A DNA stretch of 64,000 bases from positions 92,712 to 156,711 of the IMG/VR virus record IMGVR_UViG_3300042197_002147; one strand, 5' to 3'. The translations under genes were made by a program, and so were the position numbers. This stretch comes from a virus. The notes beneath the pieces were generated by a model. It saw only the letters and a program-made list of their open reading frames with translations, made no database searches and was not told the DNA's origin. Numbering within the stretch: position 1 is the stretch's first letter; each line of letters opens with the position of its first letter. This document shows positions 1 to 64,000 of the stretch, one piece after another.

Positions 1-2
1 CC

Positions 3-470
3 GAAGATAGCAATGTATTTGATCAAGCAGAAATGGATTGCGTTTTTACATCTCCTCCATACTACTCCACTGAACTTTACAATAAGGGAGGGGAGAAAGA
101 AGAAAATCAATCATGGCATCGTTACCCTGATTATAGCGATTGGTTAAACAAATTTTATCTACCAGTGATGAAACGAGCATATGATTGTCTTTCTTGGCGT
201 GGCATGATGATGATTAATATCATGGATCCAACAATAAAAGGAAAGCGTTATAGAACTTGTGATGAAATGGTAGATTATATCACATCAATTGGTGGTAATT
301 TTATTGGTCAGATTGGGATGAAGATAAAGCAAAGACCAAAGAAGATGGAAAAGGAAGAATTGTTGGAACATTTGGCAGCAGATTTTATTGAAAATATTTG
401 GTGTTTTTCAAAAACACAATATAAGTGGATACAAAAGAAGAGAGCAACGCTCGAAGATTTAATGGAGTAA
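3..470 (+). CDS. DNA amino-methyltransferase, C-terminal part (5' end outside window)
   Basis: The frame is open to the left edge, so the true start is outside the window. The visible part carries T-S-P-P-Y-Y close to its left end; SPPY/DPPY is catalytic motif IV of SAM-dependent N6-adenine/N4-cytosine DNA methyltransferases. It is followed by a W-H-R-Y-P-x-Y-x-x-W-L segment and a M-I-N-I-M-D strand typical of the same fold. The SAM-binding FxGxG motif is not visible in this portion and may lie upstream. Likely role is modification of phage DNA, for example against host restriction. Target specificity cannot be read. The next gene starts 4 bp after its stop. Confidence 0.75.
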   Translation, partial: EDSNVFDQAEMDCVFTSPPYYSTELYNKGGEKEENQSWHRYPDYSDWLNKFYLPVMKRAYDCLSWRGMMMINIMDPTIKGKRYRTCDEMVDYITSIGGNFIGQIGMKIKQRPKKMEKEELLEHLAADFIENIWCFSKTQYKWIQKKRATLEDLME

Positions 471-474
471 TATT

Positions 475-828
475 ATGACAAGAGATGAATTATTGGCTTA
501 TCATTCGGAATTGTGTGCAGATGCAAAGGCATTAATGAGTTTAAAAAATAAAGATTATGCTGGAAACGAAGGCATAGAACCATTTGCAAATTTTACAAGA
601 GTAGAGGCAATGGGCATTTGCAAAACAGAACAAGGATTTATGGTCAGACTCACCGATAAGATGAGTCGTCTTTCTTCCTTTATTCGTGCAGGAAAAATGC
701 ACATAAAGGACGAATCGTTCAAAGACACTTGCATTGATGTAATCAACTATATGGTTCTTCTTGCCGCATATTTAAAAGATAAAGAGCAATCTGACAAGAA
801 TAATATTGGTACAACAAATAAATCTTGA
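475..828 (+). CDS. DUF1599/Nmad1-like small protein (MazG-like)
   Basis: A 117-residue protein with the pattern KNKDYAG...PFANF...RLTDKMSRL...DESFKDTCIDVINY..LL..YL. This arrangement of acidic and basic residues is characteristic of the DUF1599 family (called nucleotide-modification-associated domain 1), which has an all-alpha MazG-like fold. Such proteins are common in phages beside nucleotide-metabolism genes and are thought to act on nucleotides, but the reaction here is not established. It lies between a DNA methyltransferase and the DNA polymerase. Its 3' end contains the promoter of the polymerase gene. Family assignment is by eye. Confidence 0.6.
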   Translation: MTRDELLAYHSELCADAKALMSLKNKDYAGNEGIEPFANFTRVEAMGICKTEQGFMVRLTDKMSRLSSFIRAGKMHIKDESFKDTCIDVINYMVLLAAYLKDKEQSDKNNIGTTNKS

Positions 829-834
829 TATAAT
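806..834 (+). promoter_or_regulatory. Host-type promoter for DNA polymerase part A
   Basis: TTGGTA, 17 bp spacer, TATAAT (829-834). The -10 box ends 7 nt before the ATG at 842, so the transcript would start at or next to the start codon. The -35 box is a weak match; the -10 box is perfect. Confidence 0.5.
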
Positions 835-841
835 AACTTTC

Positions 842-2320
842 ATGTCTTTTTATACTAGTGTATTTTCTTATGGTAACAAAATTCTTTACAGAGAACGAAA
901 CGAAAAGGGTTCTGTAAAGGATGAAATTTATTTCAAACCATGTCTTTATGTAAATACTGACAAAGAAACAAAGTATAAAAGCATTTATGGTAAAAGTCTT
1001 GAGCGAGTAGAATTTGAAAGCAAAGACGATTACATGAAATTTATAGAAAGATACTCCGATGTGTCTGGCTTTGAAATACATGGTGAGATGCAGGCGGAGT
1101 ATCAATTTATCAGAAACAAGTATGGAGACATAAAACCAAATTTTGATCTTCTTGATATTGCTTATATTGATATCGAAACTACTTGTGATGTTGGTTTTCC
1201 AAAGATAAACCAACCTGAAGAAAAAATACTTGCAATTACCATCAGTAGAAAGAATGAAGAACCTGTTGTTTTTTGTCTTGGTGATTATATTGCAAAAAAT
1301 AACGAAACAGTATTTACATTTGATAATGAAGATAATCTTCTGTATAAGTTTTTAGAGCACTATTCAACAAGATGCCCAGATATCATCAGTGGATGGAATG
1401 TTAGATTTTTTGATATTCCTTATCTTTATAACAGAATGAGAATGCTTTTGGGGGAAAAAATTGCGAAGAAACTTTCGCCTTGGAACATTATCAAGGAAAA
1501 GAAGGTTCTTCGGAAGAAAACAGGTCAGGAAGAAACTGTGTTTGAAATTGTTGGTGTTGCTACTTTGGACTATATGGAACTTTATCAAACATTTACATAT
1601 GTCAATAGAGAATCATATAGTTTAAATTACATTTCATACATAGAATTGGGGGAGAAAAAACTTGATTATACTGAATACGAGAGCATTCAAGAATTTTATC
1701 AAAAGAACTTCCAAAAGTTTATTGAATATAACATCAAAGATGTCAAATTGGTTGAACAGCTTGACGATAAGCTCCAACTGATGAAGTTGGCAGTTTCTCT
1801 TGCCTATTCTGCCGGAGTGAATTTTAATGATGTATTTTCTCAAGTAAAAACTTGGGATGTTATTATTTACAATTATCTGGCAAAAAGAAACATTATCATT
1901 CCTTCCAAAAAGAAATCAAGAAAAGACGAACAATACATTGGTGCATATGTAAAGGAACCAATAGTTGGTATGCATAAGTGGGTTGTTTCTTTCGATCTTA
2001 ATAGTCTTTATCCACATCTGATTATGCAATATAACATTTCTCCAGAAACACTTACGGCAGATGGTATGCGTGGGACAGTTTCGCCAGATGGAGTTTTGAA
2101 AAATGGTTTAGTATCAAATGGTTATTTGAAGGAAAACAAAGAAAAAGATTTATCAACTGCCGCAAATGGTACGACATATGTAAAGAATCGCCGCGGATTT
2201 TTGCCAGATTTGATGAATGAAATGTACAAAGATCGTAAAATGTACAAATCAAAAATGATTGAGGCAGAAAAACAACTTGAGGCAGTTAATAATGAGTTAA
2301 AGCAAAGAGGTATTGGTTGA
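842..2320 (+). CDS. 43A: DNA polymerase gp43, N-terminal part (exonuclease and start of palm)
   Basis: N-terminal half of a T4-type family B replicative polymerase. The start at 842 gives MSFYTSVFSYGNKI, matching the opening strand of T4 gp43; an upstream in-frame start overlaps the previous gene. Visible 3'-5' exonuclease motifs are Exo I (Y-I-D-I-E-T), Exo II (G-W-N-V-R-F-F-D-I-P-Y) and Exo III (Y-N-I-K-D-V-K-L-V). Polymerase motif A follows (F-D-L-N-S-L-Y-P-H). The protein ends in the fingers region after a lysine-rich helix. Motifs B and C are missing and are found in the separate gene at 6798-7913, so the two products must associate to form an active enzyme. Similar 43A/43B splits are known in some Aeromonas T4-like phages. 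Confidence 0.93.
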   Translation: MSFYTSVFSYGNKILYRERNEKGSVKDEIYFKPCLYVNTDKETKYKSIYGKSLERVEFESKDDYMKFIERYSDVSGFEIHGEMQAEYQFIRNKYGDIKPNFDLLDIAYIDIETTCDVGFPKINQPEEKILAITISRKNEEPVVFCLGDYIAKNNETVFTFDNEDNLLYKFLEHYSTRCPDIISGWNVRFFDIPYLYNRMRMLLGEKIAKKLSPWNIIKEKKVLRKKTGQEETVFEIVGVATLDYMELYQTFTYVNRESYSLNYISYIELGEKKLDYTEYESIQEFYQKNFQKFIEYNIKDVKLVEQLDDKLQLMKLAVSLAYSAGVNFNDVFSQVKTWDVIIYNYLAKRNIIIPSKKKSRKDEQYIGAYVKEPIVGMHKWVVSFDLNSLYPHLIMQYNISPETLTADGMRGTVSPDGVLKNGLVSNGYLKENKEKDLSTAANGTTYVKNRRGFLPDLMNEMYKDRKMYKSKMIEAEKQLEAVNNELKQRGIG

Positions 2321-2345
2321 CATAAATAAAATGTCGTGATATACT
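2317..2345 (+). promoter_or_regulatory. Host-type promoter, leaderless, for SpoU methyltransferase
   Basis: TTGACA (2317-2322), 17 bp spacer, TATACT (2340-2345). The -35 box overlaps the stop codon of the polymerase part A. Only 7 nt separate the -10 box from the ATG at 2353, and no Shine-Dalgarno site can fit. Confidence 0.75.
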
Positions 2346-2352
2346 TCTCTTT

Positions 2353-2904
2353 ATGGAAACGAGAAACATCATTGACCATTACCATTATTGGAACCATGAT
2401 GCAATACTTGCCGATCTGGATACGAAAAGAAATAATTTTACTGTCTGCTGTTGTAATGTTGGAAACGACTTTAATATTGCAACAATTATTCGGAACGCAA
2501 ATGCCTTTCTTTCTAAAGAAGTTTGGATTTATGGCCGAAAGCAATATGACAGGCGCGGAACAGTAGGAACACACCTTTACACTAAGTTTAGGCATGTAAA
2601 GGAAATTGAAAGTCTCACTAATCAAATTGAAAATCTAAAGCAGACTTATAACTGCGTTAAAGTAATAGGAGTAGATAATGTTACTGATGGAACAAGAATT
2701 TGCTTGCCAATTGACTACTACACTTGGGATTCTGAGTGTCACCATCTCATAATTTTTGGTCAAGAACAAATTGGAATTCCAAAAGAAGTTCTTGACATTT
2801 GCGATGATGTTGTCTATATTAGACAACTCGGTTCGGTAAGAAGTTTGAATGTTGGTACTGCAAGTGGAATTGTGATGTACGATTATTGTAGTAAAGTTCT
2901 TTGA
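2353..2904 (+). CDS. SpoU/TrmH-family RNA 2'-O-methyltransferase
   Basis: A 183-residue SPOUT-class enzyme, predicted to methylate a ribose 2'-OH in tRNA or rRNA using SAM. All three SpoU motifs are visible: motif 1 (F-N-I-A-T-I-I-R-N-A-N-A), motif 2 (F-G-Q-E-Q-I-G-I-P-K-E-V-L) and motif 3 (R-S-L-N-V-G-T-A-S-G-I-V). The catalytic arginine of motif 1 and the knot-forming SLNV are intact. It is preceded by a leaderless promoter and followed after 7 nt by a tRNA cluster, which suggests that its substrate may be the phage tRNAs. It sits inside the interval that splits the DNA polymerase gene. Confidence 0.9.
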   Translation: METRNIIDHYHYWNHDAILADLDTKRNNFTVCCCNVGNDFNIATIIRNANAFLSKEVWIYGRKQYDRRGTVGTHLYTKFRHVKEIESLTNQIENLKQTYNCVKVIGVDNVTDGTRICLPIDYYTWDSECHHLIIFGQEQIGIPKEVLDICDDVVYIRQLGSVRSLNVGTASGIVMYDYCSKVL

Positions 2905-2911
2905 TATTTTG

Positions 2912-2994
2912 GCCTCGGTGGCGGAACAGGCAGACGCAATAGATTCAAAATCTGTCGTCCTATGGACATGAGGGTTCGATTCCCTCCTGAGGCA
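2912..2994 (+). tRNA. tRNA-Leu(CAA)
   Basis: Acceptor stem GCCTCGG/CTGAGGC, anticodon loop TTCAAAA (anticodon CAA), long type II variable arm, T-arm GAGGG/CCCTC with TTCGATT loop, discriminator A. CCA is not encoded. It decodes UUG. Confidence 0.93.
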
Positions 2995-2995
2995 C

Positions 2996-3066
2996 TGCCT
3001 TGTGGTGAAATGGTATCACAGGAGACTTTGAATCTCTTTTTCTTGGTTCGAGTCCAAGCGAGGCAA
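2996..3066 (+). tRNA. tRNA-Gln(TTG)
   Basis: Acceptor stem TGCCTTG/CGAGGCA, anticodon loop CTTTGAA (anticodon TTG), T-loop TTCGAGT, discriminator A. One nucleotide separates it from the preceding tRNA. It decodes CAA. CCA is not encoded. Confidence 0.92.
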
Positions 3067-3070
3067 TTTT

Positions 3071-3144
3071 GGCGCGGTAGACCAATCGGCAGAGTCGATA
3101 GACTTAAAATCTGTGTAGTGTGGGTTCGAGTCCCACCCGCGCTA
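3071..3144 (+). tRNA. tRNA with TAA anticodon (Leu codon UUA), short variable arm
   Basis: Acceptor GGCGCGG/CCGCGCT, anticodon loop CTTAAAA (anticodon TAA), T-arm GTGGG/CCCAC with TTCGAGT loop, discriminator A. The anticodon reads the Leu codon UUA. The variable region is only about 5 nt, where bacterial Leu tRNAs have a long type II arm, as the nearby Leu(CAA) does. Amino-acid identity is therefore less certain than the gene call. Confidence 0.85.
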
Positions 3145-3151
3145 TTTAAAT

Positions 3152-3295
3152 GTACGGTGTCTGTTAAGCAGACTAGGACAATCGGCTGGCCAGCGGTTTG
3201 TCTGAAAAAACAGAGTTTGAGGTCCAATAAACGGGTAAGCGAGGGTCGTAGACCTCACCTCATACGGTTGAATGGATGCAAGTTCCTCGCCGTAC
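3152..3295 (+). ncRNA. Unrecognised structured RNA candidate inside the tRNA cluster
   Basis: A 144-nt non-coding stretch between two tRNA genes with nested and side-by-side pairings: closing stem GTACGG (3152-3157) with CCGTAC (3290-3295), hairpin GTCTG/CAGAC near 3160-3174, GACAA/TTGTC enclosing CTGG/CCAG, TCTG(A6)CAGA, GAGGTC/GACCTC, and a tight GGTC-GTA-GACC hairpin. GCGAGG (3239-3244) can alternatively pair with CCTCGC (3285-3290). It lacks a TTCGA T-loop and an anticodon arm, so it is not an ordinary tRNA. It has no coding frame of note. I do not recognise the family. Confidence 0.4.
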
Positions 3296-3303
3296 TAAAT
3301 ATT

Positions 3304-3375
3304 GCGGATGTAACTCAATGGTAGAGTGCTAGCCTTCCAAGCTTGCTGTTGAGGGTTCGAGTCCCTTCATCCGCT
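3304..3375 (+). tRNA. tRNA-Gly(TCC)
   Basis: Acceptor GCGGATG/CATCCGC, anticodon loop CTTCCAA (anticodon TCC), T-arm GAGGG/CCCTT with TTCGAGT loop, discriminator T. It decodes GGA. Confidence 0.92.
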
Positions 3376-3397
3376 TTGAAGTAATAGGATAATTGAT

Positions 3398-4195
3398 ATG
3401 AATAAAGATAAAACTATAATTAGATGGATGTTAGAAGAAAATCCCGAAGGAAAATGTCCTTATATTGTATCTTTACCGGGAAAAAAAAGAGAATGGATGG
3501 ATGTCAACAATGGTCATGCATATCGTTGCTTGCCTTTAAGTGTTGCAAATAGTTTTGGTTGGGAAATTTTAAATCCAATATCTTTTAGCGCAACATGGAA
3601 TGGAAATATTGGAAATCAAAATGCCATTAAATTTGATTTCTGTGTAGAAAGTGAAGAAGATAATACCTTCATCAAAAAAAATAATATAAGTTCACACTTC
3701 GGAAATGGTATAATAACATTTTCGTATCTTGGATTTATTTTTAGAACATCCGAGGGGCACAACCTATTTGTAAAAGGTCCAACAAATCATTTTAAGCATG
3801 GCGCGCAAGCACTTGAGGCAATAGTTGAAACTGATTGGCTTCCTTATACATTTACATTGAATTGGAAACTGACAAAACCCAACGAAACTGTCCAGTTTTT
3901 TAAGGGAGAACCACTGGCTACAATTTTTCCAATTCCAAGATATTATCTTGAATCATTCGATGCAGTAGATCAAAGAGAAGATCCAAACTCTGATTTTGCA
4001 AAAGAACATAGAAGTTGGGCAAAAAAGAGAGAAGAAATTAAGTATAGTGAAAACTCTAATCATTCCCTATATACTAAGGGTATTCAGAGTATGGATTCAA
4101 AGAAAAAATTTGAAAACCATCAAAGATCAATAAATGCGTGTCCCTTCCATAGAAAGGAAATAGATAATGGAACAATTTCAAGCGAAAACAATTAA
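3398..4195 (+). CDS. DUF6065-like conserved protein
   Basis: A 265-residue protein of unknown function. The segment Y-R-C-L-P-L-S-V-A-N-S-F-G-W-E-I followed by A-T-W-N-G-N resembles the DUF6065 family, which often sits next to 2-oxoglutarate oxygenases in phage and bacterial genomes. The same arrangement is seen here: the next gene, an oxygenase, overlaps its last 29 bp. The C-terminus carries a C-P-F-H motif (N-A-C-P-F-H-R-K). A shared substrate with the oxygenase is plausible but unproven. Confidence 0.55.
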   Translation: MNKDKTIIRWMLEENPEGKCPYIVSLPGKKREWMDVNNGHAYRCLPLSVANSFGWEILNPISFSATWNGNIGNQNAIKFDFCVESEEDNTFIKKNNISSHFGNGIITFSYLGFIFRTSEGHNLFVKGPTNHFKHGAQALEAIVETDWLPYTFTLNWKLTKPNETVQFFKGEPLATIFPIPRYYLESFDAVDQREDPNSDFAKEHRSWAKKREEIKYSENSNHSLYTKGIQSMDSKKKFENHQRSINACPFHRKEIDNGTISSENN

Positions 4196-4736
4196 TGGAT
4201 TTTTAAGTAAGAGTGAATGTGAAACACTATTAAATTATGCAAAAACCACAGATATGTGGAAACCGATTCCAAATGATTTTTGGGACAAAAGAACTATAAA
4301 TTATAGAGATTTGCCAAAAAACATTAAAGAGTTGTGTGAAAAAATTATTTTAAGACTACAAACAACACTTCACAGTGAATATAATTTGGAAGAAAAAATA
4401 TATCCAGATACTATAGATGTTGTTCGTTGGTTTGATGGAATGAAACAAACTCCACACTGTGATGATATGTCTGATAATGAAGAACAGCATAAGAGATTTG
4501 GTGAAAGATATTTTGGTTGTGTAATTTATTTAAACGACGATTATCAGGGTGGTAAAACATACTACCCGGAACACAATTTCGAAATAACACCAAAAGCAGG
4601 AACAGTTGCAATGCATTTAGGCGATTGCAATCACAGACACGGTGTTACCGAACTAAAAGGAAATACTAGATATACTATTGCCAGTTTTTGGGGTTTCAAC
4701 AAAAACAAAGCTTTACCGGATATTGAATATGTCTAG
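4167..4736 (+). CDS. 2OG-Fe(II) oxygenase (prolyl-4-hydroxylase-like)
   Basis: A 189-residue double-stranded beta-helix oxygenase that would use 2-oxoglutarate, O2 and Fe(II) to hydroxylate a substrate. The iron ligands are visible as H-C-D (in Q-T-P-H-C-D-D) and a distal His (in G-D-C-N-H-R-H-G-V), and the 2-oxoglutarate-binding Arg follows in G-N-T-R-Y-T-I. Between them lies the typical C-V-I-Y-L-N-D-D-Y-x-G-G strand-turn. Such enzymes are common in T4-like phages and may modify proteins or nucleotides. The substrate is unknown. Its start overlaps the DUF6065-like gene, implying translational coupling. Confidence 0.85.
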   Translation: MEQFQAKTINGFLSKSECETLLNYAKTTDMWKPIPNDFWDKRTINYRDLPKNIKELCEKIILRLQTTLHSEYNLEEKIYPDTIDVVRWFDGMKQTPHCDDMSDNEEQHKRFGERYFGCVIYLNDDYQGGKTYYPEHNFEITPKAGTVAMHLGDCNHRHGVTELKGNTRYTIASFWGFNKNKALPDIEYV

Positions 4737-4857
4737 AGAACATTCTGCTGGAAAAGGTGATTCTTATCGTAAAGTAGATAAAAAACAATACGATAAAAAT
4801 TACGAAGCAATATTTGCCAAAACAAAAATAAAAACTTCAAAAAGGAAGAATAAGTAA
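4729..4857 (+). CDS. Small basic conserved phage protein (42 aa)
   Basis: A 42-residue lysine-rich protein starting M-S-R-E-H-S-A-G-K-G-D-S-Y-R and continuing D-K-K-Q-Y-D-K-N-Y-E-A-I-F. The GKGDxYR...DKKxYDxNYEAIF pattern recurs in short proteins of T4-like phages. It starts 8 bp inside the oxygenase gene and ends 8 bp before tRNA-Asn. Function unknown; a nucleic-acid-binding role would fit the charge. Confidence 0.6.
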   Translation: MSREHSAGKGDSYRKVDKKQYDKNYEAIFAKTKIKTSKRKNK

Positions 4858-4865
4858 TTAATTGT

Positions 4866-4938
4866 TCCTCTGTAGCTCAGTTGGTAGAGCAGAGAGCTGT
4901 TAACTCTCGGGTCACTGGTTCGAATCCAGTCGGAGGAG
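4866..4938 (+). tRNA. tRNA-Asn(GTT)
   Basis: Acceptor TCCTCTG/CGGAGGA, anticodon loop CTGTTAA (anticodon GTT), T-loop TTCGAAT, discriminator G. The 3' acceptor strand GGAGGA also lies 7 nt upstream of the next start codon, where it could act as a Shine-Dalgarno site. Confidence 0.93.
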
Positions 4939-4943
4939 TTTGT

Positions 4944-5277
<334 letters not shown>

Positions 5278-5280
5278 TTT

Positions 5281-5973
5281 ATGAAAAACAATTTGTTTGT
5301 GGATAAAGAATGGGAATTTTTGTTAATTGATAATATTTGTAAAACAATTAGACAAAAATTTACAACAAAAAATGTTGGCATTTTGCAACTAAGTTATGAG
5401 TACTCTGGATTAATGGCTCAATTGGTTGCACACAAGTTGTCAACAAAAAATGAACCACTAGATATAGAACCAATTAATATTCCATACACAAATGAGTTTG
5501 ATGTAGTGATACATCCAAATCATTTAGATCCTTATGAAAATTTAATAGTATTGGATTCGGGGTGTCTTTCTGGTAATAATTTTAAAAAAGTAGAAAAAAT
5601 ATTATTAGATTATGGTTTTAGTAGAAATAATTTATTTTTTACTTGCGTTGCGAGTGATTTAAATTCAATATTTGTTCCAGATTATTGTCCTTTGTGGTTT
5701 AATGGAACAAAAGACATGATTCATTTTTGGTGGGAAACAAAAACAAATAAATTTGAAAGGAATAAAATGCAAAACTACACGCCTGGTCAGGGATATAAAG
5801 ATGGTTACAGAGATCGTGAAGAAGGAAAAGCAAATATGGCTGCCGTCGGTCGTGTGACAGAAAACCATGTTTATTGGGATGAATATAATCTCGGATGGTC
5901 TGAGGCGGATAGAAGAATTATTGACGAAGCAAGAAATAACACTAGCACCGGCAAGAAATTTTTGGTAGACTAA
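5281..5973 (+). CDS. Possible phosphoribosyltransferase-like protein
   Basis: A 230-residue protein starting 3 nt after tRNA-Pro. A hydrophobic strand followed by L-D-S-G-C-L-S-G-N-N-F resembles the PRPP-binding loop of phosphoribosyltransferases, and the preceding V-V-I-H-P-N-H strand and alternating helices fit a Rossmann-like domain. The acidic pair usually seen in that loop is only partly present, so the protein may be degenerate or unrelated. The C-terminal 60 residues (G-Q-G-Y-K-D-G-Y-R-D-R-E-E-G) form a separate basic segment. Low confidence in function, good confidence that it is a gene. Confidence 0.45.
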   Translation: MKNNLFVDKEWEFLLIDNICKTIRQKFTTKNVGILQLSYEYSGLMAQLVAHKLSTKNEPLDIEPINIPYTNEFDVVIHPNHLDPYENLIVLDSGCLSGNNFKKVEKILLDYGFSRNNLFFTCVASDLNSIFVPDYCPLWFNGTKDMIHFWWETKTNKFERNKMQNYTPGQGYKDGYRDREEGKANMAAVGRVTENHVYWDEYNLGWSEADRRIIDEARNNTSTGKKFLVD

Positions 5974-5977
5974 GTAC

Positions 5978-6574
5978 ATGATTTGGTTTACAAGCGACAC
6001 ACACTTCAGTCACAACAATATTCTTCACTATACAAACAGAGAACAATATTTTAAAAATGTGAACGAGATGAATAAGGCGCTTATTCACAATATAAATGAT
6101 TGTGTTTCCAAAAAAGACACACTATATCATTTGGGTGATATTTCTTTAGGTAAGGGAAAACACTGGACATCCAGTATTAATAATATTTTTTCTAACATAA
6201 AGTGTGAAAATGTTCACATTGTGCTTGGAAATCATGATCCTTCGATTCGTTCAGATCATGTTAATAATAAGAATTTTAAGTCAATACAACACTATCTTGA
6301 AATAAATATTGGTGGTTATGTGGCAAAGGCACTTAAAAAATTCAATGTATGCATGTATCACTACCCGATGACTACATGGAACAAAAAATGTCCGATACAT
6401 CTTCATGGACATTGCCATGGAAAATTGGGTTTTGTTACTTCCCCGTATAAAGAGGGTTATATTCGTTATGATGTTGGTGTTGATTCTGAGGGCCTAAATT
6501 ATAGACCAATTTCAATAGTTCAACTGATGAGTCACTATACAAGTCAAATACCAAAGGATAACGAAAATGTTTGA
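5978..6574 (+). CDS. Calcineurin-like metallophosphoesterase
   Basis: A 198-residue metal-dependent phosphoesterase. All core motifs are present: S-D-T-H-F-S-H-N (GDxH-type), L-G-D-I-S (GDxx), L-G-N-H-D-P (GNHD), a metal-binding His in Y-H-Y-P, and H-G-H-C-H-G (GHxH). This fold binds two metals and hydrolyses phosphomonoesters or phosphodiesters, including cyclic nucleotides or nucleic-acid ends. The closest architecture is the small YfcE/MJ0936-like group. The gene begins 4 bp after its neighbour and overlaps the next start by 8 bp. Confidence 0.88.
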   Translation: MIWFTSDTHFSHNNILHYTNREQYFKNVNEMNKALIHNINDCVSKKDTLYHLGDISLGKGKHWTSSINNIFSNIKCENVHIVLGNHDPSIRSDHVNNKNFKSIQHYLEINIGGYVAKALKKFNVCMYHYPMTTWNKKCPIHLHGHCHGKLGFVTSPYKEGYIRYDVGVDSEGLNYRPISIVQLMSHYTSQIPKDNENV

Positions 6575-6770
6575 AACTGCACAAATTATTCTAACATCTG
6601 CTGTTTGTTATGGAATTTATAAAATAGCTTATGAAAGAGGTTATGATGCAGGACATCATATTGGTTTTACTGCCGGATTATGGAAAAGTTCTGAGAGAAA
6701 AAATATTCAAAAACAAATAGTAAGACCATCAATAAGAAAAGTAGAAAAACAATATAGTTTGGTTGACTAA
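6567..6770 (+). CDS. Small protein with N-terminal membrane helix
   Basis: A 67-residue protein with a hydrophobic segment at residues 5-20 (A-Q-I-I-L-T-S-A-V-C-Y-G) and a basic C-terminal tail, suggesting a single-pass inner-membrane protein. It contains Y-E-R-G-Y-D-A-G-H-H-I-G-F. Its 3' end overlaps the promoter of the downstream polymerase gene. Function unknown. Confidence 0.5.
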   Translation: MFETAQIILTSAVCYGIYKIAYERGYDAGHHIGFTAGLWKSSERKNIQKQIVRPSIRKVEKQYSLVD

Positions 6771-6791
6771 TATATTTGTTTGTGTTAAAAT
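6763..6791 (+). promoter_or_regulatory. Host-type promoter, leaderless, for DNA polymerase part B
   Basis: TTGACT (6763-6768), 17 bp spacer, TAAAAT (6786-6791). Six nucleotides separate the -10 box from the ATG at 6798. Confidence 0.72.
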
Positions 6792-6797
6792 ACATTT

Positions 6798-7913
6798 ATG
6801 AACTTGCGTGAACTAACAGACAAACAACTGTTGGATCTTAAGCGTAAACTGGAATATGATATCTCGGAATATCACAACTTTCAGTTGGTTAAAAAGATTC
6901 AATTAAATTCTGCATATGGTGCAATTGGTAATGAATTTTTTCGTTACTATAGCACAGAGATTGCAGAGGCAATTACCCTGTCGGGACAGCTTTCGATTCA
7001 GTTTATTATGAACGAATTGAATGCTTTTGTTAACAAAACTCTAGAAACAAAGGACATTGATTATGTCATTGCATCAGATACTGATTCTGTTTATCTCAAT
7101 TTATCTGGGTTCGTTGATAAGTTCATCTCTAAGCAAAAGTCAACACAAGATGTTGTTGCCTTACTCGACTACCTCTGCGAGAATGTCATTTCTCCTTTCA
7201 TTAAGAAAAGGTATGATGAACTTGCTCAAAAGATGAATGCATATGAAAATAAAATGGCAATGGGTCGTGAAGTTATTGCCGACAAGGGAATCTGGACTGC
7301 CAAGAAGCGTTATATGTTAAATGTGTGGGACAGCGAAGGTGTTCGTTATACTAAACCAAAACTCAAAATTAAGGGTATTGAAACCACACGAAGTTCTACG
7401 CCAGAAATAATTCGAGAACATCTCAAAACCGCAATTGATATTATTCTAAACAAAGATGAGGATGCTCTAATAGAATTTACTGATAAGGTTAAATTGGAGT
7501 TTTTCTCTCAACCAGTAGAAAAAATTGCATTCCCACGAAGCGTAAATGGATTGGATAAGTATAAAGACAATTATTATATCTACAAGAAGTCAACTCCAAT
7601 TCATGTGAAAGCGGCATTAATTTATAACTTTCACATAAAAAAGAATGGATTGGAAAAGAAATACAAACTAATCAATGAAGGTGATAAAATCAAATACTTT
7701 CATTTGAAGAAACCAAATCCATTTGGTGGTGTTAAGGGCGAAGATCATGTTGTTGCATTTTCTACTTCTATGCCAAAGGAGTTTAATTTAGAAGCATATG
7801 TAGATTACGCAACACAATTTGAAAAATCATTTCTTGATCCACTTTCAAATATACTAAATGTAATTGGTTGGAATTACGAAAAGAAAAATACACTTGAGAG
7901 CTTATTTTCATAA
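6798..7913 (+). CDS. 43B: DNA polymerase gp43, C-terminal part (fingers, palm, thumb)
   Basis: C-terminal half of the split family B polymerase. Polymerase motif B is visible as K-I-Q-L-N-S-A-Y-G-A-I-G-N, with the KxY/NSxYG signature, and motif C as A-S-D-T-D-S-V-Y, which holds the catalytic aspartates. A downstream K-R-Y segment (A-K-K-R-Y-M-L) corresponds to the conserved KKRY of the thumb. It begins with a helix equivalent to the fingers region where the N-terminal half stops, so the break lies between motifs A and B. It has its own promoter and is followed by uvsX after 9 bp. Confidence 0.93.
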   Translation: MNLRELTDKQLLDLKRKLEYDISEYHNFQLVKKIQLNSAYGAIGNEFFRYYSTEIAEAITLSGQLSIQFIMNELNAFVNKTLETKDIDYVIASDTDSVYLNLSGFVDKFISKQKSTQDVVALLDYLCENVISPFIKKRYDELAQKMNAYENKMAMGREVIADKGIWTAKKRYMLNVWDSEGVRYTKPKLKIKGIETTRSSTPEIIREHLKTAIDIILNKDEDALIEFTDKVKLEFFSQPVEKIAFPRSVNGLDKYKDNYYIYKKSTPIHVKAALIYNFHIKKNGLEKKYKLINEGDKIKYFHLKKPNPFGGVKGEDHVVAFSTSMPKEFNLEAYVDYATQFEKSFLDPLSNILNVIGWNYEKKNTLESLFS

Positions 7914-7922
7914 GGAGAAATT

Positions 7923-8975
7923 ATGAGCGATTTTCTAAAAACATTTATTAAAGAGTCTGGTAATCAATTTGCATCTTTGGTCGATGACGGACTAGAGGGA
8001 AGTGATGTTAAGTCTTATGTTGACACAGGGTGCTATATTCTAAATGGTCTTGTTTCTGGCGATATCTTTAAAGGATTTCCAGACAACAAAATCATTGCAC
8101 TTGCAGGAGAACAGGCAACTGGTAAGACATATATCACAATGGGAATGATTTCTAAGTTTTTGAATGACAATCCAGAAGCAGTAGTTCTGTATTTTGATTC
8201 TGAACAAGCAGTTACCTCCGATATGTTCCGGTCGCGTGGAATTGATCCTAAGCGAGTTGCTGTCTTTCCAGTATCGACTGTTGAGGAATTCCGTCGTCAA
8301 GCAATTACAATTGTTGACAAGTATCTTGAGATGCCAGTAGAGAAGAGAAAAAAGACAATGATGGTTCTTGATTCTCTTGGAATGTTGTCTACCTCGAAAG
8401 AAATGAATGACACTGCCGAAGGTAAAGAAGTTCGTGATATGACCCGAGCACAAGTTATCAAGTCAACTTTCCGTGTTCTCACTGTAAAGCTTGGAGTTGC
8501 ACACATTCCGATGATTTTCACAAATCATACCTATGATGTTGTTGGTGCTTATGTTCCTACTAAGGAGATGGGTGGTGGTGCTGGTCTGAAGTATGCTGCA
8601 TCAATTATCGTTTATCTTTCAAAGAAAAAGGATAAGAATGCAGATGGTGAGGTAGTTGGTAATATCATTCATTGCCGTCTAAACAAAGGAAGATTTACCA
8701 AAGAGAATAAGATGGTTGATGTTCGCTTGAACTATGAAACAGGTCTTGATCCTTACTATGGACTTATTGACTTGGCAGTTGAGCATGGTATACTTAGCAA
8801 AACCGCAGGAAGAGTTGAACTTCCAAATGGTAGCAAAATTTTTGAGAAGCAGATGTATGAAACACCTGAAAAATATTTTACAGAGGAACTTCTTAACAAG
8901 ATTAATGAGGCAGCAGTTAAAGAATTCTGTTACGGTACATCCGAGACTGAAGAAGATAATAAGGATAATGAATGA
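7923..8975 (+). CDS. uvsX: UvsX RecA-like recombinase
   Basis: A 350-residue RecA/RadA-family strand-exchange ATPase, the T4 recombination protein that pairs single strands with homologous duplex to start recombination-dependent replication. Walker A is G-E-Q-A-T-G-K-T, and Walker B is the M-M-V-L-D-S-L-G strand. A glycine-rich DNA-binding loop M-G-G-G-A-G-L-K follows. The acidic C-terminal tail (E-T-E-E-D-N-K-D-N-E) is typical of UvsX and RecA regulatory tails. A strong AGGAG site precedes the ATG. The stop overlaps the helicase start by 4 bp. Confidence 0.93.
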   Translation: MSDFLKTFIKESGNQFASLVDDGLEGSDVKSYVDTGCYILNGLVSGDIFKGFPDNKIIALAGEQATGKTYITMGMISKFLNDNPEAVVLYFDSEQAVTSDMFRSRGIDPKRVAVFPVSTVEEFRRQAITIVDKYLEMPVEKRKKTMMVLDSLGMLSTSKEMNDTAEGKEVRDMTRAQVIKSTFRVLTVKLGVAHIPMIFTNHTYDVVGAYVPTKEMGGGAGLKYAASIIVYLSKKKDKNADGEVVGNIIHCRLNKGRFTKENKMVDVRLNYETGLDPYYGLIDLAVEHGILSKTAGRVELPNGSKIFEKQMYETPEKYFTEELLNKINEAAVKEFCYGTSETEEDNKDNE

Positions 8976-10369
8976 ACAGCATAGAACAGATTATACTTCA
9001 CAATCTGATTAAAAATGAATCTTTCTCTCGTAGAGTGATTCCATTTTTAATTAAGGATTATTTTCATGATCGGTCTGAAAGATTTGTTTTTGAAACAATT
9101 CAAGACTATATTGTGAAGTATAATAGTCTCCCCACCAAGGAGGCACTGTTCATTATCATTGACAAGAATCGTTCTGTAAGTGAAGAAGAAGTCAAAAAGA
9201 TATCTGAAATCATTGAAGACATTTCAAAGGATTCTGATCCAGTTGATGTAGATTGGTTAACCAAAGAAACAGAAACTTTTTGCAAAGATAAAGCAGTTTA
9301 CAATGCCATAATGGAGTCTGTAAATATCATTGATGGAAAGTCTCAGCAGAGCGCAGGAGCAATACCAGACATTCTGAGTAAAGCTCTTGCTGTTTCTTTT
9401 GATCCAAACATTGGTCACGATTATATTGAAGATTATTCAAAGCGTTATGACTTTTATCACATTGTGGAAAAGAAGATTCCATTTGACCTTGAATACTTCA
9501 ACGCAATTACAAAGGATGGTATTGCTCCAAAAACGCTAAACATTGTAATGGCCGGAACTGGTGTTGGTAAATCTTTGTTTCTTTGTCATCATGCTGCTTG
9601 TTGTTTGCGTCAAAACATGAGTGTTCTTTACATTACTTGTGAAATGGCAGAAGAAAGAATTGCAGAAAGAATTGATGCAAATTTCTTGGACACAAATCTA
9701 GATGATCTCAAGGATCTTAGCAAAACTGTTTATGAGAAAAAGGTTGAATCTGCCGCAGCAGGAATTACTGGTAAATTGATTATCAAGGAATATCCAACAG
9801 GTGTTGCAAATGCCAACCACTTTAGATTTCTTCTAGATGAATTGAAGTTGAAGAAAAAGTTCAAACCAGATATTATTTTTATTGATTATTTAAACATCTG
9901 CTCATCTTCACGCTTCAAGGGAGCAAAAAATGTCAATTCTTATGAGTATGTAAAGTCCATTGCAGAAGAACTGCGGGGTCTTGCTATTGAATATAATGTT
10001 CCTATTTTTAGTGCAACACAAACAAATCGTGCAGGATATTCAAATACTGATGTAGATCTTGAGAACACATCTGAATCTTTTGGTCTTCCCGCAACTTGTG
10101 ATTTTATGTTTGCTCTAATCTCAACCGAGGAGTTGGATGAGTTAAATCAAATAATGGTAAAGCAGTTGAAGAATCGTTACAATGACAAGGCTAAAAACAG
10201 AAAATTCATTGTTGGAATCAATAGAGCAAAAATGAAATTATTTGATGTTCAGAAAGAAGATCAAGGTTACATTGCAGAAAGCGGTCAAAAGAAAGAAGAA
10301 GACTTTTTTGCAAAGGAAAAGAAACAAAACTTTAGAGAACAAAAGAAGTTTGATTCTTGGAAGATATAA
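8972..10369 (+). CDS. 41: Replicative DnaB-like helicase (T4 gp41)
   Basis: A 465-residue hexameric 5'-3' helicase that unwinds the fork and recruits primase. Residues 1-130 form the N-terminal helical domain. The RecA-like motor has Walker A A-G-T-G-V-G-K-S, Walker B I-I-F-I-D-Y-L-N, and a following S-A-T-Q-T-N-R-A motif (H3/H4 region of DnaB). Basic residues near the C-terminus complete the motor, then a lysine-rich tail follows. It overlaps uvsX at its start and the primase at its stop (TAATG), so the three genes look translationally coupled. Confidence 0.92.
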   Translation: MNSIEQIILHNLIKNESFSRRVIPFLIKDYFHDRSERFVFETIQDYIVKYNSLPTKEALFIIIDKNRSVSEEEVKKISEIIEDISKDSDPVDVDWLTKETETFCKDKAVYNAIMESVNIIDGKSQQSAGAIPDILSKALAVSFDPNIGHDYIEDYSKRYDFYHIVEKKIPFDLEYFNAITKDGIAPKTLNIVMAGTGVGKSLFLCHHAACCLRQNMSVLYITCEMAEERIAERIDANFLDTNLDDLKDLSKTVYEKKVESAAAGITGKLIIKEYPTGVANANHFRFLLDELKLKKKFKPDIIFIDYLNICSSSRFKGAKNVNSYEYVKSIAEELRGLAIEYNVPIFSATQTNRAGYSNTDVDLENTSESFGLPATCDFMFALISTEELDELNQIMVKQLKNRYNDKAKNRKFIVGINRAKMKLFDVQKEDQGYIAESGQKKEEDFFAKEKKQNFREQKKFDSWKI

Positions 10370-11379
10370 TGTCTAGTTATATTGATAAAAAATACATAAA
10401 CATGGTTTCTCCACTTCTTGAAAAGTTTAAGTGGAAAAAAGATAATCTTGCAAATTGTCGTTGTCCATTGTGTGGTGATTCCGACAGAAGCAAAATAAAA
10501 GCAAGAGGATATTTCTACAAAAAGGGAAATGATTTTTTTTACAAGTGTCATAACTGTGGAATAGGTCACAATCTTCATAATTTTTTGGAAAAAGTTTCTT
10601 TATCATTGTGCAAAGAATATGCACTGGAAAGGTATCGTTCTGGTGAAAATGGCAACTCCAATTACAAGAAACCAGAAGAAAGACAGTTGTATCCTTTCAA
10701 AGAACAAATTAAATTCGACACTCTATCAAATTTTCAGTCTTCAAATGAAATAATTTCTAATTTTGTAAATGAAAGACAAATTCCACAAAATCGTTTTGTT
10801 GATATCGGATATACTGATGACTTTGGTGCTTTTGCAAAGCAATTTCAAACTGATTACGATTTAGCAAAAGAAGAAAGAATAGTTATTCTTATTCGTGATG
10901 AAAATGGAGATGTAATTGGAGCACAAGGAAGAACTATTTCCAAAATACCAAAAAAGAATGTTCCAAAGTATATCACACTAAGAAAAACAGAAGACACTAA
11001 ACTAATTTATGGTATAGATAAATTGAATAAGAAGAAAACCTTTTATGTTGTTGAAGGCCCAATTGACAGCATGTTTATAGATAATTCAATTGCTTGTTTG
11101 GGTAGTAGTGGTTTTATTGATATGGCTAAAGAATATTCAAAAGGTGTCTTTATTTTAGACAATGAACCAAGAAACAAACAAACTGTTGAAATTCTTTCAG
11201 AACTTGTTAAAATGGGTGTAAAGGTTGTAATTTGGCCTGCATCTTGTAAAGAAAAAGATATCAATGAAGTGATTAAAAAACATGGAAGGCAATATATGGA
11301 AGCAATACTAGAAAATTGTGTTTACAGTGGACTTAAAGCAGTATTGGAATTCCATAGTTGGAAAAAATGCAATGTCTGA
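10369..11379 (+). CDS. 61: DNA primase (T4 gp61)
   Basis: A 336-residue DnaG-type primase subunit that makes RNA primers for the lagging strand. The N-terminal zinc ribbon is seen as C-R-C-P-L-C-G-D followed by C-H-N-C-G. The TOPRIM domain includes V-V-E-G-P-I-D-S (catalytic Glu) and F-I-L-D-N-E (DxE-like acidic motif). The start at 10369 overlaps the helicase stop; an in-frame ATG 12 bp upstream is less likely. The layout helicase then primase matches T4-like replication clusters. Confidence 0.92.
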   Translation: MSSYIDKKYINMVSPLLEKFKWKKDNLANCRCPLCGDSDRSKIKARGYFYKKGNDFFYKCHNCGIGHNLHNFLEKVSLSLCKEYALERYRSGENGNSNYKKPEERQLYPFKEQIKFDTLSNFQSSNEIISNFVNERQIPQNRFVDIGYTDDFGAFAKQFQTDYDLAKEERIVILIRDENGDVIGAQGRTISKIPKKNVPKYITLRKTEDTKLIYGIDKLNKKKTFYVVEGPIDSMFIDNSIACLGSSGFIDMAKEYSKGVFILDNEPRNKQTVEILSELVKMGVKVVIWPASCKEKDINEVIKKHGRQYMEAILENCVYSGLKAVLEFHSWKKCNV

Positions 11380-11554
11380 AGGAAGAGATGATTATCTAGT
11401 CACGAGAGCAGTTGCAGAATTTGGATTAAAGTTTGCAGAATATGTAAATGAAATGGATCCAGAACTATGGAGAAGAGCTCTTGATTATGCAAAGCATTAT
11501 ACAAAAGTTGATGGTATAGAATTCAGAAGTGTGGATAAAAAAGATGAACAGTGA
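11372..11554 (+). CDS. Hypothetical protein (60 aa)
   Basis: A 60-residue protein starting M-S-E-G-R-D-D-Y-L, overlapping the primase stop by 8 bp. It is acidic and predicted helical (A-V-A-E-F-G-L-K-F-A-E-Y-V-N-E-M). No family recognised. Tight overlap with both neighbours supports translation within the replication operon. Confidence 0.5.
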   Translation: MSEGRDDYLVTRAVAEFGLKFAEYVNEMDPELWRRALDYAKHYTKVDGIEFRSVDKKDEQ

Positions 11555-11789
11555 ATATAAGTTAAACCCAATTAATGAATTTTGTAATGTTGAAAATTCA
11601 AAATTGCTAAAAAATAGAATATCTGAGATGTCTGTTTTAGAAAGAATAGAATCGGGATCAATGTCTCAAATGTTTTCTTTTTGGCGAGAAATTCAAGAAA
11701 TATTGTTTTCGGCAGCAGAGGAAATAAAAAGATTAAATAAAAAAATAGAAGAATTGGAGAATTCTAAAAATGGATCAAACAGTAAATGA
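11544..11789 (+). CDS. Hypothetical coiled-coil protein (81 aa)
   Basis: An 81-residue protein, start chosen at 11544. The C-terminal half (A-E-E-I-K-R-L-N-K-K-I-E-E-L-E-N) is a clear coiled coil. It overlaps the previous gene by 11 bp and thyX by 20 bp. Function unknown. Confidence 0.5.
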   Translation: MNSEYKLNPINEFCNVENSKLLKNRISEMSVLERIESGSMSQMFSFWREIQEILFSAAEEIKRLNKKIEELENSKNGSNSK

Positions 11790-12495
11790 AAATAAAATAT
11801 CTGTTATTGATGGAATTGGTTTTGTTCAACTTGTCGATAACATGGGTAGTGATTTGAGTGTGGTAAATGCTGCAAGAGTTTCTTTTAATAAAGAAAGCGA
11901 GTGGGAAGAGATTGACCATGAAGGTAATGGTGTTCTTGGTGAAAAAGATACAAAACTTATTAATTATCTCGCAAAACACAAACACTGGACTCCATTCGCC
12001 CATCCACAAATTACATTGAGAATTAAAGCACCAATTTTCGTTAGAACTCAGCTATTTAAGCATAAAGTTGGGTTTGTTGAAAATGAAGTTTCTCGTCGCT
12101 ATGTTACATATGAACCAGAAATTTATGTTCCTCGTTGGAGATCCGCTCCAACTAATGGAGCAAAACAAGGTTCAAATGATTTTATGAATATTGATATCGA
12201 ATATAACGATTGCAATAGAATTTATAATTTTATAGCAAAGGAATCTTTGGATGTGTATAACACACTTTTGAAAAAAGGAGTGGCACCAGAACAAGCAAGA
12301 TCTGTTCTTCCACAAGGAACATATACAGAATGGTGGTGGACTGGTTCTCTTTCTGCGTATGCACGAGTTTATCACCAAAGAATTGATTCACACGCACAAT
12401 GGGAAATACAGCAGTATGCAAAGGCAATTGGAGAGTTAATTGCCCCACTTTATCCAGAATCTTGGAAAGTTCTTACTGCCGTTTCTTCGACTTGA
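11770..12495 (+). CDS. thyX: Flavin-dependent thymidylate synthase ThyX
   Basis: A 241-residue enzyme that converts dUMP to dTMP with methylene-tetrahydrofolate, FAD and NADPH. The ThyX signature RHRx7S appears as K-H-K followed by an N-E-V-S-R-R-Y segment, with lysines in place of the two arginines. Other conserved parts are T-P-F-A-H-P near residue 75, and the C-terminal E-Q-A-R-S-V-L-P-Q-G-T-Y-T-E and H-A-Q-W-E-I-Q. Paired with the downstream ribonucleotide reductase it supplies DNA precursors. The start lies inside the upstream gene. Confidence 0.92.
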   Translation: MDQTVNENKISVIDGIGFVQLVDNMGSDLSVVNAARVSFNKESEWEEIDHEGNGVLGEKDTKLINYLAKHKHWTPFAHPQITLRIKAPIFVRTQLFKHKVGFVENEVSRRYVTYEPEIYVPRWRSAPTNGAKQGSNDFMNIDIEYNDCNRIYNFIAKESLDVYNTLLKKGVAPEQARSVLPQGTYTEWWWTGSLSAYARVYHQRIDSHAQWEIQQYAKAIGELIAPLYPESWKVLTAVSST

Positions 12496-12533
12496 TTATA
12501 GATATACTTACCAACTTCACAGGAGTTTAAAAA

Positions 12534-14465
12534 ATGAATGATATTAAATTGCCAACTCTTTATCAAGAGTTTATACACCTTTCTCGTTACTCACGCTGGC
12601 TTGAAACAGAAAAGAGGAGAGAAACATGGCAGGAAACTGTAAGTCGATATTTTAATTTCTTTGAAAGTCACCTCAAAGAAAAGCAAAATTTTATATTGAC
12701 TTCAGAATTAAGAAGTGAATTAGAAACAGCAGTTTTGAATTTAGAAATAATGCCTAGCATGAGAGCATTGATGACTGCTGGAGAGGCACTTGACCGCGAT
12801 AATACCGCAGGGTATAATTGCTCATATGTTGCAGTCAATCGTGTACGAGCATTTGATGAAATATTATACATACTCATGTGTGGCACCGGCGTCGGTTTCT
12901 CCGTCGAAAGACAATATGTTGAAAAACTTCCAACGATTGCGGAGGAATTTACAAACAGTGAAACCACTATTGTTGTCCAAGATAGTAAGGCTGGTTGGGC
13001 TAAGGCGTACAGGGAACTTGTTTCCTTACTTATTGGAGGCCAAATTCCAAAATGGGACATGTCAAAGGTTCGTCCTTCTGGCGCAAGACTTAAGACATTT
13101 GGTGGCCGTGCGTCCGGTCCGGGGCCATTGGAAGATCTCTTTAGATTCACAACTGACACTTTTAAAAAGGCTTCAGGAAGAAAACTCACTTCCATCGAAT
13201 GCCATGATATCGTCTGTAAGATTGCAGAAGTTGTCGTGGTCGGAGGTGTGCGACGATCTGCACTTATATCACTTAGTAATCTCACTGATGAACGGATGCG
13301 GGATGCAAAGTCAGGGGCTTGGTGGAACGACAATCCGCAACGCGCATTGGCCAACAACTCAGTTGCTTACAAAGAAAAACCAGACATGGGCATTTTCATG
13401 GAGGAATGGGTTTCTCTCTATAAGAGCAAGAGTGGTGAGCGTGGTATCTTCAATCGTGACGCTTGCAAAAAGACTGTTGCTAAACTAGGTGATCGTCGTG
13501 ATGCTGGTTATGAGTTTGGAACAAATCCTTGCTCAGAAATTATTCTTCGTGACCGTGAGTTTTGCAATTTAACAGAAGTTGTTGTTCGTTCCACAGATAC
13601 TGCCGAAGATCTTGCTCGAAAAGTTCGTTTAGCAACAATTCTTGGAACATTTCAAGCATCACTCACAAACTTTCCATATCTTTCTAGCGAATGGAAAAAG
13701 AATTGTGAAGAGGAATGTCTCTTGGGTGTGTCTTTAACCGGAATATTAGACAATGAAGACATGACTACGGATGTCATTAATCTAGAAAAGGGATTGGTAA
13801 AACTGAAACAAATAGCAATAGATGTCAACAAGGAATTTGCAAAAAAGATTGGAATCAACCAAGCAGCAGCAATTACTTGTGTAAAACCATCAGGAACAGT
13901 ATCACAACTTGTTGATGCTGCATCGGGAATTCATCCAAGACACAGCCAATACTATGTTAGAACAGTTCGTGCAGATAGAAAAGATCCACTATGTCAAATG
14001 ATGATTGACCTTGGATTTCCACACGAACCATGTGTAATGAAACCCGATTCTGTCATGGTTTTCTCTTTCCCGATGAAATCACCGGATGGTTGTCTGACAA
14101 GAAATGATTTAACCGCAATAGAACATTTACAACTTTGGTTAACTTATCAAAGGTTCTGGTGTGAGCATAAACCAAGCATAACAATCACTGTTCGTGAGAA
14201 TGAATGGATGGAGGTTGGTGCATGGGTCTACAAGCACTTTGATGAAATTAGCGGTATTTCATTCCTACCACACAGTGATCATAATTATCGCCAAGCACCC
14301 TATCAAGAGTGCGGAAAAGAAGAACATGATTTACTTTTGGCAAAAATGCCAAACGGTGTGAATTGGTTGGATTTGATTAAATACGAAAAAGAAGACAAAA
14401 CATCAGGAACACAAACTTTTGCCTGTAGTGGCGATAAGTGTGAATTAGTAGATATTACTTCTTAG
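12534..14465 (+). CDS. nrdJ: Class II (adenosylcobalamin-dependent) ribonucleotide reductase
   Basis: A 643-residue B12-dependent ribonucleotide reductase resembling the monomeric triphosphate reductase of Lactobacillus leichmannii. Visible hallmarks are the first redox Cys in A-G-Y-N-C-S-Y, the C-G-T-G-V-G-F-S loop, the thiyl-radical Cys in N-P-C-S-E-I, a following F-C-N-L-T-E, the K-P-S-G-T-V-S-Q loop, and the C-terminal redox pair in A-C-S-G-D-K-C-E. No separate radical subunit is needed. The start has a clear CAGGAG site. It makes deoxynucleotides for phage replication and needs host cobalamin. Confidence 0.93.
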   Translation: MNDIKLPTLYQEFIHLSRYSRWLETEKRRETWQETVSRYFNFFESHLKEKQNFILTSELRSELETAVLNLEIMPSMRALMTAGEALDRDNTAGYNCSYVAVNRVRAFDEILYILMCGTGVGFSVERQYVEKLPTIAEEFTNSETTIVVQDSKAGWAKAYRELVSLLIGGQIPKWDMSKVRPSGARLKTFGGRASGPGPLEDLFRFTTDTFKKASGRKLTSIECHDIVCKIAEVVVVGGVRRSALISLSNLTDERMRDAKSGAWWNDNPQRALANNSVAYKEKPDMGIFMEEWVSLYKSKSGERGIFNRDACKKTVAKLGDRRDAGYEFGTNPCSEIILRDREFCNLTEVVVRSTDTAEDLARKVRLATILGTFQASLTNFPYLSSEWKKNCEEECLLGVSLTGILDNEDMTTDVINLEKGLVKLKQIAIDVNKEFAKKIGINQAAAITCVKPSGTVSQLVDAASGIHPRHSQYYVRTVRADRKDPLCQMMIDLGFPHEPCVMKPDSVMVFSFPMKSPDGCLTRNDLTAIEHLQLWLTYQRFWCEHKPSITITVRENEWMEVGAWVYKHFDEISGISFLPHSDHNYRQAPYQECGKEEHDLLLAKMPNGVNWLDLIKYEKEDKTSGTQTFACSGDKCELVDITS

Positions 14466-14712
14466 TACCTTTTGTTCTACTTCTAATAATCTCGCGGATG
14501 TCCATCTCTTCATCTTGATGGGCATCCGCTTGTTTATGTAATTTTTCTGCCTTTTCTTGGTTTCCTGCCTCTTTTGCCTTGACAGCATTATCACGAACAA
14601 CACTTACTTTTTTGGAATAAGTGTTTCCGAGTTTTCTTAACTCGCTTGTTGGCAGTTTCATTAATTCTGACTTTGGGTGACTTTCTTTTAAAAATGATGC
14701 GAATGATTTCAT
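14455..14712 (-). CDS. Small protein with capsid-targeting-like N-terminus
   Basis: An 85-residue basic protein beginning M-K-S-F-A-S-F-L-K-E-S. This matches the MKxFxxF(L/I)xE pattern of T4 internal head proteins, with a likely prohead-protease cut after L-K-E. The rest is lysine-rich and helical. It is transcribed against nrdJ and overlaps its end by 11 bp, and it has its own late promoter at 14729-14736 and a GAGG ribosome site. Likely packaged in the head; function unknown. Confidence 0.6.
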   Translation of the reverse strand: MKSFASFLKESHPKSELMKLPTSELRKLGNTYSKKVSVVRDNAVKAKEAGNQEKAEKLHKQADAHQDEEMDIREIIRSRTKGTKK

Positions 14713-14728
14713 AGTTTATCCTCAACTA

Positions 14729-14736
14729 TATTTATG
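14729..14736 (-). promoter_or_regulatory. T4-type late promoter (CATAAATA)
   Basis: CATAAATA on the - strand, one base from the T4 late consensus TATAAATA, 16 bp before the start of the MKSF protein at 14712. Confidence 0.55.
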
Positions 14737-14753
14737 TTTTTATTAAATAGGCG

Positions 14754-14761
14754 TATAAATA
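14754..14761 (+). promoter_or_regulatory. T4-type late promoter (TATAAATA)
   Basis: Perfect TATAAATA reading rightward. Transcription would begin just before the structured RNA at 14768 and continue into the RuvC-like gene. Confidence 0.65.
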
Positions 14762-14767
14762 TTTATG

Positions 14768-14842
14768 ACCCACGCAACTGTGAGATTAACCACCCGAAGT
14801 TGATGGGGGAGCTAAGACTCCAATCTCCGCAGTTGCGTGGGT
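14768..14842 (+). ncRNA. Structured leader RNA or small RNA with three-way junction
   Basis: A perfect 13-bp stem, ACCCACGCAACTG (14768-14780) with CAGTTGCGTGGGT (14830-14842), is extended by GAGATT/AATCTC (14782-14787 with 14822-14827). Inside are two short hairpins, CCCG/TGGG and GGAG(CTAAGA)CTCC. The whole forms a compact three-way junction 25 nt before the RuvC-like start and a few bases after a late promoter. It could be a riboswitch-like leader, a processed small RNA or an RNA thermosensor. I do not recognise the class. It is not terminator-like because no T-run follows. Confidence 0.55.
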
Positions 14843-14866
14843 AAAGTTTTATGCATAAATATTAGT

Positions 14867-15427
14867 ATGATTATTGCAGGAATTGATTATAGTTTAAATG
14901 GACCGGCAATTTGTGTAGCCAATACGGATAAATCTTTTTGTTTTGATAATTGTTCTTTTTATTTTCTAACAGATGTAAAAAGAAATGCAAAAACATTTTT
15001 AACAAACATCCATGGCGAAGCATTTGAAGACTACAATGAAGATTGTGAGAGATACGACACATTATCCGATTGGGTGATGCGCGTTTGTTCTGGTTGCGAA
15101 CAGATAGCACTTGAGGGTTACGCTTATGGAGCACAGGGTAGGGTGTTTCATATAGCAGAAAATACTGGTTTATTGAAGTATAAAATTTATCAAACAAGAA
15201 CACCATTGACAATTATCCCACCAACAGAAGTCAAAAAATATGCAACCGGCAAAGGAAATTCCGATAAGCAAAAAATGTATAGTTCTTTTGTTTTGGATAC
15301 AAATATTTTTCTAAACACAATAATGACACCGGACAAGAAAGAAATTTCAAGTCCGGTGTCAGATATTGTAGATTCTTTTTATATTTGTAAGATACTTTAT
15401 AACAAAATTTTAGACTCTTCTTCTTGA
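14867..15427 (+). CDS. RuvC-like Holliday junction resolvase
   Basis: A 186-residue RNase H-fold nuclease. Residues 1-10 give the first strand I-I-A-G-I-D-Y-S with the catalytic Asp; a second acidic motif follows in A-L-E-G-Y-A-Y-G-A-Q-G, and the last in S-D-I-V-D-S-F-Y, with a basic P-P-T-E-V-K-K-Y-A-T-G-K-G segment typical of RuvC-like resolvases. It may cleave recombination or packaging junctions, replacing T4 gp49. The start at 14867 is chosen because the frame begins with the catalytic strand; no strong ribosome site is visible. Its 3' end overlaps the next - strand gene by 18 bp tail to tail. Confidence 0.75.
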   Translation: MIIAGIDYSLNGPAICVANTDKSFCFDNCSFYFLTDVKRNAKTFLTNIHGEAFEDYNEDCERYDTLSDWVMRVCSGCEQIALEGYAYGAQGRVFHIAENTGLLKYKIYQTRTPLTIIPPTEVKKYATGKGNSDKQKMYSSFVLDTNIFLNTIMTPDKKEISSPVSDIVDSFYICKILYNKILDSSS

Positions 15428-16039
15428 ACTCACTAAAGAAGCAATCGCAAGTAAACCTATAGCACCGGGTGAGGGTATTGCATTGACACCAAATCCACAA
15501 AAATCAATGAGATTACCCTGTGTGGTTCCACCAGTTGCACTTACTGCTTCGAATGCAAATCTTGTCATATTTCCAATCGAAACTATTGAACCAGTATGAA
15601 ACTGCCATGCAGTCTCGTCTGCACTGAATGTATTTTGATATAGGATTGTGTCATCCCCTCCACCATAGGTCTGATCTGTTCCCAAATCTATGATTGAAAG
15701 TTGCATAACATCAACACCATATCTTCCTCTGTGTGCAAAATGCCAATTTATTGTATTATTGTCACCCAACCCATTTACATGTTGGTAAAGTGTAGATGCA
15801 TAATTTGCATTTAGTTCTGCAAAAGAATTGCCTTCATATGCGGGTGTTCCTAAAAATCCATCAGACCATATTTCTAATGTATTGTCTGGTGCAGTTGTTG
15901 CCCAATTTAGTGTTGGATCTGAACCAGAATAGAAACCATAACCCCAAACAGTAAAATCCTCAAAACCACCATTAACTAGATCTGCCGAGCATGTTGTAGA
16001 TAGACTGATAGCCAGCAAAAGTGGTAACTTGTTCATCAA
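15410..16039 (-). CDS. Secreted protein with PEP-CTERM-like sorting signal
   Basis: A 209-residue protein with an N-terminal signal peptide (M-M-N-K-L-P-L-L-L-A-I-S-L-S, likely cut near C-S-A-D) leading into N-G-G-F-E-D, an opening common in bacterial PEP-CTERM proteins. The C-terminus is tripartite: I-P-S-P-G, a hydrophobic stretch (A-I-G-L-L-A-I-A-S-L-V), then S-S-R-R-R-V. This matches substrates of exosortase, frequent in Planctomycetota (for example Phycisphaerae), Verrucomicrobiota and some Proteobacteria. The middle is a beta-rich jelly-roll-like region. A phage gene of this kind suggests acquisition from such a host and display on the host envelope. The family call is by eye. Confidence 0.65.
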   Translation of the reverse strand: MMNKLPLLLAISLSTTCSADLVNGGFEDFTVWGYGFYSGSDPTLNWATTAPDNTLEIWSDGFLGTPAYEGNSFAELNANYASTLYQHVNGLGDNNTINWHFAHRGRYGVDVMQLSIIDLGTDQTYGGGDDTILYQNTFSADETAWQFHTGSIVSIGNMTRFAFEAVSATGGTTQGNLIDFCGFGVNAIPSPGAIGLLAIASLVSSRRRV

Positions 16040-16755
16040 ACTCTCTTTCTTGTTGAAAATAGTTGCGGAATCGCAAACAATGTCAATGTACCAACCGATG
16101 GTACATTGTTTTGTGGTAAGTAGAATCCAGTTTCTATGCCGTAATATTCCCCGAACCCATAGTTTGTTCCTAGAGCAATGGTCGTAGAGTATTCGTCAAA
16201 TGGCAATGCACTTGGCGTAAAGAAAAATGTATGCATGTCTGGGTTGACTGCTTGAATAGCGGGTACAAAATCTTGAGGCACTATATTTTTTGTAATCAAT
16301 TGTGCAGGATTTATTTTAACTTGTTGTGTTTCTTCTACAAGTGTTGGTTCTTGCGGTTTTATTTCATCTTTAAATCTTGCAACTTCGTCCTCAAGACGAT
16401 ATGGCCTTGTTTCCTCTTTTTGATCAATTTTCTTTTTTGGAATATAAGCAAATTGTAATTTTTGAAAAGGAGCAAGTGCTTGTTTATTTTTTTCTTCTGC
16501 TTTTTCTTCTTCTTTTGTTTCTTCTAATTGTGTTTTTTGTAACTCTTTTGCAGAAGAAACTACAGAACCAAATGAAGAAATGTAAGAAGCAGCATTCTTT
16601 ATTATTTGTTCGCCGGCCAATGTTAAAGAAACACTCATTACTATTGTCATAGTATGCAGTGATTTCTCTAATTGTTTTACTTTTTGTTTTGCGTCGTCAC
16701 ATGCCTTTGCACATGTTGTACAACCGCTGTGTTTTTGTTCCGATACTTTAGCCAT
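16036..16755 (-). CDS. Membrane protein with second PEP-CTERM-like tail
   Basis: A 239-residue protein. It starts with a cysteine-containing segment (G-C-T-T-C-A-K-A-C), then a hydrophobic helix at about residues 34-52 (T-M-T-I-V-M-S-V-S-L-T-L-A), a Glu/Lys-rich coiled coil and a globular C-terminal part. It ends N-N-V-P-S-V-G-T followed by a hydrophobic run and S-T-R-K-R-V, again like a PEP-CTERM tripartite signal and similar to the neighbouring gene's ending. It overlaps that neighbour by 4 bp, so the two are coupled. Function unknown. Confidence 0.55.
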   Translation of the reverse strand: MAKVSEQKHSGCTTCAKACDDAKQKVKQLEKSLHTMTIVMSVSLTLAGEQIIKNAASYISSFGSVVSSAKELQKTQLEETKEEEKAEEKNKQALAPFQKLQFAYIPKKKIDQKEETRPYRLEDEVARFKDEIKPQEPTLVEETQQVKINPAQLITKNIVPQDFVPAIQAVNPDMHTFFFTPSALPFDEYSTTIALGTNYGFGEYYGIETGFYLPQNNVPSVGTLTLFAIPQLFSTRKRV

Positions 16756-16797
16756 GTCATCCTCCCCTTAAAGATGAACATAACGAAGATTACTATA

Positions 16798-17124
16798 TTA
16801 TGTATTTAATTGTTCTGGTTTGTTTGGTTTATTTTGAGTTGAATCGTCAATTCCATCACCATCTCTGTCTTTTTCATCTTTGATTAGACCATCTTCACAA
16901 ATCATTGGTTTTCGGATGAATTCTCTCCAAGCCCAAAGCAATGATATTAAAACAACAGGAGCATACCAAAGAGTCCATCCATAGGATGGTTTGGAAGCAC
17001 CTTCTTGTGCAATTTCATCTTTAATTGCCATGAGAACAACATTGTCACTGGTATTATCTGGTACTATAAATGGAGTTGTGCATCCTGCTAGTAATAAAAG
17101 TGGTATATATTTTAAGTATTTCAT
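16798..17124 (-). CDS. Lipoprotein with transmembrane helix (possible spanin-like lysis protein)
   Basis: A 108-residue protein with a classic lipobox, L-L-L-A-G-C, placing the lipidated Cys at residue 15. A transmembrane helix follows near residues 50-67 (W-Y-A-P-V-V-L-I-S-L-L-W-A-W), and the C-terminal tail has D-R-D-G-D-G-I-D-D, an EF-hand-like calcium motif. Lipoprotein plus membrane helix recalls unimolecular spanins, which join inner and outer membranes during lysis, and the neighbour resembles a holin. The tail beyond the helix is longer than expected for a spanin. Assignment is tentative. Confidence 0.5.
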   Translation of the reverse strand: MKYLKYIPLLLLAGCTTPFIVPDNTSDNVVLMAIKDEIAQEGASKPSYGWTLWYAPVVLISLLWAWREFIRKPMICEDGLIKDEKDRDGDGIDDSTQNKPNKPEQLNT

Positions 17125-17133
17125 TGGTACTCC

Positions 17134-17580
17134 TTATGATTTGCTTGGCGTTGCTGCTGCTGTACCGAAATAGAATCCTACTATGCTTAACAATATTTCT
17201 CTATTTTCGGATGACCAGAAAAATCCATTTATTTCAACGAAACTTTTTCTAGCAGTTTCTGGTATCAAACCAAATAATCCTTCTGGATTTTTTACATCAA
17301 CCTCAACGAAGGTAGGAACACCAAAGAAAGGAAGGATAAATGGAGCAGCAAATGCACCAAATAAGACTGTAAGAACTATAATTTGTCTTACAAATTTACC
17401 GGCATCAATACTTACTCTCTGGACTGCTTTATCTTGGTTTTCTGTTGTTTGTTGGTTTGCTTTGATCAATTGCTCGAACATTTGCTTTTGATCTGCACTT
17501 TTTTGTGCCATGAATTTGAACAAAAATCCAGTGACACCTCCTCCAACCATGCTAATTAATTCTGGTGAAAACATATTCAA
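17134..17580 (-). CDS. Putative holin (multi-pass membrane protein)
   Basis: A 148-residue protein with hydrophobic segments near the N-terminus (I-S-M-V-G-G-G-V-T-G-F-L-F), in the middle (I-I-V-L-T-V-L-F-G-A-F-A-A-P-F) and at the C-terminus (I-L-L-S-I-V-G-F-Y-F-G-T-A). The layout of a soluble helical linker between membrane segments and the F-F-W-S-S-E-N-R motif resemble the three-transmembrane holin-like proteins seen in marine phages. It precedes the lipoprotein gene by 9 bp. A holin would open the inner membrane to let the lysozyme reach the cell wall. Confidence 0.55.
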   Translation of the reverse strand: MNMFSPELISMVGGGVTGFLFKFMAQKSADQKQMFEQLIKANQQTTENQDKAVQRVSIDAGKFVRQIIVLTVLFGAFAAPFILPFFGVPTFVEVDVKNPEGLFGLIPETARKSFVEINGFFWSSENREILLSIVGFYFGTAAATPSKS

Positions 17581-19508
17581 TCCTCCTTTTTATATGCGTT
17601 CTTTTTCAAAAACTTTTTCAACATTTTAACGAATTCTTTTGGTTGTTTTGCTTCCTGCCTGTCCTCTGCGCCACCAAGAGCAGCTAAAAATTTTCCCATG
17701 TTTAGTCTGTTTGCTGGCAATTCATCATCATCTTCTTCTGATGTTTCTCCACCGTCATCTTCGTATAGAGTTCCAGATACATTTTCTCTCTTTTTTACTA
17801 TATTAGACAACAGATTATTCAATATATCTAAATGCTTTTCTGAATAATTTTTTGGTTCGTATTTTATTATTTCTGGTTTTTGTTCTTCTTCCTCATCACC
17901 TTGTCTCTTAGTTTCTGGTTCAACATCCAAATAGCGCATATAGTTTGAAATATCTGGTTTTTTTGCGTATGGTGTATAATTTTTTGCTTCTTTTAATTTT
18001 TTTGGTTTCATTGTGCTTCCTCTTTTAAATTTGTCTTTTTGACCTTTATTTGCTATGGTAAATTCTGGTGGAACAAATTTTACCTGTCCCATTCCCGGCA
18101 ATTCAGAAACAATTCCTTCGTGACTGCTTCCTTCATGTGGGGTTAATGGCATTTGTTCTGATGTCACGGTATCAAATATTATTTTTCTTGCTCTATCAAT
18201 ATGTTCATGTGCCCTGAGTGTTTTTGACAATGCTTTTTTATTTTTTAGTCCATATTCTAAATGACTTTGCAATCTTGCTTGTTGCTTTTTATTTTTTTCT
18301 TTTGCTATTTCAGCCTGTGAAAAAGCAACAAACCCTTTAATGTTTCTCGGGTGTCTTTTTTCTTGAACTGCTTGTCCAAATCTTTTAAAATGCAATCTTC
18401 TTGCACCAGATTTACTAGTTGGATCTTCGTGTTTTGCAATTTCATCTAAAAAAGTTGTCAAACTTTTATCAGAAAGTATTGATCTTGCTTTTTTGATATG
18501 GGATCCTAATTTAGCACTTTTAACTGGATTTATTGAAAATTTTCTTTTGTTTAAGGACAATGGAGCAAAATGGTTTTCTTCTGTGCTCAATCCAGACAAA
18601 TCTGGATTTGATCCTATTTTTTTACCAGTGTCTGTATCTATTTCTGAATGAACTGCAAATGTACTTTGTGCCTTTGGACTTGGTAATTTATAGCGAAGCA
18701 AATTACCTTTCATTGTTCCTTCTGTGTCTCTAAGAATTGCATCTGCTTGGTATGATCTATTTGGTGCGATACCAGTATGACTTGCTGCTCTTAAAGCTGA
18801 AGTAAATGGCGTTACCAAATGTGGCTTGTTTGATTGAGAAGCATAGTCTGTTATTTCTTTTTCACTAAAGAAAGCAGGAGCATTTGCTCCTTTGTATTGA
18901 ACAAAGGGTCTTCCTTGATGTTTTCCAAAAACAAGAGACACACTTCCGTCTGCTTTATAGGACAAATTATGACCTTGTACTGGCTTACCCTTCAAAAGAC
19001 TATGTGTTGCGTCTAAGTGTTCCAAAGCATGACTTCCCATTCCTCTGTAGAGTAATTCACCAACATGTTCTAGATGACCTGTTGTTTCTGCTTTTGGTTT
19101 TTCTTTTTTTGTTTGCTCTTCGATGTAGGAATCTAAATCTATTCCTTGTTCATTAAAATATTCAACAATAGAGTCAAAAACTTCATATGGATCTGCTCCA
19201 TATTTTTCAGATTCTTCTGCTAATAGTCCTATTCCTGTTGTTAAGTATCTTAATTGTGATTTTATTCTTGGATCTGGTATTTTATCCAACAAAACCTTTA
19301 AGTTAACAATTAATCTGTCAAATGGTGTTATGATTCCAATTGGGTTTTTTAAATAGTTTCCTTTGGCATCTATAACACCTAAGCGAAATGCATCCATATC
19401 AGTATATTGTGTGGTAATTGCTTTTACAAATTTATAAATGGTAAAAGAGCTGACAACTCTATTTAATTCTTTTGAAGTAATTGTTCTTCTAAATGGTTTT
19501 GGTTTCAT
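17577..19508 (-). CDS. Large virion-associated protein with ligase-like KxDGS motif (DUF6267-like)
   Basis: A 643-residue protein. Near residue 180 is L-S-Y-K-A-D-G-S-V-S-L-V-F-G followed by G-R-P-F-V-Q-Y-K-G. KxDG is nucleotidyltransferase motif I of ATP-dependent DNA/RNA ligases, where Lys becomes adenylated; large T4-like phage proteins of the DUF6267 type show the same arrangement. The other ligase motifs are not obvious. N-terminal residues 1-130 form a helical domain; the C-terminal 200 residues are low-complexity, with an acidic run (S-E-E-D-D-D-E-L) and a basic tail. It overlaps both neighbours by 4 bp in a late operon. Activity unproven. Confidence 0.55.
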   Translation of the reverse strand: MKPKPFRRTITSKELNRVVSSFTIYKFVKAITTQYTDMDAFRLGVIDAKGNYLKNPIGIITPFDRLIVNLKVLLDKIPDPRIKSQLRYLTTGIGLLAEESEKYGADPYEVFDSIVEYFNEQGIDLDSYIEEQTKKEKPKAETTGHLEHVGELLYRGMGSHALEHLDATHSLLKGKPVQGHNLSYKADGSVSLVFGKHQGRPFVQYKGANAPAFFSEKEITDYASQSNKPHLVTPFTSALRAASHTGIAPNRSYQADAILRDTEGTMKGNLLRYKLPSPKAQSTFAVHSEIDTDTGKKIGSNPDLSGLSTEENHFAPLSLNKRKFSINPVKSAKLGSHIKKARSILSDKSLTTFLDEIAKHEDPTSKSGARRLHFKRFGQAVQEKRHPRNIKGFVAFSQAEIAKEKNKKQQARLQSHLEYGLKNKKALSKTLRAHEHIDRARKIIFDTVTSEQMPLTPHEGSSHEGIVSELPGMGQVKFVPPEFTIANKGQKDKFKRGSTMKPKKLKEAKNYTPYAKKPDISNYMRYLDVEPETKRQGDEEEEQKPEIIKYEPKNYSEKHLDILNNLLSNIVKKRENVSGTLYEDDGGETSEEDDDELPANRLNMGKFLAALGGAEDRQEAKQPKEFVKMLKKFLKKNAYKKED

Positions 19509-19882
19509 CTGATTTCACTCAATATTTTGTCTATCCTGTGGTCTGTCTGAATTAAACTGATGTTTACTTCTGGTATTGATTTTGGTAAATAGTTTAAATA
19601 GTTCAAGAATGATTTTAGTTGTGGATGTAGGTCTTTTCCTAACTTAAAAAACAAAATCCTACAACAAGCTTCTGCTCCAAAAACATTTTGTAAGATTATT
19701 ATGTGATTTAAGATTAATCTTTCTTTTAATTCTCCACCTTTTCTGAATCGCAGTAGTAATCTTTTCACATATTTAATTTTACTTAAATCTTCATAAAATT
19801 CATCTATACCACCTGAACTCGGATTGGAATACATTTTAGTAGCAAATAATAAAAAATTATCAGAGTTCAATGCATTTTTCAT
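19505..19882 (-). CDS. Conserved T4-like phage protein (125 aa)
   Basis: A 125-residue helical protein with Y-V-K-R-L-L-L-R-F, G-E-L-K-E-R-L-I-L-N-H-I-I-I-L and L-K-S-F-L-N-Y-L-N-Y-L-P, a pattern I associate with a conserved small protein of marine T4-like phages of unknown role. It overlaps the 643-residue gene by 4 bp. Confidence 0.6.
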   Translation of the reverse strand: MKNALNSDNFLLFATKMYSNPSSGGIDEFYEDLSKIKYVKRLLLRFRKGGELKERLILNHIIILQNVFGAEACCRILFFKLGKDLHPQLKSFLNYLNYLPKSIPEVNISLIQTDHRIDKILSEIR

Positions 19883-19908
19883 AATTTAAATAACACTTTT
19901 ATTTTTAT

Positions 19909-20763
19909 TCAATCAATGTGACTTTTAAAATTTCTAACCAAATCGGTGACTACCCTTGACTTTTCTTTTTGTGTCAGAGATATTTTTTTATCTCCAGAGT
20001 TCATTTTTCGCATTGCTGTGTTTACGACAAAATATAATTCTTTTCTTGCATCGTCTAAACTCAATTTACCTTTTTTCTTTTTTTGCTTCAAATGATTATA
20101 AACTGGCATAAGAACTTTATTTTTTACTTCATTATTACGCATGATAAAATGCATGACTGATCTTGCTGGATCTTTTTCCTCTTGGAGATGATCTACACTT
20201 TCATCTAATTTAGCAATTTTTTTTGCTTTTTCTTTTGTCGAAAGTGATCTTTTCTTTTCTGGTTCTTTAACCATGGCTTCTTGAACTGGTGCTGGTGCCA
20301 TTTTTGACAACTTACCAGACATTGAGTACAAGCAAGTTCCTTCGTTGTATTCTACATTGACAACCAAAGCGAGTTTTGGTAAGTCTTCTCCTCTATTGAA
20401 TCCCTTTGAGAGATCAGTTGTTGGAGTTGTTCCGAATGCACCTCCATGTAGTTCAACTGGAAATACATTTTGCCCCGGATTTAGTGGAGTTTTCATGTTA
20501 AACTTAAAATCTAAACCAGCGTGATTTAGTCTAGTTCTTAGTTCTACGAGAGCGGCGGCCGCTTCTTCCTGCATATACTCACCGGCCAGGAATTTATGAA
20601 TAAACGCATTTATTCTGGAAATTGAACCACCTTCTCCTATACGGTGAATACCAAAATCGTTAAAAGCGGTTCTGTTTGGATACTCAGAGAAACCATTAAA
20701 TACAGAACCACCTACTGCGTAACTTTCTGCTAGTTTAGATAATATTTGTTTGAACTTTTTCAT
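19909..20763 (-). CDS. Capsid-targeted virion protein candidate (284 aa)
   Basis: Starts M-K-K-F-K-Q-I-L-S-K-L-A-E-S, a capsid-targeting-like sequence with a possible prohead-protease cut after L-A-E. Residues 20-155 look globular, with many glycine-rich turns (G-G-S-V-F-N-G-F, L-H-G-G-A-F-G). The C-terminal third is a lysine-rich helical region. In T4 such proteins are loaded into the prohead and trimmed by gp21. A relative of head-assembly core proteins is possible, but no family is recognised. It lies in the - strand late operon. Confidence 0.55.
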   Translation of the reverse strand: MKKFKQILSKLAESYAVGGSVFNGFSEYPNRTAFNDFGIHRIGEGGSISRINAFIHKFLAGEYMQEEAAAALVELRTRLNHAGLDFKFNMKTPLNPGQNVFPVELHGGAFGTTPTTDLSKGFNRGEDLPKLALVVNVEYNEGTCLYSMSGKLSKMAPAPVQEAMVKEPEKKRSLSTKEKAKKIAKLDESVDHLQEEKDPARSVMHFIMRNNEVKNKVLMPVYNHLKQKKKKGKLSLDDARKELYFVVNTAMRKMNSGDKKISLTQKEKSRVVTDLVRNFKSHID

Positions 20764-20789
20764 TTTTTCTCCTGCTATTCTATTTATAA

Positions 20790-22799
20790 TTACTTTTTCT
20801 TCTTCCCGCCTCTAGCGCGAAGGGTTAAAAATGTGGCAATTCTGTGTTTTGATTCTTCTTCTGTGTCACCTTTTATTGGTTTTGCCTTTACTTTTTTTGC
20901 AGTTCTATCTCTTTTTCTTATTTCTCCCTTTGTCATCGTGCCAGCATTTGATGAATTTACTATTTCTTCTTGTACAAATTCTTCATTTGCCATTTTTTTG
21001 GCATCTCTGGTTGCGATTGCATAAATTATATTTTTTGCTCTTGGACCATATCTTAATTTGAATTTACCTATGTGTTTTTTAAGTTCCTTCACTCTTTGCT
21101 CTTTTGCTGCTGTTTCTTCTGGAGACAAAACTTTTTCTGCTAGTCTTCTTCTTTTAAACATTTTTATAGCGTCTTTTACAGATTTAGATGATTTTGGTGT
21201 TGGTGTTATAACATCAGGTAATGCCATCATTTTTGTATTAAAGTGCATTATTGGGTCATATCCTGCTAAGTTTGGATTTACCTCATCTCCAACCTGTCCT
21301 GTTGCAAAATTTCCACCCATAGACATTACTTCACCCAACATTGCTTTGTTGCAATCTTGACATGCCTCTTCGCATCTGCATCCCCAAACGCGAAGTGCTG
21401 CGTTTATTTTACTCTTTGGATCTCTTGCAGTTTTTGCGCTTGTTCTCTTTCTTTTCATTCCACACATTCTTCCACAAAAAGACTTTCTTCTTTTTTGTGT
21501 TTTTCCTGAAAGTTTGCTAAAACCGCCCTTCTTCTTTGCTTCATCTTTTGTTTCGATTCCGGCATGAATTCCTTGGCGTCTTGCTTCTGCTCTGGAAAGA
21601 CCACCCTCTGGATGGTTTTTACCTTTTTTAAATCCTTTATATGGTTTTGCAGATTTTTTTGCTTCCATTATCACTGATATCATGTCTTTTATAATTGATT
21701 CTTTCATGTGTTTTCCTCTAAAAGTTACTAATCTTCTTAATGTTTCTGTATGTTCTGGTTTTAAATCGGAATATCTCCCTACATGAAGTCCAGTTATTGA
21801 ACTTATTGGATTTTGCACTGGACTTCCATGTTTTGCTGGTGATCCACCCGCACCAACAGGGTGACCAGTTAGCATCTTTCCTTTTCTATCTATTCCTGTT
21901 ATTCTCATACCTTGGGCGTGTTGCTCACTGCCTTTTAGCATAACTCTCGCTACAACTGGAATATTTCTTCCATATTCCTTTGATAATTTTTCAGCATATG
22001 CGAGTGCTCCATGAATACGGTCGTGTGTATCCATGTCTGCTATATCTCCTCTGTGAATTTTGTCTAATAGTCTTTTTCTGTAATTTTCTTGAGATTCTTC
22101 TCTTCTTTGGGCCATTTCACGAATGAATCTCTTGGTTTTTATATTTTCAACTGCCTCTTTTACCGATTTCCAACCACCGCCCTTACTCTTATACCACTTA
22201 GCAGCCCATCCATTTGCATATGCAGATGGATAAACATCAAATTTTGATTTTGCTGCCGCTTTTGCTCTTGCCCACAATTCTGGATTTGTTGGTTTATTTT
22301 TCTCGAATAGTTGTTGAACAGATTCGGATATTTTTCCTTTTCCAAAATTGGAAACATTTACAGGTTTTCCACCTTTTCCCTTGCGATTTGCTACGGGATC
22401 ATGCTTTCTTTTTGCCGCCACAGCCGCAGCCCGTTCCTTTTTTGTCAGTTGGCTTCTTTTCTTGTTTGACATACATTTTGGTTTGGGTTCCCCCGGTTTT
22501 CTCGCGCATGGTCCTACCGCCTCTCCCTTTGAGTTGATTCTTTTCCATCCACCATCCGGGTGTTTTGGATTGAACCAATTTCTTAAATCTTCTTTCATTT
22601 CTACTTTTTTCAGTCTAGAGTAATAATCTGGTAATTCACCAAGATGATGTAATGCAATCATTTTGGCGATATTTGCTTTGGTGGTGTGTTCCTTTTCTAT
22701 TTTTTTACCCATTGCAAGTTGTTTCATTATTGTTTCTAATGACACATCGTGTTTCTTTGCAATGTTTTTTGGCGATTCTGGTTTTTTAAAGTTTTTCAT
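20790..22799 (-). CDS. Large basic multidomain protein with DUF5872-like segment
   Basis: A 669-residue, strongly basic protein. Near residues 90-125 it has a P-H/P-D-G-G-W-K-R-I segment with a Cys-rich motif (G-P-C-A-R-K-P-G-E-P-K-P-K-C), and further on Y-P-S-A-Y-A-N-G-W-A-A-K-W-Y with K-S-K-G-G-G-W, a signature of DUF5872-like proteins. A central region repeats lysine/arginine-rich stretches and two Cys pairs (C-G-R-M-C-G; C-R-C-E-E-A-C-Q-D-C). The charge and late position suggest a DNA-packaged internal or head-associated protein. A GAGG site precedes the start. Confidence 0.55.
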   Translation of the reverse strand: MKNFKKPESPKNIAKKHDVSLETIMKQLAMGKKIEKEHTTKANIAKMIALHHLGELPDYYSRLKKVEMKEDLRNWFNPKHPDGGWKRINSKGEAVGPCARKPGEPKPKCMSNKKRSQLTKKERAAAVAAKRKHDPVANRKGKGGKPVNVSNFGKGKISESVQQLFEKNKPTNPELWARAKAAAKSKFDVYPSAYANGWAAKWYKSKGGGWKSVKEAVENIKTKRFIREMAQRREESQENYRKRLLDKIHRGDIADMDTHDRIHGALAYAEKLSKEYGRNIPVVARVMLKGSEQHAQGMRITGIDRKGKMLTGHPVGAGGSPAKHGSPVQNPISSITGLHVGRYSDLKPEHTETLRRLVTFRGKHMKESIIKDMISVIMEAKKSAKPYKGFKKGKNHPEGGLSRAEARRQGIHAGIETKDEAKKKGGFSKLSGKTQKRRKSFCGRMCGMKRKRTSAKTARDPKSKINAALRVWGCRCEEACQDCNKAMLGEVMSMGGNFATGQVGDEVNPNLAGYDPIMHFNTKMMALPDVITPTPKSSKSVKDAIKMFKRRRLAEKVLSPEETAAKEQRVKELKKHIGKFKLRYGPRAKNIIYAIATRDAKKMANEEFVQEEIVNSSNAGTMTKGEIRKRDRTAKKVKAKPIKGDTEEESKHRIATFLTLRARGGKKKK

Positions 22800-23428
22800 T
22801 TTTCCCTCGACTGTTCATCAAGATAAACTTCTATTTGATTTCTTGCGTTTGTTATTTCTTTAGCATATTTTTCTGGATCAGACATGACATTTTTTGCTTT
22901 TTGAGGACTGCACCACTGAGACATAATATAACCACAAATCATGTTTTTGTGGTGTATTGGAAGAACGCAGTAGCAATGAATGTTTGCAGATTCAAACGAG
23001 TGTTTTCCAAAACTATCTTTTTGATTTTTTACCAAACATGGCAGTGGGGAATTTTTTGTTACATCTTCAATAAGTGGAGTAAATAGAGATATCAAGAGAT
23101 TGTTTATTTTGTCTCCTTGTGCAGACACACCCTTTGACACGGATTCATGTGTGCAAGACATTTTTCTCATTGAAACTCCATCCATAAAATACTCTCCATT
23201 GTGGAACTGAACCAGTTGAACTCTTGCAGCATCCGTCAAAACTCTTAATTCTGTCAGACATTCATGAATGTTTCCATGAACACTCCAAATGTCTGTTATG
23301 AATTTTTTGTTTTTTATTTTGATGTTTGTTAAAAATTTATAAACAAATGCTCCAAAAACAGCAAACAAGGCAATTCCCAATTCAATCCAGTAATTAAAAC
23401 TTACTTCTGGTAACGGATCTGACATCAA
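22796..23428 (-). CDS. Membrane-anchored GAF-like sensor protein
   Basis: A 210-residue protein with an N-terminal transmembrane helix (residues 13-31, E-L-G-I-A-L-F-A-V-F-G-A-F-V), a short coiled coil and a globular domain containing V-Q-L-V-Q-F-H-N-G-E-Y-F-M and C-Y-C-V-L-P-I-H-H-K-N. The V-x-x-V-Q-F-H-N-G pattern resembles small membrane-attached GAF-like domains found in phage genomes. Ligand and role unknown. It overlaps the downstream gene by 4 bp. Confidence 0.5.
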   Translation of the reverse strand: MMSDPLPEVSFNYWIELGIALFAVFGAFVYKFLTNIKIKNKKFITDIWSVHGNIHECLTELRVLTDAARVQLVQFHNGEYFMDGVSMRKMSCTHESVSKGVSAQGDKINNLLISLFTPLIEDVTKNSPLPCLVKNQKDSFGKHSFESANIHCYCVLPIHHKNMICGYIMSQWCSPQKAKNVMSDPEKYAKEITNARNQIEVYLDEQSREK

Positions 23429-23432
23429 ATTC

Positions 23433-26351
23433 TCACTTCTTAGACCTGTTATGACTCTTGCTTACAACTCTAAGATTTTTCATTGAGTTGTTGTTTGGAT
23501 TGCCGTCTTTGTGGTCAACATCTCGGCCATCTCCCTTACGAATACGCCCCAAGCGTTTCATAAGACGGTTTACTTTGTTTCTTTTTGCTCTATTCTTTTT
23601 TTGTTTTTCTGTTCCTTGATAATTATCATATTCTTTTCTGTAATTTCTTTTCTCTGCTACAAAGTTTTTTGCAAAGGAAATATAGAACTCTTGTAAATTC
23701 TTTTCTACTGGAATTTCGTGTTCTGTATTTCCAATTTTTACTGTGTTGTAGAAACCAGATTCTACTTTACCAAATTGAGTAAAGTCTATGTCTTGTGTGG
23801 AAATCATTTCTGGTTCAAGTTCTAAAAATTGCATCAAAGAGTAAATGTCTCCACCTATTTCATTTTGAATTCCGTCCAGTAATTGTGATGTTTCTATGGA
23901 ACTTATTACATTTTCTGTTATTAAACCAGACAACACTGGATTATGAGAAAATGATTCCTTTGCTATTTTCTTGGGATTCAGAACCATTGATATTACACTC
24001 CAGTATGAGTAAACTTTTCTTCCGGTTTTTCTTCTTATTGCTTCTGCTTCAGATGATTTAACAGAACTGCTCTTAAATCTTATGACAAAATTTAAAGCAT
24101 CTGCAACTTTATCTGCATACTCTGGTGTTATTTGTGATAATGATGTTTCTGTTCCATCCTTGTTCAATGAAAGAACATACTGAGCAACAGCGGGACTAAT
24201 TTTTTTCGGATTTCCTGTATCGAATTTTGCCATTCCGGTAAGTGCTTCAAATACAAATGCTTTTCGGAAATCTTTACTTTGAACGAGTAGATCTTGTAAT
24301 TCTTTTCTTGCTTCTTTGTGTAGTTTGTCATATTTAATAATTTCTTTGTCTTGTCCTTCCAATTCACCACCAGTAAGGAAATCCGTTATGTCTCCTCCTG
24401 CGGTTCTTCTTGGAGAATTGATCAAATTCTTTAATGATTTAATTAGCGATTCTGCTCTTTTCTTTATTTTTGGTTCTAATTTTTTCTTATCCATTCCTTC
24501 AAGAGCAGCATAAATTGTTGCGGTTGCCTCGCCTCCTGCTTTACCGGACATCAACTGAGATGGTCCGCATTTTACGGAGACACCGACAACTTGACCAGAG
24601 TTCATGTCTCTGAACAATATGTCAGACTTTGGAGTATTATCAACTCCTCCATAGTTGGTCCAGAACTTACTTAATTTTTCTGATTTATTTGCACCATAAT
24701 GAATTGCAGCAAAATTTGCTCCGGGATAACTTGTAGAGAGTTGTTCTGAAATTGCTTGTAAAGTTCTTTGGGAAGATTCACCCAAAGTTGTGCTATTTGC
24801 CAAATATTCTGCTGCTTCCGGGGAAATAAGTCCCTCTTTGACTTGTTTTTCTAGAGGAATGCCCATTGCCTCGTTGAATGCGGCAACAACACCGAATTCC
24901 ATGTCAACCGCGGCGTGATCTGAGTCTGGGTAAGTAGATTTACCAGTAGATCTTGTTGGTGGTGGTTTTTGTGGAACCATTGCTGCCTGAACGGCTTGAT
25001 CTTTTTGCGTTTCTTGTGCTTCTGCTTTTTTATTTCTTTTTTCTTTTCCAGAATCAGCACCTTCTACTTTACCGAACAACTCAATAGATGTTGGTGTGTT
25101 TACAAAGTCTTCATCCTGTAAAATTTGCTCTGCTGCACTTTGTGTCATCTTGTCTGGTGGGACCAATATTCTATGGTTTGCTTGCAGAGATGTTTTTCTT
25201 ATTATCATTTTGTTTTCATCATCATCCTGAACAATCAAAACTTGACCAGAGAAAGGATTTGATTGTCTAACTGCATCATCTTTTGCTCTTTGTTTTCTTT
25301 TTCTTGCATTTTGATCTCTTCTTTTTTCTTGTTGAGATTTTTGTTCAATTAACATTTTAAAAGCATGAAAAAGTGGACTTTCTCTAAGTGGTGTTTTTCT
25401 GTTCATTTGTGCAAGTCTTTTTGATTCACCAGAAACGACTTTCGGTAAAATTTGTTTTACCATTCTTGTTAGGATTGGTCTTCTTTTGTTTATTGCTGTG
25501 TCGATTCTTGCTCTTTGAGCATATGATAACTTTTTCCAATTTCCCTTAAACAGTCTTTTTCTGAGAGTTGTTTTTATTTGACTTGTTGCTCTTTTCTTGA
25601 GTTGTTTGATATTTCTTCTTCTCTTTTTTCTTAACTTTCTCAGAAATGCTCTTCTTTTTGCTGTTCTTCTTGCAGACCTTGCAAGTTTCATTCTTCCCTG
25701 TGCCGAAACAGTTTCAGTCAAAACTTCTTGATTGTTTGCAAATTCTTGAATTTCTTCAAATGTAAATGAAGGAAGAGAAACATAATCTTCCTTAAGTTTC
25801 ATTCCTTTTCTTACATCTTTGAATAATTTTGTTGCTTGTGTTTTTGTGACATGACCGGGTAATCCCATCCTAAATGCCTCAAAATTTCCCTCAGCAGCAG
25901 CTTTTCTTTGCTTTGTTGCAGACATTCCAGCAAGACCTTTTGCTTGCTCTCCTCTTTCTCCTCCAGCAGTTACTACCTTAAAATTTTTGAATTTGAAATC
26001 ACCTTTTTTCTGGTAGTGCGGAACTTTATCGAATATAGATTCTCTGTCAGAACCAGTGACTACTGTAACATCTTCATATCCTTGATCACTAACATGTTTT
26101 AAAGCATGAAATGGTGATATGATATCATCCGAAACATGAACATTCGGTGTCCCAAGAACAGATGCCATGTGCTTTGCTTTTGTTTTTGGATCTAATGGAT
26201 TTTTCTTTGGATCTTGACTTCTGCTACCATAAATTCTGTGTTCAGAACCAGTTTGTGAAGCTAATTCCATAACTTTCTGAGCAAGCAGATGATGACCAGA
26301 TGTTGGTGGGTTGAATCTTCCAAATGTTATTACAATTGATTTTTTTGCCAT
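23433..26351 (-). CDS. Fusion of nucleotidyltransferase domain and HNH endonuclease domain
   Basis: A 972-residue protein. Residues 1-180 form a cytidylyltransferase/NMN-adenylyltransferase-like fold: F-G-R-F-N-P-P-T-S-G-H-H holds the HxGH-type nucleotide-binding motif, and V-T-G-S-D-R-E-S follows. Residues 220-330 are extremely Arg/Lys-rich. The centre resembles large virion proteins. The last 60 residues form an HNH nuclease motif, with D-V-D-H-K-D-G-N-P-N-N-N and N-L-R-V-V. The start at 26351 is chosen for its AGGA site; an ATG 6 bp upstream is also possible. Late promoter at 26370. A co-packaged enzyme injected with DNA is one possibility. Confidence 0.75.
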   Translation of the reverse strand: MAKKSIVITFGRFNPPTSGHHLLAQKVMELASQTGSEHRIYGSRSQDPKKNPLDPKTKAKHMASVLGTPNVHVSDDIISPFHALKHVSDQGYEDVTVVTGSDRESIFDKVPHYQKKGDFKFKNFKVVTAGGERGEQAKGLAGMSATKQRKAAAEGNFEAFRMGLPGHVTKTQATKLFKDVRKGMKLKEDYVSLPSFTFEEIQEFANNQEVLTETVSAQGRMKLARSARRTAKRRAFLRKLRKKRRRNIKQLKKRATSQIKTTLRKRLFKGNWKKLSYAQRARIDTAINKRRPILTRMVKQILPKVVSGESKRLAQMNRKTPLRESPLFHAFKMLIEQKSQQEKRRDQNARKRKQRAKDDAVRQSNPFSGQVLIVQDDDENKMIIRKTSLQANHRILVPPDKMTQSAAEQILQDEDFVNTPTSIELFGKVEGADSGKEKRNKKAEAQETQKDQAVQAAMVPQKPPPTRSTGKSTYPDSDHAAVDMEFGVVAAFNEAMGIPLEKQVKEGLISPEAAEYLANSTTLGESSQRTLQAISEQLSTSYPGANFAAIHYGANKSEKLSKFWTNYGGVDNTPKSDILFRDMNSGQVVGVSVKCGPSQLMSGKAGGEATATIYAALEGMDKKKLEPKIKKRAESLIKSLKNLINSPRRTAGGDITDFLTGGELEGQDKEIIKYDKLHKEARKELQDLLVQSKDFRKAFVFEALTGMAKFDTGNPKKISPAVAQYVLSLNKDGTETSLSQITPEYADKVADALNFVIRFKSSSVKSSEAEAIRRKTGRKVYSYWSVISMVLNPKKIAKESFSHNPVLSGLITENVISSIETSQLLDGIQNEIGGDIYSLMQFLELEPEMISTQDIDFTQFGKVESGFYNTVKIGNTEHEIPVEKNLQEFYISFAKNFVAEKRNYRKEYDNYQGTEKQKKNRAKRNKVNRLMKRLGRIRKGDGRDVDHKDGNPNNNSMKNLRVVSKSHNRSKK

Positions 26352-26369
26352 ATTCACATTCCTGTATCA

Positions 26370-26377
26370 TATTTATA
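26370..26377 (-). promoter_or_regulatory. T4-type late promoter (TATAAATA)
   Basis: Perfect TATAAATA on the - strand, 19 bp before the start of the nucleotidyltransferase-HNH fusion gene and directly after a terminator. Confidence 0.7.
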
Positions 26378-26386
26378 AATGAAAAA

Positions 26387-26405
26387 AACCGGAAAACATC
26401 CGGTT
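26387..26405 (-). terminator. Intrinsic terminator
   Basis: Stem AACCGG/CCGGTT (26387-26392 with 26400-26405) followed on the - strand by a T-rich run. It ends the transcript of the gene at 26432-26812 just before the late promoter of the next unit. Confidence 0.65.
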
Positions 26406-26431
26406 CTTTTGGTAAATGTGCCTTTTATCTT

Positions 26432-26812
26432 TTATTCTTCTATTATTAGGTCTTCGAACACTTCACCGACATAAGTATGTCCTTTATATGATTTTCTTTT
26501 TCCATTGATAACTTCATACATTGCTGCTCTGGAATAATCATTTTTTCTGCAAAAATCAGTCATATTGTGAACTTTGACCGTTGCATTTTCTTTCAAAAAG
26601 ACAAAGAATTTGGTATTTGGAACTACTGTTTTTTTCTTTTCTATTGGTTTTTGCACTTCTTGCCAAGTCCAATGTCTTTGCTTAACAAATTCTCCACCAA
26701 AATCATTTATAAATTGCTGTCTCCATATTGAGGATCTTGCATCATCATTACAAGCGACCCATGTTGGTGTGTTTACTCTATTTACATGCTCTTTGATAAG
26801 ATTTTTTCTCAT
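26432..26812 (-). CDS. Protein with NUMOD/IENR-like DNA-binding C-terminus
   Basis: A 126-residue protein. The last 45 residues (V-H-N-M-T-D-F-C-R-K-N-D-Y-S, then A-A-M-Y-E-V-I-N-G-K-R-K-S-Y-K-G-H) match the helix-turn-helix modules attached to GIY-YIG and HNH homing endonucleases (NUMOD/IENR type). The N-terminus (W-V-A-C-N-D-D-A-R-S-S-I-W) has no visible nuclease motif. It may be a stand-alone DNA-binding protein or a relic of a homing endonuclease. It overlaps the MGME1-like gene by 4 bp. Confidence 0.55.
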   Translation of the reverse strand: MRKNLIKEHVNRVNTPTWVACNDDARSSIWRQQFINDFGGEFVKQRHWTWQEVQKPIEKKKTVVPNTKFFVFLKENATVKVHNMTDFCRKNDYSRAAMYEVINGKRKSYKGHTYVGEVFEDLIIEE

Positions 26813-27474
26813 TTTGTTTCCCTTTCATATAAATCAATTGCATCTTTTAAATTAGAAACATAATTTATTACAGGTTCTTCAAATATCTGAAGTATTCCAT
26901 CCTCCGATGCTATTAATATTTTCAATTTTTTAATTTTTTCACCAGTCATTTCTTGCCACATTAAAGAATATGCAGTTGCTTGTAAAAAATAATTGTCAAT
27001 ATCTTCTTTTCTTTTTGGTCGTGTGCTTCCCTTAAAATCAATAATAGATAATTCTCTATCGTGTTCCGCAATGCAGTCAACTCTTCCGGCTAATCCTAAA
27101 GTTTTGCTCCAGAGAGGTGTCTCTATGCATCTTATGTTGTTTATTTTATCTACTTCTGGTTTTATTGTAAGAAATAGATCTTTTAAATTATCATCAAAAC
27201 CAGATCCATTTAAATCTATTTTTACATTTAAGAGATAGGTTTCAACAAGAGAATGTAATTTTGTTCCGCGAGAGCAAACTCTTGCAGACTCTTCTGGATT
27301 ATTTTTTCTCCACTCAGCAAAGAATTTTCTTTTTGACCACCCTGTTACTGTTGTAACTGAGGGAAAATTTCCATCGGGAGTGTTATAGTATCTTTTACCG
27401 GATACTTCTTTGCTTTCGATATCTAGAGATGGAATTATTGGTTCTAAATGTTTAAAATTACCACAAACAATCAT
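26809..27474 (-). CDS. PD-(D/E)XK exonuclease, MGME1/RecB-like
   Basis: A 221-residue nuclease of the RecB/Cas4/MGME1 group. Visible motifs are V-T-T-V-T-G-W-S-K-R-K-F near the start, G-T-K-L-H-S-L-V-E (motif with His), A-G-R-V-D-C-I-A (acidic residue), S-I-I-D-F-K-G-S (DxK) and Y-F-L-Q-A-T-A-Y (motif IV with Gln). This arrangement is typical of phage single-strand exonucleases that trim DNA ends during recombination or replication. It has its own leaderless promoter even though it lies within the late gene block, suggesting early expression. Confidence 0.8.
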   Translation of the reverse strand: MIVCGNFKHLEPIIPSLDIESKEVSGKRYYNTPDGNFPSVTTVTGWSKRKFFAEWRKNNPEESARVCSRGTKLHSLVETYLLNVKIDLNGSGFDDNLKDLFLTIKPEVDKINNIRCIETPLWSKTLGLAGRVDCIAEHDRELSIIDFKGSTRPKRKEDIDNYFLQATAYSLMWQEMTGEKIKKLKILIASEDGILQIFEEPVINYVSNLKDAIDLYERETK

Positions 27475-27480
27475 TGTTAA

Positions 27481-27509
27481 ATTGTATCACTTTCTTTATT
27501 ATCAATCAA
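27481..27509 (-). promoter_or_regulatory. Host-type promoter, leaderless, for MGME1-like nuclease
   Basis: On the - strand: TTGATT (27509-27504), 17 bp spacer, TACAAT (27486-27481), then 6 nt to the ATG at 27474. It overlaps the 3' end of the upstream gene. Confidence 0.7.
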
Positions 27510-28551
27510 CTTTTTTTACAATAGAATTTACTTCGGATTTTAACTTTGCACCTTTTCTAGATTTTAGAAATTTGTTGACATGTCTGTTGACCATTGAATT
27601 TAGATTATTTTCTGCTAAACCATATCCAATTGGTCTAAACATTTGTTGTGCTCCATAATAACCAAAGGCCGGATCTATTGGTTCTCTTCTTCTTTGTGAC
27701 ATGGTTGGTTGTGTGCTTTGACCCACCAAGTTTGATCTAGTTTCTGCGCCAACTGCACCCAAATATTCTGGTTCTCTTATTCTTATTGGTCTACCGGAAC
27801 CATCATCATCAGAACCAAGTAACTTACTGGCTCCGTAACCCAACAAAGCAAGTCTTCCGTATTTTCCTAGTTTTCCTAGTCTTCCTGTTTTTGCCATTTT
27901 GTCTGTTACCCTTACTCTCTGTATTGCTTTTTGTATAGCAGTTTTTTGTGGTCTTGCTATTTTTGTTTGTGGATACTTTGGAGGCAATTGCATATTACCT
28001 TCTCTATAACTAGATGCCATTCTTTCATTTCTTGATCGTGCAATGTTTGCTCTTACTGTTTTTTGTATTTCTGCTTTTGCTTTTGCGGCAGCAGAAACTG
28101 CTTGGGCTCCTTGAGTTCCTGCTTTTGCCGCATCAACTGCATTTGATGTTGTTTTTGCTGCTGTGGCAGCAGCGTCAGTTGCTTTTGCGGCAGTTGAAAG
28201 TCCTTTTGCTGCTTTTCCTAATTTTGCCGCACCTCCAGCAAATGGAATTACACTTGCGGCAGCCATTCCACCTCTCATCGCAGCATCACCATATTGTCCT
28301 TGTACGACATCAACCGCTCCACTGGCAAGATCCATCACAGCACCAACTCCCTGACCAACTACTGGAATAAAACTTGCACCCGCAGATACAACATCTGCAT
28401 AATTTTGAATTGTGTCAACTATACCTCCATCTTCTTCATCGTCTTCTGCGGAAGCTATGAATTTATATTCTTCAAGGTTTTTGCTCTCACTCAAGTAATT
28501 TTTTTGAGTGTTTGCTTGTAACCAGTAAAGATATGTTTCTTTGTTATTCAT
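27502..28551 (-). CDS. Protein with polymorphic-toxin-like hydrophobic domain
   Basis: A 349-residue protein. Residues 45-125 (Y-A-D-V-V-S-A-G-A-S-F-I-P-V-V-G-Q-G, then Q-G-Q-Y-G-D-A-A, then V-I-P-F-A-G-G-A-A-K-L-G-K-A-A-K-G) closely resemble the hydrophobic pre-toxin region of polymorphic and Rhs toxins, which helps toxin translocation. An alanine-rich helix follows, then an Arg/Lys-rich C-terminal part (R-L-G-K-L-G-K-Y-G-R). N-terminal N-Y-L-S-E-S could be a prohead-protease site. It may be a virion protein that contacts membranes during DNA entry. No nuclease or other toxin active site is recognised. Confidence 0.5.
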   Translation of the reverse strand: MNNKETYLYWLQANTQKNYLSESKNLEEYKFIASAEDDEEDGGIVDTIQNYADVVSAGASFIPVVGQGVGAVMDLASGAVDVVQGQYGDAAMRGGMAAASVIPFAGGAAKLGKAAKGLSTAAKATDAAATAAKTTSNAVDAAKAGTQGAQAVSAAAKAKAEIQKTVRANIARSRNERMASSYREGNMQLPPKYPQTKIARPQKTAIQKAIQRVRVTDKMAKTGRLGKLGKYGRLALLGYGASKLLGSDDDGSGRPIRIREPEYLGAVGAETRSNLVGQSTQPTMSQRRREPIDPAFGYYGAQQMFRPIGYGLAENNLNSMVNRHVNKFLKSRKGAKLKSEVNSIVKKVD

Positions 28552-28851
28552 TCAACCTCTCCAGAGTCTGCCAGTGTTTGTTTTTGTTTTTTCTAGTTTA
28601 CCGTGATACTTTTTGGACAAACCAGATTTCATTTTGTTCATTAGTTCTGACCATCTTCCTCCAGTTGCTTTGTCTGGAGACATTGTTGCATCGCTTCCAA
28701 GACCCGGTAACAATGTTGAAAAATCTTTGTTTATTTTCTTTTTGTTACATTTTGGGCATTTATCTTTTGTGGGCAAATCTCTTTCACTTATTTTTAAAAC
28801 TTTTTCAAATTTATAATCACACGCTTCACAAACATAACCATAATTTGGCAT
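28552..28851 (-). CDS. FmdB-type zinc-ribbon protein
   Basis: A 99-residue protein starting M-P-N-Y-G-Y-V-C-E-A-C with a second pair C-P-K-C-N-K-K, the zinc-ribbon of the FmdB putative regulatory family, common in bacteria and T4-like phages. The C-terminal half is basic and flexible. One base separates it from the next gene. Function in phages unknown; DNA or protein binding is likely. Confidence 0.75.
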   Translation of the reverse strand: MPNYGYVCEACDYKFEKVLKISERDLPTKDKCPKCNKKKINKDFSTLLPGLGSDATMSPDKATGGRWSELMNKMKSGLSKKYHGKLEKTKTNTGRLWRG

Positions 28852-28853
28852 TT

Positions 28854-29120
28854 TTAACCCTCTTGTGCTTTCTGCTGAGCTCTTTGTACTCTTCTTTCCA
28901 AATCTCTATCAATTGTGTTCATTTCCGGTGGAACTTGTTGTCTACCGAAACCATTCATTCTTCTGTCAAATGTAGATTGACGAGCTTTTCCTATTGCATT
29001 ATTTCCTTCTGGAACATTTACTGCAAATGGACCGCCTTGTCTCCTTGCAAGAAGTCTTTCCTTTTCGTTTTGCACTGCGTTTCTTCCAACATTTGTTGGT
29101 GTGAATCTTTGATTGGCCAT
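28854..29120 (-). CDS. Hypothetical basic protein (88 aa)
   Basis: An 88-residue Arg/Gln-rich protein (E-R-L-L-A-R-R-Q-G-G, then R-R-V-Q-R-A-Q-Q-K-A-Q-E-G). Predicted helical at the C-terminus. No family recognised. It lies between the zinc-ribbon gene and the 122-residue gene within the late - strand operon; the small gaps support a shared transcript. Confidence 0.5.
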   Translation of the reverse strand: MANQRFTPTNVGRNAVQNEKERLLARRQGGPFAVNVPEGNNAIGKARQSTFDRRMNGFGRQQVPPEMNTIDRDLERRVQRAQQKAQEG

Positions 29121-29123
29121 TTG

Positions 29124-29492
29124 TTACCTCTTTTTCTTTAATCTTTTTCCGATTATGTCTCTTACTCTATTTCCCAAGATTCTCATGTTTGTGCTTTTTT
29201 GTGCGCCATATATTTTGCCTGCTTCTTCGGATGGACTCACACGGCGACCAGTTTTGCTGCTTTGACCCCGAACTGTAGATGTGAACATATCTTTCATTGC
29301 ATTTAGGGCGCGAGCGGAATGTTGTGGGGATTTTGCATTTACCACTCTTTCCATTGAGTTGTGTAACAAACCTATGTGCCTTTCGGCATCCATCATATTT
29401 TCTTTATGTTTTGTTCTCAATGCACGAATTTTTTGGTTTGCTATATCAACAACTTTTTGTGCATGTCCTCTACAAATATCTGGTATTGCCAT
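29124..29492 (-). CDS. Hypothetical basic helical protein (122 aa)
   Basis: A 122-residue protein with long helices (V-V-D-I-A-N-Q-K-I-R-A-L-R-T-K-H-K-E) and a basic end (G-K-R-L-K-K-K-R). First gene of a late transcript: the TATAAATA at 29511-29518 lies 19 bp before its start. A nucleic-acid-associated internal protein would fit the composition, but no family is recognised. Confidence 0.5.
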   Translation of the reverse strand: MAIPDICRGHAQKVVDIANQKIRALRTKHKENMMDAERHIGLLHNSMERVVNAKSPQHSARALNAMKDMFTSTVRGQSSKTGRRVSPSEEAGKIYGAQKSTNMRILGNRVRDIIGKRLKKKR

Positions 29493-29510
29493 GATCTTAT
29501 CCTCTTGGTA

Positions 29511-29518
29511 TATTTATA
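29511..29518 (-). promoter_or_regulatory. T4-type late promoter (TATAAATA)
   Basis: Perfect TATAAATA on the - strand, between the terminator at 29524 and the gene starting at 29492. Confidence 0.7.
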
Positions 29519-29523
29519 AAAGA

Positions 29524-29552
29524 AAATGCGCCGATTTACCATCGGCGCATTT
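29524..29552 (-). terminator. Intrinsic terminator
   Basis: Perfect 12-bp stem AAATGCGCCGAT/ATCGGCGCATTT with 5-nt loop, followed on the - strand by TTTTCTTTT. It closes the HNH gene transcript. Confidence 0.75.
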
Positions 29553-29599
29553 CCCACCCACATATATTCTATTGTCCATTGCCGTTTATATCTATGTTT

Positions 29600-30109
29600 T
29601 TAAACATTTACCCAACGATTCCATAAAACTAACTCATTTTCGTGTAAATGCTCTATTTGATAACCAATTGCATAAACTGGTTTTGGTTGTACCAAAAGTT
29701 TCATTTTTGCTTCGTGAGGTGTTCTGCTTCCTTTTTTCCTGTTGCAGTGCAAACAACAACAGACCATATTTTCCCATGTGTTGCCACCTCCCCTTGACCT
29801 CGGAATCACATGGTCTATCGTAGCAGATTTTTCCGATAAAGTAGAGGAACAGTATTGGCATTTTGATCTATCCCTTATTATTAAATTCTTTTTAGAAGGT
29901 CTTATTTCTGCTCTTGGTATGCGAACATACTTATTAAGCATCAATGCACTTGGTAAATAAAATATACCATTAGATGTCATAATCTGGTAGTCATTTTCAT
30001 AATTGTATGGTTTTGATGCCTTACCAGACATATAGAGTTGGACTGCGCGAATCCAATCTATTACTTTTATTACTTCTTCTGATGCGTTTAACAATAACAC
30101 TTTTCGCAT
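29600..30109 (-). CDS. HNH endonuclease
   Basis: A 169-residue HNH nuclease of the McrA/HNH_5 type. The zinc-binding and catalytic core is C-Q-Y-C-S, then A-T-I-D-H-V-I-P-R-S-R-G-G-G, then N-M-V-C-C-C-L-H-C-N-R-K-K, with the His of DH and the Asn/His of NxxxxCxxCN in place. N-terminal S-E-E-V-I-K-V-I-D-W is standard for free-standing HNH proteins. It may be a mobile endonuclease or take part in DNA processing. It has a textbook leaderless promoter. No flanking repeats suggest a recent insertion. Confidence 0.88.
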   Translation of the reverse strand: MRKVLLLNASEEVIKVIDWIRAVQLYMSGKASKPYNYENDYQIMTSNGIFYLPSALMLNKYVRIPRAEIRPSKKNLIIRDRSKCQYCSSTLSEKSATIDHVIPRSRGGGNTWENMVCCCLHCNRKKGSRTPHEAKMKLLVQPKPVYAIGYQIEHLHENELVLWNRWVNV

Positions 30110-30115
30110 AGTGGA

Positions 30116-30144
30116 ATTATAGTAATCAGTTAATTATATGTCAA
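30116..30144 (-). promoter_or_regulatory. Host-type promoter, leaderless, for HNH endonuclease
   Basis: On the - strand: TTGACA (30144-30139), 17 bp spacer, TATAAT (30121-30116), then 6 nt to the ATG at 30109. Both boxes are at or near perfect consensus. Confidence 0.8.
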
Positions 30145-31313
30145 ATAGAATTGTTTTTTCTTTTTAAGGAAATCTCGGCTGCCTTCTTTGCTCTCATGCG
30201 AAGAATTTCTCTTGGAGTCATCTGACTTTCTGGTTTTTGAGGCATTGGTCTTTGACCCAATTTTGCAACTATTTGATCGTGGGACATTCCACCACGATCA
30301 GAAAGGCGATCATATTCTGCATCCCATCTTTCCTCTTCTTCTTTGCCTTCATTTATTTTTTTCTTGCGAATCTGCCGTCTTTGGCGATCCAACATTTTAA
30401 TTGCATGAAGAAGCGATCCTTCATTTTTCTTTTTACGATCTAAAAAGTAACTTGTGTTTACATGATATGGTCTACTGGCAGAAAAATCACCTCTTTCTGG
30501 TTTCCAATCTTCATCCTCTACTTTTTGATGTTCGGTGTTAATTGTGTGCGTCTTTGATAATTTTTTGGATAAAAAGTCATATAAACTTTTTCTAGTATCT
30601 CTCAGATCTCCACTTTTAGTTTTTTGCATCTCTTCACTTGGTGTTGAACTGGTAAATATTATTCGATCTGGATTATGTGATTTTAAATGATGACGAATTG
30701 CAGGCAAAACTGTTCGGAAAATTCCTAAAGACTTGTGACCTTCTTCGTCGGTTTTGCGCGACTCGCCATCAATATCAAAACTGATTTCGCTTGTGGTTCT
30801 TATTCCTTTTCTTTGCAAGGAAGGATGGGATTCTCTGTGATGAATGTAAACATTACCTTCTTTTCCTTCTGGTGTTCTGAAGGAATAAGTGTGTGATCCT
30901 TGTTCTCTGTATTTGGGGCCAAGCATTTCTGCATTTTTTCCGAAAGTGAAATCGGGTCTAAATGTATATGATAAATTATTTGATCCTTTTATTTTTCCTC
31001 GGTATACACGACTATGAGAACTCATTGGATCTAGTACTTTAGTAAAATATGGGTGTTTGCGAATTTTTTCGACAAATTTATCTCTCTCATTAACATCATC
31101 ATCTGTTAATGGTTTTTCTTTTGCTAGTTTAGGAAGTCTTTTGTTTTCCTTGTCTGCTTGTCTTGTTAACTTCACATAATCTTTTAACATTTCTCTGCTG
31201 ACACCTTTAATTGGATAATCTGCATCTCCAACACGAGAATGTTTTGTTGCAAAGAGATTTTGTCTCTTCTTTACTGCTTCATTAAGTTGATTGACAAGTT
31301 TTTCTATTTTCAT
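30141..31313 (-). CDS. Hypothetical capsid-targeted protein (390 aa)
   Basis: Starts M-K-I-E-K-L-V-N-Q-L-N-E-A, which fits the capsid-targeting pattern with a cut site L-N-E|A like T4 internal proteins. Residues 90-250 look like a globular, beta-rich domain with H-S-R-V-Y-R-G-K and S-Y-T-F-R-P-D-F. The C-terminal 100 residues are a charged coiled coil. No enzymatic motif is recognised. It overlaps the lysozyme gene by 4 bp, so the two are probably co-translated. Confidence 0.5.
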   Translation of the reverse strand: MKIEKLVNQLNEAVKKRQNLFATKHSRVGDADYPIKGVSREMLKDYVKLTRQADKENKRLPKLAKEKPLTDDDVNERDKFVEKIRKHPYFTKVLDPMSSHSRVYRGKIKGSNNLSYTFRPDFTFGKNAEMLGPKYREQGSHTYSFRTPEGKEGNVYIHHRESHPSLQRKGIRTTSEISFDIDGESRKTDEEGHKSLGIFRTVLPAIRHHLKSHNPDRIIFTSSTPSEEMQKTKSGDLRDTRKSLYDFLSKKLSKTHTINTEHQKVEDEDWKPERGDFSASRPYHVNTSYFLDRKKKNEGSLLHAIKMLDRQRRQIRKKKINEGKEEEERWDAEYDRLSDRGGMSHDQIVAKLGQRPMPQKPESQMTPREILRMRAKKAAEISLKRKNNSI

Positions 31314-32104
31314 TTTGAATATGTAGGTTCACCTTTCTGATTAAATCCAGACACCTTGCCTTGCCACATGGCGCCTTCCACTGATCTTCTTCTGACCAAA
31401 CCAGAACGAACTTGACCACCAGACTTGTTATAAAGGGACATAGCATTTGGTACTTCATGCCACTTTGATGGATCACTTAATTTTCCAGATATTGTCTCAA
31501 AACCTTTTTTGCCATAAAATCCTGTGCCAAAATTATGAGCAAACGATGTTACTGCTGCTTGCTGGTGTGGTTTCATTTTGTCCCAGTGTGGTACTGTCTT
31601 TGATAATTTGTTTTTCATATCTTCAACATGAGACTCAAGATGTTTGTCTGCTTCTTCTCTTGTGACACTATCACCAAGTTTTACTGGTCGTCCATCAGCG
31701 TGTCTTGTCATCCCCCATCCAATTGTCGGAACACCACTTTTTGTTAATTTATCAGCATAAGCATTTGATCTAAAACCTTCAAAATGTTTTATCACACCAT
31801 GCGAGAGATCAGTAAATCCAAGACCATTTGGTTTTGTTGGTTCTTGCTTTTGAACCTCTTTTTGTTTAGGTGCCGGGGATACTTGTGAAACAACCCTATT
31901 ACCAAGAGCATTGGGTTTTTCCTTTTGAGTATGCCCGGCTAGTGATAATGCAATTGGTACGGCTGCAAGACCAGCACCAATTCCTAAATTACGAATGAAA
32001 CTCTTTCCTTTTTTTGAAAAGATTGCTTCGTTTATTTTTTTTGTTTTTTTGGTCTTATACCTACAACCACAAGACTCTTCGTAAAACATTGAAAACGATT
32101 TCAT
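31310..32104 (-). CDS. GH24 lysozyme with capsid-targeting N-terminus and membrane helix
   Basis: A 264-residue protein. The N-terminus M-K-S-F-S-M-F-Y-E-E-S resembles the capsid-targeting peptide. A hydrophobic helix lies near residues 40-58 (G-I-G-A-G-L-A-A-V-P-I-A-L-S-L-A). Residues 95-235 are a T4-type lysozyme: H-F-E-G-F-R-S-N-A-Y contains the catalytic Glu, followed by G-V-P-T-I-G-W-G-M-T with the catalytic Thr/Asp region. It hydrolyses peptidoglycan. The signals suggest a virion-carried muramidase acting at entry, or a signal-anchor endolysin. The downstream zinc protease gene is coupled. Confidence 0.85.
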   Translation of the reverse strand: MKSFSMFYEESCGCRYKTKKTKKINEAIFSKKGKSFIRNLGIGAGLAAVPIALSLAGHTQKEKPNALGNRVVSQVSPAPKQKEVQKQEPTKPNGLGFTDLSHGVIKHFEGFRSNAYADKLTKSGVPTIGWGMTRHADGRPVKLGDSVTREEADKHLESHVEDMKNKLSKTVPHWDKMKPHQQAAVTSFAHNFGTGFYGKKGFETISGKLSDPSKWHEVPNAMSLYNKSGGQVRSGLVRRRSVEGAMWQGKVSGFNQKGEPTYSK

Positions 32105-32481
32105 TCATAAAACTCCGGGTATTCTTTACCATACATTCTTATTAATCTGCCTGCAAGTGCATTTGCTTCATCTTCGTGTGGAGAACCAGTTGAACCATCT
32201 AACATACTAGGGTCATCAATTTCTTCATGTTGTTTTTGATGAACCATTTCATGTGCAATACTTCTGCAAATATCACAAAGAGCGCGGTTCTTTACATAAA
32301 TTTTCATTTCACCATTGCCAAGATTATAATTTGCAGTTGTCATTTCTGGTTCACGAACCACCAACAATTTTATTATTGGTTTTCTTTTAATACCAAGAAC
32401 ATTTGTTGCAAAGTCAACAAAATGCCCAACTTTAGAATTGAGTTCTGTTGCTTCACGAAGATGTTGTTTGAATTTTTTCAT
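32101..32481 (-). CDS. Zincin-like metalloprotease with capsid-targeting N-terminus
   Basis: A 126-residue protein starting M-K-K-F-K-Q-H-L-R-E-A, a capsid-targeting-like leader with site L-R-E|A. The active site is visible as A-H-E-M-V-H-Q, the HExxH zinc motif, and a third ligand probably lies in E-D-E-A-N-A-L-A. Such small SprT/gluzincin-like proteases occur in T4-like phages. Carriage in the head and release on infection would make it an injected protease. Substrate unknown. Confidence 0.72.
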   Translation of the reverse strand: MKKFKQHLREATELNSKVGHFVDFATNVLGIKRKPIIKLLVVREPEMTTANYNLGNGEMKIYVKNRALCDICRSIAHEMVHQKQHEEIDDPSMLDGSTGSPHEDEANALAGRLIRMYGKEYPEFYE

Positions 32482-33116
32482 TATGGTTTTGGTGGTGGTG
32501 GTGGAGGTGGTGGCGGTGGAGGTGGTGGGGGAATCACTGGGATAGGGAAAGGAACCGGGAATATATCTTTCGTAGGAGTTCCCCCCTTGAATGGATATTC
32601 ATACATTGGTGGTTCGTAAGGTTCACCCGGAAGTTTTGGCCAATGATATGGCCAATCTTTATTCCATTTCCACTTTCCTACGGGACTTTCATCTCTTATT
32701 GCCGGTTTGTAAAATCGGTTTCCCGGAACTGCTGGACCGTTCCACCATTGATCCCATTTTTTTGCCCCCTTGTCAAGAAGACCCCATGGAATCACTTTTA
32801 AAGCTAGCTTCGCCAACCATTGGGACAATGATTCAGTTATATAATTTGCAACTTCATTTTTTTGTTGTTCTGTTATCTGTTGATTTAATAAAAATTTATA
32901 GTTATTTTTTATAAAATCTTCATCTTGTAACAGACATTCAAATAGAGTAAGAAGTGCAGCATCTTCTGTTGGTCTTTTTCTATTTTTATCCTCTAATAAA
33001 ATTTTATACATTTCTGGTGAATGATAAAGTTCTGTAATTATTTTTGATTTGTTTTCTAAAATAATTATTTTAAGATTTTCTTGAAGAGTGTATTGTTGTT
33101 GTTCAGTTAAATTCAT
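32481..33116 (-). CDS. Helical-module protein with polyproline tail
   Basis: A 211-residue protein of the proline-rich modular family. Residues 1-110 are helical, with L-L-Q-D-E-D-F-I-K-N-N-Y-K-F-L-L closely matching a segment of the protein at 53559 (M-S-D-Q-D-F-I-L-Q-N-Y-K-V-L). The N-terminal L-Q-E-N could be a protease site. The centre is Trp/Pro-rich and the end is a run of fourteen consecutive prolines. Probably a virion or internal structural protein. Function unknown. Confidence 0.55.
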   Translation of the reverse strand: MNLTEQQQYTLQENLKIIILENKSKIITELYHSPEMYKILLEDKNRKRPTEDAALLTLFECLLQDEDFIKNNYKFLLNQQITEQQKNEVANYITESLSQWLAKLALKVIPWGLLDKGAKKWDQWWNGPAVPGNRFYKPAIRDESPVGKWKWNKDWPYHWPKLPGEPYEPPMYEYPFKGGTPTKDIFPVPFPIPVIPPPPPPPPPPPPPPKP

Positions 33117-33313
33117 TTTTTTATATCTCTGATAAATTGTTTCAATGGAACATATTTTTTTATAGAGAAGCCCAATCTGTAAATTTTATTTTGAATTTTT
33201 TCAATTCCTGTTGGTTCTGGATAACCAGTTGGTGTGTTTAGTGGACCTATTTGTTTTTTTTGACCAGATGCTTTCTGATTTGCTTTAAAGTTCATTTTGT
33301 TTGAGCTTTTCAT
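33113..33313 (-). CDS. Hypothetical basic protein (66 aa)
   Basis: A 66-residue lysine-rich protein (M-K-S-S-N-K-M-N-F-K-A-N). An alternative start lies 18 bp downstream. It overlaps both neighbours in the late operon. No family recognised. It belongs to a run of small late genes (33113-34002), between the polyproline-tailed protein and the Gly/Pro-rich protein; none of them shows an enzymatic motif. Confidence 0.4.
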   Translation of the reverse strand: MKSSNKMNFKANQKASGQKKQIGPLNTPTGYPEPTGIEKIQNKIYRLGFSIKKYVPLKQFIRDIKK

Positions 33314-33818
33314 TTAGAATTTGAATGTATCTGTGTCTCAACATTTCTGGTAAATCGACACTTGGTGGTGGTGAGCCTGGTTTAGGTAATGGTATTGTCA
33401 CATGTTTCCAACCTTCTTGTGGGTCAAAGTGCCATGGATTGTTAGCGGGAATTGTTCCCCACCCTGGCCAAAATGGACCAGGATCTCCGGGATGAAAGTC
33501 TGGACCCCATTGACCGGGTGGAACCCAGTCGCCCCAATTTCCACCACCGGGAGTAAATGGCATATTGGGTGGAATATCTGGATTATATCCTTGCGGTCCG
33601 ATATCATCGCCCTGTCTTATTATACCTCTTATCCAATCTTTTATTACTCTCCTCAGTTCTGGTGGTATTCTTCCCTCTTTAAGTTCGCCTGAGTTTTCTA
33701 AATTAAAAATTATATAATTTAAGAAACTTTCCTCTAACATCATTTTTTCTATGATGTTTGAGCATTTTTTGTGTTCACTTAAAAATTTTGTAACTGATTG
33801 TTTTAGATTCTTATTCAT
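33285..33818 (-). CDS. Gly/Pro-rich modular protein (177 aa)
   Basis: A 177-residue member of the proline-rich modular family. An N-terminal helical part (K-F-L-S-E-H-K-K-C, then E-S-F-L-N-Y-I-I-F-N-L-E) includes an L-S-E protease-like site, and is followed by a Trp/Gly/Pro-rich region (P-P-G-Q-W-G-P-D-F-H-P-G). A short helix closes the protein. Likely virion-associated. Function unknown. Confidence 0.5.
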   Translation of the reverse strand: MNKNLKQSVTKFLSEHKKCSNIIEKMMLEESFLNYIIFNLENSGELKEGRIPPELRRVIKDWIRGIIRQGDDIGPQGYNPDIPPNMPFTPGGGNWGDWVPPGQWGPDFHPGDPGPFWPGWGTIPANNPWHFDPQEGWKHVTIPLPKPGSPPPSVDLPEMLRHRYIQILNEKLKQNEL

Positions 33819-34002
33819 TTTTGTTTAATCTCTCTTTCCTTATTTTGCAACATTTGTCACAATTACACCTTGTAATTTTTTTACCATTTTTTGACTTATG
33901 ATTTCTTTTTAGTTTTTTGAATTTGTCTTTTTCTTGTTTTCTTTTTCGATGAATATGCTTTGATTTTTTTAAGTTGTCGAGATATTCCTCGTATGAATTC
34001 AT
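33811..34002 (-). CDS. Small very basic protein with CxCDKCC motif
   Basis: A 63-residue protein, more than one third Lys/Arg, with C-N-C-D-K-C-C-K near the C-terminus, possibly a minimal zinc knuckle. It starts M-N-S-Y-E-E-Y-L-D-N-L. Overlaps its downstream neighbour by 8 bp. Nucleic-acid binding is likely from composition only. Confidence 0.45.
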   Translation of the reverse strand: MNSYEEYLDNLKKSKHIHRKRKQEKDKFKKLKRNHKSKNGKKITRCNCDKCCKIRKERLNKNE

Positions 34003-34006
34003 TCAA

Positions 34007-34738
34007 CTAAATTCCCTTTTTACTTCTTCTCCATGCTCGAACAAGAGCAATTCTGTTTGCTGCATTGTTCAGATCTTTATAAACATTTCCCGATGGTTTT
34101 ACTCCGGCACTTTTAATTGTTGATTTAATTTTATTTTCTGTTGTTGGATCTACTTTGAATCCCATTGCTGTTGAAAAATCTTGTTTTGGTTTTTTACCTT
34201 TAGAAACTTTTTGAGGTTTTTGTTGTGTAGAAACATCTATTTCTTCTTTTACAGTTTCTTGATTTTTCTTTGCAAATCCAACATTCGGATCTCTTATTGT
34301 ATCCAACACCCATTGATTTAGTGGAGAATCTAGCACAGTTTGTGGATTTGCGTTTTGTGAAATTGGGAGTTCTTCAATTCCTGTATCTGGACTGACAAGA
34401 CCCATTTGAATTCCCTTTTGCTTTACCATTTGAAGTCTTTCATTTTGTCTTGCTTTATTTAATGCTTGCCATGGTTTTGCTGCTTTATCAATGTCAACGC
34501 CATATTTTTTTGCAACATTTTTTGCAAAATCATAGTCCTTGGAAGTAATTTCAAAACCCATTCCTAGTCTTGTTTCTTTGTTTTTAGGATCGAAACCAGC
34601 ACCAGCAGGATTTTGAACTAATATTTTTCCTTGGTATCCACCTGCAAGCGCCGAAGCAGCACCCAAGTCATCACCAACAGGGGTAATTCCACCGGGGTCT
34701 ATTTCTCCAACACTGTATTCTTTTAACAATTTTTTCAT
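34007..34738 (-). CDS. Hypothetical late protein (243 aa), capsid-targeting-like start
   Basis: Starts M-K-K-L-L-K-E-Y-S-V-G-E. The L-K-E site is compatible with prohead-protease cutting but closer to the start than in its relatives. Residues 25-150 are globular (L-G-M-G-F-E-I-T-S-K-D-Y-D-F-A). A lysine-rich linker follows and a basic helix ends the protein (A-L-V-R-A-W-R-R-S-K-K-G). No family recognised. It overlaps the gene at 34735 by 4 bp. Confidence 0.5.
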   Translation of the reverse strand: MKKLLKEYSVGEIDPGGITPVGDDLGAASALAGGYQGKILVQNPAGAGFDPKNKETRLGMGFEITSKDYDFAKNVAKKYGVDIDKAAKPWQALNKARQNERLQMVKQKGIQMGLVSPDTGIEELPISQNANPQTVLDSPLNQWVLDTIRDPNVGFAKKNQETVKEEIDVSTQQKPQKVSKGKKPKQDFSTAMGFKVDPTTENKIKSTIKSAGVKPSGNVYKDLNNAANRIALVRAWRRSKKGI

Positions 34739-35127
34739 TTTAGTCCATTTCTCGTCAGGTTTATAATTTTATTTATCTGAAGATCACATTGTGCTATTCT
34801 TTGAGCTCCTGGCCAATAAATGTAATCTTTTTCTTTGTTTTTCTTCAGATTTAATAGCAAGGGAACTATATTTTTTTCTAATTCCAATAGGCGTGCTTTC
34901 ATCAATTCATCATATTGAGCCTTTACAGCAATTGCACCCTCACAAGTAGAGTTCATTTCTATGATTTGATCTAATTTTGCCTTTATTGCTGTTATTTCTT
35001 CGCTATCGGTTGATGGATTTAATATGGATCCCAACTCATTTTGATCTACTGTACTAAAACCAAAATCAGACCCTTCTTCCATGTATTGTTTTAAAATGTC
35101 GTCTGGAATATTTTCCTGAAATGCCAT
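34735..35127 (-). CDS. Hypothetical helical late protein (130 aa)
   Basis: A 130-residue acidic, helical protein (A-I-K-A-K-L-D-Q-I-I-E-M). First gene of the leftward late transcript from the bidirectional promoter at 35144-35155. A similar small helical protein accompanies head genes in marine T4-like phages, but I cannot name the family. Confidence 0.5.
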   Translation of the reverse strand: MAFQENIPDDILKQYMEEGSDFGFSTVDQNELGSILNPSTDSEEITAIKAKLDQIIEMNSTCEGAIAVKAQYDELMKARLLELEKNIVPLLLNLKKNKEKDYIYWPGAQRIAQCDLQINKIINLTRNGLK

Positions 35128-35143
35128 ATTGTCCTCTTTTTGA

Positions 35144-35155
35144 TATTTATAAATA
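35144..35155. promoter_or_regulatory. Bidirectional late promoter TATTTATAAATA
   Basis: Two overlapping, oppositely oriented TATAAATA boxes (35144-35151 on -, 35148-35155 on +). They sit between divergent late genes starting at 35127 (-) and 35180 (+), each 17-25 bp away. Confidence 0.72.
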
Positions 35156-35179
35156 CAAATAAGTAAAGCGGAGACTTAT

Positions 35180-37855
35180 ATGAATCACAAAATAATTACC
35201 GAAAAAGAAAAATATTTAATCTCACAATTCATAAATGAAGAATTAAAAAATTTAGAAAAATTCATACAAACTCAGAGTGTGCTGGAAGAAAAAAAAGAAT
35301 TAAGATCCATGCTGGAGTCTTTGAATAGACCAAACATAACACACGAAATGTTACATGAGGGAAAACTCAAGGAGATATGGAAGTGGGTAAAAAAACTTTT
35401 CGGGGCGGCAGATGATGTTGCTCCACCAAAACCACCAGTTCCCACCCCACCACCACCATTTCCCAACAGACCCTCGCATCGGGTTCCGAATCCAGGAGAT
35501 GATGACTTCCAAGGAGCTCCATGGGACTGGACCGGACCAGAACCATGGGGTCCTTATGATTTAGATCCGTTAGACATTGACCCCAACGATTTAAACGAAA
35601 GTATATCATTAATTGACAGAATCAATGCCCTCGAAGAACTGTCAAATCAGTTGAACAGGAATTTGGTAAATGAATCAACCGAACTTACGAACTATTTGCT
35701 TGAAGCAATGGTCATGTTGAAAGATAAAAATTCAACATATAAAAATCTTTTAGAACGCTTTGGTAAAAAGTTTTTTGCATATTATATACCAAAAAGTACA
35801 TTTGACAGACTTATGGAAAACAAGACAAGAGGCAAGAAAATGGCCCCACCTCTCTTGCCTCCTTTGATTCCACAAGGCAAAAGAAACATTTTTTCAAATG
35901 ACGAAACCAATGATGGAAATATGGCACCACCGTTATTTCCGGGTAGCAGATTGTTGTCAAAATCAAACAGACCCCGTGGAGCATATCCAGTAGATGATGC
36001 TAGAATGGCACCACCGCTTCCAACTCCAAAAACACCTTTTGGTAGACCAACTTCATCTGGTGAACCAGAAGCACCATTCCAATATCCAAGTGGAGAGTGG
36101 AACGGAATTCCAATACCAGAGAATTATAAAAAATCAAACAGTGTTAGAAAGTTTTTAGGTATGGATTCTGAAGATTCAATCACACCACTGCCAGCACCAA
36201 ATATGCCAACTTTGGTTCCAATGAAAGAACCAAAAATGCAACAACAACACGGTGGTTTGATTCCACCGCCACAACAAGAAAGTTTTGTAGATTACAAAAA
36301 AAGGTGCTTAGAATCCTTAAATAAAATTGAAGAACAAATCTACTTATCAGAATCAATAACAAAAACAAAAGAAAATCAAGAGATACTTAAGCTTATACCC
36401 GTCTTGAGAGAAAACATAATTTCTTCTACAAATTATCAACAATTAAATGAGTTTATAGGGATGATAGGCAAATGGTTAGCTAAAAATTGGCCGCAACTTG
36501 CTTGGGACACTGGTGTAGAAACTGGTGTAGATATCTGGAAAGATAGTTATGATGATCCAAACTCTAATCCCGGAGGTTTTGGTCAATGGCCAAAAAATTT
36601 CGATGATGCATTTCCACCGATAACTATTCCAAACCCACCCCCAGGCGGTCTTCCTCCTCCGGGTGCAAATCCCTATCCATACCCACCGGCAAATTTTCCT
36701 CCAAAGGGGCCAGTTTTTGAAAACAAAATTTCATTTATACTCAAAGTAAAAGAACAACTAACTTTATCTGAGAGTATAAAAAAAACCATAGATGGTCAAG
36801 AAAAATTAAAATACATAGATTTTATTTTAGAAAATGCAGAAAGTAAACCAGAATTACTGAATGAATTTGTGCCGTTTGTCATAGGAGCAATTGCCAAAAC
36901 AGCAATGGATTTGGCTATTTGGGATGCACTTTCTAATCCAAATAAGTTCAACTGGTTTGGATTTGGAGGTCCACCAGCACCACCAGCACAAAAAGATCCA
37001 AAAGAGACACCAATAACAATTAAACCATGGAAACCGTGGACGCCACCACCTCCACCTTATTATGGTCAATTAACAGGAAAAACCCCTTCTGGTCAGTCAT
37101 CTGGTGAAAAAACTCCAACCACGCCAAAAGTTTCAGCAGAGGTTACTGAAAAATTCTTAAATGAAAAGAGAAGACGCGGAGGATCATCGGAGCAACCTCC
37201 ACCCCCGCCGCCAGGAGGACCTCTCGTGCCAGGAGTACTTCCACGGTGGAAACATGGTGGAGGGTTGTTGCCACCAAAAACTCCAAAACTTGACAAATAT
37301 TCACCAATGGCAGGATACGAGGACCCTAGTCCTCCATCTCCTCCACCGAATCCACCGCCACCACATGGTCCATGGGGTCCGCCACCACCACCGCCACCAC
37401 CAGGCCCACCACCAGGCCCACCACCGCCACCACCAGGCTCGCCACCAGGCCCACCACCAGGCTCGCCACCAGGCCCACCACCGCCACCACCCGGTTATTT
37501 GATGTCTCGGCCGCCGTCACCATTCCCACCGCTCCCACCACCGCCCCCACCGGGAGGTCGTCCAACTAGGCCTAGTTTCCCACCTCCTCCTCCACCACCA
37601 CCACCTTATCCAATGGTGACTGATATGGGATCGGGATCATCGGTTTACGAAGAACTAATTTCTGATGAACACCGTGTGAAATTGATGAGTTTGATTTCCG
37701 AAAGATATGAAAAGATTTTGATATCTGAAACAATTTCAAAATCTTTAAAATCTCAAGAAGAAAAGAGGCAATTAGAAGAATTGTATAAGTTGGTTTTTGA
37801 TCAAACATCAACATATGACAAATTACCTAATTTTCTGAAAGACTCTTTAAAATAA
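35180..37855 (+). CDS. Giant proline-rich modular virion protein (891 aa)
   Basis: Alternates roughly 60-residue helical modules with long Pro/Gly linkers. Modules share a pattern such as Y-L-S-E-S-I-T-K-T-K-E-N-Q-E, T-L-S-E-S-I-K-K-T-I-D-G-Q-E and I-S-E-T-I-S-K-S-L-K-S-Q-E, each with an (L/I)SE(S/T) site; N-terminal residues include F-I-N-E-E. Short repeats K-M-A-P-P-L, N-M-A-P-P-L and R-M-A-P-P-L occur near residues 220-280. Residues 715-815 are almost pure polyproline/PPG. It has a late promoter. A structural or internal-scaffold polyprotein cut by the prohead protease is possible; homologues of its modules are the proteins at 32481 and 53559. Confidence 0.6.
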   Translation: MNHKIITEKEKYLISQFINEELKNLEKFIQTQSVLEEKKELRSMLESLNRPNITHEMLHEGKLKEIWKWVKKLFGAADDVAPPKPPVPTPPPPFPNRPSHRVPNPGDDDFQGAPWDWTGPEPWGPYDLDPLDIDPNDLNESISLIDRINALEELSNQLNRNLVNESTELTNYLLEAMVMLKDKNSTYKNLLERFGKKFFAYYIPKSTFDRLMENKTRGKKMAPPLLPPLIPQGKRNIFSNDETNDGNMAPPLFPGSRLLSKSNRPRGAYPVDDARMAPPLPTPKTPFGRPTSSGEPEAPFQYPSGEWNGIPIPENYKKSNSVRKFLGMDSEDSITPLPAPNMPTLVPMKEPKMQQQHGGLIPPPQQESFVDYKKRCLESLNKIEEQIYLSESITKTKENQEILKLIPVLRENIISSTNYQQLNEFIGMIGKWLAKNWPQLAWDTGVETGVDIWKDSYDDPNSNPGGFGQWPKNFDDAFPPITIPNPPPGGLPPPGANPYPYPPANFPPKGPVFENKISFILKVKEQLTLSESIKKTIDGQEKLKYIDFILENAESKPELLNEFVPFVIGAIAKTAMDLAIWDALSNPNKFNWFGFGGPPAPPAQKDPKETPITIKPWKPWTPPPPPYYGQLTGKTPSGQSSGEKTPTTPKVSAEVTEKFLNEKRRRGGSSEQPPPPPPGGPLVPGVLPRWKHGGGLLPPKTPKLDKYSPMAGYEDPSPPSPPPNPPPPHGPWGPPPPPPPPGPPPGPPPPPPGSPPGPPPGSPPGPPPPPPGYLMSRPPSPFPPLPPPPPPGGRPTRPSFPPPPPPPPPYPMVTDMGSGSSVYEELISDEHRVKLMSLISERYEKILISETISKSLKSQEEKRQLEELYKLVFDQTSTYDKLPNFLKDSLK
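37380..37496 (+). repeat. Tandem CCACCAGGC-type minisatellite coding PPG
   Basis: Tandem and near-tandem 9-bp units (ccaccaggc and variants ccaccgcca) encode G-P-P-P and S-P-P-G runs of the 891-residue protein. The repeat is coding, and copy number may vary between isolates through slippage. Confidence 0.75.
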
Positions 37856-37867
37856 TTTAAAGCACAT

Positions 37868-38476
37868 TCAAGAGAATGCCCGTGAGAGTTCCTTTTGAAC
37901 TCTTGCGGGCATTTTCACATGGCTTTGTGGTCTAAAGTTTTTAGGCATCACATCAAGTGCTCGGCGCGATGTCTCAAGATCATATTTTGTTCTTTGTGTT
38001 TTGTATATTTTCCACATATGATGCATATAGATGTAAAGATTAGCGCGTTTGATGTACAACTGTTCATCAAATTTGATACCCCATTGTTTTAATAAACGAA
38101 CGGTTCGTATTTCGCAGTCTCTTTCCATCTCCATGATGACTCTAAACGCTCTGTCTACTTCTTTGTCAGACCATCTGCCATAATTTCCTATTGATACCTC
38201 ATGCACAATAAATTGTGCATTTGATTCCTTTTTCATTTTTTGATCGGAAGATTCTAACCACTGAAGAAAATGGCAGTATTCGTGCGCCAAGACATTCAAC
38301 CAAACTCCATTGTTTTTGGCCACGCGAATTTCTTTTATTGTTCTGTTCGCAAGAAAATATCCCGAACATCGGGATTCCCCGACATTGACATTTTCGCCTT
38401 TTCCAAATATGAGTTTAAACCCATATTCTCTCAAATGATTGCGAATATGTTTCACGAACTCGGCTTCCTTACTCAT
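37868..38476 (-). CDS. Zincin-like metallopeptidase-type protein
   Basis: A 202-residue protein with L-A-H-E-Y-C-H-F-L, an HExxH zinc motif, near residue 67, and a downstream M-E-R-D-C-E-I-R-T that may supply a third ligand. N-terminal residues 1-60 form a mixed alpha/beta region. It resembles small SprT-like or DUF-type phage metalloproteins. It has its own host-type promoter and a strong AAGGAGG ribosome site, unlike the surrounding late genes, so it may be early. Activity unproven. Confidence 0.6.
   Translation of the reverse strand: MSKEAEFVKHIRNHLREYGFKLIFGKGENVNVGESRCSGYFLANRTIKEIRVAKNNGVWLNVLAHEYCHFLQWLESSDQKMKKESNAQFIVHEVSIGNYGRWSDKEVDRAFRVIMEMERDCEIRTVRLLKQWGIKFDEQLYIKRANLYIYMHHMWKIYKTQRTKYDLETSRRALDVMPKNFRPQSHVKMPARVQKELSRAFS
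37876..37915 (+). terminator. Intrinsic terminator after the proline-rich gene
   Basis: A 15-bp stem (37876-37890 with 37898-37912, two G-U pairs) followed by TTTT in the + direction. It lies within the last codons of the convergent gene at 37868. Confidence 0.65.
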
Positions 38477-38507
38477 GGTGTACCTCCTTCGTTCTCTTAT
38501 ATGTAGG

Positions 38508-38536
38508 AGTCTACCAAAGTGTTTTTACGAATTCAA
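38508..38536 (-). promoter_or_regulatory. Host-type promoter for the zincin gene
   Basis: On the - strand: TTGAAT (38536-38531), 17 bp spacer, TAGACT (38513-38508). The leader to the ATG at 38476 is about 25 nt and contains AAGGAGG. Confidence 0.6.
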
Positions 38537-38545
38537 GTTTATATG

Positions 38546-38827
38546 TTATTTTTTATTTTGTCTGCGGCGATAATTCAAGTAGGCAGGAAGAACATAACCA
38601 CCAATCATTCCCATTCCGGTTCCGGCCGCGGCGCCTGCGCCTGCAATTTGTGCCTTTTCTGTTGGAATATTTGTCATACCAACTGAATTGGTGTAATCAG
38701 TCATTGCTTTACCATACATCGCACCGGGAATGGCAAGACTTCCCGCAAGTGTTAAATATTTTAATCTCCACTTGTCTGTTGGTGTAAGGAAACCTTCTTG
38801 TAGTAGATGTTGCTTAAATGATTTCAT
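38546..38827 (-). CDS. Capsid-targeted small protein with two membrane helices
   Basis: A 93-residue protein starting M-K-S-F-K-Q-H-L-L-Q-E-G, a capsid-targeting-like leader with site L-Q-E|G. Two hydrophobic segments follow (L-T-L-A-G-S-L-A-I-P-G-A-M and a Gly/Ala-rich one, A-G-A-G-A-A-A-G-T-G-M-G-M). A basic tail (Y-R-R-R-Q-N-K-K) ends it. The start at 38827 is chosen for the motif and the late promoter 6 bp upstream. An ejected membrane-active protein is a reasonable guess. Confidence 0.6.
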   Translation of the reverse strand: MKSFKQHLLQEGFLTPTDKWRLKYLTLAGSLAIPGAMYGKAMTDYTNSVGMTNIPTEKAQIAGAGAAAGTGMGMIGGYVLPAYLNYRRRQNKK

Positions 38828-38832
38828 GTAAC

Positions 38833-38840
38833 TATTTATG
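38833..38840 (-). promoter_or_regulatory. T4-type late promoter (CATAAATA)
   Basis: CATAAATA on the - strand just upstream of the MKSF gene at 38827. Confidence 0.5.
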
Positions 38841-38877
38841 CCGAGTGCTGTTTTACTATCATCACGGGCGTAAAAAA

Positions 38878-38900
38878 ACCCGGTGCAACGAGCACCGGGT
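38878..38900 (-). terminator. Intrinsic terminator at the left border of the GC-rich island
   Basis: Perfect 9-bp stem ACCCGGTGC/GCACCGGGT with 5-nt loop, followed on the - strand by seven T. It ends leftward transcription from the vWA gene cluster. Confidence 0.85.
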
Positions 38901-38917
38901 CTATGCAGACCAAACAA

Positions 38918-39193
38918 TCAGGAGATGGGAGCGTCGTCCGGGTCGGGGAAGTGTCGCGCCATCAGACTCGGCCCGGGAGGGGGAGTGCCAGGCCATCCTC
39001 GCGGCGCAGACTCACTCAGCACATCCTTGTACCGCTCTGCGAGAATCGGTTGAAGCGGCATATGCTTCACTCGCCGGCGCGCCTCCACGCGAATCCACTT
39101 CGGAACCCGAGGAGTCTTTTGTGGATCCATCAGGTCGTACAGAAACCGAGTGGCGGACAGAATTGCGTTGTACTCCTCATACGGTAGCGTCAT
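38918..39193 (-). CDS. Hypothetical protein (91 aa), GC-rich island
   Basis: Starts at 39193 with M-T-L-P-Y-E-E-Y-N-A, preceded by GGAGGACACC. The middle is basic (R-V-E-A-R-R-R-V-K-H) and the end Pro-rich. Start overlaps the upstream gene by 17 bp. No family recognised. Confidence 0.5.
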   Translation of the reverse strand: MTLPYEEYNAILSATRFLYDLMDPQKTPRVPKWIRVEARRRVKHMPLQPILAERYKDVLSESAPRGWPGTPPPGPSLMARHFPDPDDAPIS

Positions 39194-39353
39194 TGGTGTC
39201 CTCCATGATGTGCTTGAAGCAGTACTGACACAGGACTGCTGACTCTCCCTCGTTCGCAGAGTCGATGTCGCAGGGGAGTTGCGAAACGACGAAACGCTCT
39301 TGCAGTCGCGGAAGCGACTTGGCACAGTTGTCGCAGAAGAATGAATCTCTCAT
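39177..39353 (-). CDS. Small zinc-ribbon-like protein (58 aa)
   Basis: A 58-residue protein with two Cys pairs, F-F-C-D-N-C-A-K and L-C-Q-Y-C-F-K, spaced about 30 residues apart, as in a minimal zinc ribbon. Preceded by AGAGGACACC. It lies between the vWA gene and the 91-residue protein on one - strand transcript. Confidence 0.55.
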   Translation of the reverse strand: MRDSFFCDNCAKSLPRLQERFVVSQLPCDIDSANEGESAVLCQYCFKHIMEDTNDATV

Positions 39354-39372
39354 GTTGATCGGTGTCCTCTTT

Positions 39373-41706
39373 TTACTTGGCGATCAGGTCGATGAAGCGG
39401 TTGAGCATGACGCGGGACTTCATGCGCTTGGCGGCGGTCGCCATGAACGCATTCTTGATCTTGGTCATGCTGGCGTCTGCCGCAAGCGTGTCCATCGCGT
39501 TGTCGTTCTCCACGCGCATATTAGCGCGGATGATGTACTGCTCCGTGTAACCACTCGCGGTCGGATGCACGATGGAGAAACCGTCATCGCGGTAGGACGC
39601 GATCTGCTTGTTGGTGTACTCGTTGTTCACCGTGCTGTTCTTCTGCACACGCGAACCGTTCTTGTCCTTCGTGTACTCGCGGAACAGGTGGGTCATGTGG
39701 TTCACATTGGGACGACCGTAGAGGAAGAACCCAATCGCATTGCACCCGGTGCGGTCGCGGAACACCTCAAGCAGAGTGTTCGTACTCGTCCCGCCGATCT
39801 CGTAGGTCTTGCGAGTGACCGGATCGGTCAGGAACTTGCGAGTGTAGTAACCGCTGCCGTAGGCAAAGCAACCCGAGGTTTCACCGTCCGTGAGGAACAC
39901 GGAGTGAACGATCTGCAGCCGGTTGTCCTCGCGGAACTTGGGCACGATCTGCATGGCGGCCGCGATGGACTCGTCAAGCGGCGTGCTGCTCAGACCAAGG
40001 CAGCTCGGGAGAGCGTAGTACGACGAACCTTCGGTCTGTCCGAGAGCAATGGCGAACAGGTTTTCCATCGCCTGCTTGAACTGATTCGGGCGCATCTTGG
40101 ACGACAGGAAGTTCAGCAGACTGAACATATGGAACTTAGCGTCGATGTTGGGATCCTTGACATTCCACTGCTGACTGCTGACGCTCTGCTCGTAGTGATC
40201 CTTGTTAGCGAGATCCTTGTGAATCACGCAGCTCGTGAACGCATAGACCTCGAACGGAATGTTGCACCGGCGGCAGAACAGAGCGATCTGCATGAGCTGC
40301 TTCACGGTGTCAAGCAGCGTAGGGCCCATCGAACCCGACCAGTCGATGAACATGACGAGTCCGTGATTCTTGCCCTCGCGCACCACAGCGTTGCGGCGGA
40401 AGATGTCATCGGTGATCTTGTAGTTCACCATGCGAACGGTGTCAAGGACGCCGGTGCGGGCGACCGAGGTACGCTTCGCAGCATCAGCAGCCTTGCGGAG
40501 GTCGAACTGCTTTGCCATCAGCGACACCACCGGCGCAGAGTCCGCAGCGAACTTGGCGTAGTCCTTGCGAGCCCGAGCGAACAGGTCGTCGTGAGTGGCG
40601 ACCGTGTTGGCGGACATGGTGGCGCGGTGCTGCGTGATCAGATCCTGAATCTCTGCGTAGGAGATGATGATCTTGTCCAAGTTGCACGACGGCAGACTAA
40701 AGTACTGATACGAACTGGCCTTCTTGTCGGTCATGTTCTTGACCGCAGAATCGAACTTCTCCTGCGTGATCGAAGAAGGCGCAGCAGACTTGTGCTGCAT
40801 CTTGTTCGCACCCGAACCCGTGGAAGCGCCAGCGTTGTTGCTCTGCGGGGTCGTCTTGTTGGGGTCGCCGTCACCACGCTGGCCAGCACCCTGCTTGCCG
40901 TTGGTGGACGAACCATCGTCCGAAGAATTCGCGTCAGCGTTGTCGATGTCCGACCCGTTGGAATCGTCCTGACCGTCACCACTCGTCGGGATCGGCGTAG
41001 TGTCACCGTCATCGCCGGCGTCACCATCGCCGCCAGAAGTCGCGTTCTGCTTCTCCGCTTCCTCCTTGAGGCGCGACTCGTACTGCCAGATGTCGTCCAC
41101 GATGTTCTTCACATCGTCAAAGGTACGGCAAGCGTCGATGCGCTTGATGAACGACTGCTCCACGGGCGAGAACTGAATACCCGTGTCCATGCAAGTGCCC
41201 ATCTTGTAGTGAAGGTTGATGCGGTCGATCAGCGACAACTTGTTGAGGTCGCGCCCCTTGACGCCGAAGAAGTCGCTGGCGACGAACTGCTCATACGCCT
41301 TGTAGAAGTCGCGGCGCATACCGGGGAACTTCTCCTTCATCAACTTTTCGATGCGGGCGTCCTCCACGATGTTCATGTAGACCTGAGCAACGGACGCATG
41401 AGCGGTTCCGGCGATCTCCTCAGCGGCGCCGCACCACGGGCCCTGCACCTTGTTGTCCGCATCGGTGTGCGGCGTGAACAGCGCGTGACCAACCTCGTGG
41501 CCGACGAGCATATCGTAGACCTCGTTGGTCATGCCCGTCCAGGCGGGCAGGATCAGGACGCGGTTCTTGGTGTCGAACGCGGCCGTGCTGGCCTTGGGGT
41601 TGTGCTGCACGGTGATGTTCTCCGTGGCGAGGATGCGCGCCAGCAGATCCTTGCTGGCGGTGTTGACGGTGCGGGCGGGCGAAGAAACGGTAGAAACAGT
41701 CTGCAT
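39373..41706 (-). CDS. CobT-like protein with zincin motif and von Willebrand A domain
   Basis: A 777-residue protein. Near residue 70 it has V-G-H-E-V-G-H-A-L-F-T-P, an HExxH zincin-like motif, followed by V-E-D-A-R-I-E-K-L. The centre is a low-complexity acidic linker (D-G-D-A-G-D-D-G-D). The C-terminal vWA domain has the MIDAS motif F-I-D-W-S-G-S-M-G and F-L-T-D-G-E-T-S. This is the CobT/vWA partner of MoxR/CobS AAA+ ATPases, whose gene is divergent next door. Such pairs act as metal chelatases or remodelling machines. The start at 41706 is set by its promoter. Strongly GC-biased codons. Confidence 0.82.
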   Translation of the reverse strand: MQTVSTVSSPARTVNTASKDLLARILATENITVQHNPKASTAAFDTKNRVLILPAWTGMTNEVYDMLVGHEVGHALFTPHTDADNKVQGPWCGAAEEIAGTAHASVAQVYMNIVEDARIEKLMKEKFPGMRRDFYKAYEQFVASDFFGVKGRDLNKLSLIDRINLHYKMGTCMDTGIQFSPVEQSFIKRIDACRTFDDVKNIVDDIWQYESRLKEEAEKQNATSGGDGDAGDDGDTTPIPTSGDGQDDSNGSDIDNADANSSDDGSSTNGKQGAGQRGDGDPNKTTPQSNNAGASTGSGANKMQHKSAAPSSITQEKFDSAVKNMTDKKASSYQYFSLPSCNLDKIIISYAEIQDLITQHRATMSANTVATHDDLFARARKDYAKFAADSAPVVSLMAKQFDLRKAADAAKRTSVARTGVLDTVRMVNYKITDDIFRRNAVVREGKNHGLVMFIDWSGSMGPTLLDTVKQLMQIALFCRRCNIPFEVYAFTSCVIHKDLANKDHYEQSVSSQQWNVKDPNIDAKFHMFSLLNFLSSKMRPNQFKQAMENLFAIALGQTEGSSYYALPSCLGLSSTPLDESIAAAMQIVPKFREDNRLQIVHSVFLTDGETSGCFAYGSGYYTRKFLTDPVTRKTYEIGGTSTNTLLEVFRDRTGCNAIGFFLYGRPNVNHMTHLFREYTKDKNGSRVQKNSTVNNEYTNKQIASYRDDGFSIVHPTASGYTEQYIIRANMRVENDNAMDTLAADASMTKIKNAFMATAAKRMKSRVMLNRFIDLIAK

Positions 41707-41714
41707 AGACCCCC

Positions 41715-41743
41715 ATTTTACCAAAACCCTGTAAAACCTGCAA
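41715..41743 (-). promoter_or_regulatory. Host-type promoter, leaderless, for vWA gene
   Basis: On the - strand: TTGCAG (41743-41738), 17 bp spacer, TAAAAT (41720-41715), then GGGGGTCT and the ATG. The same sequence block (TTTTGGTARAATGGGGGTCT) precedes the divergent AAA+ gene. Confidence 0.75.
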
Positions 41744-41806
41744 GCCTAGAATCTATCTTTTCTAAGTCCTTATAGGACAATGACTTACGCTCTTTTCCGG
41801 GGGGTA

Positions 41807-41840
41807 GCGTCCGATAATAACTATCATCGCGTCCGATAAT
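41807..41840. repeat. Paired GCGTCCGATAAT motifs
   Basis: Two copies of GCGTCCGATAAT (41807-41818, 41829-41840) separated by AACTATCATC, in the divergent intergenic region. Related copies recur at 47944-47956 and in an array at 49201-49300. Possible operator or origin iteron. Confidence 0.5.
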
Positions 41841-41950
41841 ATCGAGGTGCGCGAAAAACCCCTGTTTTTATAGGGATAACTAATCCGGACTTTGAAAATT
41901 GATCGTAAGTCCTTTATTATCAGGGGTTTAAGAAAATGGTAGCTGGGGGG

Positions 41951-41979
41951 TTGCGTCTTTGGCGCCGTTTTGGTAGAAT
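41951..41979 (+). promoter_or_regulatory. Host-type promoter, leaderless, for AAA+ ATPase gene
   Basis: TTGCGT (41951-41956), 17 bp spacer, TAGAAT (41974-41979), then 8 nt to the ATG at 41988. Confidence 0.75.
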
Positions 41980-41987
41980 GGGGGTCT

Positions 41988-43247
41988 ATGTCTACTCTCT
42001 CTGCCAAGCAGAACTCGTTCGTTTCCGCTCTCGCCTCCATCACCACCGCGTCGCCCGTGTCGCGTCAGGATCTCCTGCGCGCCGCGAACAGCATCGGGCA
42101 GAAGTTCCCGCCCGCGTGGATCGTCAAGGACACCGCGCGCCACGCCGGTCGCGGTCTGTTCCATGTCCCCGAACTGACCGGCGGTGCGGTGACGGCCGCT
42201 CCCGCGACCAAGAAGGTCGCCGCGCCCAAGTCGGAACCCGCGCCCGTCAAGTCGGTGCCGGTTGCGACTGCGCCGGTCAAGATCGCCGCTGCTGCGCCCA
42301 TGCAACTCGCTGGCGCTGCTGCGTCCGTCATGGGTATGACGGGTGGCGAGCGTTCGACGCTCATCCCCGCCGTCTGCCCGGAGTATGTCGCGTGGGGTCA
42401 CTTCAGCGACATCGAAAAGATTCTCAAGACCGGGATGTTCGCGCCGGTGTTCGTCACGGGTCTGTCGGGCAACGGCAAGACCACGATGATCGAACAGGTC
42501 TGCGCGAAGCTCGGGCGCGAGTGCTTCCGCGTCAACATCGTCGCGGAGACTGACGAGGACGATCTGTTCGGCGGTTTCCGTCTGAACAACGGGAACATGG
42601 AGTGGCACGACGGCCCCGTTGTGCTTGCGATGAAGCGCGGCGCGGTGCTGCTGCTTGACGAGATCGACCTCGGCAGCGACAAGCTCATGTGCTTGCAGTC
42701 GGTGCTTGAGGGCAAGGGCGTCTACCTCAAGAAGATCAACCAGTGGGTCGTGCCGCAGTCCGGGTTCACGGTGTTCGCCACCGCGAACACGAAGGGCAAG
42801 GGTGACGAGGCGGGTCGGTTCGCCGGCACTCGCGTCCTCAACGAGGCGATGCTTGACCGTTTCGACTACACCTACGAGCAGGAGTACGCCAGCAAGGCGA
42901 CCGAGAAGAAGATCCTGCTGCGCGCCATGAAGAAGTTCGGCGCGACGGACGATGCGTTCGCGGACAACCTCACCAAGTGGGCGGACATGATCCGCAAGGC
43001 GTACATGGAGGGCGCCTGCGACGAGATCATCTCCACTCGCCGTCTGATCAACATCTGCAAGGCGAACATCGTGTTCGCTGACAAGGTGAAGGCGGTCAAG
43101 ATGGCGCTGTGCCGGTTCGACACTTCCACGCAGGAGTCGTTCTTCAACTCGTACAGCAAGATCGACGCGGAGGTTGCGAACGCGCAGGACGCCGCTGCTG
43201 CTGCCCAGGCGCAGCCCACGCAGACCACCACCACTTGCCCGTTCTGA
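41988..43247 (+). CDS. MoxR/CobS-like AAA+ ATPase
   Basis: A 419-residue ATPase. Residues 1-60 form a small domain ending P-P-A-W-I-V-K-D, then G-R-G-L-F-H-V-P, which recurs alone in the gene at 48340. An Ala/Pro-rich linker follows. The motor has Walker A G-L-S-G-N-G-K-T-T, Walker B V-L-L-L-D-E-I-D, sensor I A-T-A-N-T and the R-V-L-N-E-A-M-L-D-R-F box. This matches CobS-type cobaltochelatase/MoxR ATPases common in T4-like phages. Its partner is the divergent vWA/CobT-like gene. It may remodel a protein or metal complex; cobalamin relevance is inferred. Confidence 0.88.
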   Translation: MSTLSAKQNSFVSALASITTASPVSRQDLLRAANSIGQKFPPAWIVKDTARHAGRGLFHVPELTGGAVTAAPATKKVAAPKSEPAPVKSVPVATAPVKIAAAAPMQLAGAAASVMGMTGGERSTLIPAVCPEYVAWGHFSDIEKILKTGMFAPVFVTGLSGNGKTTMIEQVCAKLGRECFRVNIVAETDEDDLFGGFRLNNGNMEWHDGPVVLAMKRGAVLLLDEIDLGSDKLMCLQSVLEGKGVYLKKINQWVVPQSGFTVFATANTKGKGDEAGRFAGTRVLNEAMLDRFDYTYEQEYASKATEKKILLRAMKKFGATDDAFADNLTKWADMIRKAYMEGACDEIISTRRLINICKANIVFADKVKAVKMALCRFDTSTQESFFNSYSKIDAEVANAQDAAAAAQAQPTQTTTTCPF

Positions 43248-43263
43248 TCGGAGGAACCACGCG

Positions 43264-43794
43264 ATGATGCCCATTCCCAAGAATCCTCCCTCCATCTCGG
43301 AGGGTTTTTCGTTTGAAGAAATCGTGAAGGGAATTCAAGAACTCACGATACTGGCGAAAGAAAACACCGTGAGTGATCCGATTCTCGAAAAGGAGTCCGA
43401 AGAAATGTCCGACAATCCGTACTGCGTTCAGCAACCGGGTGCCACACGCACTCCCCTGCGAACACCAAATCAAACTGTGCAGGGAAACCTCACCGCCGCA
43501 ACTCTGCGGGCCAATGGTGGTCGAAAGGTGTTTCACTTCTATTGGACTGGCGAGATGAACGACACGGAGTTTGTGCATCTGTTCGTTGAGTGTCCTCAAT
43601 CCAATCTTGGTTCCGACAGCGTACTCAATCGGACATTCATTCGTGAAGGATCGTGGATGATTGACAACAACACCTTCTACAGTCTGTCCAAGCAGGAGGC
43701 GCGGCGCATTTGGGATTATCTTCAGCGTCAGGGATACGCTTGCGAGAGCGGCGCGCGCCCGTTGGGAATGACCACGCTCATCAAACCGGAATAA
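43264..43794 (+). CDS. Hypothetical protein (176 aa), GC-rich island
   Basis: Start at 43264 follows GGAGGAACC. N-terminal 60 residues are disordered; residues 85-176 look globular (K-V-F-H-F-Y-W-T-G-E-M-N-D and S-K-Q-E-A-R-R-I-W-D-Y-L). The gene is 16 bp behind the AAA+ ATPase and ends in a strong terminator, so it belongs to that transcript. Function unknown. Confidence 0.55.
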   Translation: MMPIPKNPPSISEGFSFEEIVKGIQELTILAKENTVSDPILEKESEEMSDNPYCVQQPGATRTPLRTPNQTVQGNLTAATLRANGGRKVFHFYWTGEMNDTEFVHLFVECPQSNLGSDSVLNRTFIREGSWMIDNNTFYSLSKQEARRIWDYLQRQGYACESGARPLGMTTLIKPE

Positions 43795-43798
43795 AACG

Positions 43799-43823
43799 CC
43801 CGCGCCCAGGCGCGGGTTTTTTT
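43799..43823 (+). terminator. Intrinsic terminator
   Basis: CCCGCGC/GCGCGGG stem with CCAG loop, followed by seven T. Confidence 0.85.
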
Positions 43824-43833
43824 ATTTTACCCC

Positions 43834-43861
43834 TTGACTATCATCAAATGTTTGTTATAAT
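43834..43861 (+). promoter_or_regulatory. Strong host-type promoter
   Basis: TTGACT, 16 bp spacer, TATAAT (43856-43861). The next gene starts at 43888 with an AAGGAA ribosome site, so this promoter makes an ordinary leader. Confidence 0.8.
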
Positions 43862-43887
43862 AAATCTCGTTCAAGAAAGGAACACAT

Positions 43888-44103
43888 ATGAACACTACAA
43901 CTACTACCAATTCCAACGCTACGGGTTGCCCGATTGATTTCGCCGCTCTTGAGAACAACTCAAAGGCGGGGCGTGTCACCCTTGATATGCTCGTCGCTCA
44001 GACGGGTATGAACAAGGCATCGGTTCGCAAGGCGCTCGTCAGTCACTTCGGTTCGCGGATTACTTTCGCCCGAGGTCGCGTTGGTGGCATTCGCATCGTC
44101 TGA
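43888..44103 (+). CDS. Small helix-turn-helix-like protein (71 aa)
   Basis: A 71-residue protein with V-T-L-D-M-L-V-A-Q-T-G-M, then N-K-A-S-V-R-K-A-L-V-S-H-F-G, a plausible winged or simple helix-turn-helix. N-terminal Thr/Asn-rich tail. Strong promoter and AAGGAA site. A transcriptional regulator is a reasonable guess. Confidence 0.55.
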   Translation: MNTTTTTNSNATGCPIDFAALENNSKAGRVTLDMLVAQTGMNKASVRKALVSHFGSRITFARGRVGGIRIV

Positions 44104-44148
44104 TCGAATGCAACGCGCCGAGTGCAACGCTCGGCACATTCCCGGCCC

Positions 44149-44185
44149 AATGCCAATGGCAAAGCTTCGGCGTGCCATTGGCATT
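44149..44185. repeat. Perfect 13-bp inverted repeat
   Basis: AATGCCAATGGCA (44149-44161) and TGCCATTGGCATT (44173-44185), loop 11 nt. Just upstream GCCGAG/CTCGGC forms a second hairpin. No T-run follows, so a protein-binding site or RNA structure is as likely as a terminator. Confidence 0.55.
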
Positions 44186-44223
44186 GGCGCCAGATGGGGT
44201 GTGCCATTTCCACTTTTTGGTGG

Positions 44224-44251
44224 TTGACAAATTATAGGACTCAAGTATAAT
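44224..44251 (+). promoter_or_regulatory. Host-type promoter, leaderless
   Basis: TTGACA (44224-44229), 16 bp spacer, TATAAT (44246-44251), then 7 nt to the ATG at 44259. Both boxes are perfect consensus. Confidence 0.8.
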
Positions 44252-44258
44252 GGACAGC

Positions 44259-45008
44259 ATGACCAAGCACCCACTTTTCAAGGTTTGGAGTTTTCCTTCC
44301 GTTCAGATGACGCGCATGAGTGTCATTCGCAGCGAAATGGTCGTTCTCAATGTGAAGTACGAGGACAAGGACAAGGCGAAGCAGACCATCGGCGCGCAGT
44401 TCGATCCTCTCTCGCAGATGTGGTTCTTCAACAAGGACACGCGATGGAACCGCGATCTTGATCTGCACGGCACCGTGATGAAGTCGATCAACGACAACAA
44501 TTGGTTCGTCGGTTTCTCCTACACGGATCGTCGGTCATCTCTGACCAAGTACGAAACTCCGTACTGCAACTACTCCTGGCTCAACCAGCCTCTGACGCCG
44601 GACGAGCTCTCGGACAAGAATCGCGCCACAACCTACACTTGGTACAAGAAGGGCGACGACGGCGGACTGTTCCTGCCTCTCGTTGAGATCGTCATCGTCA
44701 AGCGTGAGGGACATTCGATTTCTTTCGTCGTGGTCTACCAAGATCATCCGATTGATTGTGTGGTGCAGTCCGTTCGTGAGATTCCGATGGAAGAGGCTCG
44801 CAAGTTGTGGGATGTGTGTGAGAAGAACTACAGGCCCAACACATACGGAGCAACGAGCGGATGGAACGCAAAGGCAAAGGACTTCATCGAACACGCGATT
44901 GTGGCGGCTGGTGTGGAAGCACTTGCCGTGGAGTCTGCCGTGAAAACGCCGATGTATCAGCACAAGACGCCTGTGAACAATCCGACCAACTATGCCCTCA
45001 CTGCCTAA
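44259..45008 (+). CDS. Hypothetical protein (249 aa), GC-rich island
   Basis: Start at 44259 is set by the promoter; an ATG 9 bp upstream lies inside the -10 box. Residues 15-75 (V-L-N-V-K-Y-E-D-K-D-K-A-K, then Q-M-W-F-F-N-K-D-T-R-W) look like a small domain of the kind seen in phage DUF5710-like proteins (x-V-P-F-x-E-K-x-x-A-K-x-x-G-A-x-W-D). A globular region and an Ala-rich end follow. Downstream genes overlap. Confidence 0.55.
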   Translation: MTKHPLFKVWSFPSVQMTRMSVIRSEMVVLNVKYEDKDKAKQTIGAQFDPLSQMWFFNKDTRWNRDLDLHGTVMKSINDNNWFVGFSYTDRRSSLTKYETPYCNYSWLNQPLTPDELSDKNRATTYTWYKKGDDGGLFLPLVEIVIVKREGHSISFVVVYQDHPIDCVVQSVREIPMEEARKLWDVCEKNYRPNTYGATSGWNAKAKDFIEHAIVAAGVEALAVESAVKTPMYQHKTPVNNPTNYALTA

Positions 45009-45318
45009 TTCGTACTTTGAGATTGTCTCGGACAACAACATCCCCGGTATGCGGCGACACGGTTTCCGCATTCGTTTCGATAGCGGGTACATGATCTCTG
45101 CCATTTTTGGTACGAACATCTATTGTTCGTGTCCTAATGAAATCACAGAGGTCAATCAGTACCCATCATGTGCCGATGTCGAAGTCGCCATCATTGGCCC
45201 CGATGGCGAGTTCGTGAAGTTCAAGGACGGCGAAGATGTGAAGGGTCGCGTGGCTCCTTCAGAGTTCGTGGAGATTGTTTCGTGGGTCAGCAAGATTGAA
45301 AGGAAAGAAAGCAAGTGA
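44992..45318 (+). CDS. Hypothetical protein (108 aa)
   Basis: Begins M-P-S-L-P-N-S-Y-F-E-I, overlapping the previous stop by 17 bp. A C-S-C-P motif and V-E-V-A-I-I-G-P-D-G-E-F are visible. Small beta-rich protein, family unknown. The 249-residue, 108-residue and 87-residue genes overlap in series and probably share the promoter at 44224. Confidence 0.5.
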   Translation: MPSLPNSYFEIVSDNNIPGMRRHGFRIRFDSGYMISAIFGTNIYCSCPNEITEVNQYPSCADVEVAIIGPDGEFVKFKDGEDVKGRVAPSEFVEIVSWVSKIERKESK

Positions 45319-45578
45319 ACACCTTTGACAACGGCGACGAGGAAATCTCGTCATTTATGAATGAACTCAACTCCATCGTGAAGAAGGCGAGTGAGAGGTT
45401 CGCGCAGTGCGAGGAACGGCTCGAACAGTTCATCAAGCAGGAACTCATTGAGATTCTTGTCGATGAGAACGGGTACTTTCACTACAGAGTGACGGACAAA
45501 GGCATACAGCAACTCCGCGAGGATGGTCTTGTTCTCCCTCCGGGCGACAACTTCATCAATCCGTGGAGGCTCGCATGA
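45315..45578 (+). CDS. Hypothetical protein (87 aa)
   Basis: An 87-residue acidic protein with an N-terminal coiled coil (E-R-F-A-Q-C-E-E-R-L-E-Q-F) and a possible winged-helix end (Y-R-V-T-D-K-G-I-Q-Q-L). It overlaps both neighbours by 4 bp. GTG start with AGGAAAG upstream. A small DNA-binding protein is possible but unproven; no close family is recognised. Confidence 0.5.
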   Translation: MNTFDNGDEEISSFMNELNSIVKKASERFAQCEERLEQFIKQELIEILVDENGYFHYRVTDKGIQQLREDGLVLPPGDNFINPWRLA

Positions 45579-45850
45579 GTGCCTATCCCCACATGGTCAC
45601 GATTGAACGGGATGGAATCGACGCGAACTATCTGTTCTCTACTGCCGAAGAGGCGGAGAAGTTCTACAGAAAGATGGATCGCCATTACATGATCGTGGAC
45701 TCAGAGACTTGGGTTTTTTCGCCAACGCAACTCCGTGTGTTTGACAAGCACGAAGATGCTCTCGCGGAGGAACTTGACGGGGAAGCACTCGCTCTAAATA
45801 CAGAGGCAGACGAGAACAACGATTTGTTCCGAACCACAGACGGAGAATAA
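45575..45850 (+). CDS. Hypothetical acidic protein (91 aa)
   Basis: Start at 45575 overlaps the previous stop (ATGA). Contains Y-L-F-S-T-A-E-E-A-E-K-F-Y and an acidic C-terminal half (E-E-L-D-G-E-A-L-A, then E-A-D-E-N-N-D). No family recognised. The ATGA overlap implies translational coupling with the 87-residue gene, so it probably belongs to the same early-type transcript. Confidence 0.5.
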   Translation: MSAYPHMVTIERDGIDANYLFSTAEEAEKFYRKMDRHYMIVDSETWVFSPTQLRVFDKHEDALAEELDGEALALNTEADENNDLFRTTDGE

Positions 45851-45852
45851 AA

Positions 45853-46110
45853 ATGGAAAACAAAAACATCACAGGACGACTTTTGGAAATGGCGGACAGG
45901 TGGCAGAATGCTGACCGCGATGTGTTTCGTGTGTGCCGTGATGCTGCTGAGGAAGTCCGCGTTCTTCAGACGCAGATCGAAGGAATGAAGCGGGAGATTG
46001 CCGTTTATCAGAGCTGGTCATCTCCTCGTTTTTGGCCAGAAACCGGCTACCACACTCAGTATAAAGACCCAACGAGCAGCCTTGGGTGGGGAAAGGGCAA
46101 GGATGAATAA
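45853..46110 (+). CDS. Hypothetical coiled-coil protein (85 aa)
   Basis: An 85-residue protein whose first 55 residues form a helical coiled coil (A-A-E-E-V-R-V-L-Q-T-Q-I-E-G-M-K-R), then a Trp/Tyr/Pro-rich tail. It is the first of several small coiled-coil genes in tandem (to 47261). It starts 2 bp after the previous stop and overlaps the membrane peptide gene at 46103 by 8 bp. Confidence 0.5.
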   Translation: MENKNITGRLLEMADRWQNADRDVFRVCRDAAEEVRVLQTQIEGMKREIAVYQSWSSPRFWPETGYHTQYKDPTSSLGWGKGKDE

Positions 46111-46225
46111 TCCTCCGCCCTTTTGGTCGTTCATGCTTCTCGCCTTTGCGCCTGTTTTGGTTCTCGTTCTTTGCGAGGTCTATATCCATGTGAGAGAGGC
46201 GATTCGCAAAAAGTGGTACTACTGA
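46103..46225 (+). CDS. Small single-pass membrane peptide (40 aa)
   Basis: A 40-residue peptide, M-N-N-P-P-P-F-W-S-F-M followed by a hydrophobic helix (L-L-A-F-A-P-V-L-V-L-V-L) and a basic end (I-R-K-K-W-Y-Y). It overlaps the previous stop by 8 bp and is preceded by AAGG. Likely inner-membrane. Confidence 0.45.
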   Translation: MNNPPPFWSFMLLAFAPVLVLVLCEVYIHVREAIRKKWYY

Positions 46226-46227
46226 AA

Positions 46228-46479
46228 ATGCCAAACTACGAACCAATAGACTACCGCCTACGCTGCCATACCAAGCGCACCGATCTTCCTGCGGATGTTC
46301 TGCGGGACATTGGTGAGGCGTATGCGGAGATTGAACAGTTGCAAAAGGAGCGCGACGAGGCGAGGCTGCGGACGGGACGCATCTTCAACGAGATCGACTG
46401 CCGAATCGAACACGGCGCCGATAGCAATGGACATCTTGAAGCCATCCGCAACTTGTTCAAGGAGAACAACAATGCTTGA
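46228..46479 (+). CDS. Hypothetical coiled-coil protein (83 aa), paralogue of 46527
   Basis: Contains A-E-I-E-Q-L-Q-K-E-R-D-E-A-R-L-R, which closely matches K-E-I-E-R-L-R-N-E-R-D-E-A-R in the gene at 46527. The two small genes therefore look duplicated. Function unknown. The 20-codon reading frame at 46472-46534 lies between the two copies and overlaps both, so all three are probably read from one transcript. Confidence 0.5.
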   Translation: MPNYEPIDYRLRCHTKRTDLPADVLRDIGEAYAEIEQLQKERDEARLRTGRIFNEIDCRIEHGADSNGHLEAIRNLFKENNNA

Positions 46480-46534
46480 CAAACAATCGCTTGCAGAACT
46501 GGCTGACATTTACAAGGAGAACACAAATGACTGA
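46472..46534 (+). CDS. Candidate 20-residue peptide
   Basis: A 20-codon frame, M-L-D-K-Q-S-L-A-E-L-A-D and onward, with an AAGGAG site 8-9 nt before its ATG. It overlaps the previous stop and the next start, both of which carry similar AAGGAGAACA leaders. Possibly a translated coupling peptide. Confidence 0.35.
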   Translation: MLDKQSLAELADIYKENTND

Positions 46535-46805
46535 CACCACCCCCAAGTTTGACCCCATCCCCCGCCTTCAGCAGATTGCCGCAACCATTGAGGAGAGTGG
46601 TGCAGACATCTTTGATGCTCCCGCCACCGCTGTTCACTACATTGAGTGCGCCATCAAGGAGATTGAGCGTCTACGCAACGAGCGCGACGAGGCGAGGCGG
46701 ATGCTGTGTATCGAATTGGAGGAGCATGGACCTGTCCGCCGGAACAAGGAGCAGATCGCCATGTGGTGTGGCTGGGACTGCTTCAAGGAGGACGGCAATG
46801 GATGA
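46527..46805 (+). CDS. Hypothetical protein (92 aa), paralogue of 46228
   Basis: A 92-residue protein starting M-T-D-T-T-P-K-F-D-P-I-P. Helical with E-R-L-R-N-E-R-D-E-A-R-R. Shares this segment with the protein at 46228. Ends with a Trp/Cys segment (M-W-C-G-W-D-C-F). AAGGAG precedes the start. Confidence 0.5.
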   Translation: MTDTTPKFDPIPRLQQIAATIEESGADIFDAPATAVHYIECAIKEIERLRNERDEARRMLCIELEEHGPVRRNKEQIAMWCGWDCFKEDGNG

Positions 46806-47079
46806 CAAGAGATGGCAGGAACTGATGCAACCCTTCAACGGGGACGAGAGCATCACGCTCACACCCGAAGAACTACAAGAGGGATGGCATTGGTGCGAGG
46901 AGTGGGATGGACTGTTGATTCATCCCGATGATGCCGAATTTCGCTCTTGCGCCTGTTCGTGGATGGATAAGTATCGCACACCCGAACGAATGGAAAGGCA
47001 CAAAAGGCAAGAAGCACTTGATCGAATCTCGGCCTTGGACGATGAGATGGGGCGAAACCCCGGACAGGAAAAACAATGA
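46798..47079 (+). CDS. Hypothetical protein (93 aa)
   Basis: Starts M-D-D-K-R-W-Q-E-L-M, contains L-T-P-E-E-L-Q-E-G-W-H-W-C-E-E-W-D-G-L-L and C-A-C-S-W. This GWHxCxEWDGLL(I)xPxD pattern recurs in small phage proteins of unknown role. It overlaps both neighbours by a few bases. Confidence 0.55.
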   Translation: MDDKRWQELMQPFNGDESITLTPEELQEGWHWCEEWDGLLIHPDDAEFRSCACSWMDKYRTPERMERHKRQEALDRISALDDEMGRNPGQEKQ

Positions 47080-47261
47080 TACAAGAACAACTTCAAAAAG
47101 AGAATGAGATTCTAAAGGCAGAGCTCGAAGCAACCAAAAATGCCCTTTACAAGATGGAGGAGCGCGCCGTTTGGTGGGAGCATACCGCCAATGTGTACAG
47201 GGAACAAATCGAAGAAATCAACGACAACCCGGTTGGATCAATCACCGAAGGCGCCGATTGA
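47076..47261 (+). CDS. Small coiled-coil protein (61 aa)
   Basis: A 61-residue coiled coil (Q-K-E-N-E-I-L-K-A-E-L-E-A, then W-E-H-T-A-N-V-Y). Overlaps the previous gene by 4 bp. It is convergent with the late gene at 47264 and ends 2 bp from it. It is the last of the tandem small coiled-coil genes that begin at 45853. Function unknown. Confidence 0.5.
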   Translation: MIQEQLQKENEILKAELEATKNALYKMEERAVWWEHTANVYREQIEEINDNPVGSITEGAD

Positions 47262-47263
47262 CA

Positions 47264-47668
47264 TCATTTGTCGTCATGTAGATTGCGAACAGGAACACCG
47301 AGTCTGCTGCCAACTCTGCGGTAGATTCGGTCTTTCTTTTCATTGTCAGTCTCAAAGTAAATCACAGACGGCTTGTGTTGCTTCACGAAGTGTTGCACAT
47401 GGGAGAACACCGAGGACAGAACTTTTGTTCTGTCCTTTTTTTGTGGCGCCACTTTGTGCTTGCCGTCTACGCGAAATGCGACATAGACTTCCCCTGCGCC
47501 GCTTTCCGGTCTTTCACCGACTCCAAATATTTTGGTTTCAAGTTTATTTTTCTTGTCAATGTATTTGGTATGCACGCCGTTCCATTCTGTTGTCATATGG
47601 GGGTGCTGCACTGGGACACGGCGTTTAGGCGAAAAGATTTCAGAGAGGTACTGACGGAATGATTTCAC
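47264..47668 (-). CDS. Capsid-targeted protein, paralogue of 52798
   Basis: A 134-residue protein starting (GTG) M-K-S-F-R-Q-Y-L-S-E-I-F, nearly identical to the leader of the gene at 52798 (M-K-S-F-R-K-Y-L-S-E-I-F). The C-terminal parts also match: F-S-H-V-Q-H-F-V-K-Q-H and R-I-Y-R-R-V-G-S-R-L-G-V here, against F-D-H-V-K-H-F-V and R-I-Y-Q-A-V-A-K-R-L-G-V there. It has a late promoter, unlike the rest of the GC-rich island, and its GC content is intermediate. Confidence 0.65.
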   Translation of the reverse strand: MKSFRQYLSEIFSPKRRVPVQHPHMTTEWNGVHTKYIDKKNKLETKIFGVGERPESGAGEVYVAFRVDGKHKVAPQKKDRTKVLSSVFSHVQHFVKQHKPSVIYFETDNEKKDRIYRRVGSRLGVPVRNLHDDK

Positions 47669-47689
47669 TAGTAGATGTTCTCCAAGTAG

Positions 47690-47697
47690 TATTTATA
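47690..47697 (-). promoter_or_regulatory. T4-type late promoter (TATAAATA)
   Basis: Perfect TATAAATA on the - strand, 22 bp before the GTG start of the MKSF gene at 47668. Confidence 0.65.
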
Positions 47698-47942
47698 TGT
47701 CTGTGATCGGGGGTATGGAGGGGGTGTGGAGTGGGGTAAGGTGGGAGAGAGTGGGACTGGCGCCATTTGTGTGCCATTTTGGGGGTGCCGAGGGGGTCGC
47801 TGGCAGTGCGGAGCAAAAGGGTGGCGGGAATGTGGCACTTAGGCGTATTTCTAGACTTCCCCCGCCACGCGCCAAAGGTCCGCCCAAAGCTTAGAGCCCA
47901 TTGCCACGGCAAAACACGCCAATAAATCTAGGGTTTTTTCTC
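47698..47942. other. G-rich intergenic stretch without genes
   Basis: This gap before the acidic gene has several G runs of 3-5 (47709-47755) that could form a G-quadruplex on the + strand. It also has TGTGCCATTT-like segments resembling 44201-44215. I see no coding frame. Confidence 0.4.
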
Positions 47943-47971
47943 TTGCGTCCGATAACCTTTTCCTATACAAT
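47943..47971 (+). promoter_or_regulatory. Host-type promoter, leaderless, for the acidic protein gene
   Basis: TTGCGT (47943-47948), 17 bp spacer, TACAAT (47966-47971), then 7 nt to the ATG at 47979. The spacer begins with CCGATAAC, a copy of the repeated motif. Confidence 0.75.
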
Positions 47972-47978
47972 ACATCCC

Positions 47979-48305
47979 ATGAAGAACGATTCTACCCCCG
48001 TGGATGACTTTGACGCAAACATCACCTGTGAGGAATTCTACATGGAACGCGATTGGGAAGACGACGAGGACGAGGATTTCGAGGACGAGGATGAGCTCGA
48101 TGACGACTCGGACGACTTTGATGACGAGGACTCAGACGATGAGGACTACGAGGACGATGACGAGGATGACGACTACGAGGACGACGACGAGGATTGGGAG
48201 GACATGGAGGATGATGTCTCCGACTGCTTTGAGTGCGACGGCAGCGTGAGCGAGAATGGGTTCGCACGCCTTTTCGACATGGAGCGCCGTGGTTATTTCG
48301 CATAA
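47979..48305 (+). CDS. Extremely acidic protein (108 aa), possible DNA mimic
   Basis: About half of the 108 residues are Asp or Glu; residues 23-78 are an almost unbroken acidic run broken only by Trp, Tyr, Phe and Ser. A short C-F-E-C motif and a normal C-terminal segment (F-A-R-L-F-D-M-E-R-R) follow. Such composition is typical of DNA-mimic and anti-restriction proteins or histone-like-protein inhibitors. Its near-consensus leaderless promoter suggests early expression, fitting a counter-defence role. This is inference from composition and context. Confidence 0.65.
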   Translation: MKNDSTPVDDFDANITCEEFYMERDWEDDEDEDFEDEDELDDDSDDFDDEDSDDEDYEDDDEDDDYEDDDEDWEDMEDDVSDCFECDGSVSENGFARLFDMERRGYFA

Positions 48306-48339
48306 TGTCGTTTCGCAATTCGTTTACGGAATCTCACAC

Positions 48340-48606
48340 ATGAATCTCAAGAAGAATCAAATCAAGTTTTTGGAGTGGATCCACGCTGAAGGCGTGAATG
48401 CCGGTCAGACCAGTTTCTCTCGCGCCTTTCTCAAGACCGTTGCAATGAAGAACGGAATGGCGTGGGCGCCGGCTTGGATCGTCAAGAACAAGTCTCGAAA
48501 CATCAATCGCGGGTACTACAGCATTCCTGAGTACGCAACCTATGTGGCTTCGCTCGGAACCGTCACGGTGACGACTGAGCCCGCTACGGAAACTGTAGGC
48601 GTTTAA
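48340..48606 (+). CDS. Stand-alone copy of the CobS-like N-terminal domain (88 aa)
   Basis: An 88-residue protein with A-P-A-W-I-V-K-N-K-S-R-N, then N-R-G-Y-Y-S-I-P-E-Y. The AAA+ ATPase at 41988 has P-P-A-W-I-V-K-D-T-A-R-H, then G-R-G-L-F-H-V-P-E-L at the same distance from its start. This small domain probably binds a common partner or substrate; a free copy could act as adaptor or inhibitor of the ATPase. Confidence 0.6.
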   Translation: MNLKKNQIKFLEWIHAEGVNAGQTSFSRAFLKTVAMKNGMAWAPAWIVKNKSRNINRGYYSIPEYATYVASLGTVTVTTEPATETVGV

Positions 48607-48685
48607 AGACCCATCTTCTCCCCTAGAGTGGGGGGAGAGGTAGTTTGTTCTACTTTCTCCCCTCACTCGCCTATTGAAAGACACC

Positions 48686-49087
48686 ATGCCACGAGAAAAC
48701 ATCATTGAAGTGATTCTGAACGAGGGCCGCGGTTCTCGCCTTTGGAAGTGGAGTCCGAACCTGACTGAGCATGAGTTCCCGCTGTGGTGGCAGGATCTCA
48801 AGGATTCGGATTTCATCAAGTTCTACTTCAACATCCGTTCGCTGCCCGGAAAGGTTCAGCCTTACAAGGCCATGACGAATGGCCGCAGCGACGCGCAGCG
48901 TATGCCGGGGGATCCCCTGCACTACCGGCCGTATTACTACTGCCACTTCAACGAGATGGACGATTCGTTCATCGCAATCGGTGAGGAAACGCTGCGATAC
49001 CGCCCGAGTTCACGCCGAGATTGGCGCGAGCACTGGCGCGATTGGGTGATGAAGCGAGAACAAGACCGAGCCGCAAATGCCTACTAA
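48686..49087 (+). CDS. Hypothetical protein (133 aa)
   Basis: A 133-residue protein with F-P-L-W-W-Q-D-L-K-D-S-D-F, Y-R-P-Y-Y-Y-C-H-F-N-E-M and an Arg/Trp-rich end (R-R-D-W-R-E-H-W-R-D-W). No family recognised. Followed by a perfect terminator. Confidence 0.5.
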   Translation: MPRENIIEVILNEGRGSRLWKWSPNLTEHEFPLWWQDLKDSDFIKFYFNIRSLPGKVQPYKAMTNGRSDAQRMPGDPLHYRPYYYCHFNEMDDSFIAIGEETLRYRPSSRRDWREHWRDWVMKREQDRAANAY

Positions 49088-49110
49088 TGTAGTGCATTAG
49101 GACTCGTTCG

Positions 49111-49139
49111 CCCCGTAGGTTCGCCTACGGGGTTTTTTT
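49111..49139 (+). terminator. Intrinsic terminator
   Basis: Perfect 9-bp stem CCCCGTAGG/CCTACGGGG with a TTCG tetraloop, then seven T. Confidence 0.92.
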
Positions 49140-49200
49140 ATAGCAATGAATAGGCATATGCCTAACAATGTACAACAATGCTATGCAATAGGCGCACAGA

Positions 49201-49300
49201 GTCCGATAACTGCACTATCATCGTCCCATAACGATACTATCACCGCGTCCAATAATAACGCGGGGCGCAGCGTAGGGGCGCAGTGTCCAATAATAACTTT
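49201..49300. repeat. Array of GTCC(G/A/C)ATAA(Y) motifs
   Basis: Copies such as GTCCGATAAC (49201), GTCCCATAAC, GCGTCCAATAATAACG and GTGTCCAATAATAAC, interleaved with ACTATCATCG / ACTATCACCG. The same pair of elements occurs at 41807-41840. Confidence 0.5.
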
Positions 49301-49397
49301 ATTTGTGGGAGTACGGGGTTTGTACGGGTGCTCGAGCTCCCCTAGAATCACAGGGTTTTCTGCGATAGGCGCCCAAAACCCCCATGAATTACAGGGT

Positions 49398-49426
49398 TTG
49401 CAGCGTTTGACCCCTTCGGGTATACT
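49398..49426 (+). promoter_or_regulatory. Host-type promoter, leaderless, for the kinase-fold gene
   Basis: TTGCAG (49398-49403), 17 bp spacer, TATACT (49421-49426), then 7 nt to the ATG at 49434. Confidence 0.75.
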
Positions 49427-49433
49427 GATACCC

Positions 49434-50069
49434 ATGAGCAAGACCGCTTTCCAACCCCGTTTCCGTCCCGTTCGCACCATCACGCACCCGATCATGGGCC
49501 GCATGGATTACTATGTGATTCGGCGCGCTCCGAAGTCCGATGGTGCTGGCGCGCAGGCCACTTTCTTCCGCAACAACGCTCGCCCGAACCGCAAGGGCGA
49601 GTACGGGATCAAGTTGTTCCCGACTGCGGCTGAAGCGTTCGCTGCGTACCAGCGTCAGAAGATGGCCGCCGATGCGGGTCTGGCCCCGCCGGTGCGCCGC
49701 ATGGTCAAGGTTCTCATGCGCGGTCAGTGCTACTGCGACGAGATCGACTGCAAGCGCAAGGGTATGCGCTACTGGTACGGGTATCAGACCTGTCTGGCGT
49801 ATGGCATCGGAAAGATCGAAGTCGATCACCGCGCCGAACTGCACAAGAACCCCAAGTTGGTTGAGCAGAGCGGCATTCGCGCTCTGTTCTCTGCGATCAT
49901 TCGCATCAGCACTCAGGGTACTCAGAAGGACTTTGCTCCCCTCGGTGAGACTCACCGTAAGCGTGGGCCGCGTATGTCGAACGATCTGCACTGCGACAAC
50001 CTCGGGTTCTGGCGCAAGACGCCGGTTGTGATCGACTTTGGTTCGCACCTCGTTGGTGCGAACCGCTAA
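49434..50069 (+). CDS. Kinase-fold protein (protein kinase/APH-like)
   Basis: A 211-residue protein with a compact set of kinase motifs: Y-G-I-K-L-F with Lys60 as the likely ATP-binding lysine, Glu67 in the following helix with G-L-A-P-P-V after it, the catalytic loop N-D-L-H-C-D-N-L-G-F (Asp184, Asn189) and V-I-D-F-G-S (Asp201). The order and D-L-H-x-D-N form resemble ABC1/RIO/APH-type kinases. A Cys-rich insert (C-Y-C-D-E-I-D-C-K) lies between lobes. Start is set by the promoter. It may phosphorylate host proteins or small molecules early in infection. The assignment is by motif only. Confidence 0.65.
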   Translation: MSKTAFQPRFRPVRTITHPIMGRMDYYVIRRAPKSDGAGAQATFFRNNARPNRKGEYGIKLFPTAAEAFAAYQRQKMAADAGLAPPVRRMVKVLMRGQCYCDEIDCKRKGMRYWYGYQTCLAYGIGKIEVDHRAELHKNPKLVEQSGIRALFSAIIRISTQGTQKDFAPLGETHRKRGPRMSNDLHCDNLGFWRKTPVVIDFGSHLVGANR

Positions 50070-50088
50070 TCTCAGGAAGGAACATACA

Positions 50089-50835
50089 ATGACGAACTAC
50101 TCTCTCGCCGTTCTCAGCAATCCCGCACCCGCTACCACGGACATCGACCCGATTCACGATGGGTACGCGAACGCTTTCGCCGATCAGCTCGAGTCGAACC
50201 GTGCTTCGTGGGACAACCTGAACCACTTCACGGGTGGGCTCTCGCTCCCGTCGAAGATGCCGGGTTTCGCCTATTCGATCAGCGCGAAGCGGTGCAATGT
50301 GGGCGCCAAACTCCGCAATGTTCCGGGTTCGACTTGCTCCAAGTGCTACGCGCTCAAGGGTCGCTATGTGTTCCCGAATGTGGTTATTGCGATGGAGCGG
50401 CGCTACTTGGCTATGCGCGTCAACTCCACCGCGTGGGCTGGTGCGATGATCGCCAGCATTCGCAAGACCGGGGAATCGCACTTTCGGTGGCACGACAGCG
50501 GCGACCTTCAGGGACTGAATCACCTGTTCGCCATTACGGTGATCGCCGAAGCGACTCCGAATGTGCAGCACTGGCTGCCGACTCGTGAGTACGCTCTCGT
50601 GCGTGAGTACCTGCGAACCTACCACCACTTCCCGGCTAATCTCATCGTCCGGGTTTCGGCACCGATGATCGGTGCAGTGATCCAGGAGTTCGAGCATTCG
50701 AGCAGTGTGGATGCGGCGCGTACCCCCGTGACCGCGTGGGTCGATTGCCCTGCGTCGAAGCAAGGTAACAAGTGCGGAGACTGCCGCGCCTGTTGGGATA
50801 AGGATGTCGAAGTCGTCAACTACAAGAAGCACTAA
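50089..50835 (+). CDS. gp88-like conserved phage protein
   Basis: A 248-residue protein with S-T-C-S-K-C-Y-A-L-K-G-R-Y and F-P-N-V-V-I-A-M-E-R-R, plus F-R-W-H-D-S-G-D-L-Q and a C-terminal C-G-D-C-R-A-C-W-D. This combination matches the mycobacteriophage gp88-like family, where conserved cysteines may bind a metal cluster. The reaction is unknown. It follows an AGGAAGG site and is 19 bp after the kinase-fold gene. Confidence 0.65.
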   Translation: MTNYSLAVLSNPAPATTDIDPIHDGYANAFADQLESNRASWDNLNHFTGGLSLPSKMPGFAYSISAKRCNVGAKLRNVPGSTCSKCYALKGRYVFPNVVIAMERRYLAMRVNSTAWAGAMIASIRKTGESHFRWHDSGDLQGLNHLFAITVIAEATPNVQHWLPTREYALVREYLRTYHHFPANLIVRVSAPMIGAVIQEFEHSSSVDAARTPVTAWVDCPASKQGNKCGDCRACWDKDVEVVNYKKH

Positions 50836-50857
50836 CTCTAACCAAAGGACTCAAACC

Positions 50858-51166
50858 ATGAGCAACACCAACACCCAAAACGCCGCTTTCGTCTTCTACA
50901 CTCCGCCCACCACGCCGGAGGGACACCGCGACTACCGCGCCGAGATCACTCGGTGGAAGGATCAGCACAAGCGGCACGAAACGCTGCACCGTTACCCCAT
51001 CGACGCGCTGATCATCATCGACAACCTGCTCGATGCTCTCGACGGTGCGCGTAAGGAACTGGCAGAAGCTAAGTTCGAACTCTCGGGTTCGGATGAACTC
51101 GTGGGTGACCTCGAAGCGCAGGTCGCCACTCTCATGCACCGCCTCAACCAAAAGGAAAACGCCTAA
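50858..51166 (+). CDS. Hypothetical coiled-coil protein (102 aa)
   Basis: Start M-S-N-T-N-T-Q-N at 50858. The second half is a coiled coil (D-G-A-R-K-E-L-A-E-A-K-F-E-L). The stop (TAATG) overlaps the next gene start. Family unknown. It begins 22 bp after the gp88-like gene, with AAGGA upstream of its ATG, and is probably on the same transcript from 49398. Confidence 0.5.
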   Translation: MSNTNTQNAAFVFYTPPTTPEGHRDYRAEITRWKDQHKRHETLHRYPIDALIIIDNLLDALDGARKELAEAKFELSGSDELVGDLEAQVATLMHRLNQKENA

Positions 51167-51324
51167 TGAAGACTCACGAATCCAAGCGGCTGCGCCAGCA
51201 CAAGTGGCGCATTCGCAACCAGTGCTGCGTTGTCTGCGGCCGTTCTCGTCCCTCTCGCATCATTCTGATCTGCACCAAGTGCAAGGAAAGGAACTGGAAT
51301 GCCGCAACCGAAGTTCGTGCATGA
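51166..51324 (+). CDS. Small zinc-finger protein (52 aa)
   Basis: A 52-residue basic protein with two Cys pairs (C-C-V-V-C-G-R-S-R and L-I-C-T-K-C-K) in a zinc-ribbon arrangement. AAGG precedes the start; it overlaps the next gene by 26 bp. Likely nucleic-acid binding. Confidence 0.55.
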   Translation: MKTHESKRLRQHKWRIRNQCCVVCGRSRPSRIILICTKCKERNWNAATEVRA

Positions 51325-51436
51325 TGCAGTAGTGCAAGGTCAGCGACTCCGTGCGAAAACATGGGGAAAGAAGACCAAGTGCCCTCGAGCTGCTCGTCGC
51401 AAGATGAAGCAGGATCTGCGTAGGTCACTCGCATAG
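51299..51436 (+). CDS. Small basic peptide (45 aa)
   Basis: A 45-codon frame rich in Arg/Lys (W-G-K-K-T-K-C-P-R-A-A-R-R-K-M-K) with an AAGGAA site 8 nt upstream. Last gene of the GC-rich island. Possibly an RNA- or DNA-binding peptide. Confidence 0.45.
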   Translation: MPQPKFVHDAVVQGQRLRAKTWGKKTKCPRAARRKMKQDLRRSLA

Positions 51437-51488
51437 AGCGTGCAAAGAGTTCGCTCCATCCGTTAGTTCGCTAGCGGTAATGCTCATA

Positions 51489-51525
51489 CCCTCACGATTG
51501 CATAACGCAGTCGTGGGGGTTTTTT
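51489..51525 (+). terminator. Intrinsic terminator at the right end of the GC-rich island
   Basis: CCCTCACGA/TCGTGGGGG stem with a 13-nt loop and six T. A second hairpin with a TTCG loop (CCGTTAG/CTAGCGG) lies just upstream. Confidence 0.85.
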
Positions 51526-51674
51526 CGTTTCCATGTGTCACGGTTTCGACAGGTCACAAAACAGTGCTACGGAAAAATGGGGTCCCACCCGTGCAGGCGC
51601 TAGCGCCTAAAGCCGGCAAAGCTTTTCCAAAAATCCCTCAAAGACCCCCCTACCACCCCCCTTTGGGACTCCCA

Positions 51675-51721
51675 TATGATTCCCGGTAAAAAGAATTCTT
51701 TAGATAAATATTGTTATGAAA
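51675..51721 (+). repeat. 47-bp direct repeat, copy 1 (late promoter module)
   Basis: Identical to 51970-52016. It contains AAGAATTCTT, a late-promoter-like GATAAATA, and the ATGAAA start of the downstream gene. Confidence 0.85.
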
Positions 51722-51934
51722 ACATTTAAGCAATATATCAATGAAATCTTTGACGAACGCATAGATTCTGTATTGGCTCAAAAACTGGCACATCATTCAG
51801 AGGAACAATTAAAGAAACATAAAAAACTTCTTTCTATGATGAAAATCGCAATGAATGATCCAAGAATCTTAAAGATAAATCAGCAAATACAAAACCGTCA
51901 AAAAACACAAGAACGCCTCAATAAAAGAGCATAA
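51716..51934 (+). CDS. Capsid-targeted small protein (72 aa)
   Basis: Starts M-K-T-F-K-Q-Y-I-N-E-I-F, the capsid-targeting pattern with site I-N-E|I. The rest is a charged helix (H-H-S-E-E-Q-L-K-K-H-K-K). The start and promoter lie in the 47-bp repeat. Likely an internal head protein. Confidence 0.6.
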   Translation: MKTFKQYINEIFDERIDSVLAQKLAHHSEEQLKKHKKLLSMMKIAMNDPRILKINQQIQNRQKTQERLNKRA

Positions 51935-51969
51935 AATTCTATAGGAATCCTAGAAAATAGGGTCCCCCC

Positions 51970-52016
51970 TATGATTCCCGGTAAAAAGAATTCTTTAGAT
52001 AAATATTGTTATGAAA
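51970..52016 (+). repeat. 47-bp direct repeat, copy 2 (late promoter module)
   Basis: Identical to 51675-51721, again ending in the ATGAAA of the next capsid-targeted gene. Duplication of a promoter-start module probably allowed one gene to become two. Confidence 0.85.
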
Positions 52017-52793
52017 TCGTTTCTTCAATACATCACGGAGGACATGCCAGCAGAAGTTAGTTATGGTATACGACCCTCCGTTAGCAAAAAACCAAGACAA
52101 TCAAAATCAAAATTGATCGGAAAAATTGGTCCATATGAAGTTCACCACCACGCTAAGGATGCCGAGGATGGTCCTACAATATCCATTCGACATAAGGGTG
52201 ATCAAGTCGGTCAAATGGAGCTCTTAAGAGCCGGAAAACATGTCCAAGTATCAGAACCAATGGTGGTGGGAAGTCATAGAGGAAAAAACGCATTAGTAAA
52301 GAATCTAATTCCAAAAGTCTATTCTATGATTGCAGATAAAATTGCACCAGTTCAATCGGGGGAGTTACAGACAAAGCGTGGAAGATCTGTCTGGAGAAGA
52401 TTGTCTGCTCTTCGTCCCTTAAAGATTCACTCTCCATATTCTATCGAAAGATTCGCCCACCCAAAACACCCAACTCTAGCACTTCATGGTGTTCATTTTG
52501 ATGACTATGTGGATGCTCATGGGGGTGGGAATTGGTCGGAGGCCAATCTAAGACGAGCAAAAAGAATATTGGCACAACATGGAATGACAAAACACAGTCT
52601 TGCACAGATGAAAAGAATCAAAGATCTTCCAAACCCTGATGAGTTCAAAAGAACCTTTGTAAACCCAAAAAAGATTGCTAGATATGATCCGGCCAAGCAC
52701 GATTCATTCGTGTATTCGAAGGATGAATATCATGGATCAGCTTCACATATTGTTTTGCGTACTCAACCAAAAGGTAGAAAATCCTCTAAATAG
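52011..52793 (+). CDS. Capsid-targeted protein (260 aa)
   Basis: Starts M-K-S-F-L-Q-Y-I-T-E-D, capsid-targeting pattern with site I-T-E|D. Residues 45-120 have a GNAT-like feel (V-S-E-P-M-V-V-G-S-H-R-G-K-N-A-L-V), similar to the acetyl-CoA-loop region seen in some phage internal proteins. The C-terminal 120 residues are basic and Ala-poor. Probable virion protein. Function unknown. Confidence 0.55.
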   Translation: MKSFLQYITEDMPAEVSYGIRPSVSKKPRQSKSKLIGKIGPYEVHHHAKDAEDGPTISIRHKGDQVGQMELLRAGKHVQVSEPMVVGSHRGKNALVKNLIPKVYSMIADKIAPVQSGELQTKRGRSVWRRLSALRPLKIHSPYSIERFAHPKHPTLALHGVHFDDYVDAHGGGNWSEANLRRAKRILAQHGMTKHSLAQMKRIKDLPNPDEFKRTFVNPKKIARYDPAKHDSFVYSKDEYHGSASHIVLRTQPKGRKSSK

Positions 52794-52797
52794 TATT

Positions 52798-53292
52798 ATG
52801 AAATCATTTCGTAAATATCTCTCTGAAATCTTTAGGCAACAGGGAACCTACAGTATAAAGCAGGAAAAACATCCTGATCTGAAACACGATTCCGATGAAG
52901 AAGTAACATATGCATTTACACCCACCAACACAAGGGGTGAACCTGATTTCAAAAGAAAAGTAAGAACCACATTCATGAAAACAGGCAAAAACACATGGGA
53001 AGCAATGTTCACCGTGGGTGGTTCTACTCACTACGATCCGGGTGAAGATTTTCCAAGTCATGTGACAAAAAAGGTTTTTGATCATGTGAAGCACTTTGTC
53101 GATACAACAACCGAACTTGCAGGAAAAGCACCGAACATTGAGTATCAGACTTCACATCCAAAGAAAGAGCGCATCTACCAGGCCGTTGCAAAAAGATTAG
53201 GCGTAAGGGCAGAGAACACTGGTGGTTATCTTGATCCCGACTACGATACAAGAAGAAATCGAAGAAAACACCACGAAGAAGAGCCAATATAG
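52798..53292 (+). CDS. Capsid-targeted protein, paralogue of 47264
   Basis: A 164-residue protein starting M-K-S-F-R-K-Y-L-S-E-I-F. Its C-terminal region (K-K-E-R-I-Y-Q-A-V-A-K-R-L-G-V) matches the protein at 47264. The middle is variable. Conserved HV(x)HFV and RIY..V..RLGV segments define a small phage family. Start at 52798 chosen for the motif; it lies 4 bp after the previous stop. Confidence 0.65.
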   Translation: MKSFRKYLSEIFRQQGTYSIKQEKHPDLKHDSDEEVTYAFTPTNTRGEPDFKRKVRTTFMKTGKNTWEAMFTVGGSTHYDPGEDFPSHVTKKVFDHVKHFVDTTTELAGKAPNIEYQTSHPKKERIYQAVAKRLGVRAENTGGYLDPDYDTRRNRRKHHEEEPI

Positions 53293-53350
53293 GAATAGAT
53301 TGAACCTGACTGATTGAGATGTTTTAAAAAAATCTTAGGAAAACTGAAAG

Positions 53351-53358
53351 TATAAATA
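53351..53358 (+). promoter_or_regulatory. T4-type late promoter (TATAAATA)
   Basis: Perfect TATAAATA, 19 bp before the ATG at 53378, which also has AAAGGA. Confidence 0.7.
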
Positions 53359-53377
53359 GAAATACAAAGGAAACTAT

Positions 53378-53548
53378 ATGATTTTAAAAATAAAAGAAAT
53401 ATTAAAGAAAGTTACTGTCGTTGAATGGGTTGTTTTGGGAATTGCCGTTTTGGCACTATTTGTTGGTTTGACCCATACCCACGACAACGCAAAAAAGCAC
53501 GGTAAAAAGGCAGAAAAAACAGTAGAAACAGTCGTAGAGACAAAGTAA
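53378..53548 (+). CDS. Small membrane protein (56 aa)
   Basis: A 56-residue protein with one membrane helix (V-V-L-G-I-A-V-L-A-L-F-V-G-L) between basic ends. First gene after a late promoter; the proline-rich gene follows 10 bp later. Possible holin accessory or virion membrane protein. Confidence 0.55.
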   Translation: MILKIKEILKKVTVVEWVVLGIAVLALFVGLTHTHDNAKKHGKKAEKTVETVVETK

Positions 53549-53558
53549 AGGAAAACAA

Positions 53559-54302
53559 ATGGATCATTTATTTCACAAAAACTTATTAGCAGAAAAACAC
53601 AATCTTGAATGGCAATTGGCTCAGGCAAATATCAAGATAAAGAATCTCGAAGAACAACTCAATAGAGTCAAGAGACAAACAGTTTTGTCTGAGGAAATTG
53701 GTGTACCAAATGTACCACCACTTCCAAAACCAACGCCTCAACCGATGCCTCAACCATTGCCATTACCGGACGAGAGCAGACCAGTTCCAATGCCAAAACC
53801 AAAACCACCAATACCAGCAATGCCTTCTTTAGATGATATTAAAGAATTCATTAGAAAATATTTGAGTGGAGGTGGTGGAAATCAAATTACTGAAAATATT
53901 GAAAGGAATATTGCTGAGTGCATTTTTGAAAATAGAAACTTAATAATTCAAAACATGATGCACAATAGTCCAAATTTGTTTGAAAACAGACAAATAGATT
54001 CAGAAGTTGCTACAAAAATTCTTTATGTTGTCATGGAAGATATAATGAGTGACCAAGACTTCATTTTACAAAACTATAAAGTTCTTGGAGCACCAACTTT
54101 AACTGAAGATGCAAGAAATGTCATCATGGAAAGATTTGGTTTAGGAAAACTTTTAGGAAAAATAATTAGAAAAGTTGCAGGATATTTTGGCGGAGGAAAG
54201 AAAGTAATTCCACCTCCACAGACTCCCGGAGATCCACTTGTTAGAATTGGTCCAAAGGGAACAGATTACGAAAGAATCATAAGACCTGAAGACATAAGAT
54301 AA
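53559..54302 (+). CDS. Proline-rich modular protein (247 aa), paralogue of 32481
   Basis: N-terminal coiled coil (L-E-W-Q-L-A-Q-A-N-I-K-I-K) with L-L-A-E-K, then a proline linker rich in P-x-P-x-P, then a helical module with I-M-S-D-Q-D-F-I-L-Q-N-Y-K-V-L that matches the protein at 32481. A Gly-rich amphipathic end follows (L-L-G-K-I-I-R-K-V-A-G-Y-F-G-G). Same family as the 891-residue gene. It is late and probably virion-associated. Confidence 0.6.
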   Translation: MDHLFHKNLLAEKHNLEWQLAQANIKIKNLEEQLNRVKRQTVLSEEIGVPNVPPLPKPTPQPMPQPLPLPDESRPVPMPKPKPPIPAMPSLDDIKEFIRKYLSGGGGNQITENIERNIAECIFENRNLIIQNMMHNSPNLFENRQIDSEVATKILYVVMEDIMSDQDFILQNYKVLGAPTLTEDARNVIMERFGLGKLLGKIIRKVAGYFGGGKKVIPPPQTPGDPLVRIGPKGTDYERIIRPEDIR

Positions 54303-54321
54303 AAACATAAGTAAAAAAGAA

Positions 54322-54343
54322 CCCCCCGAAAGGGGGGTTTTTT
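54322..54343. terminator. Bidirectional intrinsic terminator
   Basis: CCCCCC/GGGGGG with GAAA loop, flanked by A-rich left and T-rich right sides. It serves the convergent genes ending at 54302 (+) and 54361 (-). Confidence 0.9.
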
Positions 54344-54360
54344 ATTAAACAATAATTATT

Positions 54361-55065
54361 TTAATCACCACCAAGAGCAGCCGGCGCCTCACCAAGTGAA
54401 ATTGTTCCGGTTGAAACGACGGATCCGTATGAGGAACCGGGAGTAACATTTCTTAATGTAAGATTTAATGTTGTAGTTCCACCAACAGGAAATCTTCCTG
54501 TTGTTTCATTTGCTTCTACACCACCAAAAAATAAAGTAATAGTTAATCGACCAGTTGGTCCTGCCGCTGCAAGTAATCTAGGAATAATAAATTCTACATT
54601 AAAATTATCCCCAGATCTACGCATTTTTTTAGAGGTTGTTGGTATATCTGTACCCGTGCTTCTTATTCCAAATATAGGATATACTGGCACAGAAGAACCA
54701 AAAGTATATTCATCAATTTGTGTGTTTGCGAGAGATGAATCTAGTTCTGTGTCAGATAATCTAAAAGTGATTTGAGAAGTAGTTGGTTGAATGCTTAAAT
54801 AACCAGTATATAAATCTTCATCGGGATTTACTATAGTTCCACTTAAACTAAAAATAGATTTTGCTACATTTTGTGAACCAACAAAAGGATTTAAAATATA
54901 TACAGCTTGACCATAAGAAAAAGAAGTACCACCAAATCCATTACCTGTATATGTTGCGGAAACAAATGACGGGGTGGTATCAATGCTAGAATCTAGGCGT
55001 GTATCCATGTTTAAAGATGGAAGACGCGATATTTTTGTTAATCTAGAAAGTATTGGATTTCTCAT
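54361..55065 (-). CDS. Beta-rich virion protein, possible decoration or fibre protein
   Basis: A 234-residue protein rich in Thr, Ser, Gly and aromatic residues, with no charged coiled coil. Alternating strands such as F-S-L-S-G-T-I-V-N and Y-I-L-N-P suggest a beta-sandwich, typical of tail-fibre or head-decoration proteins. It abuts the small gene at 55065, sharing one base, and is read from the bidirectional late promoter at 55421. Confidence 0.5.
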   Translation of the reverse strand: MRNPILSRLTKISRLPSLNMDTRLDSSIDTTPSFVSATYTGNGFGGTSFSYGQAVYILNPFVGSQNVAKSIFSLSGTIVNPDEDLYTGYLSIQPTTSQITFRLSDTELDSSLANTQIDEYTFGSSVPVYPIFGIRSTGTDIPTTSKKMRRSGDNFNVEFIIPRLLAAAGPTGRLTITLFFGGVEANETTGRFPVGGTTTLNLTLRNVTPGSSYGSVVSTGTISLGEAPAALGGD

Positions 55066-55403
55066 TAGTATCCAATGAATGCTAAAGTTATTCCAACGGG
55101 TGTTGACGAATTTGTTTTTATTACTATTGAACTTAAATCACTTGCTGGTAGGAATATTTCTGTTTGTGCTGCAAGAGCAAATCCAACACCACCTGTTGCT
55201 GATGTGAAAGAACCAGATGTTATTCCTTCTATGCTAATTACGGCATCTGCTGTCGATGTTCCAATATTTCTAATTTGGACACCCTCTCTTAAAGAGAAAG
55301 CAGAGCCTTTTGTGGTTGTTCCTGTTGTTAAATATTTCCATCCTGCTTGTATGTTGTCGGCAGTAAAACCTATTGTTCTTGTTGTTATTGGATTTATTCT
55401 CAT
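55065..55403 (-). CDS. Small beta-rich virion protein (112 aa)
   Basis: Start at 55403 gives M-R-I-N-P-I-T-T-R-T. The sequence Y-L-T-T-G-T-T-T-K-G-S-A and Q-I-R-N-I-G-T-S-T-A-D resembles short all-beta virion proteins, with Ile-Arg-Asn-turn repeats. An upstream extension in frame has no ribosome site. The late promoter at 55421-55428 lies 18 bp upstream. Confidence 0.55.
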   Translation of the reverse strand: MRINPITTRTIGFTADNIQAGWKYLTTGTTTKGSAFSLREGVQIRNIGTSTADAVISIEGITSGSFTSATGGVGFALAAQTEIFLPASDLSSIVIKTNSSTPVGITLAFIGY

Positions 55404-55420
55404 TTTCTTTTCCTCTGCTA

Positions 55421-55432
55421 TATTTATAAATA
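55421..55432. promoter_or_regulatory. Bidirectional late promoter TATTTATAAATA
   Basis: Overlapping TATAAATA boxes (55421-55428 on -, 55425-55432 on +), between divergent genes starting at 55403 (-) and 55447 (+). Identical design to 35144-35155. Confidence 0.72.
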
Positions 55433-55446
55433 ATATGGAGTTACTT

Positions 55447-55635
55447 ATGAACTTTAAAGATTTGAGAAAAAAAATAAAAGAAAACAATAGCAAACTTGAA
55501 GAAAAGTGGGTAGAATATAACTTTAACTTTGGCGAAGATAAGGAAGAAGGAAAAAAAATAAATAAAAAGAATCGTAAAAGATTTGGTCTTCCTTCTACTT
55601 TGCCAGGAGAAGAAAATGCCCCCAATCAGAATTAA
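55447..55635 (+). CDS. Small charged protein (62 aa)
   Basis: Start M-N-F-K-D-L-R-K-K-I at 55447 is favoured by GGAG 6 nt upstream. Lys/Glu/Asn-rich, helical then disordered (N-R-K-R-F-G-L-P). An ATG 12 bp upstream is possible. It overlaps the WYL_2-like gene by 20 bp and is the first rightward gene after the bidirectional late promoter. Confidence 0.5.
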   Translation: MNFKDLRKKIKENNSKLEEKWVEYNFNFGEDKEEGKKINKKNRKRFGLPSTLPGEENAPNQN

Positions 55636-55936
55636 TAGAGAAATAATTGTTGAATCACTTTTAAAAGGAACCTGTAAGGTTGTTTTTAGAAAAGTAACAG
55701 ATGGTAGATTTAGAGCCATGTATTGCACCCTAAAAAGAGAAAAACTACCAAATAATACGGCAAGATATATTGCTCGTATTTCTTCACCATCTCAAGAAGA
55801 TGATATTGACCTTGTTCCGGTTTATGATATAATCAAGCGCGACTGGAGAAGTTTCAGAATTCAAAATGTTGAATATTTTTACGACACAAAAGAACTAGTT
55901 AAGCGAAAGGAAATTAAAGATGAAAATCGTGAATAA
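55616..55936 (+). CDS. WYL_2-like SH3-fold protein (DUF2693 type)
   Basis: Start at 55616 gives M-P-P-I-R-I-N-R-E-I. The pattern C-K-V-V-F-R-K-V-T-D-G-R-F-R-A-M-Y-C-T-L, then L-V-P-V-Y-D and W-R-S-F-R-I matches the WYL_2 (Sm-like SH3 barrel) family common in T4-like phages. It probably binds nucleic acid or nucleotide ligands. It overlaps both neighbours. Confidence 0.78.
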   Translation: MPPIRINREIIVESLLKGTCKVVFRKVTDGRFRAMYCTLKREKLPNNTARYIARISSPSQEDDIDLVPVYDIIKRDWRSFRIQNVEYFYDTKELVKRKEIKDENRE

Positions 55937-56258
55937 CACTGGATCGGATACTGATAATATTTTAAACGGTTCTATGGTTTTTGAAGCAGAACTTTATCAT
56001 CGTGGGATAAATCCCAAAATTTCATTTTTTAAAGATGATAAAGGAAATATTAATTTGTCTTTGGCGAATTGGGATACAAAAGAAGCAATTGATTCTTACA
56101 CACCAGACCAAGCAGAAGAAATGCTTACTGCTTTAGTAGAAGCAGTTAATTTTGCTAGACACTATGATGACGGTTCTAGTTTGTTTGACAACATACAGGA
56201 GGATTCCAATGTTAAACCGAAGCAATCAGGAGGAGTTGAAGAAAGAACAGGAGTATAA
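55920..56258 (+). CDS. Hypothetical protein (112 aa)
   Basis: Mixed alpha/beta, with K-I-S-F-F-K-D-D-K-G-N-I-N-L-S and S-Y-T-P-D-Q-A-E-E-M-L-T-A-L. Overlaps the WYL_2 gene by 17 bp and the next by 50 bp. No family recognised. The long overlap with the 66-residue gene, which has its own AGGAGG site, suggests both frames are translated. Confidence 0.5.
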   Translation: MKIVNNTGSDTDNILNGSMVFEAELYHRGINPKISFFKDDKGNINLSLANWDTKEAIDSYTPDQAEEMLTALVEAVNFARHYDDGSSLFDNIQEDSNVKPKQSGGVEERTGV

Positions 56259-56409
56259 TGCTACTCTTTTGGAATTATCAGCTGATGCGGTAATTTCTTA
56301 CGAAAAATATTTGTTAGATCAATTAAATCATAGAGAACTAGCAAAGATAATGAAAACTTTGCGAGATCACATAGATAAGAAAAAAACAAATAAAAGCATT
56401 CTTTCTTAA
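56209..56409 (+). CDS. Hypothetical helical protein (66 aa)
   Basis: Start M-L-N-R-S-N-Q-E-E-L at 56209, with AGGAGG 6 nt upstream. A two-helix protein (L-E-L-S-A-D-A-V-I-S-Y-E-K-Y). It overlaps the upstream gene by 50 bp in a different frame. Confidence 0.5.
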   Translation: MLNRSNQEELKKEQEYNATLLELSADAVISYEKYLLDQLNHRELAKIMKTLRDHIDKKKTNKSILS

Positions 56410-56418
56410 TTTTATATT

Positions 56419-57438
56419 ATGCATATTGATAATGAAATCAAACTTGATTATAGCGATGTATTAATTCGCCCAAAGCGTTCGCGGTTGTCTTCGCGGGCTG
56501 AAGTTCGTATCACCCGTGAATTTAAATTTCCACATTCACCACAAACATGGAATGGTATTCCAATTATGGCGGCGAATATGGACACAACGGGAACAATAGA
56601 AATGGCAAATGCATTGTCACAAATGCAAACAATTACATGCCTTCACAAGTACATGACAAAGGAAGAATTGTCAAGACTTAGTACCAAAGACAATGTTGCA
56701 CTGAGCTGTGGATTAGATAATCCTAGCAGAAATTGTCTTGATGGTGGTTTTTCTGATGGCTTCAAATTTATTTGCTTGGATGTCGCAAATGGTTATTCAG
56801 AAAGATTCATTGATCTAGTAAAGGATACAAGAGAAAAATGGAAACATGCAATTATAATAGCAGGAAATGTAGTGACTGCGGAAATGACCGAAGCCTTGAT
56901 TTTGGCTGGAGCGGATATAGTGAAAGTTGGAATTGGCCCTGGCAGCGTTTGCACAACAAGAAAGATAACGGGAGTTGGATATCCACAACTGTCAGCCGTT
57001 ATCGAATGCTCAGACGCAGCCCACGGTCTTGGCGGGCATATCGCAGCAGACGGTGGTTGCACATGTCCGGGAGATGTAGCGAAAGCGTTTGCGGCAGGAG
57101 CAGACTTTGTAATGCTTGGTGGGATGTTAGCAGGCGCCGAAGAATCAGGAGCAGAGAAATCTATAGACTCATCTGGAGTAGTTAAGAAAAAGTTTTATGG
57201 AATGTCATCAAAGGAAGCAATGGATAGATACGCCGGTGGTGTTGCTTCTTATCGTGCAGCAGAAGGAAAGTGTGTAGAAATACCATATACCGGTCCAGTC
57301 CAAGATACTTTGAATGAAATTTTGGGTGGTGTTCGTTCTGCTTGTACTTATGTTGGTGCAAAATCAATCAAAGACTTACCAAAATGCACAACATTTGTTC
57401 GTGTAAATCGTCAGTTAAATAATGTATTTGGAGTATAA
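56419..57438 (+). CDS. guaC: GMP reductase
   Basis: A 339-residue TIM-barrel enzyme of the IMPDH/GMPR family. GMPR rather than IMPDH is indicated by G-P-G-S-V-C-T-T-R with the catalytic Cys, then T-G-V-G-Y-P-Q and C-S-D-A-A-H-G-L, by the phosphate-binding A-D-G-G-C, and by the absence of CBS domains. The N-terminus shows [11 protein letters not shown] and A-A-N-M-D-T. It converts GMP to IMP using NADPH. In a phage it could rebalance purines toward adenine nucleotides, suiting an AT-rich genome. Confidence 0.9.
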
Positions 57439-57440
57439 TT

Positions 57441-57617
57441 ATGAACAGCAATGCAAGAAAACTAAAACTTAAGAGAAGTCGTCGTAACAAGATTCGCAAG
57501 AAGTCTGCACAATTAGAATTGCTAAATGCAAAAAAGAAAACTCTTGAATTTTTGGATAGAGAAGGTAAACTACCAAAGATTGTAAAGACAATGATTCAGC
57601 AAAGAAAAACTGCATGA
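57441..57617 (+). CDS. Small basic protein (58 aa)
   Basis: Arg/Lys-rich: K-L-K-R-S-R-R-N-K-I-R-K-K. Starts 2 bp after guaC and its stop overlaps the next ATG (ATGA). Ribosomal-protein-like composition; RNA or DNA binding is likely. Function unknown. Confidence 0.5.
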   Translation: MNSNARKLKLKRSRRNKIRKKSAQLELLNAKKKTLEFLDREGKLPKIVKTMIQQRKTA

Positions 57618-58156
57618 ATATTTTTGTACTAGATCAAAATCCATCAATTGCTGCAAGCATGATGTGCGATAAGCATGTCGTTAAGATGATTGTTGAATCT
57701 TGTCAATTGTTATCTACTGCTCATCATGTATTAGATGGAAAAGAGATAACTGTAGATACTGGAAAGAGAAAGTATAGAACATATACTTGTTCTCAACCTG
57801 ATATTTGTAAAGCAACAATGATCAATCATCCATGCACAATATGGACGAGAAGTTCAAGAGGAAATTATGCTTGGTTGTGGCGACACGCATATGCCTTATG
57901 TGAGGAATATACTAGTCGTTATACCAAAACGCATTCTATGGAAAAGATGCTAGATGGTCCATTAAATAATATACCACAGAATATTAATTTAGGCGATATT
58001 ACTGATTTTGCTCAAGCAATGCCTGATGCTTATAAAAATCAGGATGCAGTTGCCGCATATCGTGCCTATTATCTAGGCGAAAAGGCAAGATTTGCAAAGT
58101 GGCGTATGGGAAATATCCCAACTTGGTGGTTGACAAACAATGAAGTTGTGATATAA
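57614..58156 (+). CDS. Conserved T4-like phage protein (180 aa)
   Basis: Begins M-N-I-F-V-L-D-Q-N-P and has C-D-K-H-V-V-K-M-I-V-E-S-C-Q, W-T-R-S-S-R-G-N-Y-A-W-L and Y-Y-L-G-E-K-A-R-F-A-K-W. This set (LDxxPxxAAxxxCDKHVVKM... W) recurs in phages of marine bacteria. Conserved Cys and His could form a metal site. The 3' end carries the promoter of the tRNA block. Function unknown. Confidence 0.65.
   Translation: MNIFVLDQNPSIAASMMCDKHVVKMIVESCQLLSTAHHVLDGKEITVDTGKRKYRTYTCSQPDICKATMINHPCTIWTRSSRGNYAWLWRHAYALCEEYTSRYTKTHSMEKMLDGPLNNIPQNINLGDITDFAQAMPDAYKNQDAVAAYRAYYLGEKARFAKWRMGNIPTWWLTNNEVVI
58129..58156 (+). promoter_or_regulatory. Host-type promoter for the second tRNA block
   Basis: TTGACA (58129-58134), 16 bp spacer, TATAAT (58151-58156). 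Both boxes perfect; it overlaps the end of the previous gene and drives the stretch with the RNA candidate and tRNA-Lys/Thr. Confidence 0.8.
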
Positions 58157-58257
58157 TTATCGGACGCACCTGACGGAGAGCAATTATGATTAATTGAATA
58201 TGAATTTTTATATCAATAGTATATTTTATTAACAAAATTGCCCCAACAACCAAAACT

Positions 58258-58322
58258 GGGTAGGTCTAGGAATTTAGGATTGTCCAAAGACCGAGATTAA
58301 AATCCCGGCGTACTGCGAACCC
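58258..58322 (+). ncRNA. Weak structured RNA candidate before tRNA-Lys
   Basis: Possible closing stem GGGT/ACCC (58258-58261 with 58319-58322), GGTCT/AGACC (58263-58267 with 58288-58292) and GATT/AATC. It lies between a strong promoter and tRNA-Lys. No TTCGA T-loop, so not a tRNA. It could be a leader or a tRNA remnant. The remaining part of 58157-58338 shows no feature. Confidence 0.25.
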
Positions 58323-58338
58323 GTCCACTCGCAAATTT

Positions 58339-58411
58339 GCCTCTATAGCTCAGCTGGTAGAGCATTCGGCTTTTAACCGATAGGTCGTAGGTTCGATCCC
58401 TACTGGAGGCA
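58339..58411 (+). tRNA. tRNA-Lys(TTT)
   Basis: Acceptor GCCTCTA/TGGAGGC, anticodon loop CTTTTAA (anticodon TTT), T-loop TTCGATC, discriminator A. It decodes AAA. Confidence 0.93.
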
Positions 58412-58428
58412 TTAAAAAGTGAATAGTT

Positions 58429-58500
58429 GCCGCCTTAGCTCAACGGTAGAGCAATGCTTTTGTAAAGCATAGGTTACAGGTTCGAATCCAGTAGGCGGCT
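58429..58500 (+). tRNA. tRNA-Thr(TGT)
   Basis: Acceptor GCCGCCT/AGGCGGC, anticodon stem ATGCT/AGCAT with loop TTTGTAA (anticodon TGT), T-loop TTCGAAT, discriminator T. It decodes ACA. Confidence 0.93.
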
Positions 58501-58522
58501 TCGAAAAATCTGACAAAGGGTA

Positions 58523-58551
58523 TTGACAAACAATCAAAACTTTGTTAGAAT
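58523..58551 (+). promoter_or_regulatory. Host-type promoter
   Basis: TTGACA (58523-58528), 17 bp spacer, TAGAAT (58546-58551), upstream of the gene at 58639. An in-frame GTG at 58561 would give a near-leaderless start. Confidence 0.75.
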
Positions 58552-58638
58552 AGGGACATAGTGATCGGGACTGAAACGCAACTCGCAGTTTCCGATGGTA
58601 ACAAAAGGAGTGCAAAACAGTTTGAGGAAATAGTTAGT

Positions 58639-58905
58639 ATGAGCAACAGCAATCTTAGCAAGCAGCGTCAGGTCATTAATCATCTTTACCGTGGTTGGGG
58701 CATTGATGCCCGTGAGGCTCGCACCAAGTACGGTGTCAAGAACCTTCGCGCAACCATGTCTTCCATCCGTGATCTCGTTGAGCGTTACGGCAACTGGGAG
58801 ATCGTGACCGACTCTAGCGGTCGTTACTTCATGGCGGACACTCATCCGGGTGATCGCGCTTACAAGTTCCGCAAGGACGGTTCGCGTTTCCTGATGAACG
58901 CCTGA
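58639..58905 (+). CDS. Small HTH-like regulator candidate (88 aa)
   Basis: Start M-S-N-S-N-L-S-K-Q-R-Q at 58639 has a GAGG site. A GTG at 58561, 9 nt after the promoter, is an alternative that adds 26 residues. Residues 8-60 (I-N-H-L-Y-R-G-W, then R-E-A-R-T-K-Y-G-V-K-N-L-R-A-T-M) resemble a helix-turn-helix DNA-binding domain. Codon use is GC-rich, like the island at 38.9-51.5 kb. Possible DNA-binding protein. Confidence 0.55.
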   Translation: MSNSNLSKQRQVINHLYRGWGIDAREARTKYGVKNLRATMSSIRDLVERYGNWEIVTDSSGRYFMADTHPGDRAYKFRKDGSRFLMNA

Positions 58906-58926
58906 AAAACTTGCTAACCTAATTTG

Positions 58927-58965
58927 CAGGGAAGTTTTCCGAAAGGAATCTTCCCTGTTTTCTTT
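58927..58965 (+). terminator. Intrinsic terminator
   Basis: CAGGGAAG/CTTCCCTG stem containing an inner TTCC/GGAA helix with GAAA loop, followed by TTTTCTTT. The next start codon is directly after the T-run. Confidence 0.75.
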
Positions 58966-59328
58966 ATGAAGAATTTTCTTTCTTATGCGTATCCACTTTG
59001 TCTAGAAATTCCTAGACAAAAGAAACATGTTAGCCTTGTTGTCTACAAGGGTAGAGTTATCTCAGTTGGCAGAAATTTGTTCAAGACACATCCTCGAGCC
59101 AAAGAGATCGGATATCCATTTGAAGAAATGCACTCGGAGCTTGATGCTTTCCGAAAGATACCGAAGGCACTACGGAGTTCGAAGTTGGATCTCATTAACA
59201 TTCGCTATAATAAGTTTGGCGTAATGCGTATGTCTCGCCCATGCGAACTCTGTATGCCTTGGTGTAGGGAAGTTTTCGACAGAATTTACTATACAACAGA
59301 CGATGGAATCGTTAGACTAGAGGACTAA
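58966..59328 (+). CDS. Cytidine/dCMP deaminase-like protein
   Basis: A 120-residue protein with M-H-S-E-L-D-A-F and P-C-E-L-C-M-P-W-C. The second is the zinc-binding PCxxC of cytidine deaminases; the first replaces the usual HAE by HSE, with the catalytic Glu kept. It may deaminate (deoxy)cytidylate to feed thymidylate synthesis by ThyX, or act on nucleic acid. Starts 9 nt after a terminator stem and overlaps the next gene by 1 bp. Confidence 0.65.
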   Translation: MKNFLSYAYPLCLEIPRQKKHVSLVVYKGRVISVGRNLFKTHPRAKEIGYPFEEMHSELDAFRKIPKALRSSKLDLINIRYNKFGVMRMSRPCELCMPWCREVFDRIYYTTDDGIVRLED

Positions 59329-59591
59329 TGTACAGACTTTTCATTGATTTTCCAATTGCAGCGATGACAAATGAGGAAGCAAGTGCCATTGCAAATGGCA
59401 TTGTGCAGGCTTGTGTTGAGTCCAATAAGGATAAGCTTATCGGACTTTCACTAGAACAGGTAAATTATCGTCTTGGTCACGATGAGGATCGGCAACCTAG
59501 AAACTATCTAATTTTAGATGCCGCAGGACATGCCGCTACGAAAAAGAGCAGAATTTACTTGAAAAATCCGCTTGACACGGAAACAGATTAA
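59328..59591 (+). CDS. Hypothetical protein (87 aa)
   Basis: TAATG overlap with the deaminase gene. Contains I-A-A-M-T-N-E-E-A-S-A-I-A-N-G-I-V-Q-A-C. A small alpha/beta protein, family unknown. Its 3' end overlaps the promoter of tRNA-Ile. The one-base coupling suggests that it is co-translated with the deaminase-like protein. Confidence 0.5.
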   Translation: MYRLFIDFPIAAMTNEEASAIANGIVQACVESNKDKLIGLSLEQVNYRLGHDEDRQPRNYLILDAAGHAATKKSRIYLKNPLDTETD

Positions 59592-59600
59592 CGGTATACT
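59572..59600 (+). promoter_or_regulatory. Host-type promoter for tRNA-Ile
   Basis: TTGACA (59572-59577), 17 bp spacer, TATACT (59595-59600), 13 nt before the tRNA 5' end. Confidence 0.78.
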
Positions 59601-59613
59601 TATAGGACAACTT

Positions 59614-59685
59614 GCGCGGTGGGCGGACGGTTTTCGCAGGCCGACTTATAATCGGTTCAATCAGGTTCGATTCCTGGACCGCGTA
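59614..59685 (+). tRNA. tRNA-Ile(TAT)
   Basis: Acceptor GCGCGGT/ACCGCGT, anticodon loop CTTATAA (anticodon TAT), T-arm CAGG/CCTG with TTCGATT loop, discriminator A. It decodes AUA directly without needing lysidine. Confidence 0.88.
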
Positions 59686-59688
59686 TTT

Positions 59689-59883
59689 ATGGCAAAACGC
59701 ATCATTGACAGCATTGACATGGAAGCAGAGCGTGAAGGATTCTTTGTTCGCAAGCACAACGCAACCATTTGCAAGCCATTTGGTTGGAACAAGGGAATTA
59801 TGAAGCAACGCAAAATGATCAAGGACGGCGAGAAGCGGGTGGAATGCAAGACGATTAAGTTTCGCTTTGAAAGGGCAAACTAA
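59689..59883 (+). CDS. Hypothetical basic protein (64 aa)
   Basis: Starts M-A-K-R-I-I-D-S-I-D at 59689, 3 nt after tRNA-Ile. Lys/Arg-rich with F-G-W-N-K-G-I-M-K-Q-R-K. No family recognised. No ribosome site can fit between the tRNA and the ATG unless it lies in the tRNA 3' end. Confidence 0.5.
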   Translation: MAKRIIDSIDMEAEREGFFVRKHNATICKPFGWNKGIMKQRKMIKDGEKRVECKTIKFRFERAN

Positions 59884-59884
59884 T

Positions 59885-60109
59885 ATGACTACGATGATTT
59901 GTTACTGCGACAAGTGCAAGAAGCAAATTCCTCAGGCTCGTCTTGAGGCACTTCCGAATGCAACTACTTGCGTTCGGTGTTCGGATGCGAAACCGATGGT
60001 CGGTTTCATGGATTGGTATCACAAGACTGCGCCAGAACTTGTGATGGTTTCGTCTGGCGATTCAGAGAATCTGCGTAGGGCAAAGCGTATCAATGCCCGC
60101 GCTCGTTAA
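59885..60109 (+). CDS. TraR/DksA-type zinc-finger protein (74 aa)
   Basis: Start M-T-T-M-I-C-Y-C-D-K-C at 59885. The zinc finger C-D-K-C-K-K-Q-I followed by R-L-E-A-L-P-N-A-T-T-C-V-R-C fits the TraR/DksA C4 module. Such phage proteins enter the RNA polymerase secondary channel and alter host transcription. Lacks the DksA coiled coil, so it is minimal. Confidence 0.72.
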   Translation: MTTMICYCDKCKKQIPQARLEALPNATTCVRCSDAKPMVGFMDWYHKTAPELVMVSSGDSENLRRAKRINARAR

Positions 60110-60119
60110 AAGGAAAAAA

Positions 60120-60458
60120 ATGCTTACAAAGGATTTCTACGACGGAGTTGTTAAGGGTTTTTGTTTTGGTCTTTCGGCGGTTACTGCCTTCACCGGCATT
60201 CTTGCTAGCGCAGGACTAATTCCATCACTTTCGTTGCTACACGGAACAAATCTCCTTGTTACTTCAATTGTGTTTTACAGCATTCCGGCAGTGATGGACC
60301 GTGTTGAAAATCACTTCTCACCCAAGCCCAAGACGCTTGACCTTGATGCTATTTTTAGCAGCAAGTCTCAGGCACCTCATGGTGTCGGCGGCGACAATTA
60401 CAAGCCGGCAAAGAAGAAGCGCACAGTAACTAAGAAGATGGCACTTCGCAAGAAGTGA
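60120..60458 (+). CDS. Small membrane protein (112 aa)
   Basis: Start M-L-T-K-D-F at 60120 with AAGGA. Two membrane helices (L-S-A-V-T-A-F-T-G-I-L-A and L-L-V-T-S-I-V-F-Y-S-I-P) then a basic Lys-rich tail (K-K-K-R-T-V-T-K-K). Inner-membrane protein of unknown function. It ends just before the leaderless promoter at 60460 and starts 10 bp after the zinc-finger gene. Confidence 0.5.
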   Translation: MLTKDFYDGVVKGFCFGLSAVTAFTGILASAGLIPSLSLLHGTNLLVTSIVFYSIPAVMDRVENHFSPKPKTLDLDAIFSSKSQAPHGVGGDNYKPAKKKRTVTKKMALRKK

Positions 60459-60459
60459 G

Positions 60460-60487
60460 TTGACAAAATTCAGAAAGAGAGTACAAT
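60460..60487 (+). promoter_or_regulatory. Host-type promoter, leaderless
   Basis: TTGACA (60460-60465), 16 bp spacer, TACAAT (60482-60487), then 6 nt to the ATG at 60494. Confidence 0.75.
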
Positions 60488-60493
60488 ACACAC

Positions 60494-60697
60494 ATGAACA
60501 TTGATAACGCTACACTTGGTTGGGTTCTTTTTGGAGTCGCATCGTTTGTTGGCTTTGTTGTTTATGCAAAGCATTGGGTTTGCGAAAAGATTCGCAAGAA
60601 TTATGAAGCTCTTGAGCAGAATCAGCGTTGGTACGACACCGACATTCGTGAAATTACCAATCGCCTTGATGTGCTAGAAGGCAAGAAGAACAACTAA
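60494..60697 (+). CDS. Small membrane-anchored coiled-coil protein (67 aa)
   Basis: Residues 8-26 form a membrane helix (G-W-V-L-F-G-V-A-S-F-V-G-F), followed by a coiled coil (I-R-K-N-Y-E-A-L-E-Q-N-Q). Leaderless promoter. A superinfection-exclusion or membrane role is possible, but unsupported by any recognised family. tRNA-Glu follows after 9 nt and may be on the same transcript. Confidence 0.5.
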   Translation: MNIDNATLGWVLFGVASFVGFVVYAKHWVCEKIRKNYEALEQNQRWYDTDIREITNRLDVLEGKKNN

Positions 60698-60706
60698 ACA
60701 AAAACC

Positions 60707-60780
60707 GCACCCATAGATTAACTGGCTAAATCCCCGCCCTTTCAAGGCGGTGAGTCGGGGTTCGAGTCCCCGTGGGTGTA
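60707..60780 (+). tRNA. tRNA-Glu(TTC)
   Basis: Acceptor GCACCCA/TGGGTGT, anticodon stem CCGCC/GGCGG with loop CTTTCAA (anticodon TTC), T-loop TTCGAGT, discriminator A. It decodes GAA. Confidence 0.92.
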
Positions 60781-60785
60781 TTAAA

Positions 60786-61100
60786 ATGCAAAATCTAGAA
60801 CAAATTCTCGAAAACACCACTCTTGTTGATTCGTTTAGAAGTAGATACGGCGACAACCGTGATGTTTACGAATGCAACATTCAAAAAGGCACATTTTATC
60901 TGTTGGGGAAAAGCAGATATTATCGTGTAGGCGGCAACAAAGATGATGTCGAATACATTGACTTCGAGGGTGGTCCTTTTGTAATGAACAATGATGCCTT
61001 TATGGGAGACAAAAGATCGTTTCCAAAGATCACAGATTTATCTGTGGTGCCACTTGAAACAGAAGGTATTTTCTGCGTAAAGTTCAAAGCAAATAGTTAG
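60786..61100 (+). CDS. Hypothetical protein (104 aa)
   Basis: Start M-Q-N-L-E-Q-I-L at 60786, 5 nt after tRNA-Glu. An alpha/beta protein (F-Y-L-L-G-K-S-R-Y-Y-R-V-G-G, V-E-Y-I-D-F-E-G-G-P). Family unknown. Its stop directly abuts the TATAAATA box of the next late gene at 61101. Confidence 0.5.
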   Translation: MQNLEQILENTTLVDSFRSRYGDNRDVYECNIQKGTFYLLGKSRYYRVGGNKDDVEYIDFEGGPFVMNNDAFMGDKRSFPKITDLSVVPLETEGIFCVKFKANS

Positions 61101-61108
61101 TATAAATA
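61101..61108 (+). promoter_or_regulatory. T4-type late promoter (TATAAATA)
   Basis: Perfect TATAAATA directly after the previous stop. AGGAG precedes the ATG at 61124. It could also transcribe the tmRNA downstream. Confidence 0.72.
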
Positions 61109-61123
61109 TCTCTAGGAGAAAAT

Positions 61124-61645
61124 ATGAAAACTCTTAGAGATATTTTACAATACCTGGCACTAAACGAATATTGGAATTATCAATACCAAAAACCAAAAGT
61201 AGATCCACAAAAAATGGCTGCTGTTGATATCACAAGAGAACGCAGAATGGAACACGCTAAAAAGACTCACGCTAGCATTATGAAATCGGTAGAAAACGAT
61301 GATAGTATTGCAGTTGTTTCCCATGCGGAAGAACCAAAACTTGAGTCCGAAAAAGGAGATGCCTATTTAATGAAACACCAATGGGGTGGAGACATGGAAC
61401 CATCATTAATGTATGTCACTCCAAAAGGAAAGGCACATAAGGTAGAGAGATTGGATCCAAGTCCAAGTGGATTTATTAGTGTTTGGGCTCACGGACATAG
61501 TGGCCGCGGAGCAAGAAAACCTGTAGGGCATATTCTTGCAACATTTGGACATCAAGAAGAAATGGGTCTAACAATTCCAAAATCAAAACACTTGACAAAG
61601 GCCACTCGTAGTGGTAAAAAGTACAATATGAAAGTAGAACTATAA
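61124..61645 (+). CDS. Capsid-targeted-like protein (173 aa)
   Basis: Starts M-K-T-L-R-D-I-L-Q-Y-L-A-L-N-E-Y, a longer variant of the capsid-targeting leader with site L-N-E|Y. Residues 70-170 form a globular domain with Y-L-M-K-H-Q-W-G-G and H-G-H-S-G-R-G-A-R-K. Its stop touches the tmRNA 5' end. Function unknown. Confidence 0.55.
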   Translation: MKTLRDILQYLALNEYWNYQYQKPKVDPQKMAAVDITRERRMEHAKKTHASIMKSVENDDSIAVVSHAEEPKLESEKGDAYLMKHQWGGDMEPSLMYVTPKGKAHKVERLDPSPSGFISVWAHGHSGRGARKPVGHILATFGHQEEMGLTIPKSKHLTKATRSGKKYNMKVEL

Positions 61646-62038
61646 GGGGGCGAAACGGTTTCGATAGCATAAGTAAATATTAGAAAGCACAGCGAAGAAG
61701 ATTGCAGGCTTCGTAAAAAGCAATCAAACCATAACTGCCAATAACAATAACTATATGGCAATTGCTGCTTGAGTAACAGCGAAAAGTGTACTAGCGATTA
61801 CGCTATCCATGCGGGCTAGGACCGTCAGAAAGCATAGGAAAGGTACTCCGATAACTTTCCATGACTCAATTCGGATAGGATTGTGAAAGGGTTAGTAAAC
61901 AGTCCGAAATTCATACTGAACTCGACCTGTGGGAAAGAAAGTGTCTTTGATTTCCCCACTTGTACAAACAAAGACTAACTGTGTAGGGTTCTTATAAATA
62001 CATATGTCTACACGGGGGTTCGACTCCCCCCGCCTCCA
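61646..62038 (+). ncRNA. ssrA: Transfer-messenger RNA (tmRNA)
   Basis: A 393-nt tmRNA. The 5' end GGGGGCG pairs with CGCCTCC near the 3' end, with a G-U pair at position 3, the alanine-tRNA-synthetase identity element. The tRNA-like part has GGTTTCGATAG and a T-loop TTCGACT, discriminator A; CCA is not encoded. The tag frame runs 61737-61772, Ala resume codon GCC, reading A-N-N-N-N-Y-M-A-I-A-A stop. The tag resembles bacterial ANDENYALAA-type tags that direct stalled proteins to proteases. Phage tmRNAs are rare but known. Confidence 0.92.
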
Positions 62039-62052
62039 TTAAAGGATTGTAT

Positions 62053-62286
62053 ATGCCAAAGAAACAAGAAAAATTGTATTTCGCAAAAACTGAATTAGAT
62101 GGAAGATGCATTAGTATGTTGCTTACAGAAAAAGAAATAGTAAAAGCATCAGAACGCGCATTAGATGAAAAGAACGCCGATTTTGTAGGCGACAACATGA
62201 TCGGTTCATGTTGGCCAATCCAAAAACCACCACCATGTTCTATATGGGATAGGTTTATGGGTCGTTGTAATTGTACTAAGGAGTAA
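62053..62286 (+). CDS. Hypothetical protein (77 aa)
   Basis: Start M-P-K-K-Q-E-K-L at 62053 with AAAGGA upstream, 14 nt after the tmRNA. Ends with a Cys-rich segment (P-P-C-S-I-W-D-R-F-M-G-R-C-N-C). Possible metal-binding protein. Two nucleotides separate it from the LSM-like gene, implying a shared transcript with the tmRNA. Confidence 0.5.
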   Translation: MPKKQEKLYFAKTELDGRCISMLLTEKEIVKASERALDEKNADFVGDNMIGSCWPIQKPPPCSIWDRFMGRCNCTKE

Positions 62287-62288
62287 TT

Positions 62289-62609
62289 ATGTCAAATGTG
62301 AAAATTGTTCGTTTATTGAGTGGTGAAGAAATTATTGGTAATGTTGAGATTGTTGATGTTGGAGTAAAGATCAAGAATCCAACCATTCTTATCCCGACAC
62401 CGGAAGGCAAACTTATGTTTGCAAAGTGGATGCCGTATGCCGATACTTCAGAAGGCATTGTGCTAGAAAACAAAAATATAATGTTTACTCTCAACGCACA
62501 GAAAGATCTAGAGGATCATTTTGTATCGGTTGTAGTAAATGGTCTACTTGTTCCTGGCAAGAAGGTAGTGGAACCAGTAAGTGGTTCCAATCTAAAACTC
62601 ACAGTTTAA
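62289..62609 (+). CDS. LSM/Sm-like phage protein (106 aa)
   Basis: Begins V-K-I-V-R-L-L-S-G-E-E-I-I-G-N-V, the first strand and turn of an Sm/LSM barrel, followed by V-K-I-K-N-P and L-M-F-A-K-W-M. This conserved small protein is common in marine phages and resembles Hfq-like RNA-binding barrels. It sits between the tmRNA and a tRNA. RNA binding is inferred. Confidence 0.7.
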   Translation: MSNVKIVRLLSGEEIIGNVEIVDVGVKIKNPTILIPTPEGKLMFAKWMPYADTSEGIVLENKNIMFTLNAQKDLEDHFVSVVVNGLLVPGKKVVEPVSGSNLKLTV

Positions 62610-62612
62610 AAC

Positions 62613-62640
62613 TTGACAGATAGCGTATATCTGTTATAAT
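62613..62640 (+). promoter_or_regulatory. Host-type promoter for tRNA-Arg
   Basis: TTGACA (62613-62618), 16 bp spacer, TATAAT (62635-62640), 11 nt before the tRNA 5' end. Both boxes perfect. Confidence 0.82.
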
Positions 62641-62651
62641 AACTGAGTTAA

Positions 62652-62725
62652 GTTCCCGTAGCTCAGTTGGATAGAGCATTCGCCTTCTAAGCGAATGGTC
62701 AGTGGTTCGAATCCACTCGGGAACG
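62652..62725 (+). tRNA. tRNA-Arg(TCT)
   Basis: Acceptor GTTCCCG/CGGGAAC, anticodon stem TTCGC/GCGAA with loop CTTCTAA (anticodon TCT), T-loop TTCGAAT, discriminator G. It decodes AGA. Confidence 0.93.
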
Positions 62726-62741
62726 CTTTAAGGAGATTTAT

Positions 62742-63032
62742 ATGAAGAATGCATTTGTAACACTTTCTACTGCTTCGGTTCTTTCTTCTGTTTTGGCAAT
62801 TGTTGCAACAGCAACACATCATCCTGTTATTTCTAATGTTTTTCTGTGTGTAACAGCAGCAATAACTTCATTTATCTGCTGGCAGTTTGCTTGCAAAACT
62901 AAGTCTTGTGCAGAGAAGCGTCTTGATGAAGTAAGTCAAGAGCGTGATATGGAAGCACTATGGCGAGAACTAGACAAGGTTCACGAAAGAATTTCAGAGT
63001 GCAGCTCTCGTTGCACTGTAGGGAAAAAGTGA
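62742..63032 (+). CDS. Membrane protein with coiled-coil tail (96 aa)
   Basis: Two membrane helices (S-V-L-S-S-V-L-A-I-V-A-T-A and V-F-L-C-V-T-A-A-I-T-S-F-I) and a charged coiled coil with three cysteines near the end (C-S-S-R-C). AGGAG precedes the start. Function unknown. It is probably read through from the tRNA-Arg promoter at 62613, since only 16 nt separate it from the tRNA. Confidence 0.5.
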   Translation: MKNAFVTLSTASVLSSVLAIVATATHHPVISNVFLCVTAAITSFICWQFACKTKSCAEKRLDEVSQERDMEALWRELDKVHERISECSSRCTVGKK

Positions 63033-63053
63033 TAATTTAATAAATATAGGCAA

Positions 63054-63281
63054 ATGTATGAAGTTACTTTTGCCTATAACTTTGAAGCACATAAAGGAAA
63101 GCCAAAAAGAGAAATAGAAAAACTTAGTGGCTGTAAAGTAAAGAGTTACGGAGTCGTCAAAGATTCCGTAACTCTTTTTATTTTATGTGAAGATAAAAAT
63201 TCTTTAAATTTGTGTCAAAAAATTATAAAGGAAAAATACAATATAAATCCCCAAAAAATAAACAAGTTATCTAAATGGTAA
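63054..63281 (+). CDS. Small protein (75 aa) with an internal terminator-like hairpin
   Basis: M-Y-E-V-T-F-A-Y-N-F-E-A-H-K-G followed by a ferredoxin-like pattern. A late-type TAATAAATA lies just upstream. A terminator-like hairpin sits inside the frame at 63142-63180, so either the gene is partly attenuated or only its 5' part is needed. It overlaps the convergent gene at 63267. Confidence 0.45.
   Translation: MYEVTFAYNFEAHKGKPKREIEKLSGCKVKSYGVVKDSVTLFILCEDKNSLNLCQKIIKEKYNINPQKINKLSKW
63142..63180 (+). terminator. Terminator-like hairpin inside a coding frame
   Basis: Perfect 11-bp stem AGAGTTACGGA (63142-63152) with TCCGTAACTCT (63165-63175) followed by TTTTTATTTT, the full signature of an intrinsic terminator. 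Confidence 0.65.
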
Positions 63282-64000
63282 ACTTGAAATATTCAATTGA
63301 GGTTGTGTTCTTACATTTAATTGTAATTGTGCAAGTAATCTATTTTGTTGTTCTACTATTTGAGTTAATACATCTGTATTTGTAAATTCTTCTTGTTCAG
63401 CGACTGAACATTCTTCATTTGCAGTAAATAATACACTATTTGTTCCTTGTTGACGCAATTGACATTGACTGTTTGTATTATTAGAAGTACATGAAACTAC
63501 TACTCCATTTTCAATAGTCTGACACGATCCAATTACTTCATCTGTAATATCAACATCAATTACTGATTCATTTATTTTATGAATATAAAGACCTATGAAT
63601 GTTTTAGATGTTGTCCTATTTTCTTCTGTAATGTCTCCAAAAACTTTTACAACTTCTTTTCCTTCACTGTCTATTGAATAATCAATTACTTCGAATTTAT
63701 TTTGCTTTGCTTGAATTTGTATATAATCACCAACTTTTATACCCAAATAACTAAATGAATTTTTACTATTTTTTCCTAAATTATTAACAATGTTTGTTAT
63801 GGGTGTTGTCTTTACTGGTTCTATAATGTTATTAAATATAAAATTAGGTAAAGCTACGAAATCTGTTTTGTTGTATAGATTTAAATTTTCTGATATATTT
63901 TCAATTGAAACAACATCTGCAAAAATTAAAGAATCTTCAAAATTGGTAAATTGATATATTCCAGATAGGTCGTTTTTTGTTTTTTCATTTGAGTTTACTA
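63267..64000 (-). CDS. Virion structural protein candidate, 5' end outside window
   Basis: The frame stays open from 63267 to the right edge, about 244 residues visible. It is Asn/Thr/Ile-rich with G-I-K-V-G-D-Y-I-Q-I-Q and V-D-I-T-D-E-V-I-G-S-C, and ends Q-N-R-L-L-A-Q-L-Q-L-N-V. Beta-rich, low in charged helix, consistent with a baseplate or neck structural protein of T4-like phages. No specific homologue recognised. Confidence 0.5.
   Translation of the reverse strand, partial: VNSNEKTKNDLSGIYQFTNFEDSLIFADVVSIENISENLNLYNKTDFVALPNFIFNNIIEPVKTTPITNIVNNLGKNSKNSFSYLGIKVGDYIQIQAKQNKFEVIDYSIDSEGKEVVKVFGDITEENRTTSKTFIGLYIHKINESVIDVDITDEVIGSCQTIENGVVVSCTSNNTNSQCQLRQQGTNSVLFTANEECSVAEQEEFTNTDVLTQIVEQQNRLLAQLQLNVRTQPQLNISSLPFR

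Follow-up and report, generated by a model that had tools for sequence, protein, structure and literature searches.

In bacteriophage T4, the prohead protease gp21 follows an L/I-X-E cleavage rule, and cutting of the scaffold core proteins yields multiple fragments, most of which are expelled from the head (PMC9026906). In the T4 capsid-targeting sequence, residues 4 and 7 are important to targeting, and residues 8 and 10 to processing (PMC9026906). The internal proteins IPI, IPII and IPIII receive one N-terminal cut and constitute a folded payload. In the giant phages phiKZ, 201phi2-1 and SPN3US, which belong to a different phage group and protease branch, the prohead protease cuts head and ejection proteins after Glu, with several redundant sites in the propeptide regions, and we know of no report of polyproline linkers in these proteins. 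Among the papers searched, none describes a proline-rich substrate of a prohead protease or a head polyprotein. PRO-BIG, as we name here the product of one gene of a T4-like phage, shares with the T4 gp22/gp68 core a helical nature, a very high density of (L/I)xE motifs and, to judge from its promoter sequence, perhaps late expression, but it is encoded outside the head cassette, contains long polyproline linkers and is an orphan. Its likeness to T4 IPI, IPII, IPIII and Alt is of another kind: the gene likewise appears to be accessory and lineage-specific, and the phage uses T4-register targeting N-termini, one of which is attached to Pro-rich cargo in its relatives. In contrast to the internal proteins, PRO-BIG has 22 predicted cut sites, lacks a strict targeting N-terminus and would carry low-complexity polyproline cargo.

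The source virus record is 156,711 bases long, and the window, by which we mean the whole stretch of DNA analyzed, is its final 64 kb. PRO-BIG is encoded there by a single intact ORF of 891 residues (19% Pro) on the + strand, both neighboring genes being on the - strand (Table 1), which agrees with the Pro-rich modular protein that an earlier, sequence-only reading had proposed at this position. Upstream of the gene, the palindrome TATTTATAAATA (window 35144-35155) consists of two overlapping divergent T4-type late promoters. The promoter octamer TATAAATA is found in 12 copies in the window where 2.95 are expected; a copy is at 53351, near p53559. Judged from its promoter sequence, PRO-BIG is probably expressed late.

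Table 1. Features of the window discussed in the text (arrows mark candidate cuts after Glu).
Feature	Position in window	Strand	Basis or remark
PRO-BIG, Pro-rich modular, 22 (L/I)xE sites	35180..37855	+	ORF and motif count
Module M1, helical, residues 1-80, LHE↓GKLKEIWKWVKKLFGAADD at its end, then Pro-rich stretch	35180..35419	+	
Module M2, residues 135-218, LNES at residue 138	35582..35833	+	
Module M3, residues 367-456, LSESITK at 389, LNE↓FIGMIGKWLAKNW at 422	36278..36547	+	
Module M4, residues 513-605, LSESIKK at 529, LNE↓FVPFVIGAIAKTA at 560	36716..36994	+	
Longest polyproline stretch, ~residues 670-820, partly tandem DNA repeat	37187..37639	+	
Module M5, residues 823-891, ISETISK at 848, C-terminus	37646..37852	+	
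T4-type late promoter TATAAATA	35148..35155	+	32 nt 5' of PRO-BIG ATG
Divergent TATAAATA, overlaps + copy, faces 34735 gene	35144..35151	-	24 nt before 34735 gene
p32481, 211 aa, helical module, LAKLALKV-type helix, Pro tail	32481..33116	-	
p33285, 177 aa, second half Pro/Trp-rich	33285..33818	-	
p53559, 247 aa, module homologous to p32481	53559..54302	+	
MKSFASFLKE↓, 85-aa protein	14455..14712	-	capsid-targeting-type N-terminus
MKKFKQHLRE↓, capsid-targeting-type N-terminus of short protein with HEMVHQKQHE motif (putative metalloprotease)	32101..32481	-	
MKTFKQYINE↓, 72-aa protein	51716..51934	+	capsid-targeting-type N-terminus
MKSFLQYITE↓, 260-aa protein	52011..52793	+	capsid-targeting-type N-terminus

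As for the modular organization of PRO-BIG, M3, M4 and M5 are, by sequence, true repeats: over shuffles, the alignment of M3 with M4 has z = 13.7, that of M3 with M5 z = 4.5 and that of M4 with M5 z = 2.9. The (L/I)SE(S/T)I-x-K motif is present in these three copies (residues 389, 529 and 848), with LNES at residue 138 representing a partial fourth copy, and three (L/I)xE sites (LSE, LRE or ILE, and LNE) are in register between M3 and M4. The N-terminal M1 is weakly similar to the other modules. An AlphaFold model of a PRO-BIG module is all-helical, with modest confidence (mean pLDDT 66). The sequence-only reading had described such recurring helical modules with this motif, and had suggested aligning the modules to quantify the repeat and predicting the structure of one of them; both exercises agree with it. 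Its further statement that p32481, p33285 and p53559 share modules with PRO-BIG is overstated. Module comparisons rejected the presence of the LSES module in the three partners, but p32481 and p53559 have a helical module of their own in common (z = 16, E ~1e-6), for which the structural model reaches a pTM of 0.70. As for p33285, it is marginally similar to M1/M4 of PRO-BIG (z ~2.8) and, by sequence, nearly alone among the four proteins. The resemblance among the four is architectural: they have in common a layout, in which a helical part is followed by a Lys/Trp-containing helix and a Pro-rich stretch, and an excess of (L/I)xE sites, which number 8 in p32481 (2.6 expected), 6 in p33285 (1.9 expected) and 10 in p53559 (3.7 expected). 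The N-terminus of p53559 (MDHLFHKNLLAE↓) is kept in three related contigs.

The (L/I)xE count of each ORF was compared with shuffles, genome-wide, for the 132 ORFs of at least 100 residues outside a GC-rich block. With global shuffling, PRO-BIG ranks first of 132 (22 seen vs. about 8.4 expected, z 5.2), followed in order by gp22 (16 vs. 6.9, z 4.1), gp21 (10 vs. 3.5, z 4.1), p53559 (z 4.0), the 26432 ORF on the - strand (4 vs. 0.8, z 3.8), p32481 (z 3.8) and p33285 (z 3.3). When shuffling is confined to 20-residue blocks, a local control that removes the unevenness between helices and linkers, PRO-BIG ranks 4 (22 vs. 12.3), p53559 3, p32481 7 and p33285 11, so that gp21, p53559, PRO-BIG, gp22 and p32481 all stay within the top seven. 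With random ranks, the four named ORFs would be found in the top 7 with p = 2.9e-6 and in the top 11 with p = 2.7e-5. The excess in PRO-BIG is not explained by repetition because 16 sites vs. 5.3 expected remain once M4 and M5 are left out (z = 5.0 global, 3.3 local). Nor is LSES special, although the sequence-only reading had pointed to it as a cleavage-like site: it belongs to a set of 22 (L/I)xE sites, and without the LSES modules PRO-BIG still has 12 vs. 3.8 expected (z 4.5 global, 2.9 local). Inspection of the P1' residue at (L/I)xE sites revealed no discriminating preference.

PRO-BIG and its partners are not separated, under global shuffle, by the control motifs (L/I)E, (L/I)xxE, (L/I)xxxE, (L/I)xD, (L/I)xK and (V/M/F)xE, a subset of the controls being repeated under local shuffle. 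The exception is E-x-(L/I), which in PRO-BIG reaches a z of 4.3 with global and 2.6 with local shuffling and is raised in p53559 too, and part of the excess is therefore general helix composition. When applied to T4, the same statistic places gp22 first of 190 (z 5.0), gp21 second, Inh, the annotated head-protease inhibitor (L107:45328-46008), 7th, gp68 9th and gp23 10th, whereas proteins with a single cut, such as IPIII and Alt, escape it. Two other T4-like contigs likewise have gp21 and gp22 among their top three. The statistic is imperfectly specific, since a protein that we take to be gp4-like and a head-completion candidate (L002:5868-6299, - strand) scores high in several genomes, its excess recurring in relatives. 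An HNH/HTH-like short protein in the window (26432-26812, - strand) also has an (L/I)xE excess; for it and the gp4-like protein alike, the score may be a false positive or may mark a further substrate.

The protease that could act on PRO-BIG is encoded by the same phage. The contig has a T4-type head cassette, ~70 kb away from the PRO-BIG gene, in which portal, gp68-like protein, gp21 protease, gp22 scaffold and gp23 follow each other in T4 order. The gp21-type protease (phrog_207, E = 1.4e-81) and the gp22 scaffold (phrog_237, E 4.5e-65) are clear matches, but the gp68-like protein is named on a weak match (phrog_1064 "prohead," 1.6e-6) and in part on its position. The gp23 sequence reads MLTE↓APAN close to where a T4-type cut is expected, in agreement with the cut type of T4 gp23. 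The link that the sequence-only reading drew between the repeated motif and the prohead-protease rule is strengthened by the presence of this protease together with the L/I-X-E rule of T4 (PMC9026906), by the ranking of PRO-BIG and its partners beside gp22 and gp21 among the 132 ORFs, and by the recovery of gp22 and gp21 in the T4 control.

Since its motif excess is as strong as that of gp22, PRO-BIG is probably packed in the forming head and cut there. Sequence statistics give good support to PRO-BIG as a substrate of the prohead protease, and we estimate at roughly 60% the probability that it and its three partners are late proteins of the prohead interior that the phage's own gp21 cuts at many sites. 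What we observe is the ORF, its repeats, the motif excess and its specificity, the protease and scaffold genes in the same genome and the late promoter sequence; that the proteins are packaged and cut, what becomes of the fragments and what they might do in the next host we infer from there. The helical modules, in which (L/I)xE is dense, would attach to the scaffold core and, upon gp21 activation, would be cut to small peptides in the manner of gp22. Between them, stretches almost devoid of (L/I)xE would emerge as intact fragments, several of them composed of a Lys/Trp-containing helix and then 50-180 Pro-rich residues, and these would either stay with the DNA or leave the head. (L/I)xE sites flank rather than interrupt most Pro-rich stretches. 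Predicted digestion at every (L/I)xE reduces the helical parts to pieces ~5-25 residues long. The Pro-rich fragments that it leaves measure 75, 101, 71, 107, 100 and 179 residues for PRO-BIG and 116, 110, 51 and 56 residues for the partners, and several of them would begin with a Lys/Trp helix (IWKWVKKLFGAADD, SLSQWLAKLALKVIPWG, RFGLGKLLGKIIRKVAG). If this reading is true, head proteolysis in a T4-like phage has gone beyond the trimming of single internal proteins to the processing of a modular, multi-site precursor.

The substrate reading contains two narrower versions, whose probabilities overlap with its own. The first, which we hold to be a serious possibility although short of probable, is that PRO-BIG is an accessory scaffold-core protein with a gp67/gp68-like role, its modules assembling with gp22, its polyproline serving as spacers and all of its fragments being discarded. 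This accords with a motif density equal to that of gp22 and gp21, with the all-helical modules in the predicted structures, with the lack of any catalytic or binding domain recognized in Pfam, PHROGs, PDB and Foldseek searches, and with the departure from the head of most fragments of the T4 core (PMC9026906). The homology searches fit it less well. PRO-BIG has no homologue by DNA or protein in phage records, a single blastn match being discarded as low-complexity polyproline DNA, and IMG/VR scans with whole PRO-BIG, p32481 and module profiles A1 and A3 found none either. Pfam and PHROGs gave nothing above noise for PRO-BIG and no gp22/gp67/gp68 or Inh family match, a PDB sequence search gave no match, and Foldseek with the p53559-module model against viral and PDB libraries gave nothing below E 0.001. 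A relation of the modules to gp22, gp21 or the gp68-like protein of the same phage was set aside as not convincing (z at most ~3). By these sequence and fold comparisons, the PRO-BIG modules are orphans without homologue in IMG/VR, phage records, the PDB and fold libraries. In T4-like phages, the core proteins are conserved ones encoded in the head cassette, and we know of none in T4 with polyproline as a feature; in contrast, PRO-BIG is a polyproline-containing orphan outside the cassette, and it is missing at this position in the close relatives L092 and L095. In these two syntenic contigs, the homologues of 37868 and of 34735 enclose other genes, including one on the opposite strand that starts with MKSFKQHL(L/Q)E. 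Because of these replacement genes, the PRO-BIG locus resembles a site at which head-cargo genes are exchanged. This would suit an accessory function more than an essential one in the core.

We find it rather doubtful that the motif excess is a coincidence, PRO-BIG being in that case a non-head protein (e.g., host-surface or lysis-associated) made of helical Leu/Glu-rich modules and Pro linkers. The nearby endolysin gene at 31310, the raised E-x-(L/I) in two of the four proteins and the gp4-like protein as a false positive would be in keeping with this, but the excess outlasts both local shuffling and repeat removal, known substrates are recovered by the same test and inspection of the PRO-BIG sequence reveals neither a signal peptide nor a transmembrane pattern.

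Next, we considered capsid-targeting N-termini, using a strict T4-register pattern, MKx(F/Y)xx(F/Y/H)(L/I)xE at the N-terminus with Glu at residue 10. Four N-termini in the exact T4 IPIII register are encoded in the PRO-BIG genome, where 0.007 are expected, and 16 further ones in five related contigs (G027-G031). Each phage would accordingly be expected to package several accessory proteins in its head, the putative metalloprotease at 32101 among them. The strict pattern is absent from PRO-BIG itself, which begins with MNHKIITEKEKYLISQFINE and has only a QFINE ending at residue 20. In three related contigs, MKTFKQYILE↓ or MKTFKQYISE↓ stands immediately in front of a Pro/Trp-rich protein of 90-100 residues, which adjoins the p53559 homologue; head-targeted Pro-rich cargo is therefore predicted in the lineage. 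The proteins with MKxFxxYLxE↓ N-termini in the exact IPIII register are mostly unrelated to each other, and besides those in the window the set includes proteins at L114:1998-6243, L118:5131-8261, L120:2855-5105 and 10175-10471, and L122:1863-4798.

The second narrower version, which we consider unlikely and which takes up the suggestion of the sequence-only reading that the protein could mature into Pro-rich peptides inside the head, is a payload polyprotein, a precursor from which gp21 would release polyproline peptides with amphipathic helices, retained in the head and delivered to the next host like the T4 internal proteins. These form a diverse injected set in T4, and related phages do combine a canonical targeting peptide with Pro-rich cargo. 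Predicted digestion leaves the Pro-rich stretches mostly whole, with the Lys/Trp helix at or near the start of those after M1, M3, M4, p32481, p33285 and p53559. The hydrophobic moment of this helix is exceptional in three of the six, with percentiles of 0.998 for M1, 1.000 for p33285 and 0.995 for p53559, but the ordinary amphipathicity in M3, M4 and p32481 (0.88, 0.60 and 0.84) speaks against this version.

That PRO-BIG is a decoy or inhibitor, an (L/I)xE-rich protein occupying gp21 in the way annotated for T4 Inh, is improbable despite the rank of Inh for the same excess (7/190), since PRO-BIG has no PHROG or Pfam family match, the polyproline linkers would be left unexplained and there are four such proteins, not one. 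Inh itself has 5% Pro and no Pro-rich parts.

Returning to the reading that we prefer, of multi-site gp21 substrates inside the prohead, the (L/I)xE excess together with targeting N-termini would provide a simple computable signature for picking out the head-bound ones among the unknown late proteins of T4-like environmental phages. This signature, which was checked on T4, points to heads, where counter-defence cargo is expected.

Two further features of the window deserve mention. An endolysin/phage lysozyme is encoded at 31310-32104 on the - strand, with an N-terminus (MKSFSMFYEES) that resembles the targeting pattern without meeting it, and it is possibly either head-borne or a lysis enzyme. 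The GC-rich block at 38900-51800, with 50-65% G+C vs. ~35% in its flanks, contains a VWA-type gene at 39373. An assembly chimera was set aside as an explanation for this 38.9-51.8 kb block, which is unlike a simple chimera because related contigs carry some of its genes.

Follow-up and report, generated by a model that had tools for sequence, protein, structure and literature searches.

The tmRNA Website update recorded ssrA in ten phages, most of them mycobacteriophages (PMC4131195), while elsewhere tmRNA was reported in 402 of 18,146 phages, with 133 distinct structures of which 53 were two-piece (PMC9004378). The marine share of the one-piece phage tmRNAs was just 2.5% in the same paper (PMC9004378). 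Among the carriers described, the Methylophilales phage Melnitz resembles the phage studied here in being a marine T4-like myophage with a tmRNA; its tmRNA is two-piece (permuted) and lies directly after an early promoter, under a glutamine riboswitch (PMC9004378). The mycobacteriophages of the Bxz1 group and Wildcat and the Bacillus phage G (PMC4131195), as well as the Stenotrophomonas phage Marzo (PMC8928761), likewise encode tmRNA. Further cases, in the portions of the literature consulted, are found in Bradyrhizobium phages. The tmRNAs of the Bxz1 group, Wildcat, phage G and Marzo are one-piece molecules. What a phage gains from its tmRNA is a question that the portions of the literature examined answer just by suggestion.

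The window analysed here is a stretch of 64,000 nucleotides, positions 92712–156711 of a 156,711-base virus contig from IMG/VR, and coordinates below are those of the window unless the record or a locus is named. ARAGORN and the Rfam covariance model both identify a complete one-piece tmRNA gene (ssrA) at 61646–62038 on the plus strand. The ARAGORN call has exactly these boundaries, with a coding part at 61737–61772 and the predicted tag ANNNNYMAIAA, the same bacterial-type tag that the first-pass annotation had read at this locus. Against RF00023, the gene scores 134.9 bits (E = 1.2e-52) over the full model (1–374; span 61646–62041), above the curated gathering cut-off of 47 bits, and it is the sole match above this cut-off in the whole 156,711-base record. 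The match is full-length and in standard order, and a permuted (two-piece) gene order is absent. A degenerate pattern for the tmRNA 5′ end matched once in the window and in none of 100 shuffles. The annotation's principal claim, that the phage encodes a tmRNA, is therefore borne out by the covariance score as well as by the conserved structure and the synteny in relatives described below. No sequence match to the window tmRNA was found in 50,697 phage records by blastn.

The gene contains the parts that a working tmRNA would be expected to have (Table 1). G3–U70 is invariant in all seven distinct aligned sequences and, together with the T-arm, indicates that the parts for alanine charging are present. 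In the same way, the pseudoknot PK1 upstream of the tag (five pairs, 91.4% of cells paired in the alignment) and the GCC resume codon indicate that the parts for a switch to the internal reading frame are present. The tag frame has an alanine resume codon, a hydrophobic Ala-Ala end and a stop codon, and the tag ends in IAA, not LAA. The tRNA-like end had been annotated as complete, which holds for G3–U70 and for the intact T-arm but not for the 3′ CCA: the 3′ end reads GCCTCC-A-TTA, and none of the eight tmRNA loci encodes CCA after the discriminator, having TTA, CTA or TTC there instead. An encoded 3′ CCA is not required for a tmRNA, and many bacteria add CCA. It is also absent from all 11 tRNA genes of the window. 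No match to SmpB, SspB or a CCA-adding enzyme was found in the record, indicating that the host must supply all three.

Table 1. Features of the tmRNA locus and its surroundings (window coordinates).
Feature	Position	Strand	Evidence or remark
T4-type late promoter −10, TATAAATA	61101..61108	+	15 nt before ATG of 173-aa ORF
173-aa ORF, first gene of late unit; stop codon abuts tmRNA G1	61124..61645	+	
Acceptor stem P1, 5′ strand; G3 = 61648	61646..61652	+	7/7 pairs invariant with 62031–62037
P2 long helix, 5′ strand	61665..61691	+	Rfam structure line; 6 P2 pairs changed on both sides
Pseudoknot PK1, 5′ strand; partner 61709–61713	61693..61697	+	Structure alignment
Tag frame: resume codon GCC, ANNNNYMAIAA, stop TGA	61737..61772	+	ARAGORN; tag common to 6 relatives with synonymous change
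P2 long helix, 3′ strand	61980..62010	+	Rfam structure and alignment
Second TATAAATA, in P2 3′ strand; candidate internal T4-type late promoter	61993..62000	+	
T-arm	62014..62030	+	5/5 pairs invariant
Acceptor 3′ strand (U70 = 62035) and discriminator A; CCA not encoded	62031..62038	+	
77-aa ORF, 3′ of tmRNA	62053..62286	+	
106-aa ORF, phrog_527 (PHROG without assigned function), synteny marker	62289..62609	+	
Sigma-70 promoter TTGACA-16-TATAAT before tRNA-Arg	62613..62640	+	12/12 consensus bases
tRNA-Arg (tct)	62652..62726	+	ARAGORN, Rfam

The structure is conserved among relatives. In an alignment of eight tmRNAs (seven distinct sequences, 336 cells), 92.3% of the cells are paired, a value that none of 500 shuffles attained, and slid structures were only 41–50% paired. 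Changes on both sides of a pair were observed at six pairs, every one of them in P2 (helices 2–4 of the structure test). Further standard pair types numbered 9 against 11.8 in shuffles, and so were not above the shuffled level. Pairing is weaker in H5 (81%), and one sequence, that of the distant relative L146, lacks three of the five PK1 pairs in the alignment used, although inspection by eye suggests that a shifted PK1 is possible there.

The record encodes TerL, a portal protein, a gp23-type major head protein and a DNA helicase, together with a clamp, a clamp loader and a translation repressor, which we take from their PHROG descriptions to be gp45, gp62 and a RegA-type protein, respectively. 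A gp55-type late sigma factor gives a full match (E = 1.2e-59) at record positions 59938–60459. The presence of all these homologues identifies the phage as T4-like. Its nearest named relatives are marine, with TerL matching cyanomyoviruses at up to 57% and gp23 matching the Pelagibacter phage Mosig at 57%, all below 60%. A cyanobacterial host was considered because the nearest TerL and gp23 proteins are those of cyanophages and Mosig, yet no psbA was found. Upstream of the tmRNA, the window also carries an IMP dehydrogenase/GMP reductase-type gene (56419–57438) and a pyrimidine dimer glycosylase gene (57614–58156), the latter of the DenV type. A scan of bacterial genomes, sampling 100 stretches with a bias from the tmRNA 5′-end pattern used, listed many Deltaproteobacteria-type records. 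Seven of the bacterial tmRNAs have tags that begin with ANNN followed by K, S, N or Q (L023, L033, L034, L048, L059, L092 and L097); by title, their records are proteobacterial and myxococcal MAGs, and the tags include ANNNKHFALAA and, in a Myxococcota MAG (L048), ANNNNAFAIAA. Over the whole gene, none of the bacterial tmRNAs sampled exceeds about 60% identity with the tmRNA of the window.

The first-pass annotation had placed a late promoter upstream of the tmRNA. A T4-type late −10 element is indeed present, but it is located 545 nt from G1, before the 173-aa ORF, rather than directly before the tmRNA. The window contains 12 copies of the octamer TATAAATA, compared with 2.95 in shuffles, and none of 100 shuffles reached 12. 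Record-wide, 12 of its 23 sites lie within 40 nt of the ATG of an ORF that is 60 aa or longer, compared with 10% of random positions; the two ORF criteria used were similar but not identical. The site at 61101 has the hallmarks of a late promoter, with the octamer just upstream of a gene in a genome that encodes gp55 and gp45, and the T4 late-transcription genes of the same record support the annotated late transcription. The late −10 is found 545–560 nt before G1 in all seven loci whose upstream sequence extends to 900 nt or more (the window, L138, L139, L140, L017, L141 and L146; the eighth, L142, is cut short), and the spacing from octamer to ATG at the upstream gene is 14–15 nt. The 173-aa ORF has no Pfam or PHROG match. 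Because the upstream gene of L146 shows no match to it, the order of a late gene followed by the tmRNA is kept even though the gene differs. By contrast, the tRNA-Arg gene, which lies 614 nt beyond the tmRNA on its other side, has a sigma-70 promoter with all 12 consensus bases in seven of nine loci, 11 in L146 and 8 in L147; an early-type promoter, kept in most relatives, adjoins the late tmRNA unit.

We consider it probable, at roughly 0.77, that this T4-like phage has a working one-piece tmRNA, accessory and produced late, which maintains the supply of ribosomes and amino acids while late genes are expressed. In the mechanism that we propose, gp55-RNA polymerase would transcribe the 173-aa ORF and the tmRNA together from the TATAAATA late promoter, host RNase P and 3′ nucleases would free the tmRNA, and the host CCA-adding enzyme would complete its 3′ end. 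Host AlaRS, through alanine charging, SmpB and EF-Tu would then bring the molecule to ribosomes stalled at broken messages, where the template switch would append ANNNNYMAIAA to the unfinished chain, and host proteases, ClpXP for example, would degrade the product. The benefit to the phage would be that ribosomes are freed and amino acids recycled at the time when its late genes are expressed.

The timing of expression could be different, with the tmRNA made early or throughout infection and mainly clearing ribosomes from decaying host mRNA, the role that the first-pass annotation had proposed. Host-mRNA clearing would fit better with early expression, in line with Melnitz, whose tmRNA follows an early promoter, which led the authors to suggest early action (PMC9004378). 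In the window, a sigma-70-like site matching 10 of 12 bases lies 54 nt before G1, possibly leaving some early transcription, and read-through from upstream could occur as well, since no terminator-like site was scored between 60573 and G1. However, this sigma-70-like site is not kept in relatives, where the best site before the tmRNA matches just 8 or 9 bases (9 in L141 and 8 in the remaining four; six loci were compared, the window included), whereas the late −10 is kept in seven of seven. The predicted late promoter therefore points more to ribosome upkeep in late expression than to the early phase of host-mRNA decay, and we regard a mainly early role as unlikely.

We then wondered how widely the tmRNA is shared among related phages. 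The same tmRNA with the same tag is found at the same place in six other viral contigs (L015, L016, L017, L018, L021 and L022), and the sole difference in the tag codons across the seven contigs is a synonymous AAC/AAT change. Rfam found all six relatives (L022 as locus L142), whereas ARAGORN missed all but L018. Four of ten loci retrieved with a tag pattern (L013, L014, L019 and L020) were discarded as chance matches in which the frame runs past the tag. In the more distant L146, a tmRNA with the tag ANNTLALAA precedes the same 106-aa ORF and tRNA-Arg. It shares 65% identity with the window tmRNA, and a profile built from the seven-member family gives it 113.7 bits; the runner-up among all loci compared, a bacterial tmRNA, reaches 43.1.

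Relatives of the 106-aa ORF were found in 17 loci, with a tmRNA in seven and none found in ten. Of these ten, at least L003, L143, L144, L145, L147 and L149 have upstream sequence covering the place, and L148, L150, L151 and L152 are either truncated or distant. In L005 (the contig of L144), just one base lies between the 173-aa ORF stop and the start of the next gene, and in L138 (the contig of L015) the tmRNA sits exactly between homologues of these two genes, with the downstream one recognised by eye. L143 has, by eye, the same neighbours as L146 and no tmRNA. The absence of the tmRNA from relatives with the same neighbours indicates that it is an accessory gene. The simplest reading is that the tmRNA is old in this phage group and has been repeatedly lost, with repeated gain as a possible alternative. 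At the place of the L146 tmRNA, L143 has a short stretch, GGTTCTAAATCTCCATAA, followed by a terminator-like hairpin (L143:3507–3570); the stretch may be what is left of a decayed tmRNA 3′ end, or it may have arisen by chance. A gene that comes and goes and changes its tag is as expected for an accessory function matched to particular hosts.

The tag itself might serve a different purpose, in that the phage tmRNA would compete with that of the host for SmpB and its tag would alter protease handling through the inserted M and the IAA end, sparing or redirecting incomplete phage proteins. The C-terminus of the tag does differ from the LAA type, the relative at the same place bears another tag, and strong inhibition of tmRNA is described for a molecule that resembles the TLD-only RNA of phage DS6A (PMC4131195). 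The tag nevertheless remains degron-like, with its hydrophobic-Ala-Ala end, and we find such re-targeting improbable. A functionless host gene captured in transit, either recently acquired or a remnant of, for example, an ssrA integration site, can practically be set aside even though ssrA is a common integration site (PMC9004378), given that structure and tag are conserved across divergent contigs, that the homologous tmRNA of L146 lies at the matching place, and that no close bacterial tmRNA is present among the 100 bacterial stretches sampled.

Within the accessory, late-made tmRNA that we favour, close inspection revealed the second TATAAATA copy in P2. This inner octamer is kept in seven of seven family members, with changed bases directly on both sides, and is followed by the next ATG at 49–53 nt. 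It is absent in L146, where the tmRNA is followed instead by a hairpin with a T run behind it, and where a separate TATAAATA precedes the 106-aa ORF by 38 nt. Shuffling produces the octamer in 2.6% of window tmRNAs (131 of 5000) and in 4.4% of L138 tmRNAs. The family members compared differ by just 4–10% and the window and L015 tmRNAs are 91% identical overall, so the conservation of the inner octamer is weak evidence. Stray copies also occur: at record sites 17262, 58739, 61437 and 74460, TATAAATA falls within ORFs that are 100 aa or longer, and no suitable ATG lies within 80 nt of it.

To look beyond the family, viral tmRNAs were scanned for TATAAATA at this P2 position, which returned 21 loci, 15 of them outside the window tmRNA family. 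Thirteen of the 15 are above the Rfam tmRNA cut-off; L128 and L133 are not, and those two loci begin shortly before the match. By eye, the 15 loci fall into two groups, and four of the 12 records tested from these groups encode a gp23-type head protein. In neither group is TATAAATA clearly enriched over shuffles, and the outside groups therefore give no promoter support. Any A/T octamer is found at that P2 place in at least 119 stretches; among the matches listed (111 loci in 92 distinct regions, some of which look like tRNAs and were left in the count), TATAAATA is present in four regions and TTATTATT in seven. On these counts we rejected TATAAATA as a general feature of viral tmRNAs, and this result is evidence against the inner-promoter reading. 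An earlier pattern for the embedded octamer had given two loci, neither with a tmRNA. In another phage group, tmRNAs with very long predicted tags were noted, one of 32 aa, AKAITNAVSAVKSAMTNVVEFFCEEESYALAA (L123:7781–8213, plus strand), and one of 24 aa (L125:8260–8699, minus strand). Taken together, these observations allow only a tentative proposal, to which we give somewhat less than even odds, that the P2 octamer lets the tmRNA gene serve also as a late promoter for the genes that follow it. A late promoter inside a tmRNA gene is not treated in the portions of the literature on tmRNA and T4-type late promoters that we examined. If the proposal is true, a single sequence would be constrained by both RNA folding and the phage late sigma factor, and a tmRNA placed between the two genes that are one base apart in L005 would bring a late promoter for the downstream genes.

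Phage tmRNAs are already known, and the window gene is a clear further example of them, not something of a new kind; it extends the known cases by a well-supported lineage of one-piece tmRNAs from T4-like phages. It shares with bacterial tmRNA (RF00023) the G3–U70 acceptor, the T-arm, P2, PK1, the resume codon, the tag and the domain order, and differs in being phage-borne, in not encoding CCA, in its tag ANNNNYMAIAA and in an identity of at most about 60% within the bacterial sample. Its putative promoter has the T4 late octamer TATAAATA in a genome with gp55 and gp45 genes, as in T4 with gp55, gp33 and gp45 (PMC10132071), although the promoter function here is read from sequence alone. Less usual are its position in a late unit, the occurrence of paired relatives that carry or lack the gene, the tag that differs between relatives at the same site, and the inner octamer that may be a promoter. 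These natural pairs, together with two tags at one place, permit a direct comparison of the benefit of a tmRNA to its phage. Unlike the two-piece tmRNA of Melnitz, the window tmRNA is one-piece and lies in a late unit, and no riboswitch above the Rfam cut-off was found in the window. In Melnitz the promoter is early and a riboswitch is present, and the contrast with the late placement here suggests that the timing of tmRNA use differs between phages.
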